Part shown: positions 1 to 47,309 of the stretch, piece by piece | Position numbering within the stretch: position 1 is the stretch's first letter | How the letters are laid out: the number at the start of each line of letters is the position of its first letter | From: an uncultured Opitutia bacterium | GTDB taxonomy: Bacteria; Verrucomicrobiota; Verrucomicrobiia; Opitutales; CAJWYM01 | Reading direction: 5' to 3' | Assembly (NCBI GenBank): GCA_913049555.1 | Contig: CAJWYM010000018.1 | Span: forward strand, 1-47,309 | Length of the DNA: 47,309 nt | Made by a program: the position numbers and the translations under genes | Notes under the pieces: generated by a model | Told to the model about the DNA's origin: nothing | Databases searched by the model: none | What the model saw: the letters and a program-made list of their open reading frames with translations, nothing else

Positions 1-214
1 TGTAAAATGGACTATTTCTTCATTAGTAATAGACTATTTGTAAGTAATTACAAAATCTATTTTTCCAAAAACAATCAAATAGAAACTGTAATATATTGTT
101 AATGAAATTATTTAATCCATTATATTACAATTATTTAAAATTCTATTTAAAAGCAAATTGTAAATTTATATTAAATAGTTGATAGAACTTACAGATAGAC
201 TATATATTATCATT
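1..214 (+). promoter_or_regulatory. AT-rich upstream region of the AraC-type regulator with two inverted hexamer pairs
   Basis: No gene is seen here. The region holds two inverted pairs of the hexamer TTGTAA/TTACAA. One is tight: TTTGTAA at 37-43 and TTACAAA at 48-54, with a 4-nt spacer. The other is wide: TTACAATT at 125-132 and AATTGTAA at 156-163. GACTATTT occurs as a direct repeat at 10-17 and 32-39, 22 bp apart (about two helical turns), a spacing common for AraC-family half-sites. A weak promoter-like pair is TTGTTA at 96-101 with TATATT at 121-126, but its 19-bp spacer is long. The repeats are seen directly; an operator role is inference. Confidence 0.4.
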
Positions 215-1087
215 ATGATCGGCAAAACGGACCAAGGCGGGATAAGTGTTATATTACCCAAGCAAACAGTTTCTTTAAACATCCACAAACCCATTCTTCA
301 GGACTTGTTTCCTATTCGACTTGGATACCAAGAAAATGCCATCAACCAATCCATGAATCGCGAAAAAGGGATCCCTGAATTTACCCTTCATTATGTGGTT
401 AAAGGAAAGGGATATTTTGAATTTAATAACCAGTCTATCATTCAAAAAGAGGGGGACCTAATTATTATTCCTCCCAACTTTTCTTACTTTCACTTTTCAG
501 ATCCTGATGAACCGTGGTCTCGGTATTGGGTTCATTTTATTGGAAGACAAGGCGGCAACTTTGTTAAATTGCTTGGAATAGACAAAAAAAATCCATCTAT
601 AAACATACCTTCGGACTCCAATTTAATGAATACTTGGGAAGAAATTTATACTTGGTACAACAGTGGCTTTAGTTACACAAATCTAGTTGGAGCTTCCACG
701 GCTTGTTCTAAATTTTTAGGCAGAATCCTACATCTTAAATTTAAAAGCGAGAATAGGCCTAAATCCTCAAGTGATAAAATCCAAAACTCAATTGATTTCA
801 TGAAAGAGAACCTGCACAGGTCTTATCGTCTGGAACAGTTGGCAAATAATGCAGGTCTCTCTGCTACTCTTTACCGGAATTTATTCAAAGAGATCACGAG
901 TATGAGTCCCATAGATTTTTTTATTCACCTCAAAATTATGCACGCTCGACAGCTATTAGAGATGAGCCACTATACAATACAGGAAGTTGCTGAGCTTATA
1001 GGATACGAAGATCCTTTTTATTTCTCTAGAATTTTTAAAAAGATAGAAGGGGTTTCTCCAAAAGAATATCGAAAATCTAAGTCTTGA
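215..1087 (+). CDS. AraC-family transcriptional regulator with cupin-type sensor domain
   Basis: This is a DNA-binding regulator of 290 aa. The N-terminal part, to about residue 150, has the features of an AraC-type sugar-sensing cupin, including HYVVKGKGYFEF and the stretch SRYWVHFIGRQGG. The last 95 residues or so hold the two helix-turn-helix units, with YRLEQLANNAGLSATLYRNL followed by YTIQEVAELIGYEDPFYFSR and FKKIEGVSPKEYR, the usual AraC/XylS signature. The ATG at 215 is preferred. A TTG at 179 would add 12 residues outside the conserved domain, and neither start has a clear ribosome binding site. It precedes a GH31 glycosidase and a sugar ABC importer on the same strand, so it is probably the local activator. 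The ligand is unknown. Confidence 0.88.
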   Translation: MIGKTDQGGISVILPKQTVSLNIHKPILQDLFPIRLGYQENAINQSMNREKGIPEFTLHYVVKGKGYFEFNNQSIIQKEGDLIIIPPNFSYFHFSDPDEPWSRYWVHFIGRQGGNFVKLLGIDKKNPSINIPSDSNLMNTWEEIYTWYNSGFSYTNLVGASTACSKFLGRILHLKFKSENRPKSSSDKIQNSIDFMKENLHRSYRLEQLANNAGLSATLYRNLFKEITSMSPIDFFIHLKIMHARQLLEMSHYTIQEVAELIGYEDPFYFSRIFKKIEGVSPKEYRKSKS

Positions 1088-1181
1088 TAAATCCTTCCGA
1101 ATCTAAAACAACCTTCTAACTTTTCAATTCCCATCTAGCTAAGTTGAAATTTAGAGCTCTTTCATCCAGATCATTTATCAG

Positions 1182-1223
1182 ATAGTCCATTAAAGTAATC
1201 TCCTGAGGTGCTATAATTCACCT
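1182..1223 (+). promoter_or_regulatory. candidate promoter and start-abutting inverted repeat upstream of the GH31 gene
   Basis: A perfect TATAAT lies at 1212-1217, only 6 nt before the ATG at 1224. It is enclosed by the inverted repeat AGGTG (1206-1210) and CACCT (1219-1223). If it is a real -10 box, the transcript would be leaderless or nearly so. Read as RNA, the same repeat would form a short hairpin touching the start codon. ATAGTCCATT at 1182-1191 is the exact reverse complement of AATGGACTAT at 6-15 upstream of the AraC gene, which suggests a shared regulator site near the -35 region. The -35 itself is poor. Confidence 0.4.
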
Positions 1224-2780
1224 ATGACAGATAACTTAGAAACAAAATTATTGGCAAACGAACATTGGTGGAGTGGCAATATCGCCGAAGGGCATTTGAT
1301 GCCACACAAAAAGGGTTACCAAATCAACCAAAGTGGTAATAATTTAGGCAATCAAAGCGTTCCATTTTTGATCTCAACCAAAGGGCGCTATATTTGGTCA
1401 GAAAGCCCCCTTGAGATCCATTTTACCGAAGATTTTATACATGTTCAAAGCAAGAACAAGGATATCACCTTCCATGAATCCTCTTCGAATATTAGGGAAG
1501 CCTACGAAGTTGCCTCGGCCACTCACTTCAAACCCACGGGTGAAATCCCGGAGGAAATGATGTTTACCCTACCTCAATACAACACATGGATTGAGCTTAC
1601 ATACAATCAAACCGAAGAGAACATACTTACCTACGCCCAGTCTATCATTGATCAAGGTTATCCTCCTGGGGTTTTAATGATCGATGACAACTGGCAGGAA
1701 GATTATGGAGTTTGGGAATTCTCAGGCACTCGCTTCAAAAACCCAAAATCGATGATTAAGAAACTTCATGATTTGGGTTTTAAAGTCATGCTTTGGGTGT
1801 GTCCATTCGTAAGTCCTGACAGTTTCATATACCGAGACCTAGCCAAACGCGGACTTCTTATTATGGATGAAAGTTTGGAGGAAAAAGTTTTGTGGGCCAA
1901 TACTTCTAACTTCCCAAGTATTGTTCGCTGGTGGAATGGGGCCAGTGGGGTGATCGATTTATCCAATCCAGAAGGATTGGCTTGGTTTCACAATGCACTT
2001 AAAAAGTTACAAGAGGAGTACAAAGTGGATGGATTCAAATTCGATGCTGGAGATGCTCGTTTTTACAGAGATCCTAATATGATTTCACACAACACAGAAA
2101 CGAGCTCAAATGACCATATGGAGTTGTTTGCATCTTTGGGGCGCGAATACAAACTCAATGAGCTTCGTGCTTCTTGGAAACTCGCTGGAGAGCCGATTGC
2201 GCAAAGACTTCGTGACAAAAAGCACAATTGGGAAGATTTACAACTTCTTATTCCCCATATGATAACTATGAGCAACATGGGCTATGCTTACACTTGCCCT
2301 GATATGATTGGTGGAGGCGAATATCAATCTTTTAAAAACATTGAAGATGTCGACCAAGAATTGATCGTTCGATCCGCTCAGGCCAGTGCCCTGATGCCAA
2401 TGATGCAATTCTCAGTAGCTCCTTGGAGAGTTTTAAATGATGAAAATGCATCCATCTGTTTGGAAATGGCGAAATTACATACTGAATTTGGAATCCAAAT
2501 ATTAGACTTAGCAAAAAGTGCTTCTGAAACCGGTCTTCCAATCTTAAGATCTATGGAATTTAATTTCCCTGGTAAAGGCTATGAAAATATCTTAGACCAA
2601 TTTATGATTGGGGAAAATCTTATTGTGGCACCCGTTCTTCAAAAAGGTGCAATCTCAAGGGTCGTTCAGATTCCAGAGGGAACATGGAAGGACATTCATG
2701 GGCAATCTTTTGTGGGCCCTCAATCTATTAAAGAATCGGTTTCTTTAGGAGACTTGCCTCACTTTACAAGAGTTGCTTGA
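1224..2780 (+). CDS. GH31-family glycosidase (MYORG/alpha-galactosidase-like), cytoplasmic
   Basis: This is a retaining alpha-glycosidase of family GH31, 518 aa. The barrel is recognised from PPGVLMIDDNWQEDYG (147-162) and LGFKVMLWVCPFVSPDS (184-200). The nucleophile motif FKFDAGD lies at 271-277 with candidate nucleophile D274, and CPDMIGGG at 358-365 has candidate acid/base D360. The KFDAGD form of the nucleophile motif is typical of the GH31 branch containing MYORG and bacterial alpha-galactosidases, rather than the WxDMNE of alpha-glucosidases, so activity on an alpha-galactoside is plausible. The C-terminus has the usual small beta-domain ending. No signal peptide is visible, so it should act in the cytoplasm on imported sugar. 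The regulator lies upstream and the importer downstream. The exact linkage is not determined by the sequence. Confidence 0.85.
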   Translation: MTDNLETKLLANEHWWSGNIAEGHLMPHKKGYQINQSGNNLGNQSVPFLISTKGRYIWSESPLEIHFTEDFIHVQSKNKDITFHESSSNIREAYEVASATHFKPTGEIPEEMMFTLPQYNTWIELTYNQTEENILTYAQSIIDQGYPPGVLMIDDNWQEDYGVWEFSGTRFKNPKSMIKKLHDLGFKVMLWVCPFVSPDSFIYRDLAKRGLLIMDESLEEKVLWANTSNFPSIVRWWNGASGVIDLSNPEGLAWFHNALKKLQEEYKVDGFKFDAGDARFYRDPNMISHNTETSSNDHMELFASLGREYKLNELRASWKLAGEPIAQRLRDKKHNWEDLQLLIPHMITMSNMGYAYTCPDMIGGGEYQSFKNIEDVDQELIVRSAQASALMPMMQFSVAPWRVLNDENASICLEMAKLHTEFGIQILDLAKSASETGLPILRSMEFNFPGKGYENILDQFMIGENLIVAPVLQKGAISRVVQIPEGTWKDIHGQSFVGPQSIKESVSLGDLPHFTRVA

Positions 2781-2915
2781 ATCCACGAATAGAATCCATA
2801 AATTGAATGCACACTCCATCATTCTTTATCCATTTATAAGAACACTTAATCCATGTTTTTTACAGATACATTGAATTAGTTTTACGCTAAAAATACCTTC
2901 TATCCAATCCTTCCA
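2781..2915 (+). promoter_or_regulatory. intergenic region before the importer operon
   Basis: This 135-bp gap contains no gene. TTTTA (2880-2884) and TAAAA (2888-2892) form a small inverted repeat around CGC, a plausible repressor half-site pair. TTATCCATT (2826-2834) and TAATCCATG (2847-2855) resemble TAATCCATT/TAGTCCATT elements upstream of the AraC and GH31 genes. No convincing -35/-10 pair or terminator hairpin was found. The sites are seen; their function is inferred. Confidence 0.25.
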
Positions 2916-4391
2916 ATGACTAAAATTTTTATAGGTTCTATAATTGCTATTTTGCTAACTGCATTTTACTTGAAAACCTCTCAGCCTGAGAGTCAATCCG
3001 AGGTTCCCATTCTCTATTGGGTCACGGATCCAAACCCGATCCGTTTCGAACAAGTAGATTTGTTCTATGAATGGTTGGTTGAAAACAATCATGTGAACGA
3101 AAACGGCAAACCTATTTTGGAGTTAAGATTAGACTTTGGTGGGATTGATAATAAAAAAATGATTCACGGGATCTCTGGGGTTGCTGGAGATATTATGGAT
3201 TGTGATACGATGAGCTTCCAGCGATTAGGAATTTTGGCGGATGTTACAGAATATGCCGAGCAACATAATTTCGGGTTGGACCAAACATACCCAGCACTGA
3301 AACCTGTTATTCAAAGAGATCAAAAACAATATTCCTTCCCTTGTAATGTCAATGTTCTCTCTTTTTGGTCCAATGCAGATACCTTTAAAAAGTACGGTAT
3401 GGAAGCTCCTAATAAAAATTGGACCGTTCAGGAATTTGAGAAAATGGGAATTGAATTTACTAAAAGAGCCAACAAGGGTCTTGAGAAGCAAGAGGTCTTT
3501 TTTCTCAGTCCTTTTGAGGGTTGGAGACTGTATCGCTTGTTAATCTCACTCAGTCGTAGCAGTGGTCAATCAATCTTAAACGAGACTTTAACTGCAAGCA
3601 CCCTAGATCAGGGAGCCTTTTCAGAATCATTGAAGACTCTCTACCGATGGACGCATGAACTTCATCTGATTCCTTCAGCCGCTGAGTCCTCCTCGTTTGA
3701 TGTTGAGGGAGGATATGGAGGCGCTGAACTTTCTCTTTTCATCAAACAAAAATATGCAATGCTAAATATTGGCAGATGGATGCTGATCCGACTTCGAGAA
3801 ATGGAAAACCCGCCCCCAGTCTCGGTCAGCTATTACCCCTATGAAAAATTCCAAAATTGTCTCATAAGTTCAAGGAATGCATCTATTTATGAAGGAAGTA
3901 AAAATAAAGAGCTAGCGGCACTTTTCCTAGCTTTTCTTGCCAGCGACAAATACAACAACAACATCATTACCACAGCTGATGGCGGACCTCCCAACCCCAT
4001 CTATGCTCAAGGAAAAAAATACACCCACCCTGAAGCTTGGCAAAATGAATGGGGAGCTCATGAGGTGCCCATAGAAGCCGCTCACACAATTGCAATTGCT
4101 GAAGCTCGCTCTCCCTATGTATCTTCTTCAATTTTTGAGAAGGCGATGAGCACTGCTTATGAATTAGTTATGAATGATCTAAGTACCCCAGACGAGGCCG
4201 CAAAAGAGGCTGCCAAATTCGTAGATTTTGAAATTCAACGGAACCTCCATGACAGTCCCTCACTTAAGGAACGGTTTTCTGAAGATATGAAAAAACAAAC
4301 TCGGATCGATCAAGAGAAACTTGAGGACAAAAAACCTTCTCTAGAGTTCATTTCAAACCCATTTCATAAAAAATATCACTATGATAAATAA
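2916..4391 (+). CDS. ABC sugar importer, extracellular solute-binding protein (family 1)
   Basis: This is the substrate-binding component of an ABC carbohydrate importer, 491 aa. It has an N-terminal hydrophobic segment at about residues 3-20 (IFIGSIIAILLTAFYL) followed by a mature part starting near EVPILYWVTDPNP. There is no lipobox cysteine, so it is either a free periplasmic protein or anchored by an uncleaved helix. The family-1 binding-protein fold is indicated by GDIMDCDTMSFQRLGILADVTEY, by YSFPCNVNVLSFWSN and by the FLASDKYNN and PPNPIYA regions near the C-terminus. The stop codon lies 8-10 nt inside the next gene (11-bp overlap), so it is translationally coupled to the first permease. 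Association with sulfatases and alpha-galactosidases suggests a sulfated galactoside ligand, which is inference. Confidence 0.85.
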   Translation: MTKIFIGSIIAILLTAFYLKTSQPESQSEVPILYWVTDPNPIRFEQVDLFYEWLVENNHVNENGKPILELRLDFGGIDNKKMIHGISGVAGDIMDCDTMSFQRLGILADVTEYAEQHNFGLDQTYPALKPVIQRDQKQYSFPCNVNVLSFWSNADTFKKYGMEAPNKNWTVQEFEKMGIEFTKRANKGLEKQEVFFLSPFEGWRLYRLLISLSRSSGQSILNETLTASTLDQGAFSESLKTLYRWTHELHLIPSAAESSSFDVEGGYGGAELSLFIKQKYAMLNIGRWMLIRLREMENPPPVSVSYYPYEKFQNCLISSRNASIYEGSKNKELAALFLAFLASDKYNNNIITTADGGPPNPIYAQGKKYTHPEAWQNEWGAHEVPIEAAHTIAIAEARSPYVSSSIFEKAMSTAYELVMNDLSTPDEAAKEAAKFVDFEIQRNLHDSPSLKERFSEDMKKQTRIDQEKLEDKKPSLEFISNPFHKKYHYDK

Positions 4392-5859
4392 AAACAAAAG
4401 CGATACACTCAGGGGATTGGCTTTTCTGTCTCCAAACATCCTTGGATTCCTAACCTTCACGATCTTTCCTTTGGCCTTTAGTATTGTGATGGCCTTTTCA
4501 AACTGGAACCTCTCGTTGCACAACATGTTTAAAGAGGAATCCCTACAATGGATAGGTTTTGACAATTTTGCGAATTTACTAAACACAGATGAGTTTTGGA
4601 AATACTTAAAAAATACTTTATTTTTTATGATGGGGATTCCCTTGAGTATTGCTGGCAGTTTGTTTGCAGCCATGCTCTTAAATTCTGACTTACAAGTTAA
4701 AGATAAAAAACTCAGGACTCACTTCATAATCGTTACTCTAGTAATCATGGGTGTGAGTGTGGCCTGTATTTCTGGAGTCGACGTCAGTCCATTCTTTTAT
4801 CTAATTACTCTATTGATTGGTCTATTTTTTATAGGCGGTCTGTTCGGAGGCATTTCAGTCTACAGAACCTTATTTTACATGCCTCACTTTACAGCAGGTG
4901 TAGCCACCTTTATTTTGTGGAAAAAAATATTCAACCCAGAAACTGGACCCCTCACTCAATTTTTGCAACCTATACTCAATGGAATCCATTCCGTAGCAGA
5001 ACCCTTACCGGACTCTGTATTTTATTTCCTTATGGGTCTCACTTATTTATTCCTAGGTTTTGTTCTCTATAAAGGAGTGAATATTATACGAAAATGGAGA
5101 GAGGATGAGGAATTAGGTCTTGGGGGACTCGTATTAAGCTTTGTCTTTTTAAGTATTCCTATTTTTTGTATTCCAAGTTGGATCCAATGGTCCAACTTAG
5201 GAACCGCTCTTACCATTGCGTTGTTTCTAATTGTTTTTGGATCGCTTCTGATAGGTTGGAATTCATTCAAGACCGATGCTAAATCTTGGGATGATGGATT
5301 AGGAAATGCGGTCATGCTCAGCATGGGATTGATGGTCCTTGAATTTGTACTCCTAGGATTTGGGGAATTGATGTATAACTTTCCTGAAATGGTGGCTCAA
5401 GGATTGAATACTCCTAATTGGTTGACTGAATATCATTGGGCCAAACCTTCGATTATGTTCATGGGTTTTTGGGCATCTATCGGTTCCAATCAGATGTTGC
5501 TATTTTTAGCGGCCTTATCAGCAGTCTCTCCTGAACTTACAGAGGCTGCAGAAATTGATGGCGCAAATAATTTTCAGAAATTTTGGAATGTAACTTGGCC
5601 TCAATTGGCACCAGTTACATTCTTTATTATGATTATGGCTGTGATCCATGGAATGCAAGGCGGCTTTGAAGTAGCTAAAGCAATGACCAATGGTGGACCC
5701 GCTGGAGCAACCACAACTTTAGAATACTATGTGTATGAAGAGGGTTTTGGCGGAGGAAGGCTTGCCTATGCCTCTGCTCTATCATGGATTTTATTCTGCA
5801 TTATATTTGCTATCACTCTTTTCCAGTGGAGATTTGGTAACAGATACGTCAATGACTAA
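4381..5859 (+). CDS. ABC sugar importer permease, MalF/UgpA type, enlarged
   Basis: This is an inner-membrane permease of 492 aa. The core is typical: an N-terminal helix in LRGLAFLSPNILGFLTFTIFP, the region SVYRTLFYMPHFTAGVATFI, and the cytoplasmic EAA loop ELTEAAEIDGANNFQKFWNV that contacts the ATPase. Most single-operon MalF-like permeases are about 290-320 aa. The excess lies in two stretches rich in predicted membrane helices, one between LLNSDLQVK and SVYRTLF and another between GPLTQFLQ and PNWLTEYHW. Its start overlaps the binding-protein gene by 11 bp and its end overlaps the next permease by 8 bp, so the three should be translated together. No ATP-binding subunit gene is present in the window, implying a shared MsmK/UgpC-type ATPase elsewhere. 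Confidence 0.88.
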   Translation: MINKNKSDTLRGLAFLSPNILGFLTFTIFPLAFSIVMAFSNWNLSLHNMFKEESLQWIGFDNFANLLNTDEFWKYLKNTLFFMMGIPLSIAGSLFAAMLLNSDLQVKDKKLRTHFIIVTLVIMGVSVACISGVDVSPFFYLITLLIGLFFIGGLFGGISVYRTLFYMPHFTAGVATFILWKKIFNPETGPLTQFLQPILNGIHSVAEPLPDSVFYFLMGLTYLFLGFVLYKGVNIIRKWREDEELGLGGLVLSFVFLSIPIFCIPSWIQWSNLGTALTIALFLIVFGSLLIGWNSFKTDAKSWDDGLGNAVMLSMGLMVLEFVLLGFGELMYNFPEMVAQGLNTPNWLTEYHWAKPSIMFMGFWASIGSNQMLLFLAALSAVSPELTEAAEIDGANNFQKFWNVTWPQLAPVTFFIMIMAVIHGMQGGFEVAKAMTNGGPAGATTTLEYYVYEEGFGGGRLAYASALSWILFCIIFAITLFQWRFGNRYVND

Positions 5860-6703
5860 TTCTTTAAAAAGTAAAAAAATGAGCACTAAAACTCCTAAAA
5901 TTCTAATGCCTCACATTTTATGCGTTGGCTTATCTTTACTCTTTTGCCTTCCTTTTTTATGGATGGTATTGACCAGTCTTAAGTCATTGGAAAACGTTGC
6001 CAGTATTGATTGGTGGCCCGAAATTTTTCATTGGGAAAACTACAAATCCGTCTTTACAATTGAAAATTTAAACTATGGCAGGTGGTATCTAAATAGCCTA
6101 TTTATAGCTTTCACAGTAACCTTTGTCCAAGTTTTTACAAGTTCTCTGGCTGCATTTGCTTTCTCCAGATTGAAGTGGAAATGGAGAGACCGAATTTTCC
6201 TTCTCTATCTTTCCACCATGATGGTGCCTGGGCTGATTTTAATGATTCCAAACTTTCAAATGATGATTCGTTTGGGACTAGTAGATTCTTATCTAGGTAT
6301 GATCTTACCTGCTTCTTTCAGTGCCTTTGGAACTTTTTTATTAAGACAGTTTATGATGGGTATACCTACTGCGTTGGATGAGGCTGCCACTATAGATGGG
6401 GCCAGCACTTGGCAGGTTTTTTGGAATGTAATATTGCCACTCTCAAGACCGGGTTTAATCACCCTTTGCATCTTCACGTTTATGGGGAATTACAACAGTT
6501 TCTTCTGGCCTTTAGTGATGCTCAAAAGTGACCACCAATTTACATTGCCCATTGGCTTATTATTCTTTGAGTCCTCACAAGGACAGCAGACAAATTTACT
6601 CATGGCTGCGATTACAATGGCTGTTGTTCCCATGATTGTAGTTTTCGTTACATTACAAAAACATTTAGTAAAAGGAATTCAAATGGGTGGTGTTAAGGGA
6701 TAA
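5852..6703 (+). CDS. ABC sugar importer permease, MalG/UgpE type
   Basis: This is the second inner-membrane permease of the importer, 283 aa, the usual size for MalG-like proteins. It has six predicted membrane helices, starting with ILCVGLSLLFCLPFLWMVLT. The EAA loop is ALDEAATIDGASTWQVFWNV, and FTFMGNYNSFFWPLVML is typical of this subfamily. The ATG at 5852 lies within the end of the preceding gene (8-bp overlap) and gives the family length. An ATG at 5879 is a possible alternative. An upstream in-frame ATG at 5729 would add 41 residues that overlap the preceding gene and match nothing, so it was rejected. The stop codon TAA is followed directly by the ATG of the sulfatase gene. Confidence 0.88.
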   Translation: MTNSLKSKKMSTKTPKILMPHILCVGLSLLFCLPFLWMVLTSLKSLENVASIDWWPEIFHWENYKSVFTIENLNYGRWYLNSLFIAFTVTFVQVFTSSLAAFAFSRLKWKWRDRIFLLYLSTMMVPGLILMIPNFQMMIRLGLVDSYLGMILPASFSAFGTFLLRQFMMGIPTALDEAATIDGASTWQVFWNVILPLSRPGLITLCIFTFMGNYNSFFWPLVMLKSDHQFTLPIGLLFFESSQGQQTNLLMAAITMAVVPMIVVFVTLQKHLVKGIQMGGVKG

Positions 6704-8152
6704 ATGATTCAAGAAACCAACATTCTCTTCATTATCGCTGACGATGCTTCCCATTTTGGTTGCTATGGACATTCTTTTGTAAAAACACCTAACATTGATT
6801 CTTTAGCTAAAAATGGGCTTCTTTTTAATAATATGTTCACAACGAACCCCAAGTGCGCCCCTTCAAGAGCTTCTATTCTCTCGGGTAAGCACACTTGGCA
6901 ATTAGGAGAAGCTTGCAATCATCAATGTTATTTCCCTGGGAAAGAGGAATTAAAACTGTATCCTGAAATTTTAGAGGAAAATGGAGTTCATGTTGGCTTT
7001 ACTGGGAAGGGTTGGGGTCCAGGAGATTATACAACTAAAGGACGCACAAACAATCCAGCTGGTAAAGAATACAACAAAAACACTTTAACGCCGCCAAATA
7101 ATAGCAACGTCAGCAATAAAGATTACCCTGCTAACTTTATTGATTTCCTAAATGCTAAATCGGATTCTCAGCCTTTTTGTTTCTGGTTTGGCGCCCATGA
7201 GCCCCATCGAAAATATACCCCTAAACAAGGTTTATTGAATGGGAAATCAATGGACGAAATAAGCGAAGTCCCTCCCTACTGGCCTGACCATGAAATCGTT
7301 CGATCTGATATGTTGGACTATGCATTTGAAATTGAATGGTTTGACACACAAGTAGGTCTGATGGTCGATGAACTTGAATGTAGAGGAGAACTGGAAAATA
7401 CACTCATTATGGTTACCTCTGACAACGGTTGCCCATTTCCAAGAGTAAAAGGACAGATGTTTGATGATGATTTTCGACTCCCATTTGTAGCTCATTGGCC
7501 CAATAAGTTTGAAGGAGGCAATGAGATTGATTCTTTATGCAGCTTTGTGGATCTGTTACCCACTTTTTACGAAATTTACAATATTCCTATTCCTTCTGAA
7601 TTGCCTGGAAGTAGTTTATTAGAAATCTTTTCAGCTTCAGAAAGCAAAAAAAACGATCGTTCTAGAGCCTATATGGGAAGAGAGCGTCATGATTACGGAA
7701 GAGAAGATGATTTGGGTTATCCAGTCCGTTGCATTAGAACTCCAGAATTTTTATTGTGTGTCAACTATGAACCCAACCGTTGGCCAGCAGGGAATCCTGA
7801 AACTGGTTTTACTAATTGTGACAGCTCACCCACTAAAGATCTCATATTAGATCTTCAAAAAAAAGGTCATTCTTCTTACTTCGATCAGGCTTTTGCAAAG
7901 AGGCCGAAGTTTCAGTTGTTTGATATAAAAGAAGATCCATATTGCATGAGTAATTTGTCTGAAAATGAAAATTTTAAAGATCTTCAATCTCATTTATTGT
8001 CAGAATTAAACGCCTACCTGAAAGAGACAAAAGATCCAAGATTTCTAGAAAACAAAGATATTTTTGAGCAATATAAATTGCCTCAAGATGATTTGGCTAA
8101 ACATTCATGGAGTTCCTTTATACAAGGAACTTTCCAACCCCAAAAATATTAA
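6704..8152 (+). CDS. type I (formylglycine) sulfatase, no signal peptide
   Basis: This is a sulfate ester hydrolase of the alkaline phosphatase-like S1 family, 482 aa. The active-site motif is C-A-P-S-R with C51 as the cysteine to be converted to formylglycine. The metal-binding N-terminal motif is ILFIIADDASHFGCYG (7-22) and a second metal/sulfate motif is TSDNG. The overall pattern, including SILSGKHTWQLGEACNH and the ending LFDIKEDPYCMSNLSENENF, resembles the sulfoglucosamine sulfohydrolase (heparan N-sulfatase) branch, although the real substrate need not be that. The protein begins directly with the catalytic domain and has no export signal, so it should be cytoplasmic. It starts at the base after the permease stop codon, tying desulfation to import. 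The maturation enzyme is not in the window. Confidence 0.88.
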   Translation: MIQETNILFIIADDASHFGCYGHSFVKTPNIDSLAKNGLLFNNMFTTNPKCAPSRASILSGKHTWQLGEACNHQCYFPGKEELKLYPEILEENGVHVGFTGKGWGPGDYTTKGRTNNPAGKEYNKNTLTPPNNSNVSNKDYPANFIDFLNAKSDSQPFCFWFGAHEPHRKYTPKQGLLNGKSMDEISEVPPYWPDHEIVRSDMLDYAFEIEWFDTQVGLMVDELECRGELENTLIMVTSDNGCPFPRVKGQMFDDDFRLPFVAHWPNKFEGGNEIDSLCSFVDLLPTFYEIYNIPIPSELPGSSLLEIFSASESKKNDRSRAYMGRERHDYGREDDLGYPVRCIRTPEFLLCVNYEPNRWPAGNPETGFTNCDSSPTKDLILDLQKKGHSSYFDQAFAKRPKFQLFDIKEDPYCMSNLSENENFKDLQSHLLSELNAYLKETKDPRFLENKDIFEQYKLPQDDLAKHSWSSFIQGTFQPQKY

Positions 8153-8160
8153 ATATACGC

Positions 8161-9993
8161 ATGATAAAACAAATTTCATTGATTGTTTTTCTAGTTCTTT
8201 TATCTGCCTGCCAATTACATCAGGAAGCAGAGAAAACAAAGGATCCTCTGGTATCAAAAGAAAACGCTTCATCAAGCCCTCATCATAAAGAAGATCTCAA
8301 TAAGTTTGAGAATAAATTCGTCCTTAATAAGGAGCGATCGATTTCTTCTACCTCAAGCAAATACCCCTATTGGCCTGATTATAAAATCACTCCCCTTGAG
8401 GAAATCAAACCGCAAGAATGGAGAAACCAATCAGACATTATCTATGGATGGGATTGGTCTCTCCCACCCTCTATAAACCCCTCAGAACGATCTTTAATGG
8501 GCCTCAACCGTTATTTTGGATTCAAGGCTAAAATTCAAAAAATGGATCCTCAATTTCCTGTCAATGGAGTCATTTTATTATGGATTGATTGGAAATCGAT
8601 CGAGCCCTCAGAGGGGAATTATCGTTGGGATTTGATACTAAAAAGAATTCAAGAAGCGAATAAGAATGGTTCTGATGTGATTTTGAGACTTCTTACAAGT
8701 TCTAAAGCAAGGAAGGTCAAAGGGGTTCTTTCTGAAAAAAATGGATGTGCTCCAATCTGGTTAAAAAAATACAACATTCCCAAATACATAGGTCCTAAGG
8801 TGGGAGCTAATGACAACTACGATCCTGGGCATCCAGAATTTCACAAACGCTATTTAAAACTGATCCAATCCATGGCGAAAACAGAAATTCCCAATCTTGT
8901 GAAAGCAGCATATGTTGGATATGCATCCCCATCACTAGGAGATGAGTATATTGGCCCCCATGGCAAAGATGTAGATACAGTCAAGCACGTAATCGAGCGA
9001 CTAGATGCATGGCATCAAGCTTTTGAGGGAATGGAATATAAAGTATTTATGGGGGGGCCCAGTGAGTATGGTTTCAACAAAGGATTCGGAGCTCGCAGAG
9101 GGTTTGTTGAAAAATATTTGTATACTTTGCCTGACAAAAATATAGGTCAATCTATCGATCAAGAAGGATACGTAATTGTGGATGAATCCTCTCCTATACT
9201 AAAAAGAAACCCTTTTCACGGGGAGGTCAATGAGGAATATGAAATTGAATGGACCACCAAATATAGAAACTATCGTTTTGGTAAAACAACTGAGAGTTAT
9301 CCTTACCGATACTTTTGTGCCAACCTAAGGCTGCTTCAAATGCGGTGTAGTTATGTTCACAATAAAGACACAATCTACCCAGAGTTACTTCCTTTCGTTG
9401 CTCTTCAATTGGGAAGAACCATTGAAAATACTCCAGATGTATGGTGCTTCCTGCGAGAAAGTTATATCGATGCCAATCATTATAAAAGAAAAGATTTTAA
9501 GAATAGACAGATTTCTGATTCTGAAAAAATGAATGGAATTCCAGCTAAAAATTGGGAACGTTGGCTTTATCAGAGAGACCGGCCTGGCTTTGAAACTGAA
9601 GCCACTCTTAAGATAGAACAGCCTCCGAATATGTGGATGGTGCATGATGGTAAAGAGTATGATTGCATTGCTAGAAAAGGAAAAAAAATTGGTCTCACTG
9701 TGGATCCTCGGTGGTTGATAAATCATAAAAACAATGAAGTGGCCATAAAGATCACTTATCTGGATGATTCCGCAGGCAATATGCTCGTTCACTACAATAC
9801 CTCCAGAGGGAAACAAGTTGCCTCCATCCCCCTTATTGAGGACGATGAACTCAAAACAGCCACTCTGTTTGTCAAAGATCTATCCCTTAAGCGAGAATCC
9901 GATTTCAATCATGAGGAAAACCACTTTGACCTTGAATTCGAGCACTCCGAAAATGAAATCACTCTATCGTTTGTTCGAATTATAAAATTATAA
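8161..9993 (+). CDS. putative glycoside hydrolase-like lipoprotein (paralogue of 11437-13311)
   Basis: This is an exported lipoprotein of 610 aa with signal MIKQISLIVFLVLLSAC and lipobox LSAC at C17. The central part looks like a (beta/alpha)8 glycoside hydrolase: LLWIDWKSIEPSEGNYRWD resembles the barrel entry of GH5/GH42/GH39-type enzymes. Acidic residues conserved with the paralogue are E262 in GDEYIGPHG, E302 in GGPSEYGF and E335 in DQEGY, and these are candidate catalytic residues. A C-terminal beta-rich module of about 120 aa starts near YDCIARKGKKIG. I do not recognise the family. The start at 8161 is chosen for its lipoprotein signal; the longer reading from 8107 overlaps the sulfatase gene. 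It lies 8 bp after that sulfatase and is probably the last gene of the importer unit. Confidence 0.72.
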   Translation: MIKQISLIVFLVLLSACQLHQEAEKTKDPLVSKENASSSPHHKEDLNKFENKFVLNKERSISSTSSKYPYWPDYKITPLEEIKPQEWRNQSDIIYGWDWSLPPSINPSERSLMGLNRYFGFKAKIQKMDPQFPVNGVILLWIDWKSIEPSEGNYRWDLILKRIQEANKNGSDVILRLLTSSKARKVKGVLSEKNGCAPIWLKKYNIPKYIGPKVGANDNYDPGHPEFHKRYLKLIQSMAKTEIPNLVKAAYVGYASPSLGDEYIGPHGKDVDTVKHVIERLDAWHQAFEGMEYKVFMGGPSEYGFNKGFGARRGFVEKYLYTLPDKNIGQSIDQEGYVIVDESSPILKRNPFHGEVNEEYEIEWTTKYRNYRFGKTTESYPYRYFCANLRLLQMRCSYVHNKDTIYPELLPFVALQLGRTIENTPDVWCFLRESYIDANHYKRKDFKNRQISDSEKMNGIPAKNWERWLYQRDRPGFETEATLKIEQPPNMWMVHDGKEYDCIARKGKKIGLTVDPRWLINHKNNEVAIKITYLDDSAGNMLVHYNTSRGKQVASIPLIEDDELKTATLFVKDLSLKRESDFNHEENHFDLEFEHSENEITLSFVRIIKL

Positions 9994-10071
9994 ATTTTGT
10001 ATTTTTTCCACCCTATTTTTGTCTTTCTAATCCATTCCTTCTCAATCAATTAGCACTCAACGAAAACGATT
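9994..10071 (+). promoter_or_regulatory. intergenic region before the second sulfatase
   Basis: This 78-bp pyrimidine-rich gap has no terminator hairpin. It contains TAATCCATT at 10028-10036, the same nonamer found at 113-121. A promoter is expected because the gap is the largest inside the run from 2916 to 13311, but no clear -35/-10 pair is visible. Confidence 0.2.
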
Positions 10072-11418
10072 ATGAAAAAACCGAATGTAATTCTATTCTT
10101 TACGGATCAACAGCGCTGGGATACTTCGTCTTTGTTTGGCAATCCTCTTAACTTAACTCCTAACTACGATCGCTTGGCCCAAGAGGGCACACACATGGCT
10201 AATTGCACGACCTGTCAACCCGTATGCGGTCCCGCGAGGTCGTGCTTACAAACAGGACAATATGCCACGGAAACAGGATGTGTGACCAATGGAATCAAAC
10301 TCTCTGAAAACGCAACTACCTTAGCGGATGTTTTTAACAAAGCAGATTATGAAACGGGATACATAGGAAAATGGCATCTAGCCTCTCATGGAATTAAAGG
10401 AGCGGTTCCTAAAAATGAAAGAGGCGGGTACAAGTATTGGTTGGCAGCCAATGTATTAGAACATGAGTCCGATTCTTATGATTGCATTCTTTACAACAAC
10501 AACAACGAAAAGATAAAACTGCCCGGTTACCGATCCGATGCTATGACGGACGCTGCTATAAGGTACATAGATCAACAAAAGGAAAATCCCTTTTTACTCT
10601 GTCTGTCTTACTTAGAACCCCATCATCAAAATTCCATTGACGATTACCCGGCTCCAGTTGGCTTTAGAGAGCCCTACAACAATCGTTGGACTCCTCCAGA
10701 TCTAGCAGCATTGGGAGGCTCGTCTCAAAGACAACTTCCCGGCTACTATGGAATGGTCAAAAGATTGGATGAAGCTTTGGGACGGATTTATGATTCTTTA
10801 AAAAGCTTAAATATTTTAGACAACACGATCCTCGCTTTTATTTCAGATCATGGTTGTCATTTTAAAACCAGAAATGCGGAATACAAACGATCGTGCCATG
10901 AATCATCCATCCGAGTTCCATGTATGTTTTCTGGACCTGGATTTGAATCAGGAGGTAGACGCAAAGAGCTTTTTAGTATCGTAGATTTAATGCCCACATT
11001 GATTGATGCTGCAGGTTTGGAAATTCCTAACAGCGTTCAGGGTTCTTCTATTATGCCGAATCTAAACCATGCATGTAAAGATTGGCGAAAAGAGGCCCTT
11101 ATCCAAATCAGTGAATCTCATGTAGGACGTTCTATTCGAACCCACAAGTGGAAATATGCAGTAAAAGCCCCAAATTCAAAAGCAGTAGACGGTTGTTCAA
11201 AAGAGTATGAAGAATCTTTTTTATATGACTTGGAAGCCGATCCCTATGAACTTGAAAATTTAATTGGAATTGAGAGTTTGAGTGAGATTACGGACAAACT
11301 AAAAGCTAGATTGATCCAAGCTATGATTCGAGCTGGAGAAGAAGCCCCAAACATTGTTTCTGCAAATAAACGACCTTCTAAACAATACGAAATGTCGCCT
11401 GAGCTTGGCGAATTATAA
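10072..11418 (+). CDS. type I (formylglycine) sulfatase, no signal peptide
   Basis: This is a second S1-family sulfatase, 448 aa, from a different branch than the one at 6704. The catalytic motif is C-G-P-A-R with C52 as the formylglycine precursor, inside TTCQPVCGPARSCLQTGQY. The N-terminal metal motif is NVILFFTDQQRWD with D12, and the second is ISDHGCHFKTR. IGKWHLA and VDLMPTLIDAAG are standard sulfatase signatures. The TDQQRWD type is common among arylsulfatase/choline-sulfatase-like enzymes of marine polysaccharide degraders. The protein starts directly at the catalytic domain, so it is predicted to be cytoplasmic. It lies 18 bp upstream of the secreted hydrolase-like paralogue and is probably co-transcribed with it. 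The substrate is unknown. Confidence 0.88.
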   Translation: MKKPNVILFFTDQQRWDTSSLFGNPLNLTPNYDRLAQEGTHMANCTTCQPVCGPARSCLQTGQYATETGCVTNGIKLSENATTLADVFNKADYETGYIGKWHLASHGIKGAVPKNERGGYKYWLAANVLEHESDSYDCILYNNNNEKIKLPGYRSDAMTDAAIRYIDQQKENPFLLCLSYLEPHHQNSIDDYPAPVGFREPYNNRWTPPDLAALGGSSQRQLPGYYGMVKRLDEALGRIYDSLKSLNILDNTILAFISDHGCHFKTRNAEYKRSCHESSIRVPCMFSGPGFESGGRRKELFSIVDLMPTLIDAAGLEIPNSVQGSSIMPNLNHACKDWRKEALIQISESHVGRSIRTHKWKYAVKAPNSKAVDGCSKEYEESFLYDLEADPYELENLIGIESLSEITDKLKARLIQAMIRAGEEAPNIVSANKRPSKQYEMSPELGEL

Positions 11419-11436
11419 CTCATAATTTATCTCATC

Positions 11437-13311
11437 ATGATTAATAAATATAATTTTATCTTCATTTTAGTTTTAGTTCTCTTCTTTGGTCCCACTGTAA
11501 AACCTATTCAGGCTCAATCCATAGAGAACAAAAAAGCAAAATTTTTGAACAGTGATACAAACCATTCACCCAATGAATCTACAAGTTTTGTAGCAGATAA
11601 ATTTGATTATAACTTCACAACTAAATACAAACTTCCTAAATTAAGAAAGTTCAGACCTAAAACCACCACTCCATTGAAAGTTTCTCCGGATTATAAGTAT
11701 TGGCCTGGATACCAAAAATTTCCCGCTGAAATGGCTCAGGCCCAAAATTGGAGAAATGAAGAAGATATCATTGAGGGCTGGGATTGGTCCTTGCCAAACT
11801 CCGTGCAACCCTCTTCTAGATCTTTAATTTGTCTATCTAGAACGATTGAAAAATTCCCAAAACCTGACTTTAAATCCAACCCTGTAATATCTATTTGGTT
11901 TAATTGGAGTGACATTGAGCCTAGAGAGGGGATTTATGATTTTGGTCGTTTGTATAAAATGATTGAAAGAGCAGATTCTCAAGGATATGGAGTTATTTTT
12001 AGACCCATTACTGCTGTTTGGAAGAGGGTTTATATAAAAAATCCTGAAAGTTCCCCAGATTGGATGCTAAAAAATTCAGCTCCCAAATATCTTGTAGAAA
12101 AATATGGTTTAAAACCAAAAGCAGAGAAAATTAGAAAGTCGGATCGCGCAAATTTACAAAATCTAGACCCAGCAAATCCGATCTTTCACAAATTTTATTG
12201 TAAAATGGTAAAAAAATTTGGAGAGAGTGGATTGTTGCATCATCCGGCAGTAAAAGGCGTCATTGTAGGTTACAAATCCCATAGTTGGGGAGACGAGGGA
12301 ATTGGACCCCATGGTGAAATGAAAGGAACCAACGAGCCTGAACATGTCATTGAACGTCTAGATGCTTGGGCTGAAGCAACTAAAGGAGTGGAGTATAAAG
12401 TCTGCATGGGTGGAGCCAGTGAATATGGATTCTCTAAAGGTTTTGGTATGAGAGGTGGATTTGTCGAAATGTACTTATATCGTTTGCCAGCCAAATATGA
12501 GGGACAATATTTAGATCATGAGGGTTACATAATTAATGACCCAGATTCCCCACTTATTAATACAAAACGGTTTTCAGGGGATGAGAATGAAGAGTATGAA
12601 GAATGGTGGAAATATAGGTTTGGGCCCATAGAAAGTTTCCCCTTTCGTTACTTCACATCCACCTTACGATATTTACAAATGGAAAGAAATTATATTTTAA
12701 ACAATCCATTTATAATTTATCCCGAGATGCTCGCGTGGGCTTCCCTTCAATTAGGAAAAAACATAGAGGAATCGCCTGAAGTCTGGTGTCACCTAAGAGA
12801 AAGCTACATGAAAAAAGAGAATTATGAAAATAAAGACTACAGGAATAGACAATATTCTCAGCAAGAAAAAAGAAGCGGCATTTTAGCAGTGAAGAATTTT
12901 GAAAGAGGTTTGATTCAAAGAGATCGTCCTGGATTCGAAACACAACCTGTTGAAAAAATCAATCATTCCTACACGCAATGGATGGTACACACAGACAAAG
13001 CGTACGATTACATTGCCCGAAAAGGTAAAAATATTGGCTTTGAAATTCACCCCGACTTTATAAGTAAGGATAGAAAATATGCTCTTAAAATTTCTTACTT
13101 AGACAAATCTGAAGGCTTATTAAAAATTTCCGGAGGGGTAGATAAAAAAGAAATAGGATCTTTTGCGCTTACAGGAGACCAAAAACTCAAAACAGCAACT
13201 TTATTTTTGGAAGATATCACTTTCGAATCGAAGGCAGGAAAATTTGATATTATTTTATCTGGGATCGAAAGTGAAGTCGTCGTTTCGATGCTTCGATTGA
13301 TTAAGAGATAA
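11437..13311 (+). CDS. putative secreted glycoside hydrolase-like protein (paralogue of 8161-9993)
   Basis: This is an exported protein of 624 aa with a Sec signal peptide at residues 1-27 (KYNFIFILVLVLFFGP, probable cleavage after IQA). It aligns along its length with the lipoprotein at 8161. Shared blocks include GWDWSLP, HVIERLDAW, SEYGF.KGFG, IYPE, LRESY and QRDRPGFET. The conserved acidic residues are E287 in GDEGIGPHG, E329 in GASEYGF and E362 in DHEGY. A C-terminal beta-rich module starts near YDYIARKGKNIG. The two proteins differ in anchoring: this one is soluble and the other lipid-anchored. A barrel-type hydrolase acting outside the cytoplasm on the same polymer is the best guess; no established family is recognised. 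It follows the second sulfatase by 18 bp. Confidence 0.72.
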   Translation: MINKYNFIFILVLVLFFGPTVKPIQAQSIENKKAKFLNSDTNHSPNESTSFVADKFDYNFTTKYKLPKLRKFRPKTTTPLKVSPDYKYWPGYQKFPAEMAQAQNWRNEEDIIEGWDWSLPNSVQPSSRSLICLSRTIEKFPKPDFKSNPVISIWFNWSDIEPREGIYDFGRLYKMIERADSQGYGVIFRPITAVWKRVYIKNPESSPDWMLKNSAPKYLVEKYGLKPKAEKIRKSDRANLQNLDPANPIFHKFYCKMVKKFGESGLLHHPAVKGVIVGYKSHSWGDEGIGPHGEMKGTNEPEHVIERLDAWAEATKGVEYKVCMGGASEYGFSKGFGMRGGFVEMYLYRLPAKYEGQYLDHEGYIINDPDSPLINTKRFSGDENEEYEEWWKYRFGPIESFPFRYFTSTLRYLQMERNYILNNPFIIYPEMLAWASLQLGKNIEESPEVWCHLRESYMKKENYENKDYRNRQYSQQEKRSGILAVKNFERGLIQRDRPGFETQPVEKINHSYTQWMVHTDKAYDYIARKGKNIGFEIHPDFISKDRKYALKISYLDKSEGLLKISGGVDKKEIGSFALTGDQKLKTATLFLEDITFESKAGKFDIILSGIESEVVVSMLRLIKR

Positions 13312-13501
13312 AAGTATATTGCAAATCTCGATATCAATGCAGTGGACTGAAACAAATCCATCCAATTACTGAATTAACTCGATAACGCTCTAATTAAATT
13401 TATAATGGGTAATCTCTCATCTTTCTAATCCCAATACAGATTGTCCATCAAAATTCTTTTTCTATCCATTCTTAAATTTCCTCGATAAGAGATAGTTTAT
13501 T
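13312..13501 (+). promoter_or_regulatory. intergenic region with a candidate -10 box
   Basis: This is a 190-bp gap without a gene. TATAATGGG at 13401-13409 is a good -10-like sequence, but no matching -35 is visible. CTATCCATT at 13462-13470 resembles the TAATCCATT elements found upstream of other genes in this island. The gap probably separates the carbohydrate genes from the pseudopilin pair. No terminator hairpin was found. Confidence 0.25.
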
Positions 13502-14263
13502 ATGCCTTTAAATTTCAAAATTATCTATTTTTTGGGGTCTATGTTGATTGCCTTGAGTCTAAAAAGCTTGTCTGCTTCAGAAAACTCTTCTCAAGCTCAG
13601 GAAAATCAAGTTTCCCTCAACGTTCGATTGTATGGATGGGTTCCATCGATTCAAACAAGTGCAAGCACTGACAGTGAATCCAATCTTAGGAAAAAAGAAG
13701 TCTTATACTTTTACAAGTTAGGTGATCGTTTTAAAGAAATCACAATAAAGCTCGGAGTGACCACTGCATCCTTTTATTACGAAGGGCCAGAAAAGTTTGT
13801 TATTTATCAAAAGCAACTCGATGAAACCTTCAATCCTGTTGCCTCAGTTGTAATGAAGCAGGAGTCGAAAGAGGTTTTTATGGTTGTTGTGTTTATTCCA
13901 GGTGCCAAACGTGACAAGCAACTCAATTGCATTCCCTTCAATCAAAATATTTTAAAAGCGGGCAATATGATTTTCCTAAATCTTGCGTCCAAACAAGTAG
14001 CCTTCCGGCTGGGTCAAGAATATGCAGAATTGGACTCTCAACAAAAAACAACCCTAGAGGTTCAAAAAATGGATCATCCTGGCTCTATCCTAAAAGCTCT
14101 TATTTTAGAAAAAGGGAAATTAAAAGTTTTTCGATCTATATTCTTAAAAAAACCTAAAGAAGAGAACGCAACCTTGGTGATCTTTTATCCCTATATCACA
14201 AATGGTGGTTCAAAAAATAAAAAGACGAAGCATTCTTTTCATGTAATTCCAGTTAAATTTTAA
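13502..14263 (+). CDS. exported hypothetical protein paired with Verru_Chthon A
   Basis: I do not recognise this 253-aa protein. It has an N-terminal signal peptide (FKIIYFLGSMLIALSLKSLSAS, probable cleavage after SAS or ENS) and a mature part of about 225 residues that is rich in short beta-like segments such as VSLNVRLYGWVPSI, ITIKLGVTTASFYYEG and EVFMVVVFIP. It contains one cysteine in the mature part. It lies 19 bp before the large pseudopilin-like gene in the same direction, so the two are probably co-expressed and may work together at the cell envelope. No enzymatic motif is apparent. Confidence 0.7.
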   Translation: MPLNFKIIYFLGSMLIALSLKSLSASENSSQAQENQVSLNVRLYGWVPSIQTSASTDSESNLRKKEVLYFYKLGDRFKEITIKLGVTTASFYYEGPEKFVIYQKQLDETFNPVASVVMKQESKEVFMVVVFIPGAKRDKQLNCIPFNQNILKAGNMIFLNLASKQVAFRLGQEYAELDSQQKTTLEVQKMDHPGSILKALILEKGKLKVFRSIFLKKPKEENATLVIFYPYITNGGSKNKKTKHSFHVIPVKF

Positions 14264-14282
14264 GTCCTTTTGGATTTACACT

Positions 14283-17200
14283 ATGAAAAGGTTATTTTCA
14301 AAAAAAAGCAGTGGGTTTGCTTTGATTCTTTCATTGTCGTTGATGGCATTGATCTTATTGTTCGTTCTCTCCATTTCCTCTGCATTGAGGCAACAACAAA
14401 TTTTATCTTCGACTGAAATCACCAAAAAAAATGCCAGGCAAAATTCCCTTCTTGCTCTGAAAGATGCCATTGCATCCATTCAAAAAAACGTTGGAATCGA
14501 TACGGTATCCACTTCAACATCTAGCATAGTTCAGGAGAATAAAAATTGGTCCGGAGTCTGGGACTCTAATGGAAAACTTGTGGATTGGCTTGTATCAAGT
14601 GCCAAAAATCAAGATCCTATTTCCAACTTTAAACAAAATAAATCCGTCAAGATAAAATCCTTTCTTAATTCCTCTGGAGATAAAGAATTTGTTTACACAC
14701 CTATTAAAGAATTGAAAAATGAAAGGAACACCACAATAGGACGTTATTCTTGGTGGGTCAGTGATGAATCGGTCAAAGCAAAAATCAATGCAGTTGATAA
14801 AAGTTACCAACATGGAAATCAAAACACTCTTAAGCTTCCTTTGAAAGTAGGCTTAGAGCTTGGAGGCGATTCGCTCGGTGGTTTGTTCGAAACAAACAAT
14901 GAAGCTTATTCTAAGCTCTCTAAAAAGGTTTTCAGTTACAAACAAATAAGCAACATTTTAAAAGATGAAGACGATCTAGACAAATACACACATGATTTCA
15001 CAACCTACAGTTATGGGGTGATTGCAGATAGTAAAAATGGAGGTCTCCGTAAAGATTTGAGTATAGGCTTGGGACACCCAACGAATTCTATAAAAGGACC
15101 GATTTTTAAAGATTCTAATGGTAAGGATTCCTGGCAAGGATTTGGTCCTGACTGGGAATTAATCGATTCCTATTTAAATCTTCGTAGTGATCAAAATATG
15201 GTGGCCGCAAGACCGCACAGATCGAATGATTCCGGCTTGCCTGAAATGTATTTTTTCCATGACAGACCTTCAAATGTTCAGCATGGAGTTTACCCTTTGG
15301 TTGCTCGCTACCAAATGTATTTCTATCCAACTTGGATCCAAGATGGAACTGGGTTACGATTGAGAATGTTTCAAGTCCCCACAATTGTTTTGTGGAATCC
15401 CTACGATGTAGCAATTGCTGCTCAGGATTATGTGATGCTTCTTCACAGTGCAATGGAACAAACCAGCTCAGACACCTATTATTTTCGCCTCCAATATGAG
15501 GTCTTAGACCTTGCAGGCAATCCATTATCCAGTCCAATTCAAGGTGATTTTCCTGATTTTATTTACAAGGATAAGAAACTTCAAAACCGTTTTGATACGG
15601 AGGTAGGATTTCGTTTGAATTCTGAAAGAATAGAACCGGGTCAAGCTGTGGTTTTTTCTTTAAATTCCAATCAGGCACGATCGACCATTATGGATATGTA
15701 CCCACTTCCCTATGAGGGTTATGGATTTTATGAAGACAGTTTAAACACGATTACCCTCCCTACTGGGAATGTGAATGATTACACAGTTCGTGTTCATTCA
15801 GAAGCACCCGTTAGTAATACCCTGTTTTTAGGGTATCGACTTCACTTAGATAGCCCTTATACCGATACAGGAACCCAACTTCATTCTACAGATGCGGTTC
15901 GAATCAGTCCAGGAATGCCCAGTTCATTCGGTGCTACAAAATACGTTCTAGACCCTGTTCTGTGCAGAGATGATACCGCCTTAAGTGTTGTCAGTCCTGA
16001 AATTATGGACATTAATTTGAGTGAATATAAATTTTTTGGGATCGAAACAATCCTAGCTCAACCTGAGATCGATTTCAAATGGTCAAACAGAGACCATGAC
16101 AATCGATCACCCAGTAGAATATTTGGAAATTATAATTTAAGAGCTCCTTTTGCTCCTTTAATAGGGAGCAACCATATCTCTTCTAACTATATTGCTGCTT
16201 TAGGAGAAGTGCGATTTTATGGAAGGTCTATTTTTAACTCCCAATACACCTATGGTCAAAACTTTCCTACACAAAGATCAGAACCCGCAACAACCTATAT
16301 TGGGTTCTCCGAAAGCCCAACTACAGCAGACAGAGCAATCCTGTATCATATTTTGGACAAAGATGAAGTCGTGCATTCCATTGGGCAATTAAGACATTGT
16401 AATTTATCCGACATTTATGCCTCTCCAAATCAGCAAATTAGTAGCTCTAAGCCATCTCCTTTTCTAAATGAAAGATATGCTATTGCAAACTCACTGATAG
16501 ACCTTTCGAGTGCTAAGTTAAAGTATACTTATAAAAATAATGAACAACTTTTTCCTTTAGGAGACTGGTCCTACAAGGCAAATGAGAGCTTGTGGGATCA
16601 ATACTTTTTTTCCACGATTTCTAAAAATGAAAATTATGAAAATGGAATCAAAAATCCAAGGCTTTATCACATAAAACACCCTGCTCCCCAAAATAAGGAA
16701 TTAGGGGATTACAAAAAAGTAGCTTCTCATCTTTTTATCAACGGTGCTTTTAATGTGAACTCAACCTCTGTAGAGGCATGGAAAAATATACTTGGCATAT
16801 ACAACACCCAAAAAACTTTTTTTAATGGTCAGAAGATTGACAACGAAGCTGTCTATCCTCTGATAAATCCTTATGGGGGTAAATTTGACGGACAAGACAT
16901 TCAAAACAATGAAGCTTTTTCTGGATTTAGGACTCTGACTATTTTAGAGATGGATACACTCGCCAAAGAGATCGTTAAACAAGTGAAACTTCGTGGACCC
17001 TTTAAAAGCTTGTCTGAATTCGTCAATCGGAAACACGATCTCAACAATCCACTTCCTACTTCCAATCAAATAACAAGATTTGATGAGGCCGCTTTGAATC
17101 CTAATTATATGGGTGCTTTAGATGCTGCAATTTATCAATCTAAAATAAATCAGATTTTTGAGGATCCAATTAGCAACCGTGTGCACAACCGCATACACAC

Positions 17201-17564
17201 GTCTGCAGCCAAAAGAGGGAATTTATACTGGCCAAACCCGCCCCTATATCCTCCTCATCCTGAGGCCGGTATGGGATCTATCTTTCAAGATATACCCGCA
17301 TATTTCAAACAAGGAGATTTGTTAGAAAGACTAGGCTCTTTGTTGACGACTCGTTCCGATACTTTTGTAATTCGCGCTTATGGTGAGGACATCAACCCGA
17401 TAACAAAAAATGTGACTCAATCAATGTGCGAAGCTGTAGTTCAGAGAATTCCTGAGGGATTGGAATCTAGCAGTGATAGTAAATTTGAACCTAGGCAAGG
17501 GTCAAAATTTGGCAGAAAATATATCACAACCCACTTCAGGTGGTTGGATAAAAAGGATCTCTAA
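14283..17564 (+). CDS. Verru_Chthon cassette protein A-like, pseudopilin-type N-terminus
   Basis: This is a 1093-aa envelope protein with a type IV prepilin-like start: a short basic leader ending SKKSSG at residue 11, then FALILSLSLMALILLFVLSI. The residue at mature position 5 is leucine instead of the usual glutamate, as in tip-type minor pseudopilins of the GspK/PilX kind. RYSWWVSDESVKAKINAVD and GPFKSLSEFVNRKHDL are blocks I associate with Verru_Chthon cassette protein A (TIGR02600), a large family found in multiple copies in Verrucomicrobiota. Its molecular role is unproven; a tip or surface protein exported by a type II/IV pilus-like machine is inferred. The other cassette members (B, C, D) are not next to it. 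The gene upstream is 19 bp away. Confidence 0.78.
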   Translation: MKRLFSKKSSGFALILSLSLMALILLFVLSISSALRQQQILSSTEITKKNARQNSLLALKDAIASIQKNVGIDTVSTSTSSIVQENKNWSGVWDSNGKLVDWLVSSAKNQDPISNFKQNKSVKIKSFLNSSGDKEFVYTPIKELKNERNTTIGRYSWWVSDESVKAKINAVDKSYQHGNQNTLKLPLKVGLELGGDSLGGLFETNNEAYSKLSKKVFSYKQISNILKDEDDLDKYTHDFTTYSYGVIADSKNGGLRKDLSIGLGHPTNSIKGPIFKDSNGKDSWQGFGPDWELIDSYLNLRSDQNMVAARPHRSNDSGLPEMYFFHDRPSNVQHGVYPLVARYQMYFYPTWIQDGTGLRLRMFQVPTIVLWNPYDVAIAAQDYVMLLHSAMEQTSSDTYYFRLQYEVLDLAGNPLSSPIQGDFPDFIYKDKKLQNRFDTEVGFRLNSERIEPGQAVVFSLNSNQARSTIMDMYPLPYEGYGFYEDSLNTITLPTGNVNDYTVRVHSEAPVSNTLFLGYRLHLDSPYTDTGTQLHSTDAVRISPGMPSSFGATKYVLDPVLCRDDTALSVVSPEIMDINLSEYKFFGIETILAQPEIDFKWSNRDHDNRSPSRIFGNYNLRAPFAPLIGSNHISSNYIAALGEVRFYGRSIFNSQYTYGQNFPTQRSEPATTYIGFSESPTTADRAILYHILDKDEVVHSIGQLRHCNLSDIYASPNQQISSSKPSPFLNERYAIANSLIDLSSAKLKYTYKNNEQLFPLGDWSYKANESLWDQYFFSTISKNENYENGIKNPRLYHIKHPAPQNKELGDYKKVASHLFINGAFNVNSTSVEAWKNILGIYNTQKTFFNGQKIDNEAVYPLINPYGGKFDGQDIQNNEAFSGFRTLTILEMDTLAKEIVKQVKLRGPFKSLSEFVNRKHDLNNPLPTSNQITRFDEAALNPNYMGALDAAIYQSKINQIFEDPISNRVHNRIHTSAAKRGNLYWPNPPLYPPHPEAGMGSIFQDIPAYFKQGDLLERLGSLLTTRSDTFVIRAYGEDINPITKNVTQSMCEAVVQRIPEGLESSSDSKFEPRQGSKFGRKYITTHFRWLDKKDL

Positions 17565-17600
17565 AAAGATCATATAGTCTAGTTAAAAATATTCATTCTC

Positions 17601-17622
17601 CATTCAATGAGAAAATTGAATG
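17601..17622. repeat. inverted repeat upstream of the GH27 gene
   Basis: CATTCAAT (17601-17608) and ATTGAATG (17615-17622) are perfect 8-bp arms around the 6-nt loop GAGAAA. It lies 36 bp after the pseudopilin stop codon and 48 bp before the next start. The arms are too AT-rich for a strong terminator and no uniform T-tract follows, so an operator upstream of the alpha-galactosidase gene is at least as likely. Confidence 0.4.
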
Positions 17623-17669
17623 TGTTAAATTGTATTTATTAAAATTAATTCAAAACCCTCACAATTATC

Positions 17670-19013
17670 ATGAATCAAAACTCTGCAATCAAAGAAACAA
17701 ATTCAATCAGCAATTCAAAATTTGCAAGTACTCCGCCTTTAGGGTGGAACAGTTTTGATTCTTACGGGGTCTATTTACATGAAAAAGCAGCATTGGAGAA
17801 TTTAGAAGTTTTTGCTGAAAAATTAAAACCTTCCGGGTTCGAATACTTTGTTATCGATAGTGGATGGTTTGGAGAATTCAAACTCTTTGAAGATACAATT
17901 TATCCAAAAGAAAAGCACGCTGCAGATGTTCGTTTGAATGAAAATGGTCTCTTTTTACCTTCACAAACTTATTTCCCAAATGGTTTAGAGCCTATTATTA
18001 AACGTTGCCATCAACTGGATCTAAAGTTTGGAATTCACTTAATGCGGGGTATCCCTAGAAAAGCAGTTCATGAAAAATTATTAATTGAAGGAACAAATAT
18101 TTCTGCAGATAAAATTGCGATCACCGAAGAATCTATGAATTGTAAGTGGTGCGACTATTGTTATTGCGTTGATCATACAAAAGAAGGAGCCCAAGAATGG
18201 TACAACAGCCTCATTGGTCATTTATCTAGGATGGGAGTCGATTTGATTAAATACGATGACATCGTTCCTTACCCAGATGAAATTGAATTAGTTGTAAATG
18301 GAATTAAAAATTCTGGAAGAGAATTACTACTCAGCTTATCTCCAGGTGGAAAGGTAAATCCAGAGCATGTAAGCACTTTTCAGAAATCAAATATGCTCCG
18401 GGTGACGCCTGATATTTGGGATGATCAAGAAGGTATTGATCAATGTTTCACATCATGGAAAAAATGGCAAAACTGCTCTGTGCCAGGATTCTGGATCGAT
18501 ATGGATATGATCCCATTTGGACAATTACAGTTGATGTGTCCTCAAGAATTAAATACTTCCGATGAAGCCCATGCTCTGTTTTCAGGGAGAGGTTTCAATC
18601 GAAACAGTCAGTTTACTAAAGAGCAAATGCTTACTTTTATTACAATGAGAGGGTTGTCAGCTTCGCCCTTGATGGTTGGAGGAGACCTTCCAACAATGGA
18701 CGAATTCTCCTATTCCCTCATCACAAACAAGGAAATCCTAGAGTGCAACCAGAACGGAGTTATGGGAACTTTGTTAAGTGAAAAGAATGAGGTTGAAATA
18801 TGGAAAGCTCCTCGAAATAACGATCTTACTTCTGGTTGGTTAGGAATCTTTAATCGATCCAATAAGGACATTTTCTATAAATTGAATCTCAGTGACATGG
18901 ATATCGATGAAAATTCCAAAATGGAGGACATTTGGAATCCTAAATCCTTGAAAATCGATCACGAATATACAATCCAAGCAAACTCTGTTTTATATATTAA
19001 GTATTACAAATAA
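17670..19013 (+). CDS. alpha-galactosidase-like glycoside hydrolase (GH27 type), cytoplasmic
   Basis: This is a retaining glycosidase of the clan that includes GH27 and GH36, 447 aa. It opens with PPLGWNSFDSYG (22-33), the classic GH27 entry, followed by YFVIDSGWFGEF. The nucleophile motif is LIKYDD (192-197) with D196, and the acid/base motif is RVTPDIWDD (244-252) with D248. FGIHLMRGIPRKAVH and WCDYCYCVDHT fill the usual position for the cysteine-containing loop. MRGLSASPLMVGGDL matches the GH27 barrel end, followed by a short C-terminal beta-domain. No signal peptide is present, so it should act on imported oligosaccharides. With the GH31 enzyme it points to alpha-galactosides as the sugar. 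It is the last + strand gene of the island and faces a convergent gene. Confidence 0.82.
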   Translation: MNQNSAIKETNSISNSKFASTPPLGWNSFDSYGVYLHEKAALENLEVFAEKLKPSGFEYFVIDSGWFGEFKLFEDTIYPKEKHAADVRLNENGLFLPSQTYFPNGLEPIIKRCHQLDLKFGIHLMRGIPRKAVHEKLLIEGTNISADKIAITEESMNCKWCDYCYCVDHTKEGAQEWYNSLIGHLSRMGVDLIKYDDIVPYPDEIELVVNGIKNSGRELLLSLSPGGKVNPEHVSTFQKSNMLRVTPDIWDDQEGIDQCFTSWKKWQNCSVPGFWIDMDMIPFGQLQLMCPQELNTSDEAHALFSGRGFNRNSQFTKEQMLTFITMRGLSASPLMVGGDLPTMDEFSYSLITNKEILECNQNGVMGTLLSEKNEVEIWKAPRNNDLTSGWLGIFNRSNKDIFYKLNLSDMDIDENSKMEDIWNPKSLKIDHEYTIQANSVLYIKYYK

Positions 19014-19141
19014 AACTTAGATTGAATACAAAAACTTTTCATTTAAAACTTGAATCAATTCCTTTTAATATAAAATGCGAAAAATCTTATAATAATTGGA
19101 TGAAATGTAAAATAGTGCTTTGATTGAATGAAGCTTATTAT
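19014..19141. other. convergent intergenic region
   Basis: This 128-bp AT-rich gap lies between the convergent alpha-galactosidase and sugar phosphotransferase genes. A bidirectional terminator is expected here, but I see no GC-rich hairpin with a T-tract. GATTGAAT occurs near both ends in direct orientation. No gene is apparent. Confidence 0.3.
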
Positions 19142-20575
19142 TCAATATGCAGTCTTAGGTGGAAAGATTACTTGAAGGCCAGTTCTAACGATAATTTCTA
19201 AATCCATCCATAAAGACCAATTACCAACATAATAAAAGTCCATTTCAATGCGCTGGTTTAAAGAGGTTTCATCTATGACTTCCCCTCGAAGTCCTCTGCA
19301 CTGAGCAGGACCAGTAACTCCAGGTTTGACATATTGTCGAACCCGATATGCTTTGAAATCATCACTAAATAGACGATCATGACAAGGCATAAACGGTCTA
19401 GGCCCGACAATGCTCATATTGCCAATCAAAACATTCAAAAATTGTGGAAATTCGTCGATGCTAAATTTTCTGATAAATCGCCCCAACGGGAAAATACGAT
19501 CGTCATCCGATTTGGCTTGATCTTCAACTCGGTCATCCACATCGGGGACATACCTCATAGATCGATATTTGAAAATTGTAAAATTCTTTCCTGCTCGACC
19601 GACTCTCTCTTGCAAAAAGAAAATGGGACCTGGGGATTGAGCTCGTTGGAACAACCAGATAAATAGGGTCATAACAGGCAATAAAAAAACGACTACTGGC
19701 AAACTGATTAAAAGATCGACAAGCCTTTTCATCACTTGATTGAATGGATTCTCTAGAGGTTCATTTTGAAATGTAAAAAACGAATGCCCTGACTCCTCCA
19801 CAGGAATGATGGGAAGGTCCAAATACTCAGAAAATGGATTGTGTATCAAAACCCGACAACCTTTCTTATAAGAGGACTCAATGACTTGAGGCAACCAAGA
19901 AGCCATTCTACTATCAGTGACTACAACGATCCGACTTACCTTTTCTTTGTCAATAATTTCTGATAAATCATAAACACTCCCCAAGGTGCTCAATCGATGT
20001 TTCATATCCAAATCTCCGTCAGAAACATCGTTGGCGGTGACTAATCCCTTAAAAAGAAATCCCTTTCTTTGATAGTGAAATATCCAACTTTCAAGGCGAT
20101 TGATAGAGATTGGATCACCGACAAGAACCGTAGATTTAAATCTTTCAGATCCTTGAAAAAACTCTCTTAGCAAAACAGGGATCAGAAAATTACTAATCAA
20201 CAAAGTGGGCCAATAAGAAGCAAGCAATACACCCACAAATTGTCGGCTGGTTGACTTGTCTTTAGTAGCATAAACAGTAGCAAAAACTAAAAAAGCAATT
20301 ATTATCGTTTGAACATTGGCATAGAATACGCAACGACGAAAAGACTGCCAATGCCTTGAACTGAAGAATATATCATACTCCTGTTGTGAACCCAATGAAC
20401 TCAATAAAATTGCAGCTATAGAGCAAATTAAATACATCCATGGTTGCGAAGATGCTTCTAATTTAAAATCGAGATATTTGTCCCAAAATAAAAGCACAAA
20501 CCAAAACCATCCAAAAATAATGAATGCAAGTAATATTTTGTGAATGCCAATAACGCCATTGATTCTATGATTCAT
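19142..20575 (-). CDS. polyprenyl-phosphate sugar phosphotransferase (WbaP/WcaJ type)
   Basis: This is a membrane enzyme of 477 aa that transfers a sugar-1-phosphate to undecaprenyl phosphate, the first step of many exopolysaccharide and O-antigen pathways. Four hydrophobic helices lie in the first 150 residues or so. A nucleotide-binding-like middle domain (STVLVGDP onward) follows, and then the catalytic C-terminal domain. That domain shows a hydrophobic re-entrant helix after FNQVMKRLVDLLISLPVVVF, then SPGPIFFLQERVGRAGKNF, IFKYRSM, IDEFPQFLNVLIGNMSIVGP and VKPGVTGPAQCRG, which together define the family. It starts 27 bp after the giant coiled-coil gene in the same direction, so it is probably the third gene of that operon. 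No other glycosyltransferase, flippase or polymerase gene is in the window. The sugar is not predictable. Confidence 0.9.
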   Translation of the reverse strand: MNHRINGVIGIHKILLAFIIFGWFWFVLLFWDKYLDFKLEASSQPWMYLICSIAAILLSSLGSQQEYDIFFSSRHWQSFRRCVFYANVQTIIIAFLVFATVYATKDKSTSRQFVGVLLASYWPTLLISNFLIPVLLREFFQGSERFKSTVLVGDPISINRLESWIFHYQRKGFLFKGLVTANDVSDGDLDMKHRLSTLGSVYDLSEIIDKEKVSRIVVVTDSRMASWLPQVIESSYKKGCRVLIHNPFSEYLDLPIIPVEESGHSFFTFQNEPLENPFNQVMKRLVDLLISLPVVVFLLPVMTLFIWLFQRAQSPGPIFFLQERVGRAGKNFTIFKYRSMRYVPDVDDRVEDQAKSDDDRIFPLGRFIRKFSIDEFPQFLNVLIGNMSIVGPRPFMPCHDRLFSDDFKAYRVRQYVKPGVTGPAQCRGLRGEVIDETSLNQRIEMDFYYVGNWSLWMDLEIIVRTGLQVIFPPKTAY

Positions 20576-20602
20576 GCGAGAATTTTAAATAAGGGAGAGA
20601 AA

Positions 20603-23600
20603 CTAATTTCTCGGTTTAAACATTTGTAGAAACAAATTTAAGGCAGCAGAATTAAAATTCAAGTCGTTGATCACTTTGCTTAATTCTCGATCCAATGCCT
20701 TTAATAATACAGCTATTTCGCCTTGACCGCCCGTCAATGAGTTTTCTTGAATAGCAAGATCAATACGCACTTTATCCAACTCCAAAATCCTTTTTTGAGA
20801 TTTATCCAAACTTAATTTTAAAGACTTTGTCATCTCTCGAGTATCATTCATAAATTTAGAAATTTCTTCTCTACCGAGCTCAGATTTTTTCAACTGACCC
20901 TTAAGCGTTTCCGTATCTACAATATACTTTGCTTCAACAGATTTCAAAGCACTCTTTGCTTTTTCAAGATCTTTAAGCGCTTTGGAGAGTTCATTTCTAT
21001 ATTTATCTAATTTTTCATCCTCTGCTTGGACAGTCCTACCCGATTCGGCAATTCTTTGATCTAAATTCTTTCTGTTTCTTTCCAATTCGTTGACTCTTTG
21101 CTGAAGAGAGTCAATTTTGTTGAGACTTTCTGGACTCGGTTCCGATTGATTGAGTGACTGAACGGTTGAGGAAACTTGATCTTTAGCAGCTTTCAAATTT
21201 TTATCATTCTTTTCTTTTTCGCGAATAAGTAAAGCCCGCGCAACTTCAAGATCTTTAATTTTTCTTTCAGAATCAGAGAGTTGATCTTTCAAGCCCTGAA
21301 TTGCAACTTCATTGCGAGTATTCAAATCTATATATTGTTGATTGACTTTTCTCATCTCTAAAATATCCGATTGCAGTCTTTCTACTATACTTGCATTGAC
21401 ACCTTGTTCTCTAGTAACAAGCAATTCCTTATTTAGGGACTCAATCTTCTCTTTAAATTCAGAAATTGATTGGTCTTTAGAAGCAAGTTGTAGATTCATA
21501 GAGCCGTCTTTTGAAACCAATTGCTGTTCTAAACTTTTTAACTGGTCTTTTAAAATCCCTAATGATTTTTCTTTTTGAGCCGTCTCCATTTGAAGTTTCA
21601 AATAATCTTTATTAACACGATTCAGGACAAGATCCATTTGGTTCAATTCCTCTGTACTGGGACGAGCTCCAAGAATTGATTTGAAGTCTTTGTCTTTATT
21701 CGCCAATTCAAGTCTCAATATTTCAACTTGCTTAGTCAAGTTTTCAGAGACAGCAGATTTTTCAACGGATAAGGTCGCAATTTGTTCGTTGGTTAATTTT
21801 AACTTTTCGGTCAACTCAAGAATGCTCTTTTGATCCATGTCTTTAGCATTGCTTAAAGCCAGAAGCGCATTTTCGGTTTCTTGAATTTTTTTCTGTAAAT
21901 CCATTATGAGGTTAGGATCTTTTTGATTTTTTAATGCAAGATTTAAAGCAGAAGCCTTTTTATTGATTTCACTCTCAAGTTTTTTAATCACAATTTCTTG
22001 AGATTGAATTCCCTTATTTAACTTAAGAATCTCATTCTCTGAGGAATCTAGTTCAGTCATTAGTTCATTCAATTCAAACTGTTCTTTGATCAACATTTTT
22101 TCAAGTCTCAGATTTGTAGCCTCCATAGCTCCGATCTTTCTTTGCAAATCCGCTAGAGAATCAGGATCTTTTTGATTTTTGAGAGCCAGAGTCAATTCTT
22201 CAGACCTTTCCCTTAATTGAGCCTGAAGTTTTTCAATAATTTTACCATCCAATTTTTTGCTTTCAGTATTGGAACCTTTTAATTGAACGAGTTCTTTTTC
22301 CAATAAAATTAATTGGGTTTTCATCTCACCAGAGGAAGCCTTAGATTTACTCTCAGAAAGCATTAATTGGTTATTAACCCCCGTAAAATTATTTTGAGCT
22401 TCCATCAAACGCTTTTCTAAATCTTTTATTCGATCAATACTTAAAGATTCTCTCTTGTTTTGACTCGCTAAAATTTGTTCGAATTGAGCTTTGGATGTTT
22501 CCAATTGGTCTCGAAGACTGGAAACAAGACCAGAAGATTCTTGACTGAATCGATCTTCTGATTTCTGAGCTACTTTTAAATCCACAATAACGTCTGAAAG
22601 ACGTTGTTCGAGTTTCCGAATTTGTCCATCCTTGGATTTGACCAACTCACTGTTTTCAATCGTTAATTTTGCTCTTTGGGTTTCAGAACTTTGAAGATCT
22701 TTTTGTAACTTTGATATGATTTGACCAGATCCAGTCTTAGCATTGTGTAAAGCTTGTCGGGTCACATTGAGATAATTCTCTAACTGCGCTATTTTCTTTG
22801 CATTCGCTTTCAAATCCTTGTCCATAGAGAAACTCTCTTGGCTAGACTTAGAACGGAGCATTTCTAGCTCTGATATCTCTTGCTTGTAATCTAGTATCTT
22901 CAGTCTTAAATTCTCTTGAATTTTAGAAGATTCTTTCGTATTCATCTCCACTTGTGCCAATGATTCAGTCAACTCATTCGTAAGTTTAGAAATAAGTTTT
23001 GAAGATTCACCTAAGTTTTCTTCCATAATTTTTTGAATATTGGAAACATCTTTTCTTATATTCTTAATTTCCTGATCTTTTGTGGCGATGATCGTTTTGC
23101 TTTGCTCTTGTAGGTCCTTCAATTGAATTTCAAGTTGATCGACCACTGAACTATAAGACTTCTTTTGCTGGGAAAGTAATTGATTTGCTGAATTTAACTC
23201 ATTTACCCCATTGTTAATTTCCTTTTCTAACTCTTGAATTCTCTTTTCACTCTTATTATTTTCAGTCCCCAAGAGCTCCTCGGCAGAAACTAAACGCTGA
23301 ACGTTGACTTTTAATTTTTCCTCTAAACTGGTAATATACGACTTAAGTTCTCGTTCAACAGTTGATTTTACATTCAATGCTTCTTGAAGAGATTTTTCCA
23401 ATTTCTTCACTTGATCCGCCATATTAATTTGGTAATCAAGATAAGCTTGCTCACTTTTTATAAATTGGTTTTTTAGATTTTTGAGTTCGTTAGACTTTAA
23501 AGAGGCAGATTTGTCAGTTTCTAATTTCAACTTTGATAAAGAAATAGAAGATTTCTTCAATTCATCTTTAAGCAATTGCAATTCCTTTGAATGCTTAGAA

Positions 23601-26600
23601 TTTGACAGTAAGATTGATTCATCCAAGATTTCATTCTTCTTTTCAGAGGCTTGCAACTCTTGAGTCAAAGAATCCACTAAAGAGTTGGCATCTTTTAATT
23701 TGAGGTCGAAACGTTTTTGTAATTGATCCAGTTGGTTACGAACGACTAACAAATCCGCAACTTTTTTTTCTGAAGCAATGAGAGCAAATTTGAGACTTTC
23801 CATCTCTTTTTCAAGCTGAGCTGTAATTTTTTGACGCAAACTCAACTCTTTAGAAGAATTGTTAAACTTTCGAGACTGATCCCTCAATTCTGTCTTTAAA
23901 TTATTCATTTGGATTTCAGAATTTTCTGATTTCATTGCAAAATCCATTTTGGCAACTTCAAGATTTTCTTTAGCAACAAGCAAAGATTCCTCTAGTTTTT
24001 TTAATTGGGAGCGTTTCGTTTTCTCTAATTCATTTGTGAGTATCAATTGTTCTTTTAAGCGACTCTCCCTTTCCAGAATTTCATCGTTCAATTTTGCAAT
24101 CAATTCATTCGAAATTTTTTGGTCTTCAACCTTTTGTTTTTCAACTGAAATCAGCTGATTTCGAAAAAGATCCATTTCAGCAGCATGGGCTTTACGATCT
24201 TTTAAAGCTAAGGATTGAGTCGATTTAAATTGTTGAGAAATTCGATCTGTCTTTAATTTATATTCGGAAACAATCTTCTCACGATTTTTCTTCTCATTCT
24301 CTAAAGACTGACTCAAAGATTGAATTTGAAGATTCATTTCTTTTTCAATTAAAGATTTCTTATCTCTCAGATCATTTAGAAGACTGTTTGAAGTAGACAA
24401 TTTATTTTCAAAAATCTCTATAGAAACTAATTTTTCCGTTTGAGCTTTTGAAACATCTGATTTTAGTTCTTCTATTTGGCTCTGATAAGATGCCATTTTA
24501 ATATTCAACTCTTTTATAAATTGATCTGCTTTTGTTTGATTTTTAACAATTATAGATTGTTTGTCATTGACTGCACTTTTTAGATTACGGATGTTTTCAT
24601 TCGCCAAATCCATTTGTTTCTTTGTTGTTTTGTGAACTTCATTCAACACCGATTTACTTAAGTTTAACGATTTTTTATATTGTTCCTCAGATTCAACTTG
24701 TTTTTTGCTAATGGACACAATTCTGTCTTCAAGTTCCTTGACTTGCTTAGAACGAAGGGCTTTTGAATCAGCAAGTTCTTTTTCAGATTTAAAGATTTGG
24801 CTATTTAAAAGGGCAATCGTTTTTTTAGATTTATCCAAACTCCTCACATGAAGGTTCAAATCGTTTTTCAGATCTGTTTCGATTATTTTGTAAAACTTTT
24901 GTTTTTCTTCAAAAGATTGTTCAAGTAATTGGATTGTTTTTGACTGTTTGGAAATTGTATCACTGCTCTTTGAAATCAATTCAATTTTATCATCTAATTC
25001 TTTTTCTAACTTATCTACCTGAAAAGAATAATCGATTTCCATTTCATCTCTCTTTTTAAGAGCTAATTGGAGTACACTTTTGTTTTTATCAAAATCCGAA
25101 CGAAGTTGACCTAATTTGTTATCAGCAATCAATTGTTGATCCATCATGGACTGTTCTTGTTGACTTAATTTCGACTGAAGCCCAGTAAGCTGATCCTTTA
25201 ATTCCTTAATAACTCTAGAATTAAGCTCAAAAATCTCACTTTTCTCTTTCTCTGTATTCTGCTGCAGAGAGATATTTTTCAACTTCGCTTCTTGTAACTT
25301 ATCATTGAGATTTGAGATTGTTTTTTTGGACTCATCAATTGAATTCAACTGAAATTCTAAATCTTCTTCCAACTTCAACTCTAGGTTTTGATAAAGTTTT
25401 TGATTTTTAGAAAGCATAATTTCCAAATTTTGAATTGTGTTTTTATGCTCTTCAATTTCATTTTCACTTTTTAAGATTAACTTCTTTTTTTGAGCAATTT
25501 GTGAATCCATTTCATCCACTTTAAGAGTGAACATTGAATTAAGATCCACATTTTTATCATTTGCAGAATCTAGTTTGCTAAGCGTAGATTTCAATTCATT
25601 CTTAAGCTTCGCCAATTCATTTCCTAACAACTCTCTCTCCTCAGATCGAACCTTGACCTGTTCTTTAAATTGCTCTTTAGTTTGCAATAGTTGATTATTC
25701 AATTCATCAATCACCTTTGTGTTGACTTCATTACTAACCTTTTTGTTTTTATTGAGCTGAACAATTTCTAATTTTAAAGACTCAATCTTTTTGTTAAACC
25801 GACTCAAATCGTCTTTTTTTTGTTTTTCAACTGAAGACAGCAATTTTCTTTGATTGTTTATATCTTCTTTTAGTTGATTTTGATAGATTATGGAATCTTG
25901 GGTTGCTTTTTCTAATTGTTGCTTAAGGGCTAAAATACCACTTTTATGGTTGGTGATTAAAACTTCTTTGGTAGATTCACTTGATTTTAAAGATTCCTCT
26001 AAAGATAAAATCTGTTTGTTTAATGAAATTTCGGTCACATCTTTTAGAGATTTGACGGTCTTAATATTTTTTTCTAAAACAACTATTTTTTCTATGAGAT
26101 CTTTAGCCTTTTGATCATTCGTTGAATCCTCCTCTACTTTCTCTTTCTTTAGTTTTTGGATTTCATTTTGATATTTAGAAATATCTCCTAACAGAGAATC
26201 AATAATATTTTGGTTTTGTTTTTCTGTTTGTATCTTCTCAGATTGAGCTTTCTCTAAAGTAACTTTCAGTTTGGAAGACTGAGTTTTTGCAACTTTAAGT
26301 TCCCTTTCTTTAAGATTCGTGATTTTAGAAAGTTCACTTTCCATTTTCTTAAGGACCAAACTGGAATTCTTTTGAGTAAGAACACTTTCTTCTTTTAGGA
26401 GTTTAATATTATTATTTAAATTGGAAATTTCAGCATCTTTTTCTGTGGAAATTTTTTGAATTTTTACCTGTTCGCTCTCAAGGGATTTATAAAGCGACTT
26501 TATTTTTCTTTCAAAATCCTCGTTGGATTGAATTTGTAAAGATTGGCTACTCGCCAATGCTTTCTCTAAAGAAAGAATGGTCAGGCGTTTAGTCTCAATC

Positions 26601-29600
26601 TCTTTGTTTGCAATAATTTGTTTTTTTGACCATGAAGTTCGGGCTTCTTGAAAATCTTCCTCAACTTTTTTAAGAGACGTTTTTAAATAAGTATTTTTAC
26701 TCATTATCTTAGATGAATTTTCTATGGCTTGTACCAATTCAAGCTCCAGTTTTTGAATACTTCCATTCAACTCTTTTTCTTTCAACTCATTCTTTGAAAC
26801 TGAGGATTTAAGGGCTTTTTTTGTTTCATTTAAAGACCTTTCTAATTCAGAAATTAAAAGGTTGGAAGCATCCTCACTCTCTTGACGATTTTTGCGGACG
26901 AGAACAATCCGATCTTTCAAAGCATCCATCGACTTATTTTTATCTAATATCTCATTTTTAAACTCCAACTTTAAACGTTTGTGCTCTTCCTCGAGCGAGA
27001 CCAAAGCATTATCAACTGAACTTTTTTCTTTAAGAGACAACTCTAGGGTCTTGGAAAAATCCCTTTTTAGATCCGCAATTTCTTTTTCTTTTGAAATTAC
27101 AATAAAAGACTTTTCTTTTAGTTTCTCAGACAATTCAGTCTTGAGTTGATTCATTTTAGTCTTCAATAAATCGATCGTTTTGTCTTGTTTTCTTTTTGTA
27201 GTCAACAGTTCATTCTCAGAATTTTCCAAATTTTGCTGAGAAAGATTTAAAGTTTTCTCAAGTTGACTCACCTTGGACTGTAAATTATCCGAAACCACCT
27301 GATAACTTTCTAATTGAGAGTTTAAATACTGGGTCGTTTTCTCAAGTTCATCTTCGAATAATATTTCTTGCTCATTTAATAATATAGATTGTTCCTTCTT
27401 GAAATTTTTGAGCTCCTTAATTTGTTGGGTTAAAGAGGTAAAAGAAACCTCTTTGTCTTTCAGGATTTTGTCTCTTTCTAGTTTTAGGGAGCCCATTTCA
27501 CTTTCCAATTGGAGCGCTCGATTCAATGAGTTGTCAATCAGTCGATCTTTTTCCCTCAACTCAATTCTCATATTTTTTTGTAAAGCTTGAATGGTTGCCT
27601 CTCTAGAAGCAATTTTACGATCTAGCTCCAGTTTTGATTTGGATGCATCCAACTTGGTAGACTTGATTTCATCTCTAAGTCCAGCGATTGTATCCGAGGC
27701 CTTCAGAGAAATCACATTCATCCTCTCCTCATTTTTAAGCAACTTATTCTGAGTTCTAGATAATTCAGATTCGAACTTTTTTAGTTGAAGCGTGAGCTGC
27801 AATTTCAAATCTTGGTTTTCGCGAATCGAATTCTCTAAATCGGATCGCGTTTGGGAAAGATCTTTCTCCAAAGAAGCCAACATTTTGTTGGAATCTATTG
27901 CCAAAAGATCTCTTTCAGAAACTGCCTTTTTCAAAGATGCTTCTAGGGCTTTTAAAGCTTCTTGTTTCGCAAGATTTTCTTTCTTTCTTTTATTTTCTAA
28001 ATCATCAACCTGTTTTGAAAGTAAGAGGACGTCTTGAGTAGACTTTTTCTTTAAAGATTCAAGCTCTTGGGTTTTCAAGGTAAACGCTTTCTCAAGCTTA
28101 GCGACAAGTTGATTGTTCATCACTAATTCTTGAATTCTGGTTTTCTCCAATTTTGCCTTCTCTTCCAATACTTGGTTCAATTCAGACTTTACTTGTTTGA
28201 TTTCAATCAAATTTTCTTCTCGGGCTTCCTTGTTATTTTTATTGGCAATTGTTAACTCTTGAGACAGAGCTTGTATTTGATTCAAAAATCCATCTTCTTT
28301 GATTTCAGCCTGCTTAGAAAATTCTTTAAAACCAGAGCGACTTAGACTTAGTTCATTTTCCAGCGAACGAATTGAATTCAATGCAGAATCAAGAGCCAGA
28401 GCATGTTCTTTCTTTTCTTTACTTAAAACTTTTTCCAATTCTTCAAGGTTCTTTGATGTCGATTGCTTGTATTGGTTCGTATCCTCTGACAAATATTTAA
28501 ATTCAAACTCTAAGTCCTCTATGATTTTTGACTTTATCCCTAGTTGTTTCATGTAAAGGGATGACTTAACAACTAACTTTTTCTGTAGGGATTCAATTTT
28601 GGCTTCTCGCACCAGAATTTCTTTTGATAAGACAGCCTGAGAGGTGGTAGCCTCACTTTTTAACTGATTCATTCTCTCAGAAAGTTCGAGTATCTTATCA
28701 TTGGCCAATTTTTTTTCTTTCTGACTCAATTCCCTCTGCTCATTGAGGCTCACAGCTGAGGCTTTAATTTCCATCTCCAGTTGATCAATTTTCACGCCCA
28801 AAGAACTTTCTTTAGATTTTGCTGTGTTGATCAAAGCATTCATTTCAGACTTAGCCAAAGATAGGTTTTCAGCCAATTTTTGAATACGATCCGCACTGGA
28901 TTTTTCAATTTTTTTATTTAGATTTACAGCAGCGACTAAATCTTTTTCAAGGACAGAAACTTGGTTGGATAATAAACGAATCGATTTTGTTTTTTCGTCC
29001 AACAATGATTTCTGTTCAGAGATTTCAGTTCTTAACTGAGAAATCACCTCATTGTCTTTGTTCTTTTGCAGTTTCAAACCTTTTAAATTGTTGGTTAAGA
29101 GTTCAATTTTTTCAAAATTTTCTTTCAAAACTGAAGATTGCCCAGAAATCTTTTTAGAGTTTGAAGCACGCTCTGTCTCAAGACTTTTATTCTTATTTTT
29201 TAAAGATTGGATGGATTCCGTTAAATCCTGTTGATTCTGAAGTTCTTGAGAAAGAGCATTGAGTTTACTCCGTAAACTGCTGATTTCTAGGGTTGAATTT
29301 TTACTTAAAATTGAAATTGCTTTTTTACTTTTTGTCAGAAGAGCCCCCAATCGATTTACGCGCGACGATTCCGATTTGACTTTTTCTAATAATTCGAAGT
29401 TTTCAGATTTAAAAGTCTGTTCCATCTCAGTCAACTGATTCTCCAAACGATTGATTTGGAGGTCTTTTGTATTTAGTTGAGATTCTAGGCTAACAATAAA
29501 TTGGTTGGCTTTAGATTCAGTTTGACGTGCCTCCTCCTTTAAATCGTCAAGAAGATTGGACTGAGAACTGAGTTCTAAGTCTTTTGCTTGTGTGAGGGCT

Positions 29601-32600
29601 ATAAAATCCTGACGACTCTTCTCAATTTGGGTGAGCAAGTTCGTTCTAATTTTCTCCTCATTCAATAATTCCGATTTTGTATCTGTGATAGAAAGCTCTA
29701 ATTCATCAATTCTTAGTTGTTTTTCTCGGCTGTTTTCTTCAAGAGTAGACAAAGTCGTTTCTAAAAATTGAATGCGTTCACGAGATGCAGAAGCACTTTT
29801 TTCAGTCATCTTTAGATGATCTTCAAATTCTAAAGTTTTTACTTTCAATTGATTGCTGAGTAAATTCTTAGTCTCTAGCAATTTTGATTTTGCTTTTTCT
29901 TTTGTAAAAGCCAGTTCCTTTATCAACCGTGCCGACTCCTGATCAAAAAGTTGTTTTTGAGTCTTCAATTTCTTGGTGAGGTCAGAATTATTATTTGAAG
30001 AAATAGCAAATTCCTTCTCAAGATTCTGAATTTTCTTTTCTAATAAAAATTTTTCTTCGATATTTTTGTTTAAATTTGTCTCTAGATCTAAAGTTATGTT
30101 CTTTAAAGCCTCTATTTCTGGATTTAATTTTGACAGTTGAGCATTGAGGCCATTAAGGATTTTTTGTTTTTCTTGTGAACTTTTCTTTGCATTTGAAATA
30201 GACTCTTGTAAATCGCGAACCCGATCTTCTGAATTTTTAAGATTTGTCTCTAATTCAGAACTTTTAAGGGATGATGTACGTTTTTCTGATCTAAGATTTT
30301 CGTTCAATCTCAATAAATCTTTAGAAAGCTTTTCAATCAAAACTTTTTGCTCCATTTTTTCATCACTGATAAGCGACAATTTTTGGGCTAAAAGATTCTT
30401 TCCTTTGTCTAAATTCTCAAAATTGCTTCGCTCATTTTTAAGTTTAGATGTGAATATCTTTTCCAATTCCATTAAACTTTGATCTGCATTTCTCTTAACA
30501 AAATCTATCTCCGTTTCAAGATCTGATATCTGAGCAATCAATGAGGTGTTTTGTTTCTTTAAGTTATTTTGTCGCTCAGAATTTTCGATCTTATTGTTCT
30601 TTAAAAGATCTTTAAAATTTAAAATTTGATTATCCACCGATTCTTTTTCTTTATTTAGTCCCACTAATTGAATATTCAATCGTTTGATTACTAAACTTGA
30701 TTCATTAAGCTTAGTAGAAAGTGAAGAAAGCTGGTTTTGGAGATTTGAAAGAATAAGCTCTTTTTTCGAGGAGTCCTTTTGGCTCTGATTTAAAAGAATT
30801 TCAAAATCTTCAATCTCTTTTATAAGTTTTGAGATCTCAACATCTTTCAGTTTCAACATTTTTGAATTTTCGGTTTTATCCAGTTTGATTTTTGAAAGAA
30901 ACTGTTTTTCCAACTGTTCAATTGATAGGGCGGATTTTTCCTTGCTTTCCAAAACCCTAGACTCCAAATCATTCATGATCTCTTCAAACTCAACCTCACG
31001 GGATAGATACACCTTATTGATCTTACTTTTTTCGGCCTCTATCAATTCAATCTTGGACAATAATTTTTGCTTGTCATTGTTATAGAGTTTTATTTGCTTT
31101 TCACTGAAATTTTTGTTTTCAGCAAGATCGACCACTAATTGTTCCCTAGCAACTTGAACTTCATGGATCTTTTTTAACCAGTTTTTTTCCTGAATTGCAT
31201 AAGAATCCAATTCTTTTTTTCTAAGTTCAGATAAGTTAGAAATTTCATTCTCCAAATTCTTTTGCTTTAAATCTTGCTTTGTTCTTTCGTCAAGGTGCAA
31301 TTTTTCTTGGTCGTTTAGTTGCTTCTGTAATTCAGAGATTCTTGATTTAGATAAAGTCCATTTTTCTTCTAACTCTTTGGAAAACTTGGTAGTATCTATT
31401 TTCAAATCAGAGAATGACTTTTTCAAATCGTTAATAGAGGTTTTGGAATCGGATAATTTTAAGCTTAATTGATCAATGACATTCTCATAAGTTACTTTTT
31501 CAGTTTCTCTCAGATTCTCTAATTTTTTGACACCTGCTTTCAATGATTCAATTTGACGATTGGCTGATTGAATATCTTTCGATGATTCTTCAACTACTTT
31601 TTTAAGAGCAGCAATCTCAATTTTAGAACGTTCTTTTACACTTTTAATAACAGTCTCTTTGTCTTCCAGCTTTATTTGAAGAGATTCTATTTCATCTCTT
31701 TTAGATATTAATAATGCAGATTTCTCAGAATTTAACTTTTTGAATTTGGCAATTTTTTCACTACTTTCTTGATTGTTGCGAACTTTTATAAGCTCCATTT
31801 GTTGTGTCAAATCTCTATTAGCAGATTTTGCTTTCTTCAGAGAAAGCTCGTTTTCTCTTAACTTCAATACCCACTTAGATTCTTGATCTTTCATTGAATC
31901 TTCAGATTTTTGGAGTAATTTTTTAAGCCCATTTACTGAGGATAAGCTAGAATCTAGTGACATCTGCAAAGCAGACAACTCGTCTTTTGATTTACTAGTA
32001 ATCCTTTCTACATCTGACACTAGAGATTTTTTTAGAGCCTGAATCTGATTCATAGAATCTTGATTTTTTAAAACCAGATCTCTATTTTCGTTCCCTAAAT
32101 TTTGAATTTGTAATTGAAAAGATTGCTCCGATTCAGCTAATTTAATTTTTAGCCTCTCGTATTTGATAACCTCATTTTTTAGCAAATTATCAATTTTTTT
32201 GAATTTTTTTTGCTCTTCGTTGAAGGATTTATCTAACATAGTAAGTTTGAGATTCTTATTCTCCAACATTTCCTTGTGAGATCTTTTAATATTTTTTAAT
32301 TCAAAATAAATTGAATCAATCTCTTTCTGTTTCATTGTTATTGATTTGGCAGAAATCTGATCTTTTTTACTAGCAGAATCTTTTAAGTTTTTGAACTCAA
32401 TCTCTAAGGTGTCTTTTCGCTTTTTTAAAAGACTTAATTGATCTTCCAAACCCAAAATATTAGACCGAAAAAATTCTCGTTTTAATTCTGCTTCCTCAAC
32501 TAATTTCTCAATTTTTAACTGAGATTCAGATAAGGATTTCTGAGTTTTATTTAATTCAGCTAAGGCCATTTTTTTCTCCTTAGTCAACCTGGCAATGAAA

Positions 32601-35600
32601 TCGTTTTGCTCTTTTTTAAGGGATTCAACAGTTTGTGTTGTTTCCTTTTTCTGAATTTCTAGTCTAGAAAGAGCACGAGAAAGTTCTTGATTGATAGATT
32701 CAATTAAGGCTTCTGATTTTTGATTCGATTCAATCGAAGAATCGCTGAGCTGTAAAATCTCCAATTTTAATTCTTCAACATTTTGAGAACGATTTTTCAA
32801 TTCTTCCTCTAACTTTTTTTGAACCGAAACAAAATTCATTTTCTGCGAGGAGATCTCTTTTTTAAATGCAGATAAATTAATTTCTAAAGTGGATTTTATT
32901 TTAACATTTTCTAATAATTCAAACTCTGCTTTTTCTAATCTTTTAACTATTTTATTGTAGTCCATCTGGTGATCGGACTGTTCTTTTTCCAATTCTTTCA
33001 AAATCGTTTGTATAGACTTCTTTTCACTAGAAAATTCAGCTGATTTTTTCTCCAAACTTGAAATGGCGTCTTCCATTTGTTTACGAGCCAACTCTTTTTC
33101 GTTGGTGATGGTGATTACTTTATTTTCAAGTAAATCAATTTGTTTTAAATGTTTGCTTTGGTCTTTTACTAATTGCGCTTTCGCTTTTTCTAAAAACTCA
33201 ACTTGAAGGTTCAAATCCTTCTTCTGTTCCTCGTATTTAGAAGCTTGTTTTCGGTAGTCAACTAAATCCTTGTTTTTTAGTTGTTCAAAACGAACATTTT
33301 TGGATCTAAGTTGTTCCAATTGACTTTCATATTTTGCAATGATTGCCTGAGAATCAATTTCGAGTAAATCTCTATTTTTTTTATGATCTTTTAGTTCACT
33401 ATAGAGATCATTCAAAAGCTTTTGATTCTCCACTACGTTTTTTTCAAGCTCTTGTTTTGAAATTTTTAAATTACTGACTAACTCTTGTTCCTTCAATAAT
33501 TGCTTTTGGACGGTTACAATTCCTTTGTCTCTTTTCTTTAGAGATTTGTTATACTCAATTGCAGATTCGGAGGAGCTTTTTAACTGATTTTCAAGTTTAT
33601 TTTCAACACTCTTTAAAGAAAGGAGGGTATCCTTTTGAATTTTTTTCTGTTTTTGAAGAGATTCATTCAGAGAAATAATTACTGACTCCTTTTCGTCCAG
33701 TGCTTTTACGAAGTCGTTTTGTAATCTTGAGATTTCAACTTCAAGATTCTTCTTCTGAGAAGACATTCGCTCGAATTGATTCGAAAATTCATTAATTTCG
33801 GAAGCTAATTTTCCCTTTAGTTTCTCATTCTCGTTAAGGACATTCTTAATTCTAGATTTGTAGACCCCAATACTTTTTGAAATCTGGACCAACTCTTGAT
33901 TTCTACCTTCCAACTCTGATTGAGCATTTGATTTGAATTGATTTGCTTGTGATGCAGCCATCCCCAAATCTCTCAAAAGTTGTTCTTTTTCTTGAGTAAG
34001 GGAAAGTATTTTAGCCTCTGCCTCTTTTTGAAGCCTTTCCTTTTGTTCAAATTTTGATTGATATGCCTTTTTCGTAGAGCTTAACTCATTGACAAGTTGC
34101 TCTTTCAGCATGGAGCTTTGTTTCTTAATCTCATTCGCAGTTTTTAATTTTTCCTCAAAAGAAAAAATCAATTCCTGGTCACGTTTTTTTTGCTCTTCCA
34201 AATCTTGAATTCTGGAGGCTAATTCTTTTTTAATTTTTTCAAATTTTTGTAATTCTTTAATTACAAGATCTTCAGAGGCATCCAAGTCTTTGGAGGTCCT
34301 TACTCTAGATTCTACTTGTTTTGTAATCTCGGAATCTAACTTCTTTATTTTTAGCTCTAATCTTAAAATCTGTTCCTGTTTTTTGTTGTCTTGAGACTGA
34401 AAATCGGATTTCAAGGACTGTCGTAATTGAATCTCTTCATTCAATTGATCGTAAGACAAAACTAACTTATTTTCCAATTGAGAAAAACGCTCTTTCAACT
34501 GTTTATTTTCCAATAAAGATCTTTGATAGAGGTTCTGTTGGGAAACAAGTTCATTTTTTAATTTAAAAATCGCTGCTTTTTTGTCTTCACTGAGAGATCG
34601 TTGATTGGATTTAAATTTTTCATAACTATCCAAAGAATTCTTTAACTCTTTCTGTAAATTCTGATATTGATCCTTAAATAATTTTTCTTTGTTGCGGCTT
34701 TCTAAGATCTGTTTATTAACTTGCTTTTCCATACTCTGGATAAACATTGCAGCTTCCATCTGTTGTTTCTGCAAAAGAGTATTTTTTTCTTGAAAGGATT
34801 GGTTCTTCGAATCCATTTGGTTTGTCAAATCTTGCAAAGCAGCGATTTTTGCCTCAGAGGCTTTTAACAATGCTTTCTCATTAGTGAGGGCACTCTTTAA
34901 TGAATTTTCTCGGTTGTTTAAATCTTCAGTGAGTGAAGCCACTTTTCTACTTAACAAACTTATTTCTTTGGACTTTTTGGTAATTGAAAGTTTTTCATTT
35001 TTGGCATTTGTTTGAATCGATTGATGCAAAGTTGAAACCGCTTCTGAAAAAGAATTTAAGTTTTTAGTATTTAGTTCCTTGCTTTCCTTTAATTTGAAAG
35101 TTTCAAATAAAACCTTTTTTCCTTCTTTTAGTTTTGAAATATTCCTAAAAACCAAATTGCGTTCGGATTCGAGGGTTTGGTTGTTGGGATCGATCAGACT
35201 GTAATATTTTTTGGCTTCCGCTAAATCTGACTTGAGGAGGTAAGCCTTGGTGATTTGCAAATGAATATTATCTAGTATATTTTTGGGAATATTTCTATTT
35301 TTAAGCTGATTTAAGATACGAAGTGCTCTATCTGCCCCGTAGGTTTCTGATTCAAGATATACAATGGCCAATTTTAGAGCATACACATAATTGATTGAAT
35401 CATATTTCAATGCTTGTCGGTAAGCAGTGAGTTTTTGGCGCTCTACTCCACTGTCAGTCAAAATGCCGCGACTGATTATCTGATTAGAGTTTTGATCTAA
35501 AGTCTCAGCCAGAGTGAAATAAAAGTCCGCATTGGATGGTTCTAATTCAATCGCCTTAAAATAGTATCCCAAAGATTGATTGAAGTTGCTTTCTGAAGCA

Positions 35601-35965
35601 GCAATTTCTCCCATTAGGCGGAGAGTTAAACCAATATTGGGATCCATATTAAAGGATTTCCTAATTAGATTATTTCCGTCCTCTGTGAGGCGTATTTTAC
35701 GAAGCAATAAACCGTGAAAAAGATACCCAAGTGGATCCTTTGGATTTTTAGCAGAATAGCTTTTATATTTTTCCAGAAGCAAAGAGAGCTCTTCTTTAGT
35801 TTCCGCTAACGAAAGTTGAAGCCCTGCTTTGTTCAAATCTCTTAGAACAGAGCGTTGTTCCTCTACCAGAGACTGAATCTCTTTGGTCAATTGAGGCTTA
35901 CCCAATGAAAGGCATGGAAAAAGAATTAATAAAAGGATCGAATAGAGCCTCGATTTGCATTTCAT
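20603..35965 (-). CDS. giant exported TPR/coiled-coil protein (5120 aa)
   Basis: This uninterrupted gene of 15.4 kb encodes 5120 aa. It has a signal peptide (YSILLLILFPCLSLG, cleavage near residue 22), a helical TPR region at about residues 70-265 (SLGYYFKAIELEPSNADFYF is the clearest repeat) and then about 4,780 residues of near-continuous heptad-type coiled coil dominated by K, E, S, L, Q, N and D. Tryptophan and proline are rare in the coil, and I found no cysteine after the signal region. There is no Walker motif, so it is not an SMC-type ATPase. The end, LSKVINDLNFNSAALNLFLQ, resembles the tail of the upstream 1297-aa paralogue. The start is ATG 35965; TTG 35983 would only add six residues. 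It lies 29 bp after the paralogue. An envelope or surface scaffold, tether or fibre is inferred. Confidence 0.85.
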   Translation of the reverse strand: MKCKSRLYSILLLILFPCLSLGKPQLTKEIQSLVEEQRSVLRDLNKAGLQLSLAETKEELSLLLEKYKSYSAKNPKDPLGYLFHGLLLRKIRLTEDGNNLIRKSFNMDPNIGLTLRLMGEIAASESNFNQSLGYYFKAIELEPSNADFYFTLAETLDQNSNQIISRGILTDSGVERQKLTAYRQALKYDSINYVYALKLAIVYLESETYGADRALRILNQLKNRNIPKNILDNIHLQITKAYLLKSDLAEAKKYYSLIDPNNQTLESERNLVFRNISKLKEGKKVLFETFKLKESKELNTKNLNSFSEAVSTLHQSIQTNAKNEKLSITKKSKEISLLSRKVASLTEDLNNRENSLKSALTNEKALLKASEAKIAALQDLTNQMDSKNQSFQEKNTLLQKQQMEAAMFIQSMEKQVNKQILESRNKEKLFKDQYQNLQKELKNSLDSYEKFKSNQRSLSEDKKAAIFKLKNELVSQQNLYQRSLLENKQLKERFSQLENKLVLSYDQLNEEIQLRQSLKSDFQSQDNKKQEQILRLELKIKKLDSEITKQVESRVRTSKDLDASEDLVIKELQKFEKIKKELASRIQDLEEQKKRDQELIFSFEEKLKTANEIKKQSSMLKEQLVNELSSTKKAYQSKFEQKERLQKEAEAKILSLTQEKEQLLRDLGMAASQANQFKSNAQSELEGRNQELVQISKSIGVYKSRIKNVLNENEKLKGKLASEINEFSNQFERMSSQKKNLEVEISRLQNDFVKALDEKESVIISLNESLQKQKKIQKDTLLSLKSVENKLENQLKSSSESAIEYNKSLKKRDKGIVTVQKQLLKEQELVSNLKISKQELEKNVVENQKLLNDLYSELKDHKKNRDLLEIDSQAIIAKYESQLEQLRSKNVRFEQLKNKDLVDYRKQASKYEEQKKDLNLQVEFLEKAKAQLVKDQSKHLKQIDLLENKVITITNEKELARKQMEDAISSLEKKSAEFSSEKKSIQTILKELEKEQSDHQMDYNKIVKRLEKAEFELLENVKIKSTLEINLSAFKKEISSQKMNFVSVQKKLEEELKNRSQNVEELKLEILQLSDSSIESNQKSEALIESINQELSRALSRLEIQKKETTQTVESLKKEQNDFIARLTKEKKMALAELNKTQKSLSESQLKIEKLVEEAELKREFFRSNILGLEDQLSLLKKRKDTLEIEFKNLKDSASKKDQISAKSITMKQKEIDSIYFELKNIKRSHKEMLENKNLKLTMLDKSFNEEQKKFKKIDNLLKNEVIKYERLKIKLAESEQSFQLQIQNLGNENRDLVLKNQDSMNQIQALKKSLVSDVERITSKSKDELSALQMSLDSSLSSVNGLKKLLQKSEDSMKDQESKWVLKLRENELSLKKAKSANRDLTQQMELIKVRNNQESSEKIAKFKKLNSEKSALLISKRDEIESLQIKLEDKETVIKSVKERSKIEIAALKKVVEESSKDIQSANRQIESLKAGVKKLENLRETEKVTYENVIDQLSLKLSDSKTSINDLKKSFSDLKIDTTKFSKELEEKWTLSKSRISELQKQLNDQEKLHLDERTKQDLKQKNLENEISNLSELRKKELDSYAIQEKNWLKKIHEVQVAREQLVVDLAENKNFSEKQIKLYNNDKQKLLSKIELIEAEKSKINKVYLSREVEFEEIMNDLESRVLESKEKSALSIEQLEKQFLSKIKLDKTENSKMLKLKDVEISKLIKEIEDFEILLNQSQKDSSKKELILSNLQNQLSSLSTKLNESSLVIKRLNIQLVGLNKEKESVDNQILNFKDLLKNNKIENSERQNNLKKQNTSLIAQISDLETEIDFVKRNADQSLMELEKIFTSKLKNERSNFENLDKGKNLLAQKLSLISDEKMEQKVLIEKLSKDLLRLNENLRSEKRTSSLKSSELETNLKNSEDRVRDLQESISNAKKSSQEKQKILNGLNAQLSKLNPEIEALKNITLDLETNLNKNIEEKFLLEKKIQNLEKEFAISSNNNSDLTKKLKTQKQLFDQESARLIKELAFTKEKAKSKLLETKNLLSNQLKVKTLEFEDHLKMTEKSASASRERIQFLETTLSTLEENSREKQLRIDELELSITDTKSELLNEEKIRTNLLTQIEKSRQDFIALTQAKDLELSSQSNLLDDLKEEARQTESKANQFIVSLESQLNTKDLQINRLENQLTEMEQTFKSENFELLEKVKSESSRVNRLGALLTKSKKAISILSKNSTLEISSLRSKLNALSQELQNQQDLTESIQSLKNKNKSLETERASNSKKISGQSSVLKENFEKIELLTNNLKGLKLQKNKDNEVISQLRTEISEQKSLLDEKTKSIRLLSNQVSVLEKDLVAAVNLNKKIEKSSADRIQKLAENLSLAKSEMNALINTAKSKESSLGVKIDQLEMEIKASAVSLNEQRELSQKEKKLANDKILELSERMNQLKSEATTSQAVLSKEILVREAKIESLQKKLVVKSSLYMKQLGIKSKIIEDLEFEFKYLSEDTNQYKQSTSKNLEELEKVLSKEKKEHALALDSALNSIRSLENELSLSRSGFKEFSKQAEIKEDGFLNQIQALSQELTIANKNNKEAREENLIEIKQVKSELNQVLEEKAKLEKTRIQELVMNNQLVAKLEKAFTLKTQELESLKKKSTQDVLLLSKQVDDLENKRKKENLAKQEALKALEASLKKAVSERDLLAIDSNKMLASLEKDLSQTRSDLENSIRENQDLKLQLTLQLKKFESELSRTQNKLLKNEERMNVISLKASDTIAGLRDEIKSTKLDASKSKLELDRKIASREATIQALQKNMRIELREKDRLIDNSLNRALQLESEMGSLKLERDKILKDKEVSFTSLTQQIKELKNFKKEQSILLNEQEILFEDELEKTTQYLNSQLESYQVVSDNLQSKVSQLEKTLNLSQQNLENSENELLTTKRKQDKTIDLLKTKMNQLKTELSEKLKEKSFIVISKEKEIADLKRDFSKTLELSLKEKSSVDNALVSLEEEHKRLKLEFKNEILDKNKSMDALKDRIVLVRKNRQESEDASNLLISELERSLNETKKALKSSVSKNELKEKELNGSIQKLELELVQAIENSSKIMSKNTYLKTSLKKVEEDFQEARTSWSKKQIIANKEIETKRLTILSLEKALASSQSLQIQSNEDFERKIKSLYKSLESEQVKIQKISTEKDAEISNLNNNIKLLKEESVLTQKNSSLVLKKMESELSKITNLKERELKVAKTQSSKLKVTLEKAQSEKIQTEKQNQNIIDSLLGDISKYQNEIQKLKKEKVEEDSTNDQKAKDLIEKIVVLEKNIKTVKSLKDVTEISLNKQILSLEESLKSSESTKEVLITNHKSGILALKQQLEKATQDSIIYQNQLKEDINNQRKLLSSVEKQKKDDLSRFNKKIESLKLEIVQLNKNKKVSNEVNTKVIDELNNQLLQTKEQFKEQVKVRSEERELLGNELAKLKNELKSTLSKLDSANDKNVDLNSMFTLKVDEMDSQIAQKKKLILKSENEIEEHKNTIQNLEIMLSKNQKLYQNLELKLEEDLEFQLNSIDESKKTISNLNDKLQEAKLKNISLQQNTEKEKSEIFELNSRVIKELKDQLTGLQSKLSQQEQSMMDQQLIADNKLGQLRSDFDKNKSVLQLALKKRDEMEIDYSFQVDKLEKELDDKIELISKSSDTISKQSKTIQLLEQSFEEKQKFYKIIETDLKNDLNLHVRSLDKSKKTIALLNSQIFKSEKELADSKALRSKQVKELEDRIVSISKKQVESEEQYKKSLNLSKSVLNEVHKTTKKQMDLANENIRNLKSAVNDKQSIIVKNQTKADQFIKELNIKMASYQSQIEELKSDVSKAQTEKLVSIEIFENKLSTSNSLLNDLRDKKSLIEKEMNLQIQSLSQSLENEKKNREKIVSEYKLKTDRISQQFKSTQSLALKDRKAHAAEMDLFRNQLISVEKQKVEDQKISNELIAKLNDEILERESRLKEQLILTNELEKTKRSQLKKLEESLLVAKENLEVAKMDFAMKSENSEIQMNNLKTELRDQSRKFNNSSKELSLRQKITAQLEKEMESLKFALIASEKKVADLLVVRNQLDQLQKRFDLKLKDANSLVDSLTQELQASEKKNEILDESILLSNSKHSKELQLLKDELKKSSISLSKLKLETDKSASLKSNELKNLKNQFIKSEQAYLDYQINMADQVKKLEKSLQEALNVKSTVERELKSYITSLEEKLKVNVQRLVSAEELLGTENNKSEKRIQELEKEINNGVNELNSANQLLSQQKKSYSSVVDQLEIQLKDLQEQSKTIIATKDQEIKNIRKDVSNIQKIMEENLGESSKLISKLTNELTESLAQVEMNTKESSKIQENLRLKILDYKQEISELEMLRSKSSQESFSMDKDLKANAKKIAQLENYLNVTRQALHNAKTGSGQIISKLQKDLQSSETQRAKLTIENSELVKSKDGQIRKLEQRLSDVIVDLKVAQKSEDRFSQESSGLVSSLRDQLETSKAQFEQILASQNKRESLSIDRIKDLEKRLMEAQNNFTGVNNQLMLSESKSKASSGEMKTQLILLEKELVQLKGSNTESKKLDGKIIEKLQAQLRERSEELTLALKNQKDPDSLADLQRKIGAMEATNLRLEKMLIKEQFELNELMTELDSSENEILKLNKGIQSQEIVIKKLESEINKKASALNLALKNQKDPNLIMDLQKKIQETENALLALSNAKDMDQKSILELTEKLKLTNEQIATLSVEKSAVSENLTKQVEILRLELANKDKDFKSILGARPSTEELNQMDLVLNRVNKDYLKLQMETAQKEKSLGILKDQLKSLEQQLVSKDGSMNLQLASKDQSISEFKEKIESLNKELLVTREQGVNASIVERLQSDILEMRKVNQQYIDLNTRNEVAIQGLKDQLSDSERKIKDLEVARALLIREKEKNDKNLKAAKDQVSSTVQSLNQSEPSPESLNKIDSLQQRVNELERNRKNLDQRIAESGRTVQAEDEKLDKYRNELSKALKDLEKAKSALKSVEAKYIVDTETLKGQLKKSELGREEISKFMNDTREMTKSLKLSLDKSQKRILELDKVRIDLAIQENSLTGGQGEIAVLLKALDRELSKVINDLNFNSAALNLFLQMFKPRN
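21914..22189 (-). repeat. short duplicated block in the giant coiled coil (LALKNQKDP)
   Basis: The nonapeptide LALKNQKDP is encoded twice, at 22163-22189 and 21914-21940, exactly 249 bp (83 aa) apart. Similar sequence continues after each copy (DLQRKIGAMEA and DLQKKIQETEN). The proline makes each a likely kink in the coil. This is direct evidence of a local internal duplication. Confidence 0.7.
24779..25438 (-). repeat. two diverged internal repeats, 167-aa period, in the giant coiled coil
   Basis: Two stretches of 53 residues align without gaps at an offset of exactly 501 bp (167 aa): 25438-25280 (TIQNLE...ESKKTISNLN) and 24937-24779 (TIQLLE...KSKKTIALLN). I count 21 of 53 identical residues, including aligned Y, TI, SKKTI and LN positions that heptad composition alone would not fix. 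This suggests the coil grew by internal duplication followed by divergence. Confidence 0.65.
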
Positions 35966-35994
35966 ATTAATTATAAGGGTCAAAATTGGATTGT

Positions 35995-38900
35995 TTATAA
36001 TGTGCTATCCTCTTGTAAGAAATCATAAAACAGATCAATAGCAGTTTTACTAAATTCTAAATCGGATTGTAAAAATTGAATTTCAGACAATAAATCGTCC
36101 ACTTTGGAAACATCGAGATTGGTTGATTTCAAAAGTTCCATATCTTTATTGATTCGATCCATTCTTGAAAATGGGCGCTCAATACTTTCATTCAAAGATT
36201 GTATCATCTCCAAAGTCTCAGCAATAAGCCTTTTCTTAGAATCATTAATTTTAGTGTCAGAACGAGAGGTTTTGGACCATTTTGATTGTAGACTTTTGTA
36301 ATCGGATCCAATGGAAATAAGATCCTTTTCAACTATTTCCAATCGTGCAGAAAGACTTTTATTTAAACGCTTGGACTCGGCAAAATCTTTCTCAATGATT
36401 TGACTTTTCTGAAGTCTTTTTCTCAAAGCAGTCAATTCAGATTCTTGGACTTTCAATTCATTTTGAGAATTGGTGTAACGATCTGTTAAATTTTTGAATT
36501 GGACTGACTGATCTTGATATCCATCCTTCAAACTTGCATAGCGATCCTCAAATTTTGCCGAATTTACCTTCACAAGCTCCAAGGACTCTTGAGCCTTTTT
36601 CAAATTCTTTTTTAAAATAACAATTTCTGAATCTCTAGCCTCAATTGCAAGACGAGCATTGGACAATTGCCCACCCTCTCCGCCAATGGAAACAAGATCT
36701 TTTTCCACTCTTCCCAAGCGATCCGACAAGCTCTTATTCAAGCTCTTAGAATCGGCAAGTTCCTTAACTATAATAAGCCCACTTTGGAGTTCTTCGTTTA
36801 GGGCTGTAATTTCCAACTCTTGATTTTTCAGTTTATCTATAGCAGAAGTGTATCGAATTGACAATGCCCTATACTGCTCGATTTGTTCTTTTGACCCTTC
36901 CTGTAATTTTGTATTGCGATTTTTAAATTGCTGCCAATCGGCCTCTACAAGCACTAAGGATTCTTGAGAATCTTCCAATTTCTTTTTAAGCAAAATAATT
37001 TCTGAATCCCTCTTTTTTAATTGTAGGAGCACACTGCTTGATGAATCATTCTTTTCACTGAGGGAAATCAGGTCCTTTTCAACCCTTTTCAAACGAACTG
37101 ACAAACTTTTATTCAAAGTCTTTGACTCGGCAAGTTCCTTTGCATTGATTTGGTTTCTTTGGAGCTTCTCGTTGAGGGCTGACAATTCCAAATCTTGGTT
37201 TTTCAATTTATCTTTAGCGGATGTGTATCGATCCGCCAAAGCTTTGTATTGCTCTGCTTGTTCTTTTGACCCTTCTTGTAATTTGGTATTGCGATCTCTA
37301 AATTGTTGCCAGTCAGCCTCAACAAGCTCCAAAGACTTCTGAGAATCTATCAATCTCTTTTTAAGTAGGATTAATTCTGAATCCCGCTCTTCTGTTTCCA
37401 GTGGCTCAATCTTTGCTAAGTCTTTTTTTTCACTCAAAGAAATAAGATCTTTTTCAACCCTTTGCAAGCGATCCGACAATCTTTTATTCAAAGTCTTAGA
37501 CTCGACAAGTTTCTTAGCATTGATTTGATTTTTTTGGAGCTTCTCATTCAGCACTGACAATTCCAAATCTTGGTTTTTCAAATCATTTTGTAGGGATGTG
37601 TATCGTTCTGATAGGTCTTTAAATTGAGAGGCCTGAATCTGGAATCCTTTTTTGAGTTTAGAATTGCGATCTCTAAATTTTTCCCAATCTGCCTGAACAA
37701 GCTCCAATGATTTTTGGGAATCTTTCAATTTCTTTTTAAGTATAGTAATATCAGATTCTTTTTGATCCATTTCTGAGCGTGCTGTTGACAATTGAATTTC
37801 GAAATCTTTAACCAATTGAAGATTGAGATTTTTAGAGGAATCCAGTTGAGATTGAATCTTATCAAAACTTTTTCTCATATTTTGATCAGAGCTTTGAGTT
37901 TCAATCACCTCTTTGAATTGGTTAATATCGGATAATTTTTTCTCAACTAAAGACAACTTAGATGCCAACTGATCACGCTGTTTCACTAAACTTGCTTTTA
38001 GAACATACTCACTTTTAAGCTTTTTTTGTAATTCTGCTAAATTTTGTTCGGCAACTTTTAAAATACTTTTCAACTGATTATTTGATTTTTTTTCATCTAA
38101 TAATTTTTTTTCAAATGAAATAAGCTCTGAATTTTTGTTATTCATGGTGAGCTCAAATTCTTTCATCTTGTTTTTAAATTCAGCAATCAACGCTTTCTTT
38201 TCTTCACGCAATTGATTCAAATCTTTCGTAAAAGAACTTTTTTTTGTAAGTCCATCTTTCAAAGCATTTTCAAGTTGTTTGTTTAGGATGTTGACTTGAT
38301 TTTCTAATCCTTTGTTGATTGTTAAAACTTCATTCAGGTTTGATTTTAGACTGTCTTTATCATTTTTGATGCTGATCAAAGATTCATTCTTGGCTTTCAA
38401 TTCATCCAAAAGCCTCATCTTTTCCTTAATTAATTTTTTGGAGGGATCCTCCTTTGTTTCTAAAAAATTGGATTTGTCTGTAAGAATTTCAACTTCCTCT
38501 AATTTAATTTTTAATTCTTTTATCTGACTATTAGCTTTTTTTAAGGCATTGTTCGTTGTTTGGTATCTTTGAACCACATCTTCAAAATGCAGTTTCTGTT
38601 TTTGAAATTCTTCCAAAGCCAATTTGTTGTTTTTCTTTAAATTCGTTAAATCCGACTGGACATCAATGAATTCACGATCCTTGTCTAAGAGTTTCTTTTT
38701 GAGAAGTCCGATTTCTTTAGCTTTTTCATTTCTAGCAAGAAACATCTTTTCTAACTCATTTTCCAGTTCTTTGTTCAGGGATGAGCTTTTAGAAATTGAA
38801 TCATTTGTGGAAGGCGAAACAGCAGGTATAATTTCAGGAACTGGAACTGGTTTGGAAAAAAGAGTGGGAGCATTGCTTGCTATATCATCCATCAACTCCT

Positions 38901-39888
38901 TTTTTGAAATCCATAAGGAGGGCAATCGAATTGTATCCAAGAGATCTTTGGCTTTTGCAAAATCTTTTAGCCTGAATAAAGCTAGAGATTTGAAATAGCG
39001 AGCTTCCTGTATCTCGGATTGCTCATTCGATCTTTTTTCTATGCCATCCCATTCTGCAAAAACGCCTTCCCACTCGATGGAACTGACTTCCATAAGACTC
39101 ATCGCATATTTTTTACTGTAGTAAATATTGGATGGTGTCAATCTACTCGCCTCATAAAATGAAGCCAACAATTCCTGATCCCAAGTTCTGCGATCAAAAA
39201 TACCTTCCAAAATCAAATCCTCACGATTTGCCAACAAAAATTCTCCGTAGGCAAAGTAATACTCTCCCTTGTCTGGGATCAATCGGATTGCTTTTTTAAA
39301 ATAAAATTGAGACTGCTTTACATCGCCCTTCTTTCCTAAAACTTTGGCAAGACCAAAATTGATCCTTGCGTTTCTGGGCTTTAATTCAAGGGCTGCAAAA
39401 AAATAATCGATCGATTCTTGATACATAGCCTTCCCAGCGTAATAATTGGCCAGTGATTCTTTGACAACCGCGATCTTTGGATTGATAGAATCCGCCTTTA
39501 AAAAAATAGCATAGGCTTCATCCACTTGATTAATTTCGGTCAGAAGTTTGCCAAATAATATATGGCCCAATACATCCTCTTTGTATTTCTTTACATATTC
39601 TTTGTAGTCAGAAAGCAATGCACTGACTCGCTCTGTAAAAGCGTCTTCCGAAACTTCTGGTGGATTTGCAAGATATTCACTGAATAAAGCCTCTTGTTTT
39701 TCGATAATACTAAGTAAAAGGCGATCTGGAGAAATAATAGGAACTTTCTCGACTATTTCCTCTGCATCGTTGGTTTGAGTGGCTTTAAATTCTTGATTAG
39801 TAGACTCTGAAGACTCTTGACTCAAGAGATGAAAAGACGATGTAAAAAGGGGTATTAGTATTAAGATATAGAGGAATCTAAACGGCAT
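35995..39888 (-). CDS. exported TPR/coiled-coil protein (1297 aa), paralogue of the giant protein
   Basis: This is an exported protein of 1297 aa. It has a signal peptide (MPFRFLYILILIPLFTSSFH, cleavage probably near LLSQ), a TPR-like domain at about residues 105-320 (IDYFFAALELKPRNARINFG; YFKKAIRLIPDKGEYYF), a proline-rich linker (KPVPVPEIIPAVSPS) and then a coiled coil to the end. The TPR domain aligns with that of the giant protein, for example YKEYVKKYKEDVLGHILFG against YKSYSAKNPKDPLGYLFHG. The C-terminal tail SDLEFSKTAIDLFYDFL resembles the giant's NDLNFNSAALNLFLQMF. Residues encoded by 36262-37758 form four tandem repeats. The ATG at 39888 is used because a signal peptide follows; TTG 39915 adds nine polar residues. 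It is the first gene of a three-gene operon. Function unknown; an envelope scaffold role is inferred. Confidence 0.83.
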   Translation of the reverse strand: MPFRFLYILILIPLFTSSFHLLSQESSESTNQEFKATQTNDAEEIVEKVPIISPDRLLLSIIEKQEALFSEYLANPPEVSEDAFTERVSALLSDYKEYVKKYKEDVLGHILFGKLLTEINQVDEAYAIFLKADSINPKIAVVKESLANYYAGKAMYQESIDYFFAALELKPRNARINFGLAKVLGKKGDVKQSQFYFKKAIRLIPDKGEYYFAYGEFLLANREDLILEGIFDRRTWDQELLASFYEASRLTPSNIYYSKKYAMSLMEVSSIEWEGVFAEWDGIEKRSNEQSEIQEARYFKSLALFRLKDFAKAKDLLDTIRLPSLWISKKELMDDIASNAPTLFSKPVPVPEIIPAVSPSTNDSISKSSSLNKELENELEKMFLARNEKAKEIGLLKKKLLDKDREFIDVQSDLTNLKKNNKLALEEFQKQKLHFEDVVQRYQTTNNALKKANSQIKELKIKLEEVEILTDKSNFLETKEDPSKKLIKEKMRLLDELKAKNESLISIKNDKDSLKSNLNEVLTINKGLENQVNILNKQLENALKDGLTKKSSFTKDLNQLREEKKALIAEFKNKMKEFELTMNNKNSELISFEKKLLDEKKSNNQLKSILKVAEQNLAELQKKLKSEYVLKASLVKQRDQLASKLSLVEKKLSDINQFKEVIETQSSDQNMRKSFDKIQSQLDSSKNLNLQLVKDFEIQLSTARSEMDQKESDITILKKKLKDSQKSLELVQADWEKFRDRNSKLKKGFQIQASQFKDLSERYTSLQNDLKNQDLELSVLNEKLQKNQINAKKLVESKTLNKRLSDRLQRVEKDLISLSEKKDLAKIEPLETEERDSELILLKKRLIDSQKSLELVEADWQQFRDRNTKLQEGSKEQAEQYKALADRYTSAKDKLKNQDLELSALNEKLQRNQINAKELAESKTLNKSLSVRLKRVEKDLISLSEKNDSSSSVLLQLKKRDSEIILLKKKLEDSQESLVLVEADWQQFKNRNTKLQEGSKEQIEQYRALSIRYTSAIDKLKNQELEITALNEELQSGLIIVKELADSKSLNKSLSDRLGRVEKDLVSIGGEGGQLSNARLAIEARDSEIVILKKNLKKAQESLELVKVNSAKFEDRYASLKDGYQDQSVQFKNLTDRYTNSQNELKVQESELTALRKRLQKSQIIEKDFAESKRLNKSLSARLEIVEKDLISIGSDYKSLQSKWSKTSRSDTKINDSKKRLIAETLEMIQSLNESIERPFSRMDRINKDMELLKSTNLDVSKVDDLLSEIQFLQSDLEFSKTAIDLFYDFLQEDSTL
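36262..37758 (-). repeat. four tandem 124-125-aa coiled-coil repeats
   Basis: Four units in head-to-tail order are encoded at 37758-37387 (124 codons), 37386-37012, 37011-36637 and 36636-36262 (125 codons each). Each begins with (R/E)(D)S(E/D)I or a close variant followed by LKK, then DSQ(K/E)SLELV, ADWxxFRDRN, a KNQDLEL block, an ESKTLNK(S/R)LS block and RVEKDLISL. Units 2 and 3 are the most alike; unit 4 is the most diverged. The unit length is about 18 heptads minus one residue. The fixed 375-bp period indicates tandem duplication within the gene. Confidence 0.88.
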
Positions 39889-39963
39889 GTTAGGTCGATA
39901 AAATGATATCAGCAATCTTTAATAATCTAGGTATGCGGGTATTGAGGTCCATATGAGTCCATT

Positions 39964-39991
39964 ACTATAGTTAGCTTGTGATAGATTCCAA
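39964..39991 (-). promoter_or_regulatory. candidate sigma-70 promoter of the TPR/coiled-coil operon
   Basis: Read on the minus strand, TTGGAA (39991-39986) and TATAGT (39969-39964) are separated by 16 bp, close to the sigma-70 consensus. Transcription would begin near 39957, leaving a leader of about 70 nt before the ATG at 39888. It is the best match in the 223-bp divergent region. Confidence 0.4.
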
Positions 39992-39999
39992 CCTTTATT

Positions 40000-40027
40000 T
40001 TGTTCTGGTCTTGCGAAATATTAATAT
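40000..40027 (+). promoter_or_regulatory. candidate sigma-70 promoter of leuCD-exbBD with overlapping palindrome
   Basis: TTGTTC (40000-40005) and TAATAT (40022-40027) are 16 bp apart. The -10 element is inside a perfect 14-bp palindrome, AAATATTAATATTT at 40016-40029, which could be an operator or simply an AT-rich melting region. The leader to the ATG at 40112 would be about 80 nt. I saw no leucine-rich leader peptide. Confidence 0.38.
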
Positions 40028-40111
40028 TTGTTGCATGATTCAATAAATTCTTATCAATCCTTTTGAAATTATCAGGAGTCTTACACATTGTCTAAAGATT
40101 CTATTATTATC

Positions 40112-41530
40112 ATGCCAAAAAACTTATTCGAAAAAGTATGGGACGCGCACTCAGTTCGTGAGTTGTCTAGTGGTCAAACTCAATTATTAATAGGCACTCA
40201 CCTCATTCATGAAGTGACTAGTCCACAAGCTTTTGGAATGATAAGAGATCTAGGCCTAAACGTTAAATTTCCTAATAGAACCTTTGCAACAGTAGACCAC
40301 ATTGTTCCAACGAATGAAACTGTAGAGCCCTATTCTGACCCTCTGGCTCAAGCAATGATTCAGGAGTTACGAAATAATAGTGAAGAGTTTGGGGTTACTT
40401 TTTTTGATACGAATACAGGAAAACAAGGAATTGTTCACATCGTTGGTCCAGAACAAGGAATTACTCAACCGGGAACCACTATTGCCTGCGGAGATTCACA
40501 CACAGCAACTCATGGAGCTTTCGGTGCAATTGCTTTTGGTATTGGAACGAGTCAAGTGAGAGATGTCTTGGCGACCCAAACCCTCTCTTTGTCTAAATTA
40601 AAAGTGCGAAGGATAAATGTAGAGGGTGAATTAGCCCCAGGAGTGTACGCCAAAGATGTTATTCTTCATATAATTAGGCTTCTCGGAGTGAATGGAGGAA
40701 CTGGTTTTGCTTACGAATATGGAGGTTCTGTGTTTGAAAACTTTACCATGGAAGAAAGAATGACCGTCTGCAATATGTCTATTGAAGGGGGAGCCCGTGT
40801 AGGTTATGTCAATCCAGATACAATCACCTTCAATTACCTCAAAGGCAGACCCTATGCTTCCAATGGGGATAGCTGGGAGGAGCAGGTTGAAGTTTGGGAA
40901 TCTTTCGCATCCGACCCAGATTGTTCTTACGAGGATGTTGTAAACATCCGCGCTGAAGAGGTTCCACCCACGGTTACTTGGGGGATCAATCCTGCTCAAG
41001 CAATTGCAATCCATGAACACATTCCGAGCGTCGAAACCAGCCCCGAAGACCAAAAAGAAAGTATAGCGGAAGCCCTCGAATATATGAAATTTGAGGGAAA
41101 TGAAGCCATTATGGGTAAGAAAATTGATGTCGCTTTTATAGGATCTTGCACAAATGGTCGCCTGTCAGACTTGCAGGAGGTCGCTAAATATGTGCAAGGC
41201 TACAAAGTAAAAGAAGGCGTCAAGGCCTTAGTGGTTCCGGGTTCACAAGTAGTCAGTAAAATTGCTATTGAACTCGGATTAGACAAAATCTTTAAAGAAG
41301 CAGGATTTGAGTGGAGAGCGGCTGGATGCTCTATGTGCTTGGCAATGAATCCGGACAAACTAATCGGGGATCAACTTTGCGCTAGCTCAAGCAACAGAAA
41401 TTTCAAAGGAAGACAAGGAAGCCCGACTGGAAGGACATTGCTAATGAGTCCTCTTATGGTTGCAGCCGCTGCTATTGAAGGAGAAGTTACAGATGCAAGA
41501 GAAACCTTTGGATTACTAACAGTCGCCTAA
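40112..41530 (+). CDS. leuC: 3-isopropylmalate dehydratase large subunit
   Basis: With LeuD it isomerises 2-isopropylmalate to 3-isopropylmalate in leucine synthesis, in the cytoplasm, using a 4Fe-4S cluster. It is 472 aa, the usual family length. The cluster ligands are C346 in IGSCTNGR and C406 and C409 in GCSMCLAMN, one residue off the positions I recall for the E. coli enzyme. [30 protein letters not shown] and NRNFKGRQG are family signatures. The ATG at 40112 gives [13 protein letters not shown], which aligns with the known LeuC N-terminus. However, AGGAG at 40074-40078 is well spaced for a TTG at 40088, so an eight-residue extension is possible. It is first in a run with leuD, exbB and exbD. 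Confidence 0.97.
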
Positions 41531-41556
41531 AATTTAACTTTATTGAAGAAACTAAA

Positions 41557-42159
41557 ATGGCATTAGAAAAAATAACTTCTATTTCCGGAAAAGGAATTTA
41601 CGTCCACGGAGATGACATCGATACAGATCGTATTATTCCTGCACGCTTTATGAAATGTGTCACTTTTGATGGCCTGGGAGAATATCTGTTCCATGATGTT
41701 CGTAAAGACCCTGAGGGAAACGAAAAAGAACACAACCTCAACGACCCGAGGTTCAGCCAGGCGACCCTTTTGCTTTCTGGAAACAATTTTGGTTGTGGAA
41801 GCTCCAGAGAACACGCTCCTCAAGCGATCTACAGAGCTGGATTTAGAGCCGTTATTGCAGAAGGCTATGCTGAAATATTTTTTGGAAACTGCACAGGTTT
41901 AGGGATTCCATGCATTCAAGCAACTAAAGAACAAATCTCTGAGATTGCCTCCACAGTTGAAAAGGATCCAAATACAGAGATTGAAATTAGTATTGAAAAC
42001 TCTACGGTCTCCTATGCTGGAAAAACGATCTCTATACAAATACGCGAGGGCGCCAAGAAAAATCTGGTTGCAGGTAAATGGGATCCAATAGCAGAACTTC
42101 TTGAAGCAGGGTCTCAAATCGACCAAGTGGCTGGGAAGTTAAACTATATGAAATCCTAA
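41557..42159 (+). CDS. leuD: 3-isopropylmalate dehydratase small subunit
   Basis: This is the swivel-domain partner of LeuC in leucine biosynthesis, 200 aa, standard length. Family motifs are GDDIDTDRIIPARFMK near residue 18, LLSGNNFGCGSSREHAPQAI in the middle and AEIFFGNCTGLGIPCI. It starts 26 bp after leuC and is followed by the exbB-like gene after 10 bp, which indicates one transcript. No Shine-Dalgarno sequence is visible. No anomalies are seen. Confidence 0.96.
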   Translation: MALEKITSISGKGIYVHGDDIDTDRIIPARFMKCVTFDGLGEYLFHDVRKDPEGNEKEHNLNDPRFSQATLLLSGNNFGCGSSREHAPQAIYRAGFRAVIAEGYAEIFFGNCTGLGIPCIQATKEQISEIASTVEKDPNTEIEISIENSTVSYAGKTISIQIREGAKKNLVAGKWDPIAELLEAGSQIDQVAGKLNYMKS

Positions 42160-42169
42160 GTCCTATCCA

Positions 42170-42751
42170 ATGGCAGAAATAATTCATAATTCAGGCCCAT
42201 TTGCGTATCCATTGGGTCTTTGTTCTTTTTTAGCAGTTGTTGTCATTATTGAAAGATTAATTGCCCTAAGAAAATCCCAAATTTTGTCCAATCAGGATGA
42301 ATTTCTCTTCTCTGACTTAGACTTAAATGAAACTCATATAAAATTAGATTCCGTTGTGGGTGTTATTTACCATTTTTCAAAGACCGTAGATGCATCTGCG
42401 GATACGATTCGAGCTAAAGTTCAAGTCGAAGTAACAAAAATGGAAAGAGGGCTCTTTATACTAGACATTGTTACAGCAGTCGCACCCTTGCTTGGATTGC
42501 TTGGAACAGTGAGTGGTCTGGTCCAAGTATTCTCAAATTTCGGGCCAGAAAGTGGAATCCCAGATACAGGATCCTTGGTTAAAGGAATTGCTCTAGCCCT
42601 TTCCACAACAGTCATTGGACTCTCTATTGCAATCCCTGCTGTAGTCGGTAGTTCATTTCTCAATAGAAAGATTGATTCACATGCCTCAACTCTTGAGAAT
42701 TGGGGTGAATTTCTAATTCAACAAAAAAAGAGTTCAACACTCTGCAATTAG
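42170..42751 (+). CDS. exbB: ExbB/TolQ/MotA-family proton channel protein
   Basis: This is an inner-membrane subunit of an ExbB/ExbD-type proton-driven motor, 193 aa. The first hydrophobic helix is at about residues 9-27 (GPFAYPLGLCSFLAVVVII), followed by a cytoplasmic stretch and two helices containing the family core APLLGLLGTVSGLVQVF and GIALALSTTVIGLSIAIPAV. It is somewhat shorter than E. coli ExbB (about 244 aa). It lies 10 bp after leuD and 10 bp before an ExbD-like gene. TolQ is an alternative name for such proteins; the absence of tolA/tolB nearby makes ExbB the more neutral choice. No TonB gene is present, so the receptor it powers is unknown. Confidence 0.88.
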   Translation: MAEIIHNSGPFAYPLGLCSFLAVVVIIERLIALRKSQILSNQDEFLFSDLDLNETHIKLDSVVGVIYHFSKTVDASADTIRAKVQVEVTKMERGLFILDIVTAVAPLLGLLGTVSGLVQVFSNFGPESGIPDTGSLVKGIALALSTTVIGLSIAIPAVVGSSFLNRKIDSHASTLENWGEFLIQQKKSSTLCN

Positions 42752-42761
42752 TTGTATCCAT

Positions 42762-43154
42762 TTGAGAACGCGACAACGTAGAAGAAAAGCTCACATAAAT
42801 CTTATACCATTGGTGGATGTTCTAATGGTTTTGCTTTTTTTTCTGCTCGTATCTATGCAATTTAAAGACAAAAATACGCTCAATATATCATTACCTAAGA
42901 TTGACACTGCCGGTTCCAACGACCTTCAAAAAGAAATTCAAATTGCGATCAACAAAGAGGGCGATTTTTACATCAACAATCAGAAGGTAACCTTTAAAGA
43001 GCTAAAAACTGCATTGAAATTGGCTGCATCTATCAATCAGGAACAATCGATTCTTCTCCTTGCAGATGAGGAGGCACTTTTTAAAAAAGTTACACTACTC
43101 ATAGATACTTGTAGAAAGCTAAATCTGAAAAAATTTAGACTGCAGTCGAAGTAG
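42762..43154 (+). CDS. exbD: ExbD/TolR-family proton channel protein
   Basis: This is the partner of ExbB, 130 aa: a short basic cytoplasmic start (MRTRQRRRKAH), one transmembrane helix at about residues 14-33 (LIPLVDVLMVLLFFLLVSM) and a periplasmic domain. The conserved proton-path aspartate is D19 in LIPLVDV. The gene appears to start with TTG at 42762: the first in-frame ATG encodes M22, inside the helix and after D19, and the upstream gene ends only 10 bp before. It is the last gene of the leuCD-exbBD run. The 80-bp gap to the convergent priA gene has no obvious terminator hairpin. Confidence 0.86.
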   Translation: MRTRQRRRKAHINLIPLVDVLMVLLFFLLVSMQFKDKNTLNISLPKIDTAGSNDLQKEIQIAINKEGDFYINNQKVTFKELKTALKLAASINQEQSILLLADEEALFKKVTLLIDTCRKLNLKKFRLQSK

Positions 43155-43234
43155 CTCTCTCATCTAAAAATTCCAAATTTTAATAAGAAATCGAAATAAT
43201 TTTAGAAATCCTTGTCAGAACACTTACAATTCAA

Positions 43235-45526
43235 CTAGGACATATTCATAGGATCCACATCAATTAGATCTACGATAGAACGATCTAAAGGGAAATTTTC
43301 CCTGAGATCTTGAACGATTGGAAGGGAGCGTGGAACACTTTTCACGAAATACCAAAGATGAAAACGATATTCATCTTTAATCCTTTCCAAAGGAGCGGGG
43401 GCAGGGCCCCGAATTTCAAATCCCTTGGGAGCCACCTGATCCAGTCTTTTCCTCCATTCTTCAGTGTAAAATTCTAATTTTTCAATACTCTTTGATTTGA
43501 AAATATGACGAATCAAATGTCGATAAGGAGGATAATCGAACTCCTTCCTATGAGCTAATTCTGAATTAAAAAACTCATCAAAATCCTGCTTCTTTGCAAA
43601 TTGGAGAGGTTCGCTAAAAGGAGTCATCGTCTGTACAACCACTTCCCCAGCAGAATCCCCTCGACCGGCTCGACCAGCCACCTGAACCATGAGCTGAAAA
43701 GTCCTCTCTCCGGCCCTAAAGTCCTCCACATGCAAAGACAAATCCGCATTTATAATTCCTACTAAAGTAACATTCGGAAAATCCAATCCTTTGGCAATCA
43801 TCTGAGTTCCAATAAGGATATCAATCTTCCCTAACTTGAAATCATTCAAAATCTCTCTGTAAAGGTCTTTTCTACCCATGGTATCTGCATCAATCCTGAC
43901 AACCCTAGCTTGAGGAATGATCTTTCTAATGAGCTCCTCAACCTTTTGCGTTCCAGTTCCGTTCCAACGAACTTTGTCTGACCCACAACTAGGACACTTT
44001 TTAGGAGCCGGTTTGCAATGCCCGCAAATATGACAACGCAATTCTTCAATCTTTTTATGATAAGTCAAAGTGACACTGCAATGATCACAATTACCCACAT
44101 AGCCACACTCTGGACAAATCAAGCTTTTTGAATATCCCCTCCGATTGAGAAACAAGATACTCTGCTCTTTTTTATCCATACGATCTAGAAGCATTTCTAT
44201 CAGCATAGAGGAAAATACAGCCATAGAGTTATTTCTTCTAAGCTCCACTTTCATATCTACTATGTGGACTTTTGGTAGCTTTCTATCATCCACTCGTTTT
44301 CTAAGGTGCCCAACATTGTATTTTCCAATCTCGACATTGTATAAGGATTCTAAAGAAGGAGTCGCAGAACCAAGAATACACATGGCTCCAGCTTTCATGG
44401 AACGATAAACTGCTACATCCCGTCCGTTGTATCTAGGATTTTCCTCTTGCTTGTATGCTGGTTCATGTTCTTCATCCACAATAATCAACCGCAAATCCCG
44501 AACCGGTGCAAACACTCCAGATCGAGCCCCCACAACCACTCGAGATTCACCCTTTGAAACAGCCAACCAAGCATCATATCGCTCCCCATGAGACAATTGG
44601 CTATGCCAAACGACTACTTTCTCACCTTTGTCTTGAAAGCGGAGTCGAACCCTCTCAACAGTTTGAGGCGCCAAAGCAACTTCAGGAACAAGAAAAAGGA
44701 CTCCCCCTCCCTGATCCAATGCCTTTTCCATGGCATCCAAATAAACTTCCGTCTTGCCTGCACCTGTGACTCCATGAACCAAATTAACAGCAAACTTCTT
44801 TTTCTCTAACAAAACACGATTCTGATCTGCAATCTTCTGTTGCTCTTCATTCAATGAAATTCGCTCAATCGGTGTTATTTTTTCAACTTTACTATAACCA
44901 TCATTGTAAGCAACCCGCTCCTCTTGCTGAAAACTCTCCTTCAAAAGAGCCTTTTGAATCAAACCTTCGACAGGTGCAGGAGAAAAGCCCAGATCCTTCA
45001 ATGCTTGTGCTCGGGAAATAGGAGCTCTCTTTTTAAATAAATATAAATATAAGTCTGCTTGCTTTGGAGCTTTTCGTCCCAAAGCCTTAAGCTCTTGAGA
45101 ATTTAACTCCTTTAGTAAATGCAAATATTTTAATTTTTTTACATCCATTCCTTTACGAATTGAAGAAGGAATCATCGCCTCAAAAACACTTTCTAGACTG
45201 GATTGGTAATAAGAAGCGATCCAACGGGCAAGCTCCAATAACTCCTCCGTAAGAACAGGTAAATCATTCACTAATTTCAAAATACTCTTCAATTTTTTAG
45301 AACTAAAATCTATTTTGACCTGCATTTCAGAGACAATAGCAATTTCCGTTCTTCTCAATATTGGAACCTCTACCAAGGATCCTAATTGAATTTTTTCAAG
45401 GATTGGAGGAGGTGCTCGATAACTTAAGGTATTTTTAATACCCGTTAGAGGAATTACATTGATTACATCCAATCCATCATAAGAAGATTCAGACCATTCA
45501 AAACCCTCCAAAAATGAATCAGACAT
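43235..45526 (-). CDS. priA: primosomal replication protein N' (helicase)
   Basis: This is the superfamily-2 DNA helicase that restarts stalled replication forks, 763 aa, close to family size. The N-terminal 3'-DNA-binding region is followed by Walker A GVTGAGKTE (252-260), the DEEH box (351-354), GSATPS (386-391) and a cysteine-rich zinc-binding insert with C471, C474, C480, C483, C498, C501, C511 and C514. C504 is an additional cysteine in the insert. Helicase motifs GTQMIAKGLDFPNVTLVGI and QVAGRAGRG complete the second lobe. The ATG at 45526 is the natural start. It is convergent with exbD and lies 106 bp downstream of the ABC-F gene on the same strand. No anomaly is seen. Confidence 0.96.
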   Translation of the reverse strand: MSDSFLEGFEWSESSYDGLDVINVIPLTGIKNTLSYRAPPPILEKIQLGSLVEVPILRRTEIAIVSEMQVKIDFSSKKLKSILKLVNDLPVLTEELLELARWIASYYQSSLESVFEAMIPSSIRKGMDVKKLKYLHLLKELNSQELKALGRKAPKQADLYLYLFKKRAPISRAQALKDLGFSPAPVEGLIQKALLKESFQQEERVAYNDGYSKVEKITPIERISLNEEQQKIADQNRVLLEKKKFAVNLVHGVTGAGKTEVYLDAMEKALDQGGGVLFLVPEVALAPQTVERVRLRFQDKGEKVVVWHSQLSHGERYDAWLAVSKGESRVVVGARSGVFAPVRDLRLIIVDEEHEPAYKQEENPRYNGRDVAVYRSMKAGAMCILGSATPSLESLYNVEIGKYNVGHLRKRVDDRKLPKVHIVDMKVELRRNNSMAVFSSMLIEMLLDRMDKKEQSILFLNRRGYSKSLICPECGYVGNCDHCSVTLTYHKKIEELRCHICGHCKPAPKKCPSCGSDKVRWNGTGTQKVEELIRKIIPQARVVRIDADTMGRKDLYREILNDFKLGKIDILIGTQMIAKGLDFPNVTLVGIINADLSLHVEDFRAGERTFQLMVQVAGRAGRGDSAGEVVVQTMTPFSEPLQFAKKQDFDEFFNSELAHRKEFDYPPYRHLIRHIFKSKSIEKLEFYTEEWRKRLDQVAPKGFEIRGPAPAPLERIKDEYRFHLWYFVKSVPRSLPIVQDLRENFPLDRSIVDLIDVDPMNMS

Positions 45527-45632
45527 GGTTGGATAATTTGTCCACAGTTTGATTTTTGAGATACTTACTTTGAGTGTTATGCTTGCTCAACATGCTTGAA
45601 TGTAATTTTAACTCTTGAAAAACCACTTGTCA

Positions 45633-47309
45633 TTATTCAGATCCCAACTGGCTAGAAAGTTCTTCCACTTCTTCCCATCGGTGATATGCATTTTGAATGG
45701 TCTCATGTAATTTATCCACTTTCCCCTGAATGGCCTCAACTTTAGGAAGGTCCTTTACATACAAAGAGGGATCTCCAAGCTGCATCTCAAACTCCGCTTT
45801 TTCCTCTTCCCATTGTTCAATTCTCAGGGGTAAATTCTCTAAATCATCACGCTCTTTGTTGCTTAATTTACGCGTCCTCAATTTCTTCTCCGTTTTGTTA
45901 GGAGTTGGATAGAAAGCTTCTCTTGGGGCTTTTTCTTTTCTTAATTTCTCAGCGATCCAATCCGAATAACCTCCAACATAATAATTCACTTCATTGTTTT
46001 CTTCAAAAACAATCGAAGAAGTCGCTATATTATCAATAAAAGCCCGGTCATGACTGACAAGTAGAACCGTTCCTTTGTATTGTTGAATCACCTCCTCCAA
46101 TAATTCGAGAGTTTCTGAATCTAAATCGTTGGTGGGTTCATCCAGAACTAAGACATTAGAAGGCCTAGTAAAAAGAAGGGCTAACAACAAACGATTCCGT
46201 TCTCCGCCTGACAGGGATCCTACAGGACTCCATACTCTATCAGCAGGAAAAAGAAAATCTCCTAAATATGGAATTACCCCCCGAACTTTTCCTTGAACCT
46301 CTACCTTATCGGACCCATCTGCAATACTTTCAAATAGAGAAATTTTCTCATCCAACTGCTCCCGATGTTGGTCGAAATAAGCCACCTGCAAATTGGTTCC
46401 TTGCTTAATCAAACCTTGATTTGGTTGTAATTGACCCAGTAACAATTGGATCAAAGTAGATTTCCCGCAACCATTTTTCCCAATAATTGCAAGCCGATCT
46501 TTCCTATTTACAACGACCGAAAATTTACTAATTAAAGGCTCTTCTTTCCATGAATAATCGACCTCCTCGGCCACCAAAACAATATCGCCCGAACGAACCC
46601 CCTCATCCACTTTCATTTTGACTTGTCCCTGAACTTCTTGCCGGTTTCGGCGCATTTCTCGCATTTCCAATAAAGCACGAACTCTTCCCTCATTTCTGGT
46701 TCTTCTAGCTCGAATCCCCTGACGGATCCAAACTTCCTCTTGAGCAAGCTTTTTATCAAAATTTGCGTTTTGTTTATCTTCAGCCTCTAGTAACTCTTTT
46801 TTCCTAACTTGATAGGTGGAAAAATCTCCTGGAAAACTCGTAATTTTACCCCGATCCAGTTCAATAATACGAGTGGCCATCTTTTGTAAAAAACTTCTGT
46901 CGTGAGTCACGAAAAACAGCGTGAATCGATTTTTGATCAAAAATTCCTCCATCCACTGAATAGAATCAATGTCTAAATGATTGGTTGGCTCATCCAATAA
47001 CAACAAGCTCGGTCGCTTGACCAAGGTTCTTGCAAGAGACACTCTTCGCTTCATACCCCCTGAAAGGCTCTGATAAAGGGCCCCCGAGGATAATTCAAGA
47101 CGAGTCATCACATCTTCAATTTTTTGCTGTAAATTCCAAGCTCCTAATTGATCTAGCTCCTCGTGCAGTTCTCCCATACGATCCGAAGATGGATCCTCTA
47201 TAAGCAAATCTTGATATTCTTGAATCAATGCCCCTTCTTTACCAAAACTTGAAACCAAATAATTATAAACGGTTGAATGAGGAGTCGTATCAATTTTCTG
47301 ATTTAAATA
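45633..47309 (-). CDS. uup: ABC-F family ATPase, Uup type (5' end beyond the window)
   Basis: This is a soluble ATPase with two nucleotide-binding domains and no membrane domain, of the ABC-F group linked to ribosomes and, for Uup, to genome stability. The reading frame stays open to the window edge, so the start and the first Walker A motif are outside. Visible are the first domain's signature LSGGMKRR and Walker B LLLLDEPTNHLD. Next comes the Uup-type linker with QGIRARRTRNEGRVRALLEM, followed by the second domain with Walker A GKNGCGKST, signature LSGGERNR and Walker B VLVLDEPTNDLD. A C-terminal helical, coiled-coil-like tail starts near LSNKERDDLEN and is typical of Uup. A TTG at 47258 is an internal codon, not the start. 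It lies 106 bp upstream of priA. Confidence 0.9.
   Translation of the reverse strand, partial: YLNQKIDTTPHSTVYNYLVSSFGKEGALIQEYQDLLIEDPSSDRMGELHEELDQLGAWNLQQKIEDVMTRLELSSGALYQSLSGGMKRRVSLARTLVKRPSLLLLDEPTNHLDIDSIQWMEEFLIKNRFTLFFVTHDRSFLQKMATRIIELDRGKITSFPGDFSTYQVRKKELLEAEDKQNANFDKKLAQEEVWIRQGIRARRTRNEGRVRALLEMREMRRNRQEVQGQVKMKVDEGVRSGDIVLVAEEVDYSWKEEPLISKFSVVVNRKDRLAIIGKNGCGKSTLIQLLLGQLQPNQGLIKQGTNLQVAYFDQHREQLDEKISLFESIADGSDKVEVQGKVRGVIPYLGDFLFPADRVWSPVGSLSGGERNRLLLALLFTRPSNVLVLDEPTNDLDSETLELLEEVIQQYKGTVLLVSHDRAFIDNIATSSIVFEENNEVNYYVGGYSDWIAEKLRKEKAPREAFYPTPNKTEKKLRTRKLSNKERDDLENLPLRIEQWEEEKAEFEMQLGDPSLYVKDLPKVEAIQGKVDKLHETIQNAYHRWEEVEELSSQLGSE

Follow-up and report, generated by a model that had tools for sequence, protein, structure and literature searches.

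The known skeletal filaments of bacteria are, for the most part, assembled from subunits of modest size, and the majority of them, including Scy and FilP of Streptomyces, are cytoplasmic. The coils of Scy and FilP are long, mix heptads with hendecads, and have a hendecad core rich in Ala (PMC9858780). CrvA of Vibrio sets a precedent for the control of cell shape by a periplasmic protein (PMC7695739). PVC bacteria have a disproportionate number of huge proteins (PMC11573180), and Giant1–5 of Apilactobacillus kunkeei are exported surface proteins of 3,000–8,000 aa encoded by adjacent genes (PMC12863079).

The protein described here, hereafter the giant, is predicted to be exported and combines a TPR head with a coiled-coil rod of ∼4,750 residues. 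Like Scy and FilP, it is a long bacterial coil of heptads and hendecads. However, their rods are just over 1,000 residues and follow a DivIVA-related head, whereas the giant has a TPR head and a signal-like N-terminus, and Ala makes up only 0.03–0.07 of its core positions. Intermediate filament-like proteins such as crescentin, FilP, and Scy are cytoplasmic, whereas the signal-like N-terminus of the giant argues for export. CrvA is far smaller and is likened to the giant as a functional analogy only. Giant1–5 are similarly huge and exported (in the giant, export is predicted) but are extracellular and from a Gram-positive bacterium; the likeness is one of description. An earlier, sequence-only reading of this DNA knew of no named bacterial system with this design. 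We likewise found no described system with this architecture in the open-access literature (subscription papers were outside the search), but the giant is an extreme member of a kind found across the clade and not a design apart.

The giant is encoded on the minus strand (20603..35965) of the window, the 47,309-nucleotide stretch of contig CAJWYM010000018.1 that was analyzed, which belongs to the 3.10-Mb draft genome (102 contigs) of an uncultured Opitutia bacterium. One frame is open throughout positions 20603–35983 and encodes 5126 aa when counted from an in-frame TTG at 35983. The first ATG corresponds to Met7 at 35965, 29 bp past the stop codon of the upstream gene, and is the likely start, yielding a protein of 5120 aa and 590 kDa. 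GC3 varies between 0.27 and 0.35 along the gene, and codon use for Leu, Lys, Glu, and Ser is near that of neighboring genes. Such homogeneous codon use speaks against an assembly join of unrelated frames, which is ruled out when the presence of a second giant gene on another contig is also considered. The size and the single intact 15.4-kb gene of the sequence-only reading, which gave no strand, are thus correct, and the frameshift joining unrelated frames that it had singled out beforehand as a danger was not seen. We give next to no credence to the explanation that the giant is an artifact of assembly or annotation, or else remains cytoplasmic. The genome is a fragmented draft and the gene is known from sequence alone, but in addition to the codon use and the second giant, there are long relatives in independent assemblies, and N-termini are signal-like throughout. 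Rfam and tRNA scans of the window returned no matches.

The N-terminus of the giant, MKCKSRLYSILLLILFPCLSLG/KPQ (35900..35965, minus strand; the slash marks the putative cleavage position), was judged by eye to be signal peptide-like, of the SPase I type and lacking a lipobox. By the same inspection, all four paralogues in the source genome have signal-like N-termini, and relatives share a similar N-terminal layout. Residues 30–300 (TTG-numbered; 35084..35896, minus strand) form the TPR head, on which Pfam (TPR_17), alignments, an alignment-based AF2 model (mean pLDDT of 89), and Foldseek matches of that model to TPR superhelices all agree. Pfam matches to TPR are confined to the head, with nothing above cut-off in the rod. 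The only cysteines are at positions 9 and 24 (TTG-numbered). A motif search found no Walker A and Pfam yielded no ATPase match, ruling out an SMC/Rad50-like ATPase. The head, the predicted signal peptide, and the lack of an ATPase motif and of cysteines past the signal region are therefore all as had been claimed.

The head belongs to a family of exported-looking TPR proteins of ∼280–400 aa, usually one per genome; of 373 genomes from the order, a profile search recovered the family in 239. More diverged members occur in other orders of class Verrucomicrobiae. The head of the giant matches relatives with E-values from 1e-8 to 4e-22 and the family profile with an E-value of 5.5e-65, or 3.0e-31 when the giant was excluded from the profile, yet it is only about 14–27% identical to other family heads. 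The family members have the same TPR head and, by inspection, a signal-like N-terminus but end after the TPR, whereas the giant adds about 4,780 residues. The giant is not the single-copy, tail-less orthologue of ∼300 aa but an extended, extra paralogue. The profile search of the TPR head that had been proposed for finding orthologues recovered this class-wide family and paralogues; no orthologous giant was found in the searched set, which is without other members of its GTDB family. Matches to the coil in 273 genomes of the order were limited to its own genome, and a PriA probe of genome contigs for close relatives found none.

Searching the source genome with the TPR head uncovered three further genes. 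The design is not a one-off: two of these genes encode a second giant and a neighbor with TPR and coil. The sequence-only reading overlooked the second giant and the TPR-coil character of the neighbor, as well as the class-wide TPR family from which the head comes and, as described below, the 32-residue register and the conserved coils of 1,800–2,100 aa in a related family. The second giant (4462 aa; contig C10:18354-31742) has a signal-like N-terminus, TPR, a coil of ∼4,060 residues with the same 32-residue register, and an unnamed C-terminal domain (CTD) of about 170 residues. The neighbor is a 1306-aa gene with a TTG start (35995..39915, minus strand) that is upstream of the giant and encodes a signal-like N-terminus, TPR, and a coil of ∼915 residues. 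Inside it are four direct repeats with 375-bp spacing (36313..37737, minus strand), in frame, in tandem, and of 125 aa each, which capture the coil in the act of growing by duplication. The third gene, on contig C5 beside an M50 protease gene, encodes 567 aa. Because the family is usually represented by a single short protein, the C5 gene is likely its orthologue and the giants are likely extra, extended copies. In a tree of TPR heads, the branches of the giants are very long and their placement is consequently unsettled; the tree may be compatible with either a single gain or repeated gains of coils.

The rod of the giant spans residues 336–5090 (20714..34978, minus strand). COILS-type probabilities, computed with the MTK matrix, exceed 0.5 across 80% of the whole giant versus 31% in shuffled sequences, and globular proteins of the window used as controls score 0. 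Proline is nearly absent after residue 266, and the longest stretch without it is 2,651 residues. In an AF2 model of the last 1,000 residues, made from a single sequence and of low confidence (mean pLDDT of 59), ∼95% of residues are helical with short breaks. Short breaks are also predicted by the COILS-type scoring, for example around residues 2457–2497, 3099–3147, and 4551–4607. The prediction is therefore not one of short broken helices only, and the near-continuous coil of ∼4,780 residues claimed earlier holds for ∼4,750 residues, but with short interruptions. A short tail ending in FNSAALNLFLQMFKPRN (20603..20713, minus strand) bears a weak resemblance to the terminus of the 1306-aa protein. 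The C-terminal motif common to the two is weak (p = 0.017), no convincing relatives of either C-terminus were found (52 genomes were searched with the tail of the giant), and the C-terminus of the giant has no known Pfam domain.

The coils of the two giants have a quasi-regular 32-residue register. Self-comparison by BLAST gave nothing useful and a dot-plot was used instead. In both giants, autocorrelation of hydrophobicity peaks at a lag of 32, which exceeds lags of 7, 14, and 28, while a lag of 25 is second or close to it. A uniform 3.55-residue helix whose coherence decays would not place a lag of 32 above lags of 25 and 7. We trained a circular hidden Markov model, using six residue classes, on each giant and scored it on the other; a period of 32 was best in both directions (0.0550 versus 0.0501 for a period of 7, and 0.0617 versus 0.0466). 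Conversely, the same reduced-alphabet model favors a period of 7 over 32 in the coils of three shorter TPR-coil relatives (the 1306-aa protein, G017, and G036). When all 20 residue letters are used, the 32-state model is overfitted and has no gain over a period of 7 on held-out data; the evidence for the 32-residue register therefore rests on the reduced alphabet and autocorrelation. Core positions of the unit are 0, 3, 7, 10, 14, 18, 21, 25, and 28, which corresponds to 7+7+11+7, or three heptads and one hendecad, and there are about 148 units in the giant and 127 in the second giant. Profiles trained independently on the two giants are correlated (r = 0.93; r = 0.79 for core positions alone). 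The repeat is quasi-regular because a 25-residue spacing is mixed in, and breaks in register within the coils of the two giants have a median spacing of about 90–100 residues. Such a register has apparently not been described until now.

The composition of the core suggests how the chains associate. I+V/L is 0.82 at a-like versus 0.28 at d-like core positions of the giant and 0.66 versus 0.25 in the second giant; enrichment of Ile and Val at a positions is typical of parallel two-stranded coils, and we infer from sequence that this is probably the oligomeric state. A myosin-like 28-residue charge repeat was looked for in the giant and not found, so there is no signature of ordered side-by-side assembly. 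The predicted breaks in the coil and those in the AF2 model of the last 1,000 residues could also reflect a coil that folds back into short antiparallel bundles and forms a compact scaffold instead of a long rod. We consider this very unlikely, as the pattern of the core is like that of a parallel dimer and the phase coherence of hydrophobic residues in the coils of the giants persists for more than 100 residues.

Extended at 0.1485 nm per residue, the coil would be about 706 nm in the giant and 603 nm in the second giant. The rod of ∼0.7 µm inferred earlier is thus attainable if the coil is extended, but because short breaks exist, a single unbroken rod of this length is an upper bound. With that proviso, the geometric argument that the rod cannot stand across a periplasm holds. 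Two extended geometries are left, a cable tangential to the envelope or a fibre directed outward. We propose, with belief and doubt about evenly matched, that the giant is a structural cable located in the envelope and docked by its TPR head. The protein would be exported by Sec to become a structural component of the cell envelope, its cleavage and location being presumed. The TPR head, derived from the exported TPR protein of Verrucomicrobiae, would dock on a partner in the envelope, and the tail of ∼4,750 residues would pair in parallel with that of a second copy, forming a two-stranded cable of up to 0.7 µm. Since a cable of this length would not fit across the periplasm, it would most likely lie tangential to the envelope or in part beyond it, where it would bear load or maintain spacing. 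Its companions of the same design would be the second giant and the 1306-aa neighbor.

Long, exported-looking coils are also present in the related families f18 and f2, where their extended lengths are about 200–220 nm. Two TPR-coil proteins of f18, one of 1922 aa (JABJCN010000008.1) and one of at least 1620 aa that is 5'-truncated at a contig end (CAJWWL010000032.1), are 38% and 29% identical over two aligned stretches. In f18, the extension is in the TPR gene proper, which is the only strong match to the family in the genome rather than an extra copy. The 1922-aa protein resembles the giant in its signal-like N-terminus, TPR head, and long coil, but the coil is about a third as long and has ordinary heptads with a period near 3.5 and no 32-residue register. 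In both f18 species, a conserved gene of 515–533 aa lies on the opposite strand, with its end just past the 3' end of the TPR-coil gene.

The f2 proteins were found by searching with the CTD of the second giant, a domain with no convincing match in Pfam or PDB. They have a signal-like N-terminus and a long coil, conserved in f2, in common with the giant but lack a TPR head, and the giant of the window lacks their type of CTD. Most f2 genomes encode one coil-CTD protein, and such proteins were noted in about 40 of these genomes; 25 long open frames range from 1796 to 2107 aa (median of 1955), and the three that were read are 47–50% identical end to end, over about 1,900 aa. A slight signal at the 32-residue lag is present in the f2 coils too (0.097 versus 0.062 at a lag of 28). 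Many f2 genomes have one or two further exported-looking CTD proteins of ∼400 aa, one of which is lipoprotein-like. In the source genome, the search matched the second giant and two short proteins, both of which combine a signal-like N-terminus with a short coil, but not the giant of the window. Conservation of both its sequence and its length means that the f2 coil is under selection, which indirectly lends credibility to the giants as proteins with a function. Judging from sequence, long exported-looking coils are a trait of the clade, with the giant as an extreme of an unrecognized class.

Variation in length among lineages (about 300, 1306, 1922, 4462, and 5120 aa) would also be expected if function resides in the TPR head and the coil is a spacer under loose constraint, grown by repeated internal duplication, whose exact length is immaterial. 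The tandem repeats of the 1306-aa neighbor and the very diverged head of the giant are in line with such a spacer. Nevertheless, the f2 coil has been kept in sequence and length, and the giant retains an ordered 32-residue register and long proline-free runs. Its DNA also has no long repeats, which rules out a recent expansion at the DNA level. On balance, we find the loose spacer improbable. If the coils are instead cables, some Opitutales could have an envelope skeleton of exported single-polypeptide cables, 0.2–0.7 µm in length and docked by TPR heads or CTDs, with those of the giants built on the 32-residue register. We put this forward tentatively and with more doubt than the cable itself. 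We know of no bacterium with a skeletal principle in which one pair of molecules, not a polymer, spans a cell-scale distance. If true, uncultured PVC bacteria would have a naturally occurring molecular ruler or cable in their envelope, made of conserved exported coils that measure ∼200 nm in the clade and of single-polypeptide coils of 600–700 nm in one lineage. The TPR-coil, coil-CTD, and short CTD proteins are a defined gene set to test in relatives, and the register, apparently undescribed, is an object for structural study. Altogether, this looks like a real but unstudied structure of the cell envelope.

The 1306-aa gene, the giant, and a gene for an exopolysaccharide (EPS)-initiating glycosyltransferase form a tight run on the same strand. 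The last, a polyprenyl glycosylphosphotransferase (19142..20575, minus strand; TIGR03025, E-value of 3.9e-94 and above cut-off; Bac_transf), is 27 bp downstream of the giant. The second giant is 17 bp upstream of lpxA (TIGR01852, above cut-off). Both neighbors are genes for envelope polysaccharides and weakly suggest an envelope context. The adjoining EPS transferase, a length far greater than the periplasm, and the presence of the CTD of the second giant and f2 on the short exported-looking proteins, including the lipoprotein-like one, are also consistent with a surface fibre or tether that passes through the outer membrane and extends outward from an end fixed at the cell, holding exopolysaccharide, particles, or neighbors away from it. 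However, sequence inspection of the giant revealed no LPXTG, lipobox, or recognized signal for outer-membrane exit or anchoring, and its C-terminus has no known domain. We regard the fibre as unlikely, although less so than the loose spacer, and favor the envelope cable.

Elsewhere in the window, an ExbB/TolQ- and ExbD/TolR-like pair (42170–43154) directly follows leuCD and is divergent from the coil genes, with no TonB-like partner seen nearby. Two proteins without Pfam or NCBIfam matches are encoded at 14283–17564 (1093 aa, with a pilin-like hydrophobic N-terminus) and 13502–14263 (253 aa, with a signal-like N-terminus). Positions 179–13311 hold what by inspection is a sugar-utilization cluster, with an AraC-type regulator, a glycosidase, an ABC sugar transporter, two sulfatase-like proteins, and two paralogous 620-aa proteins.
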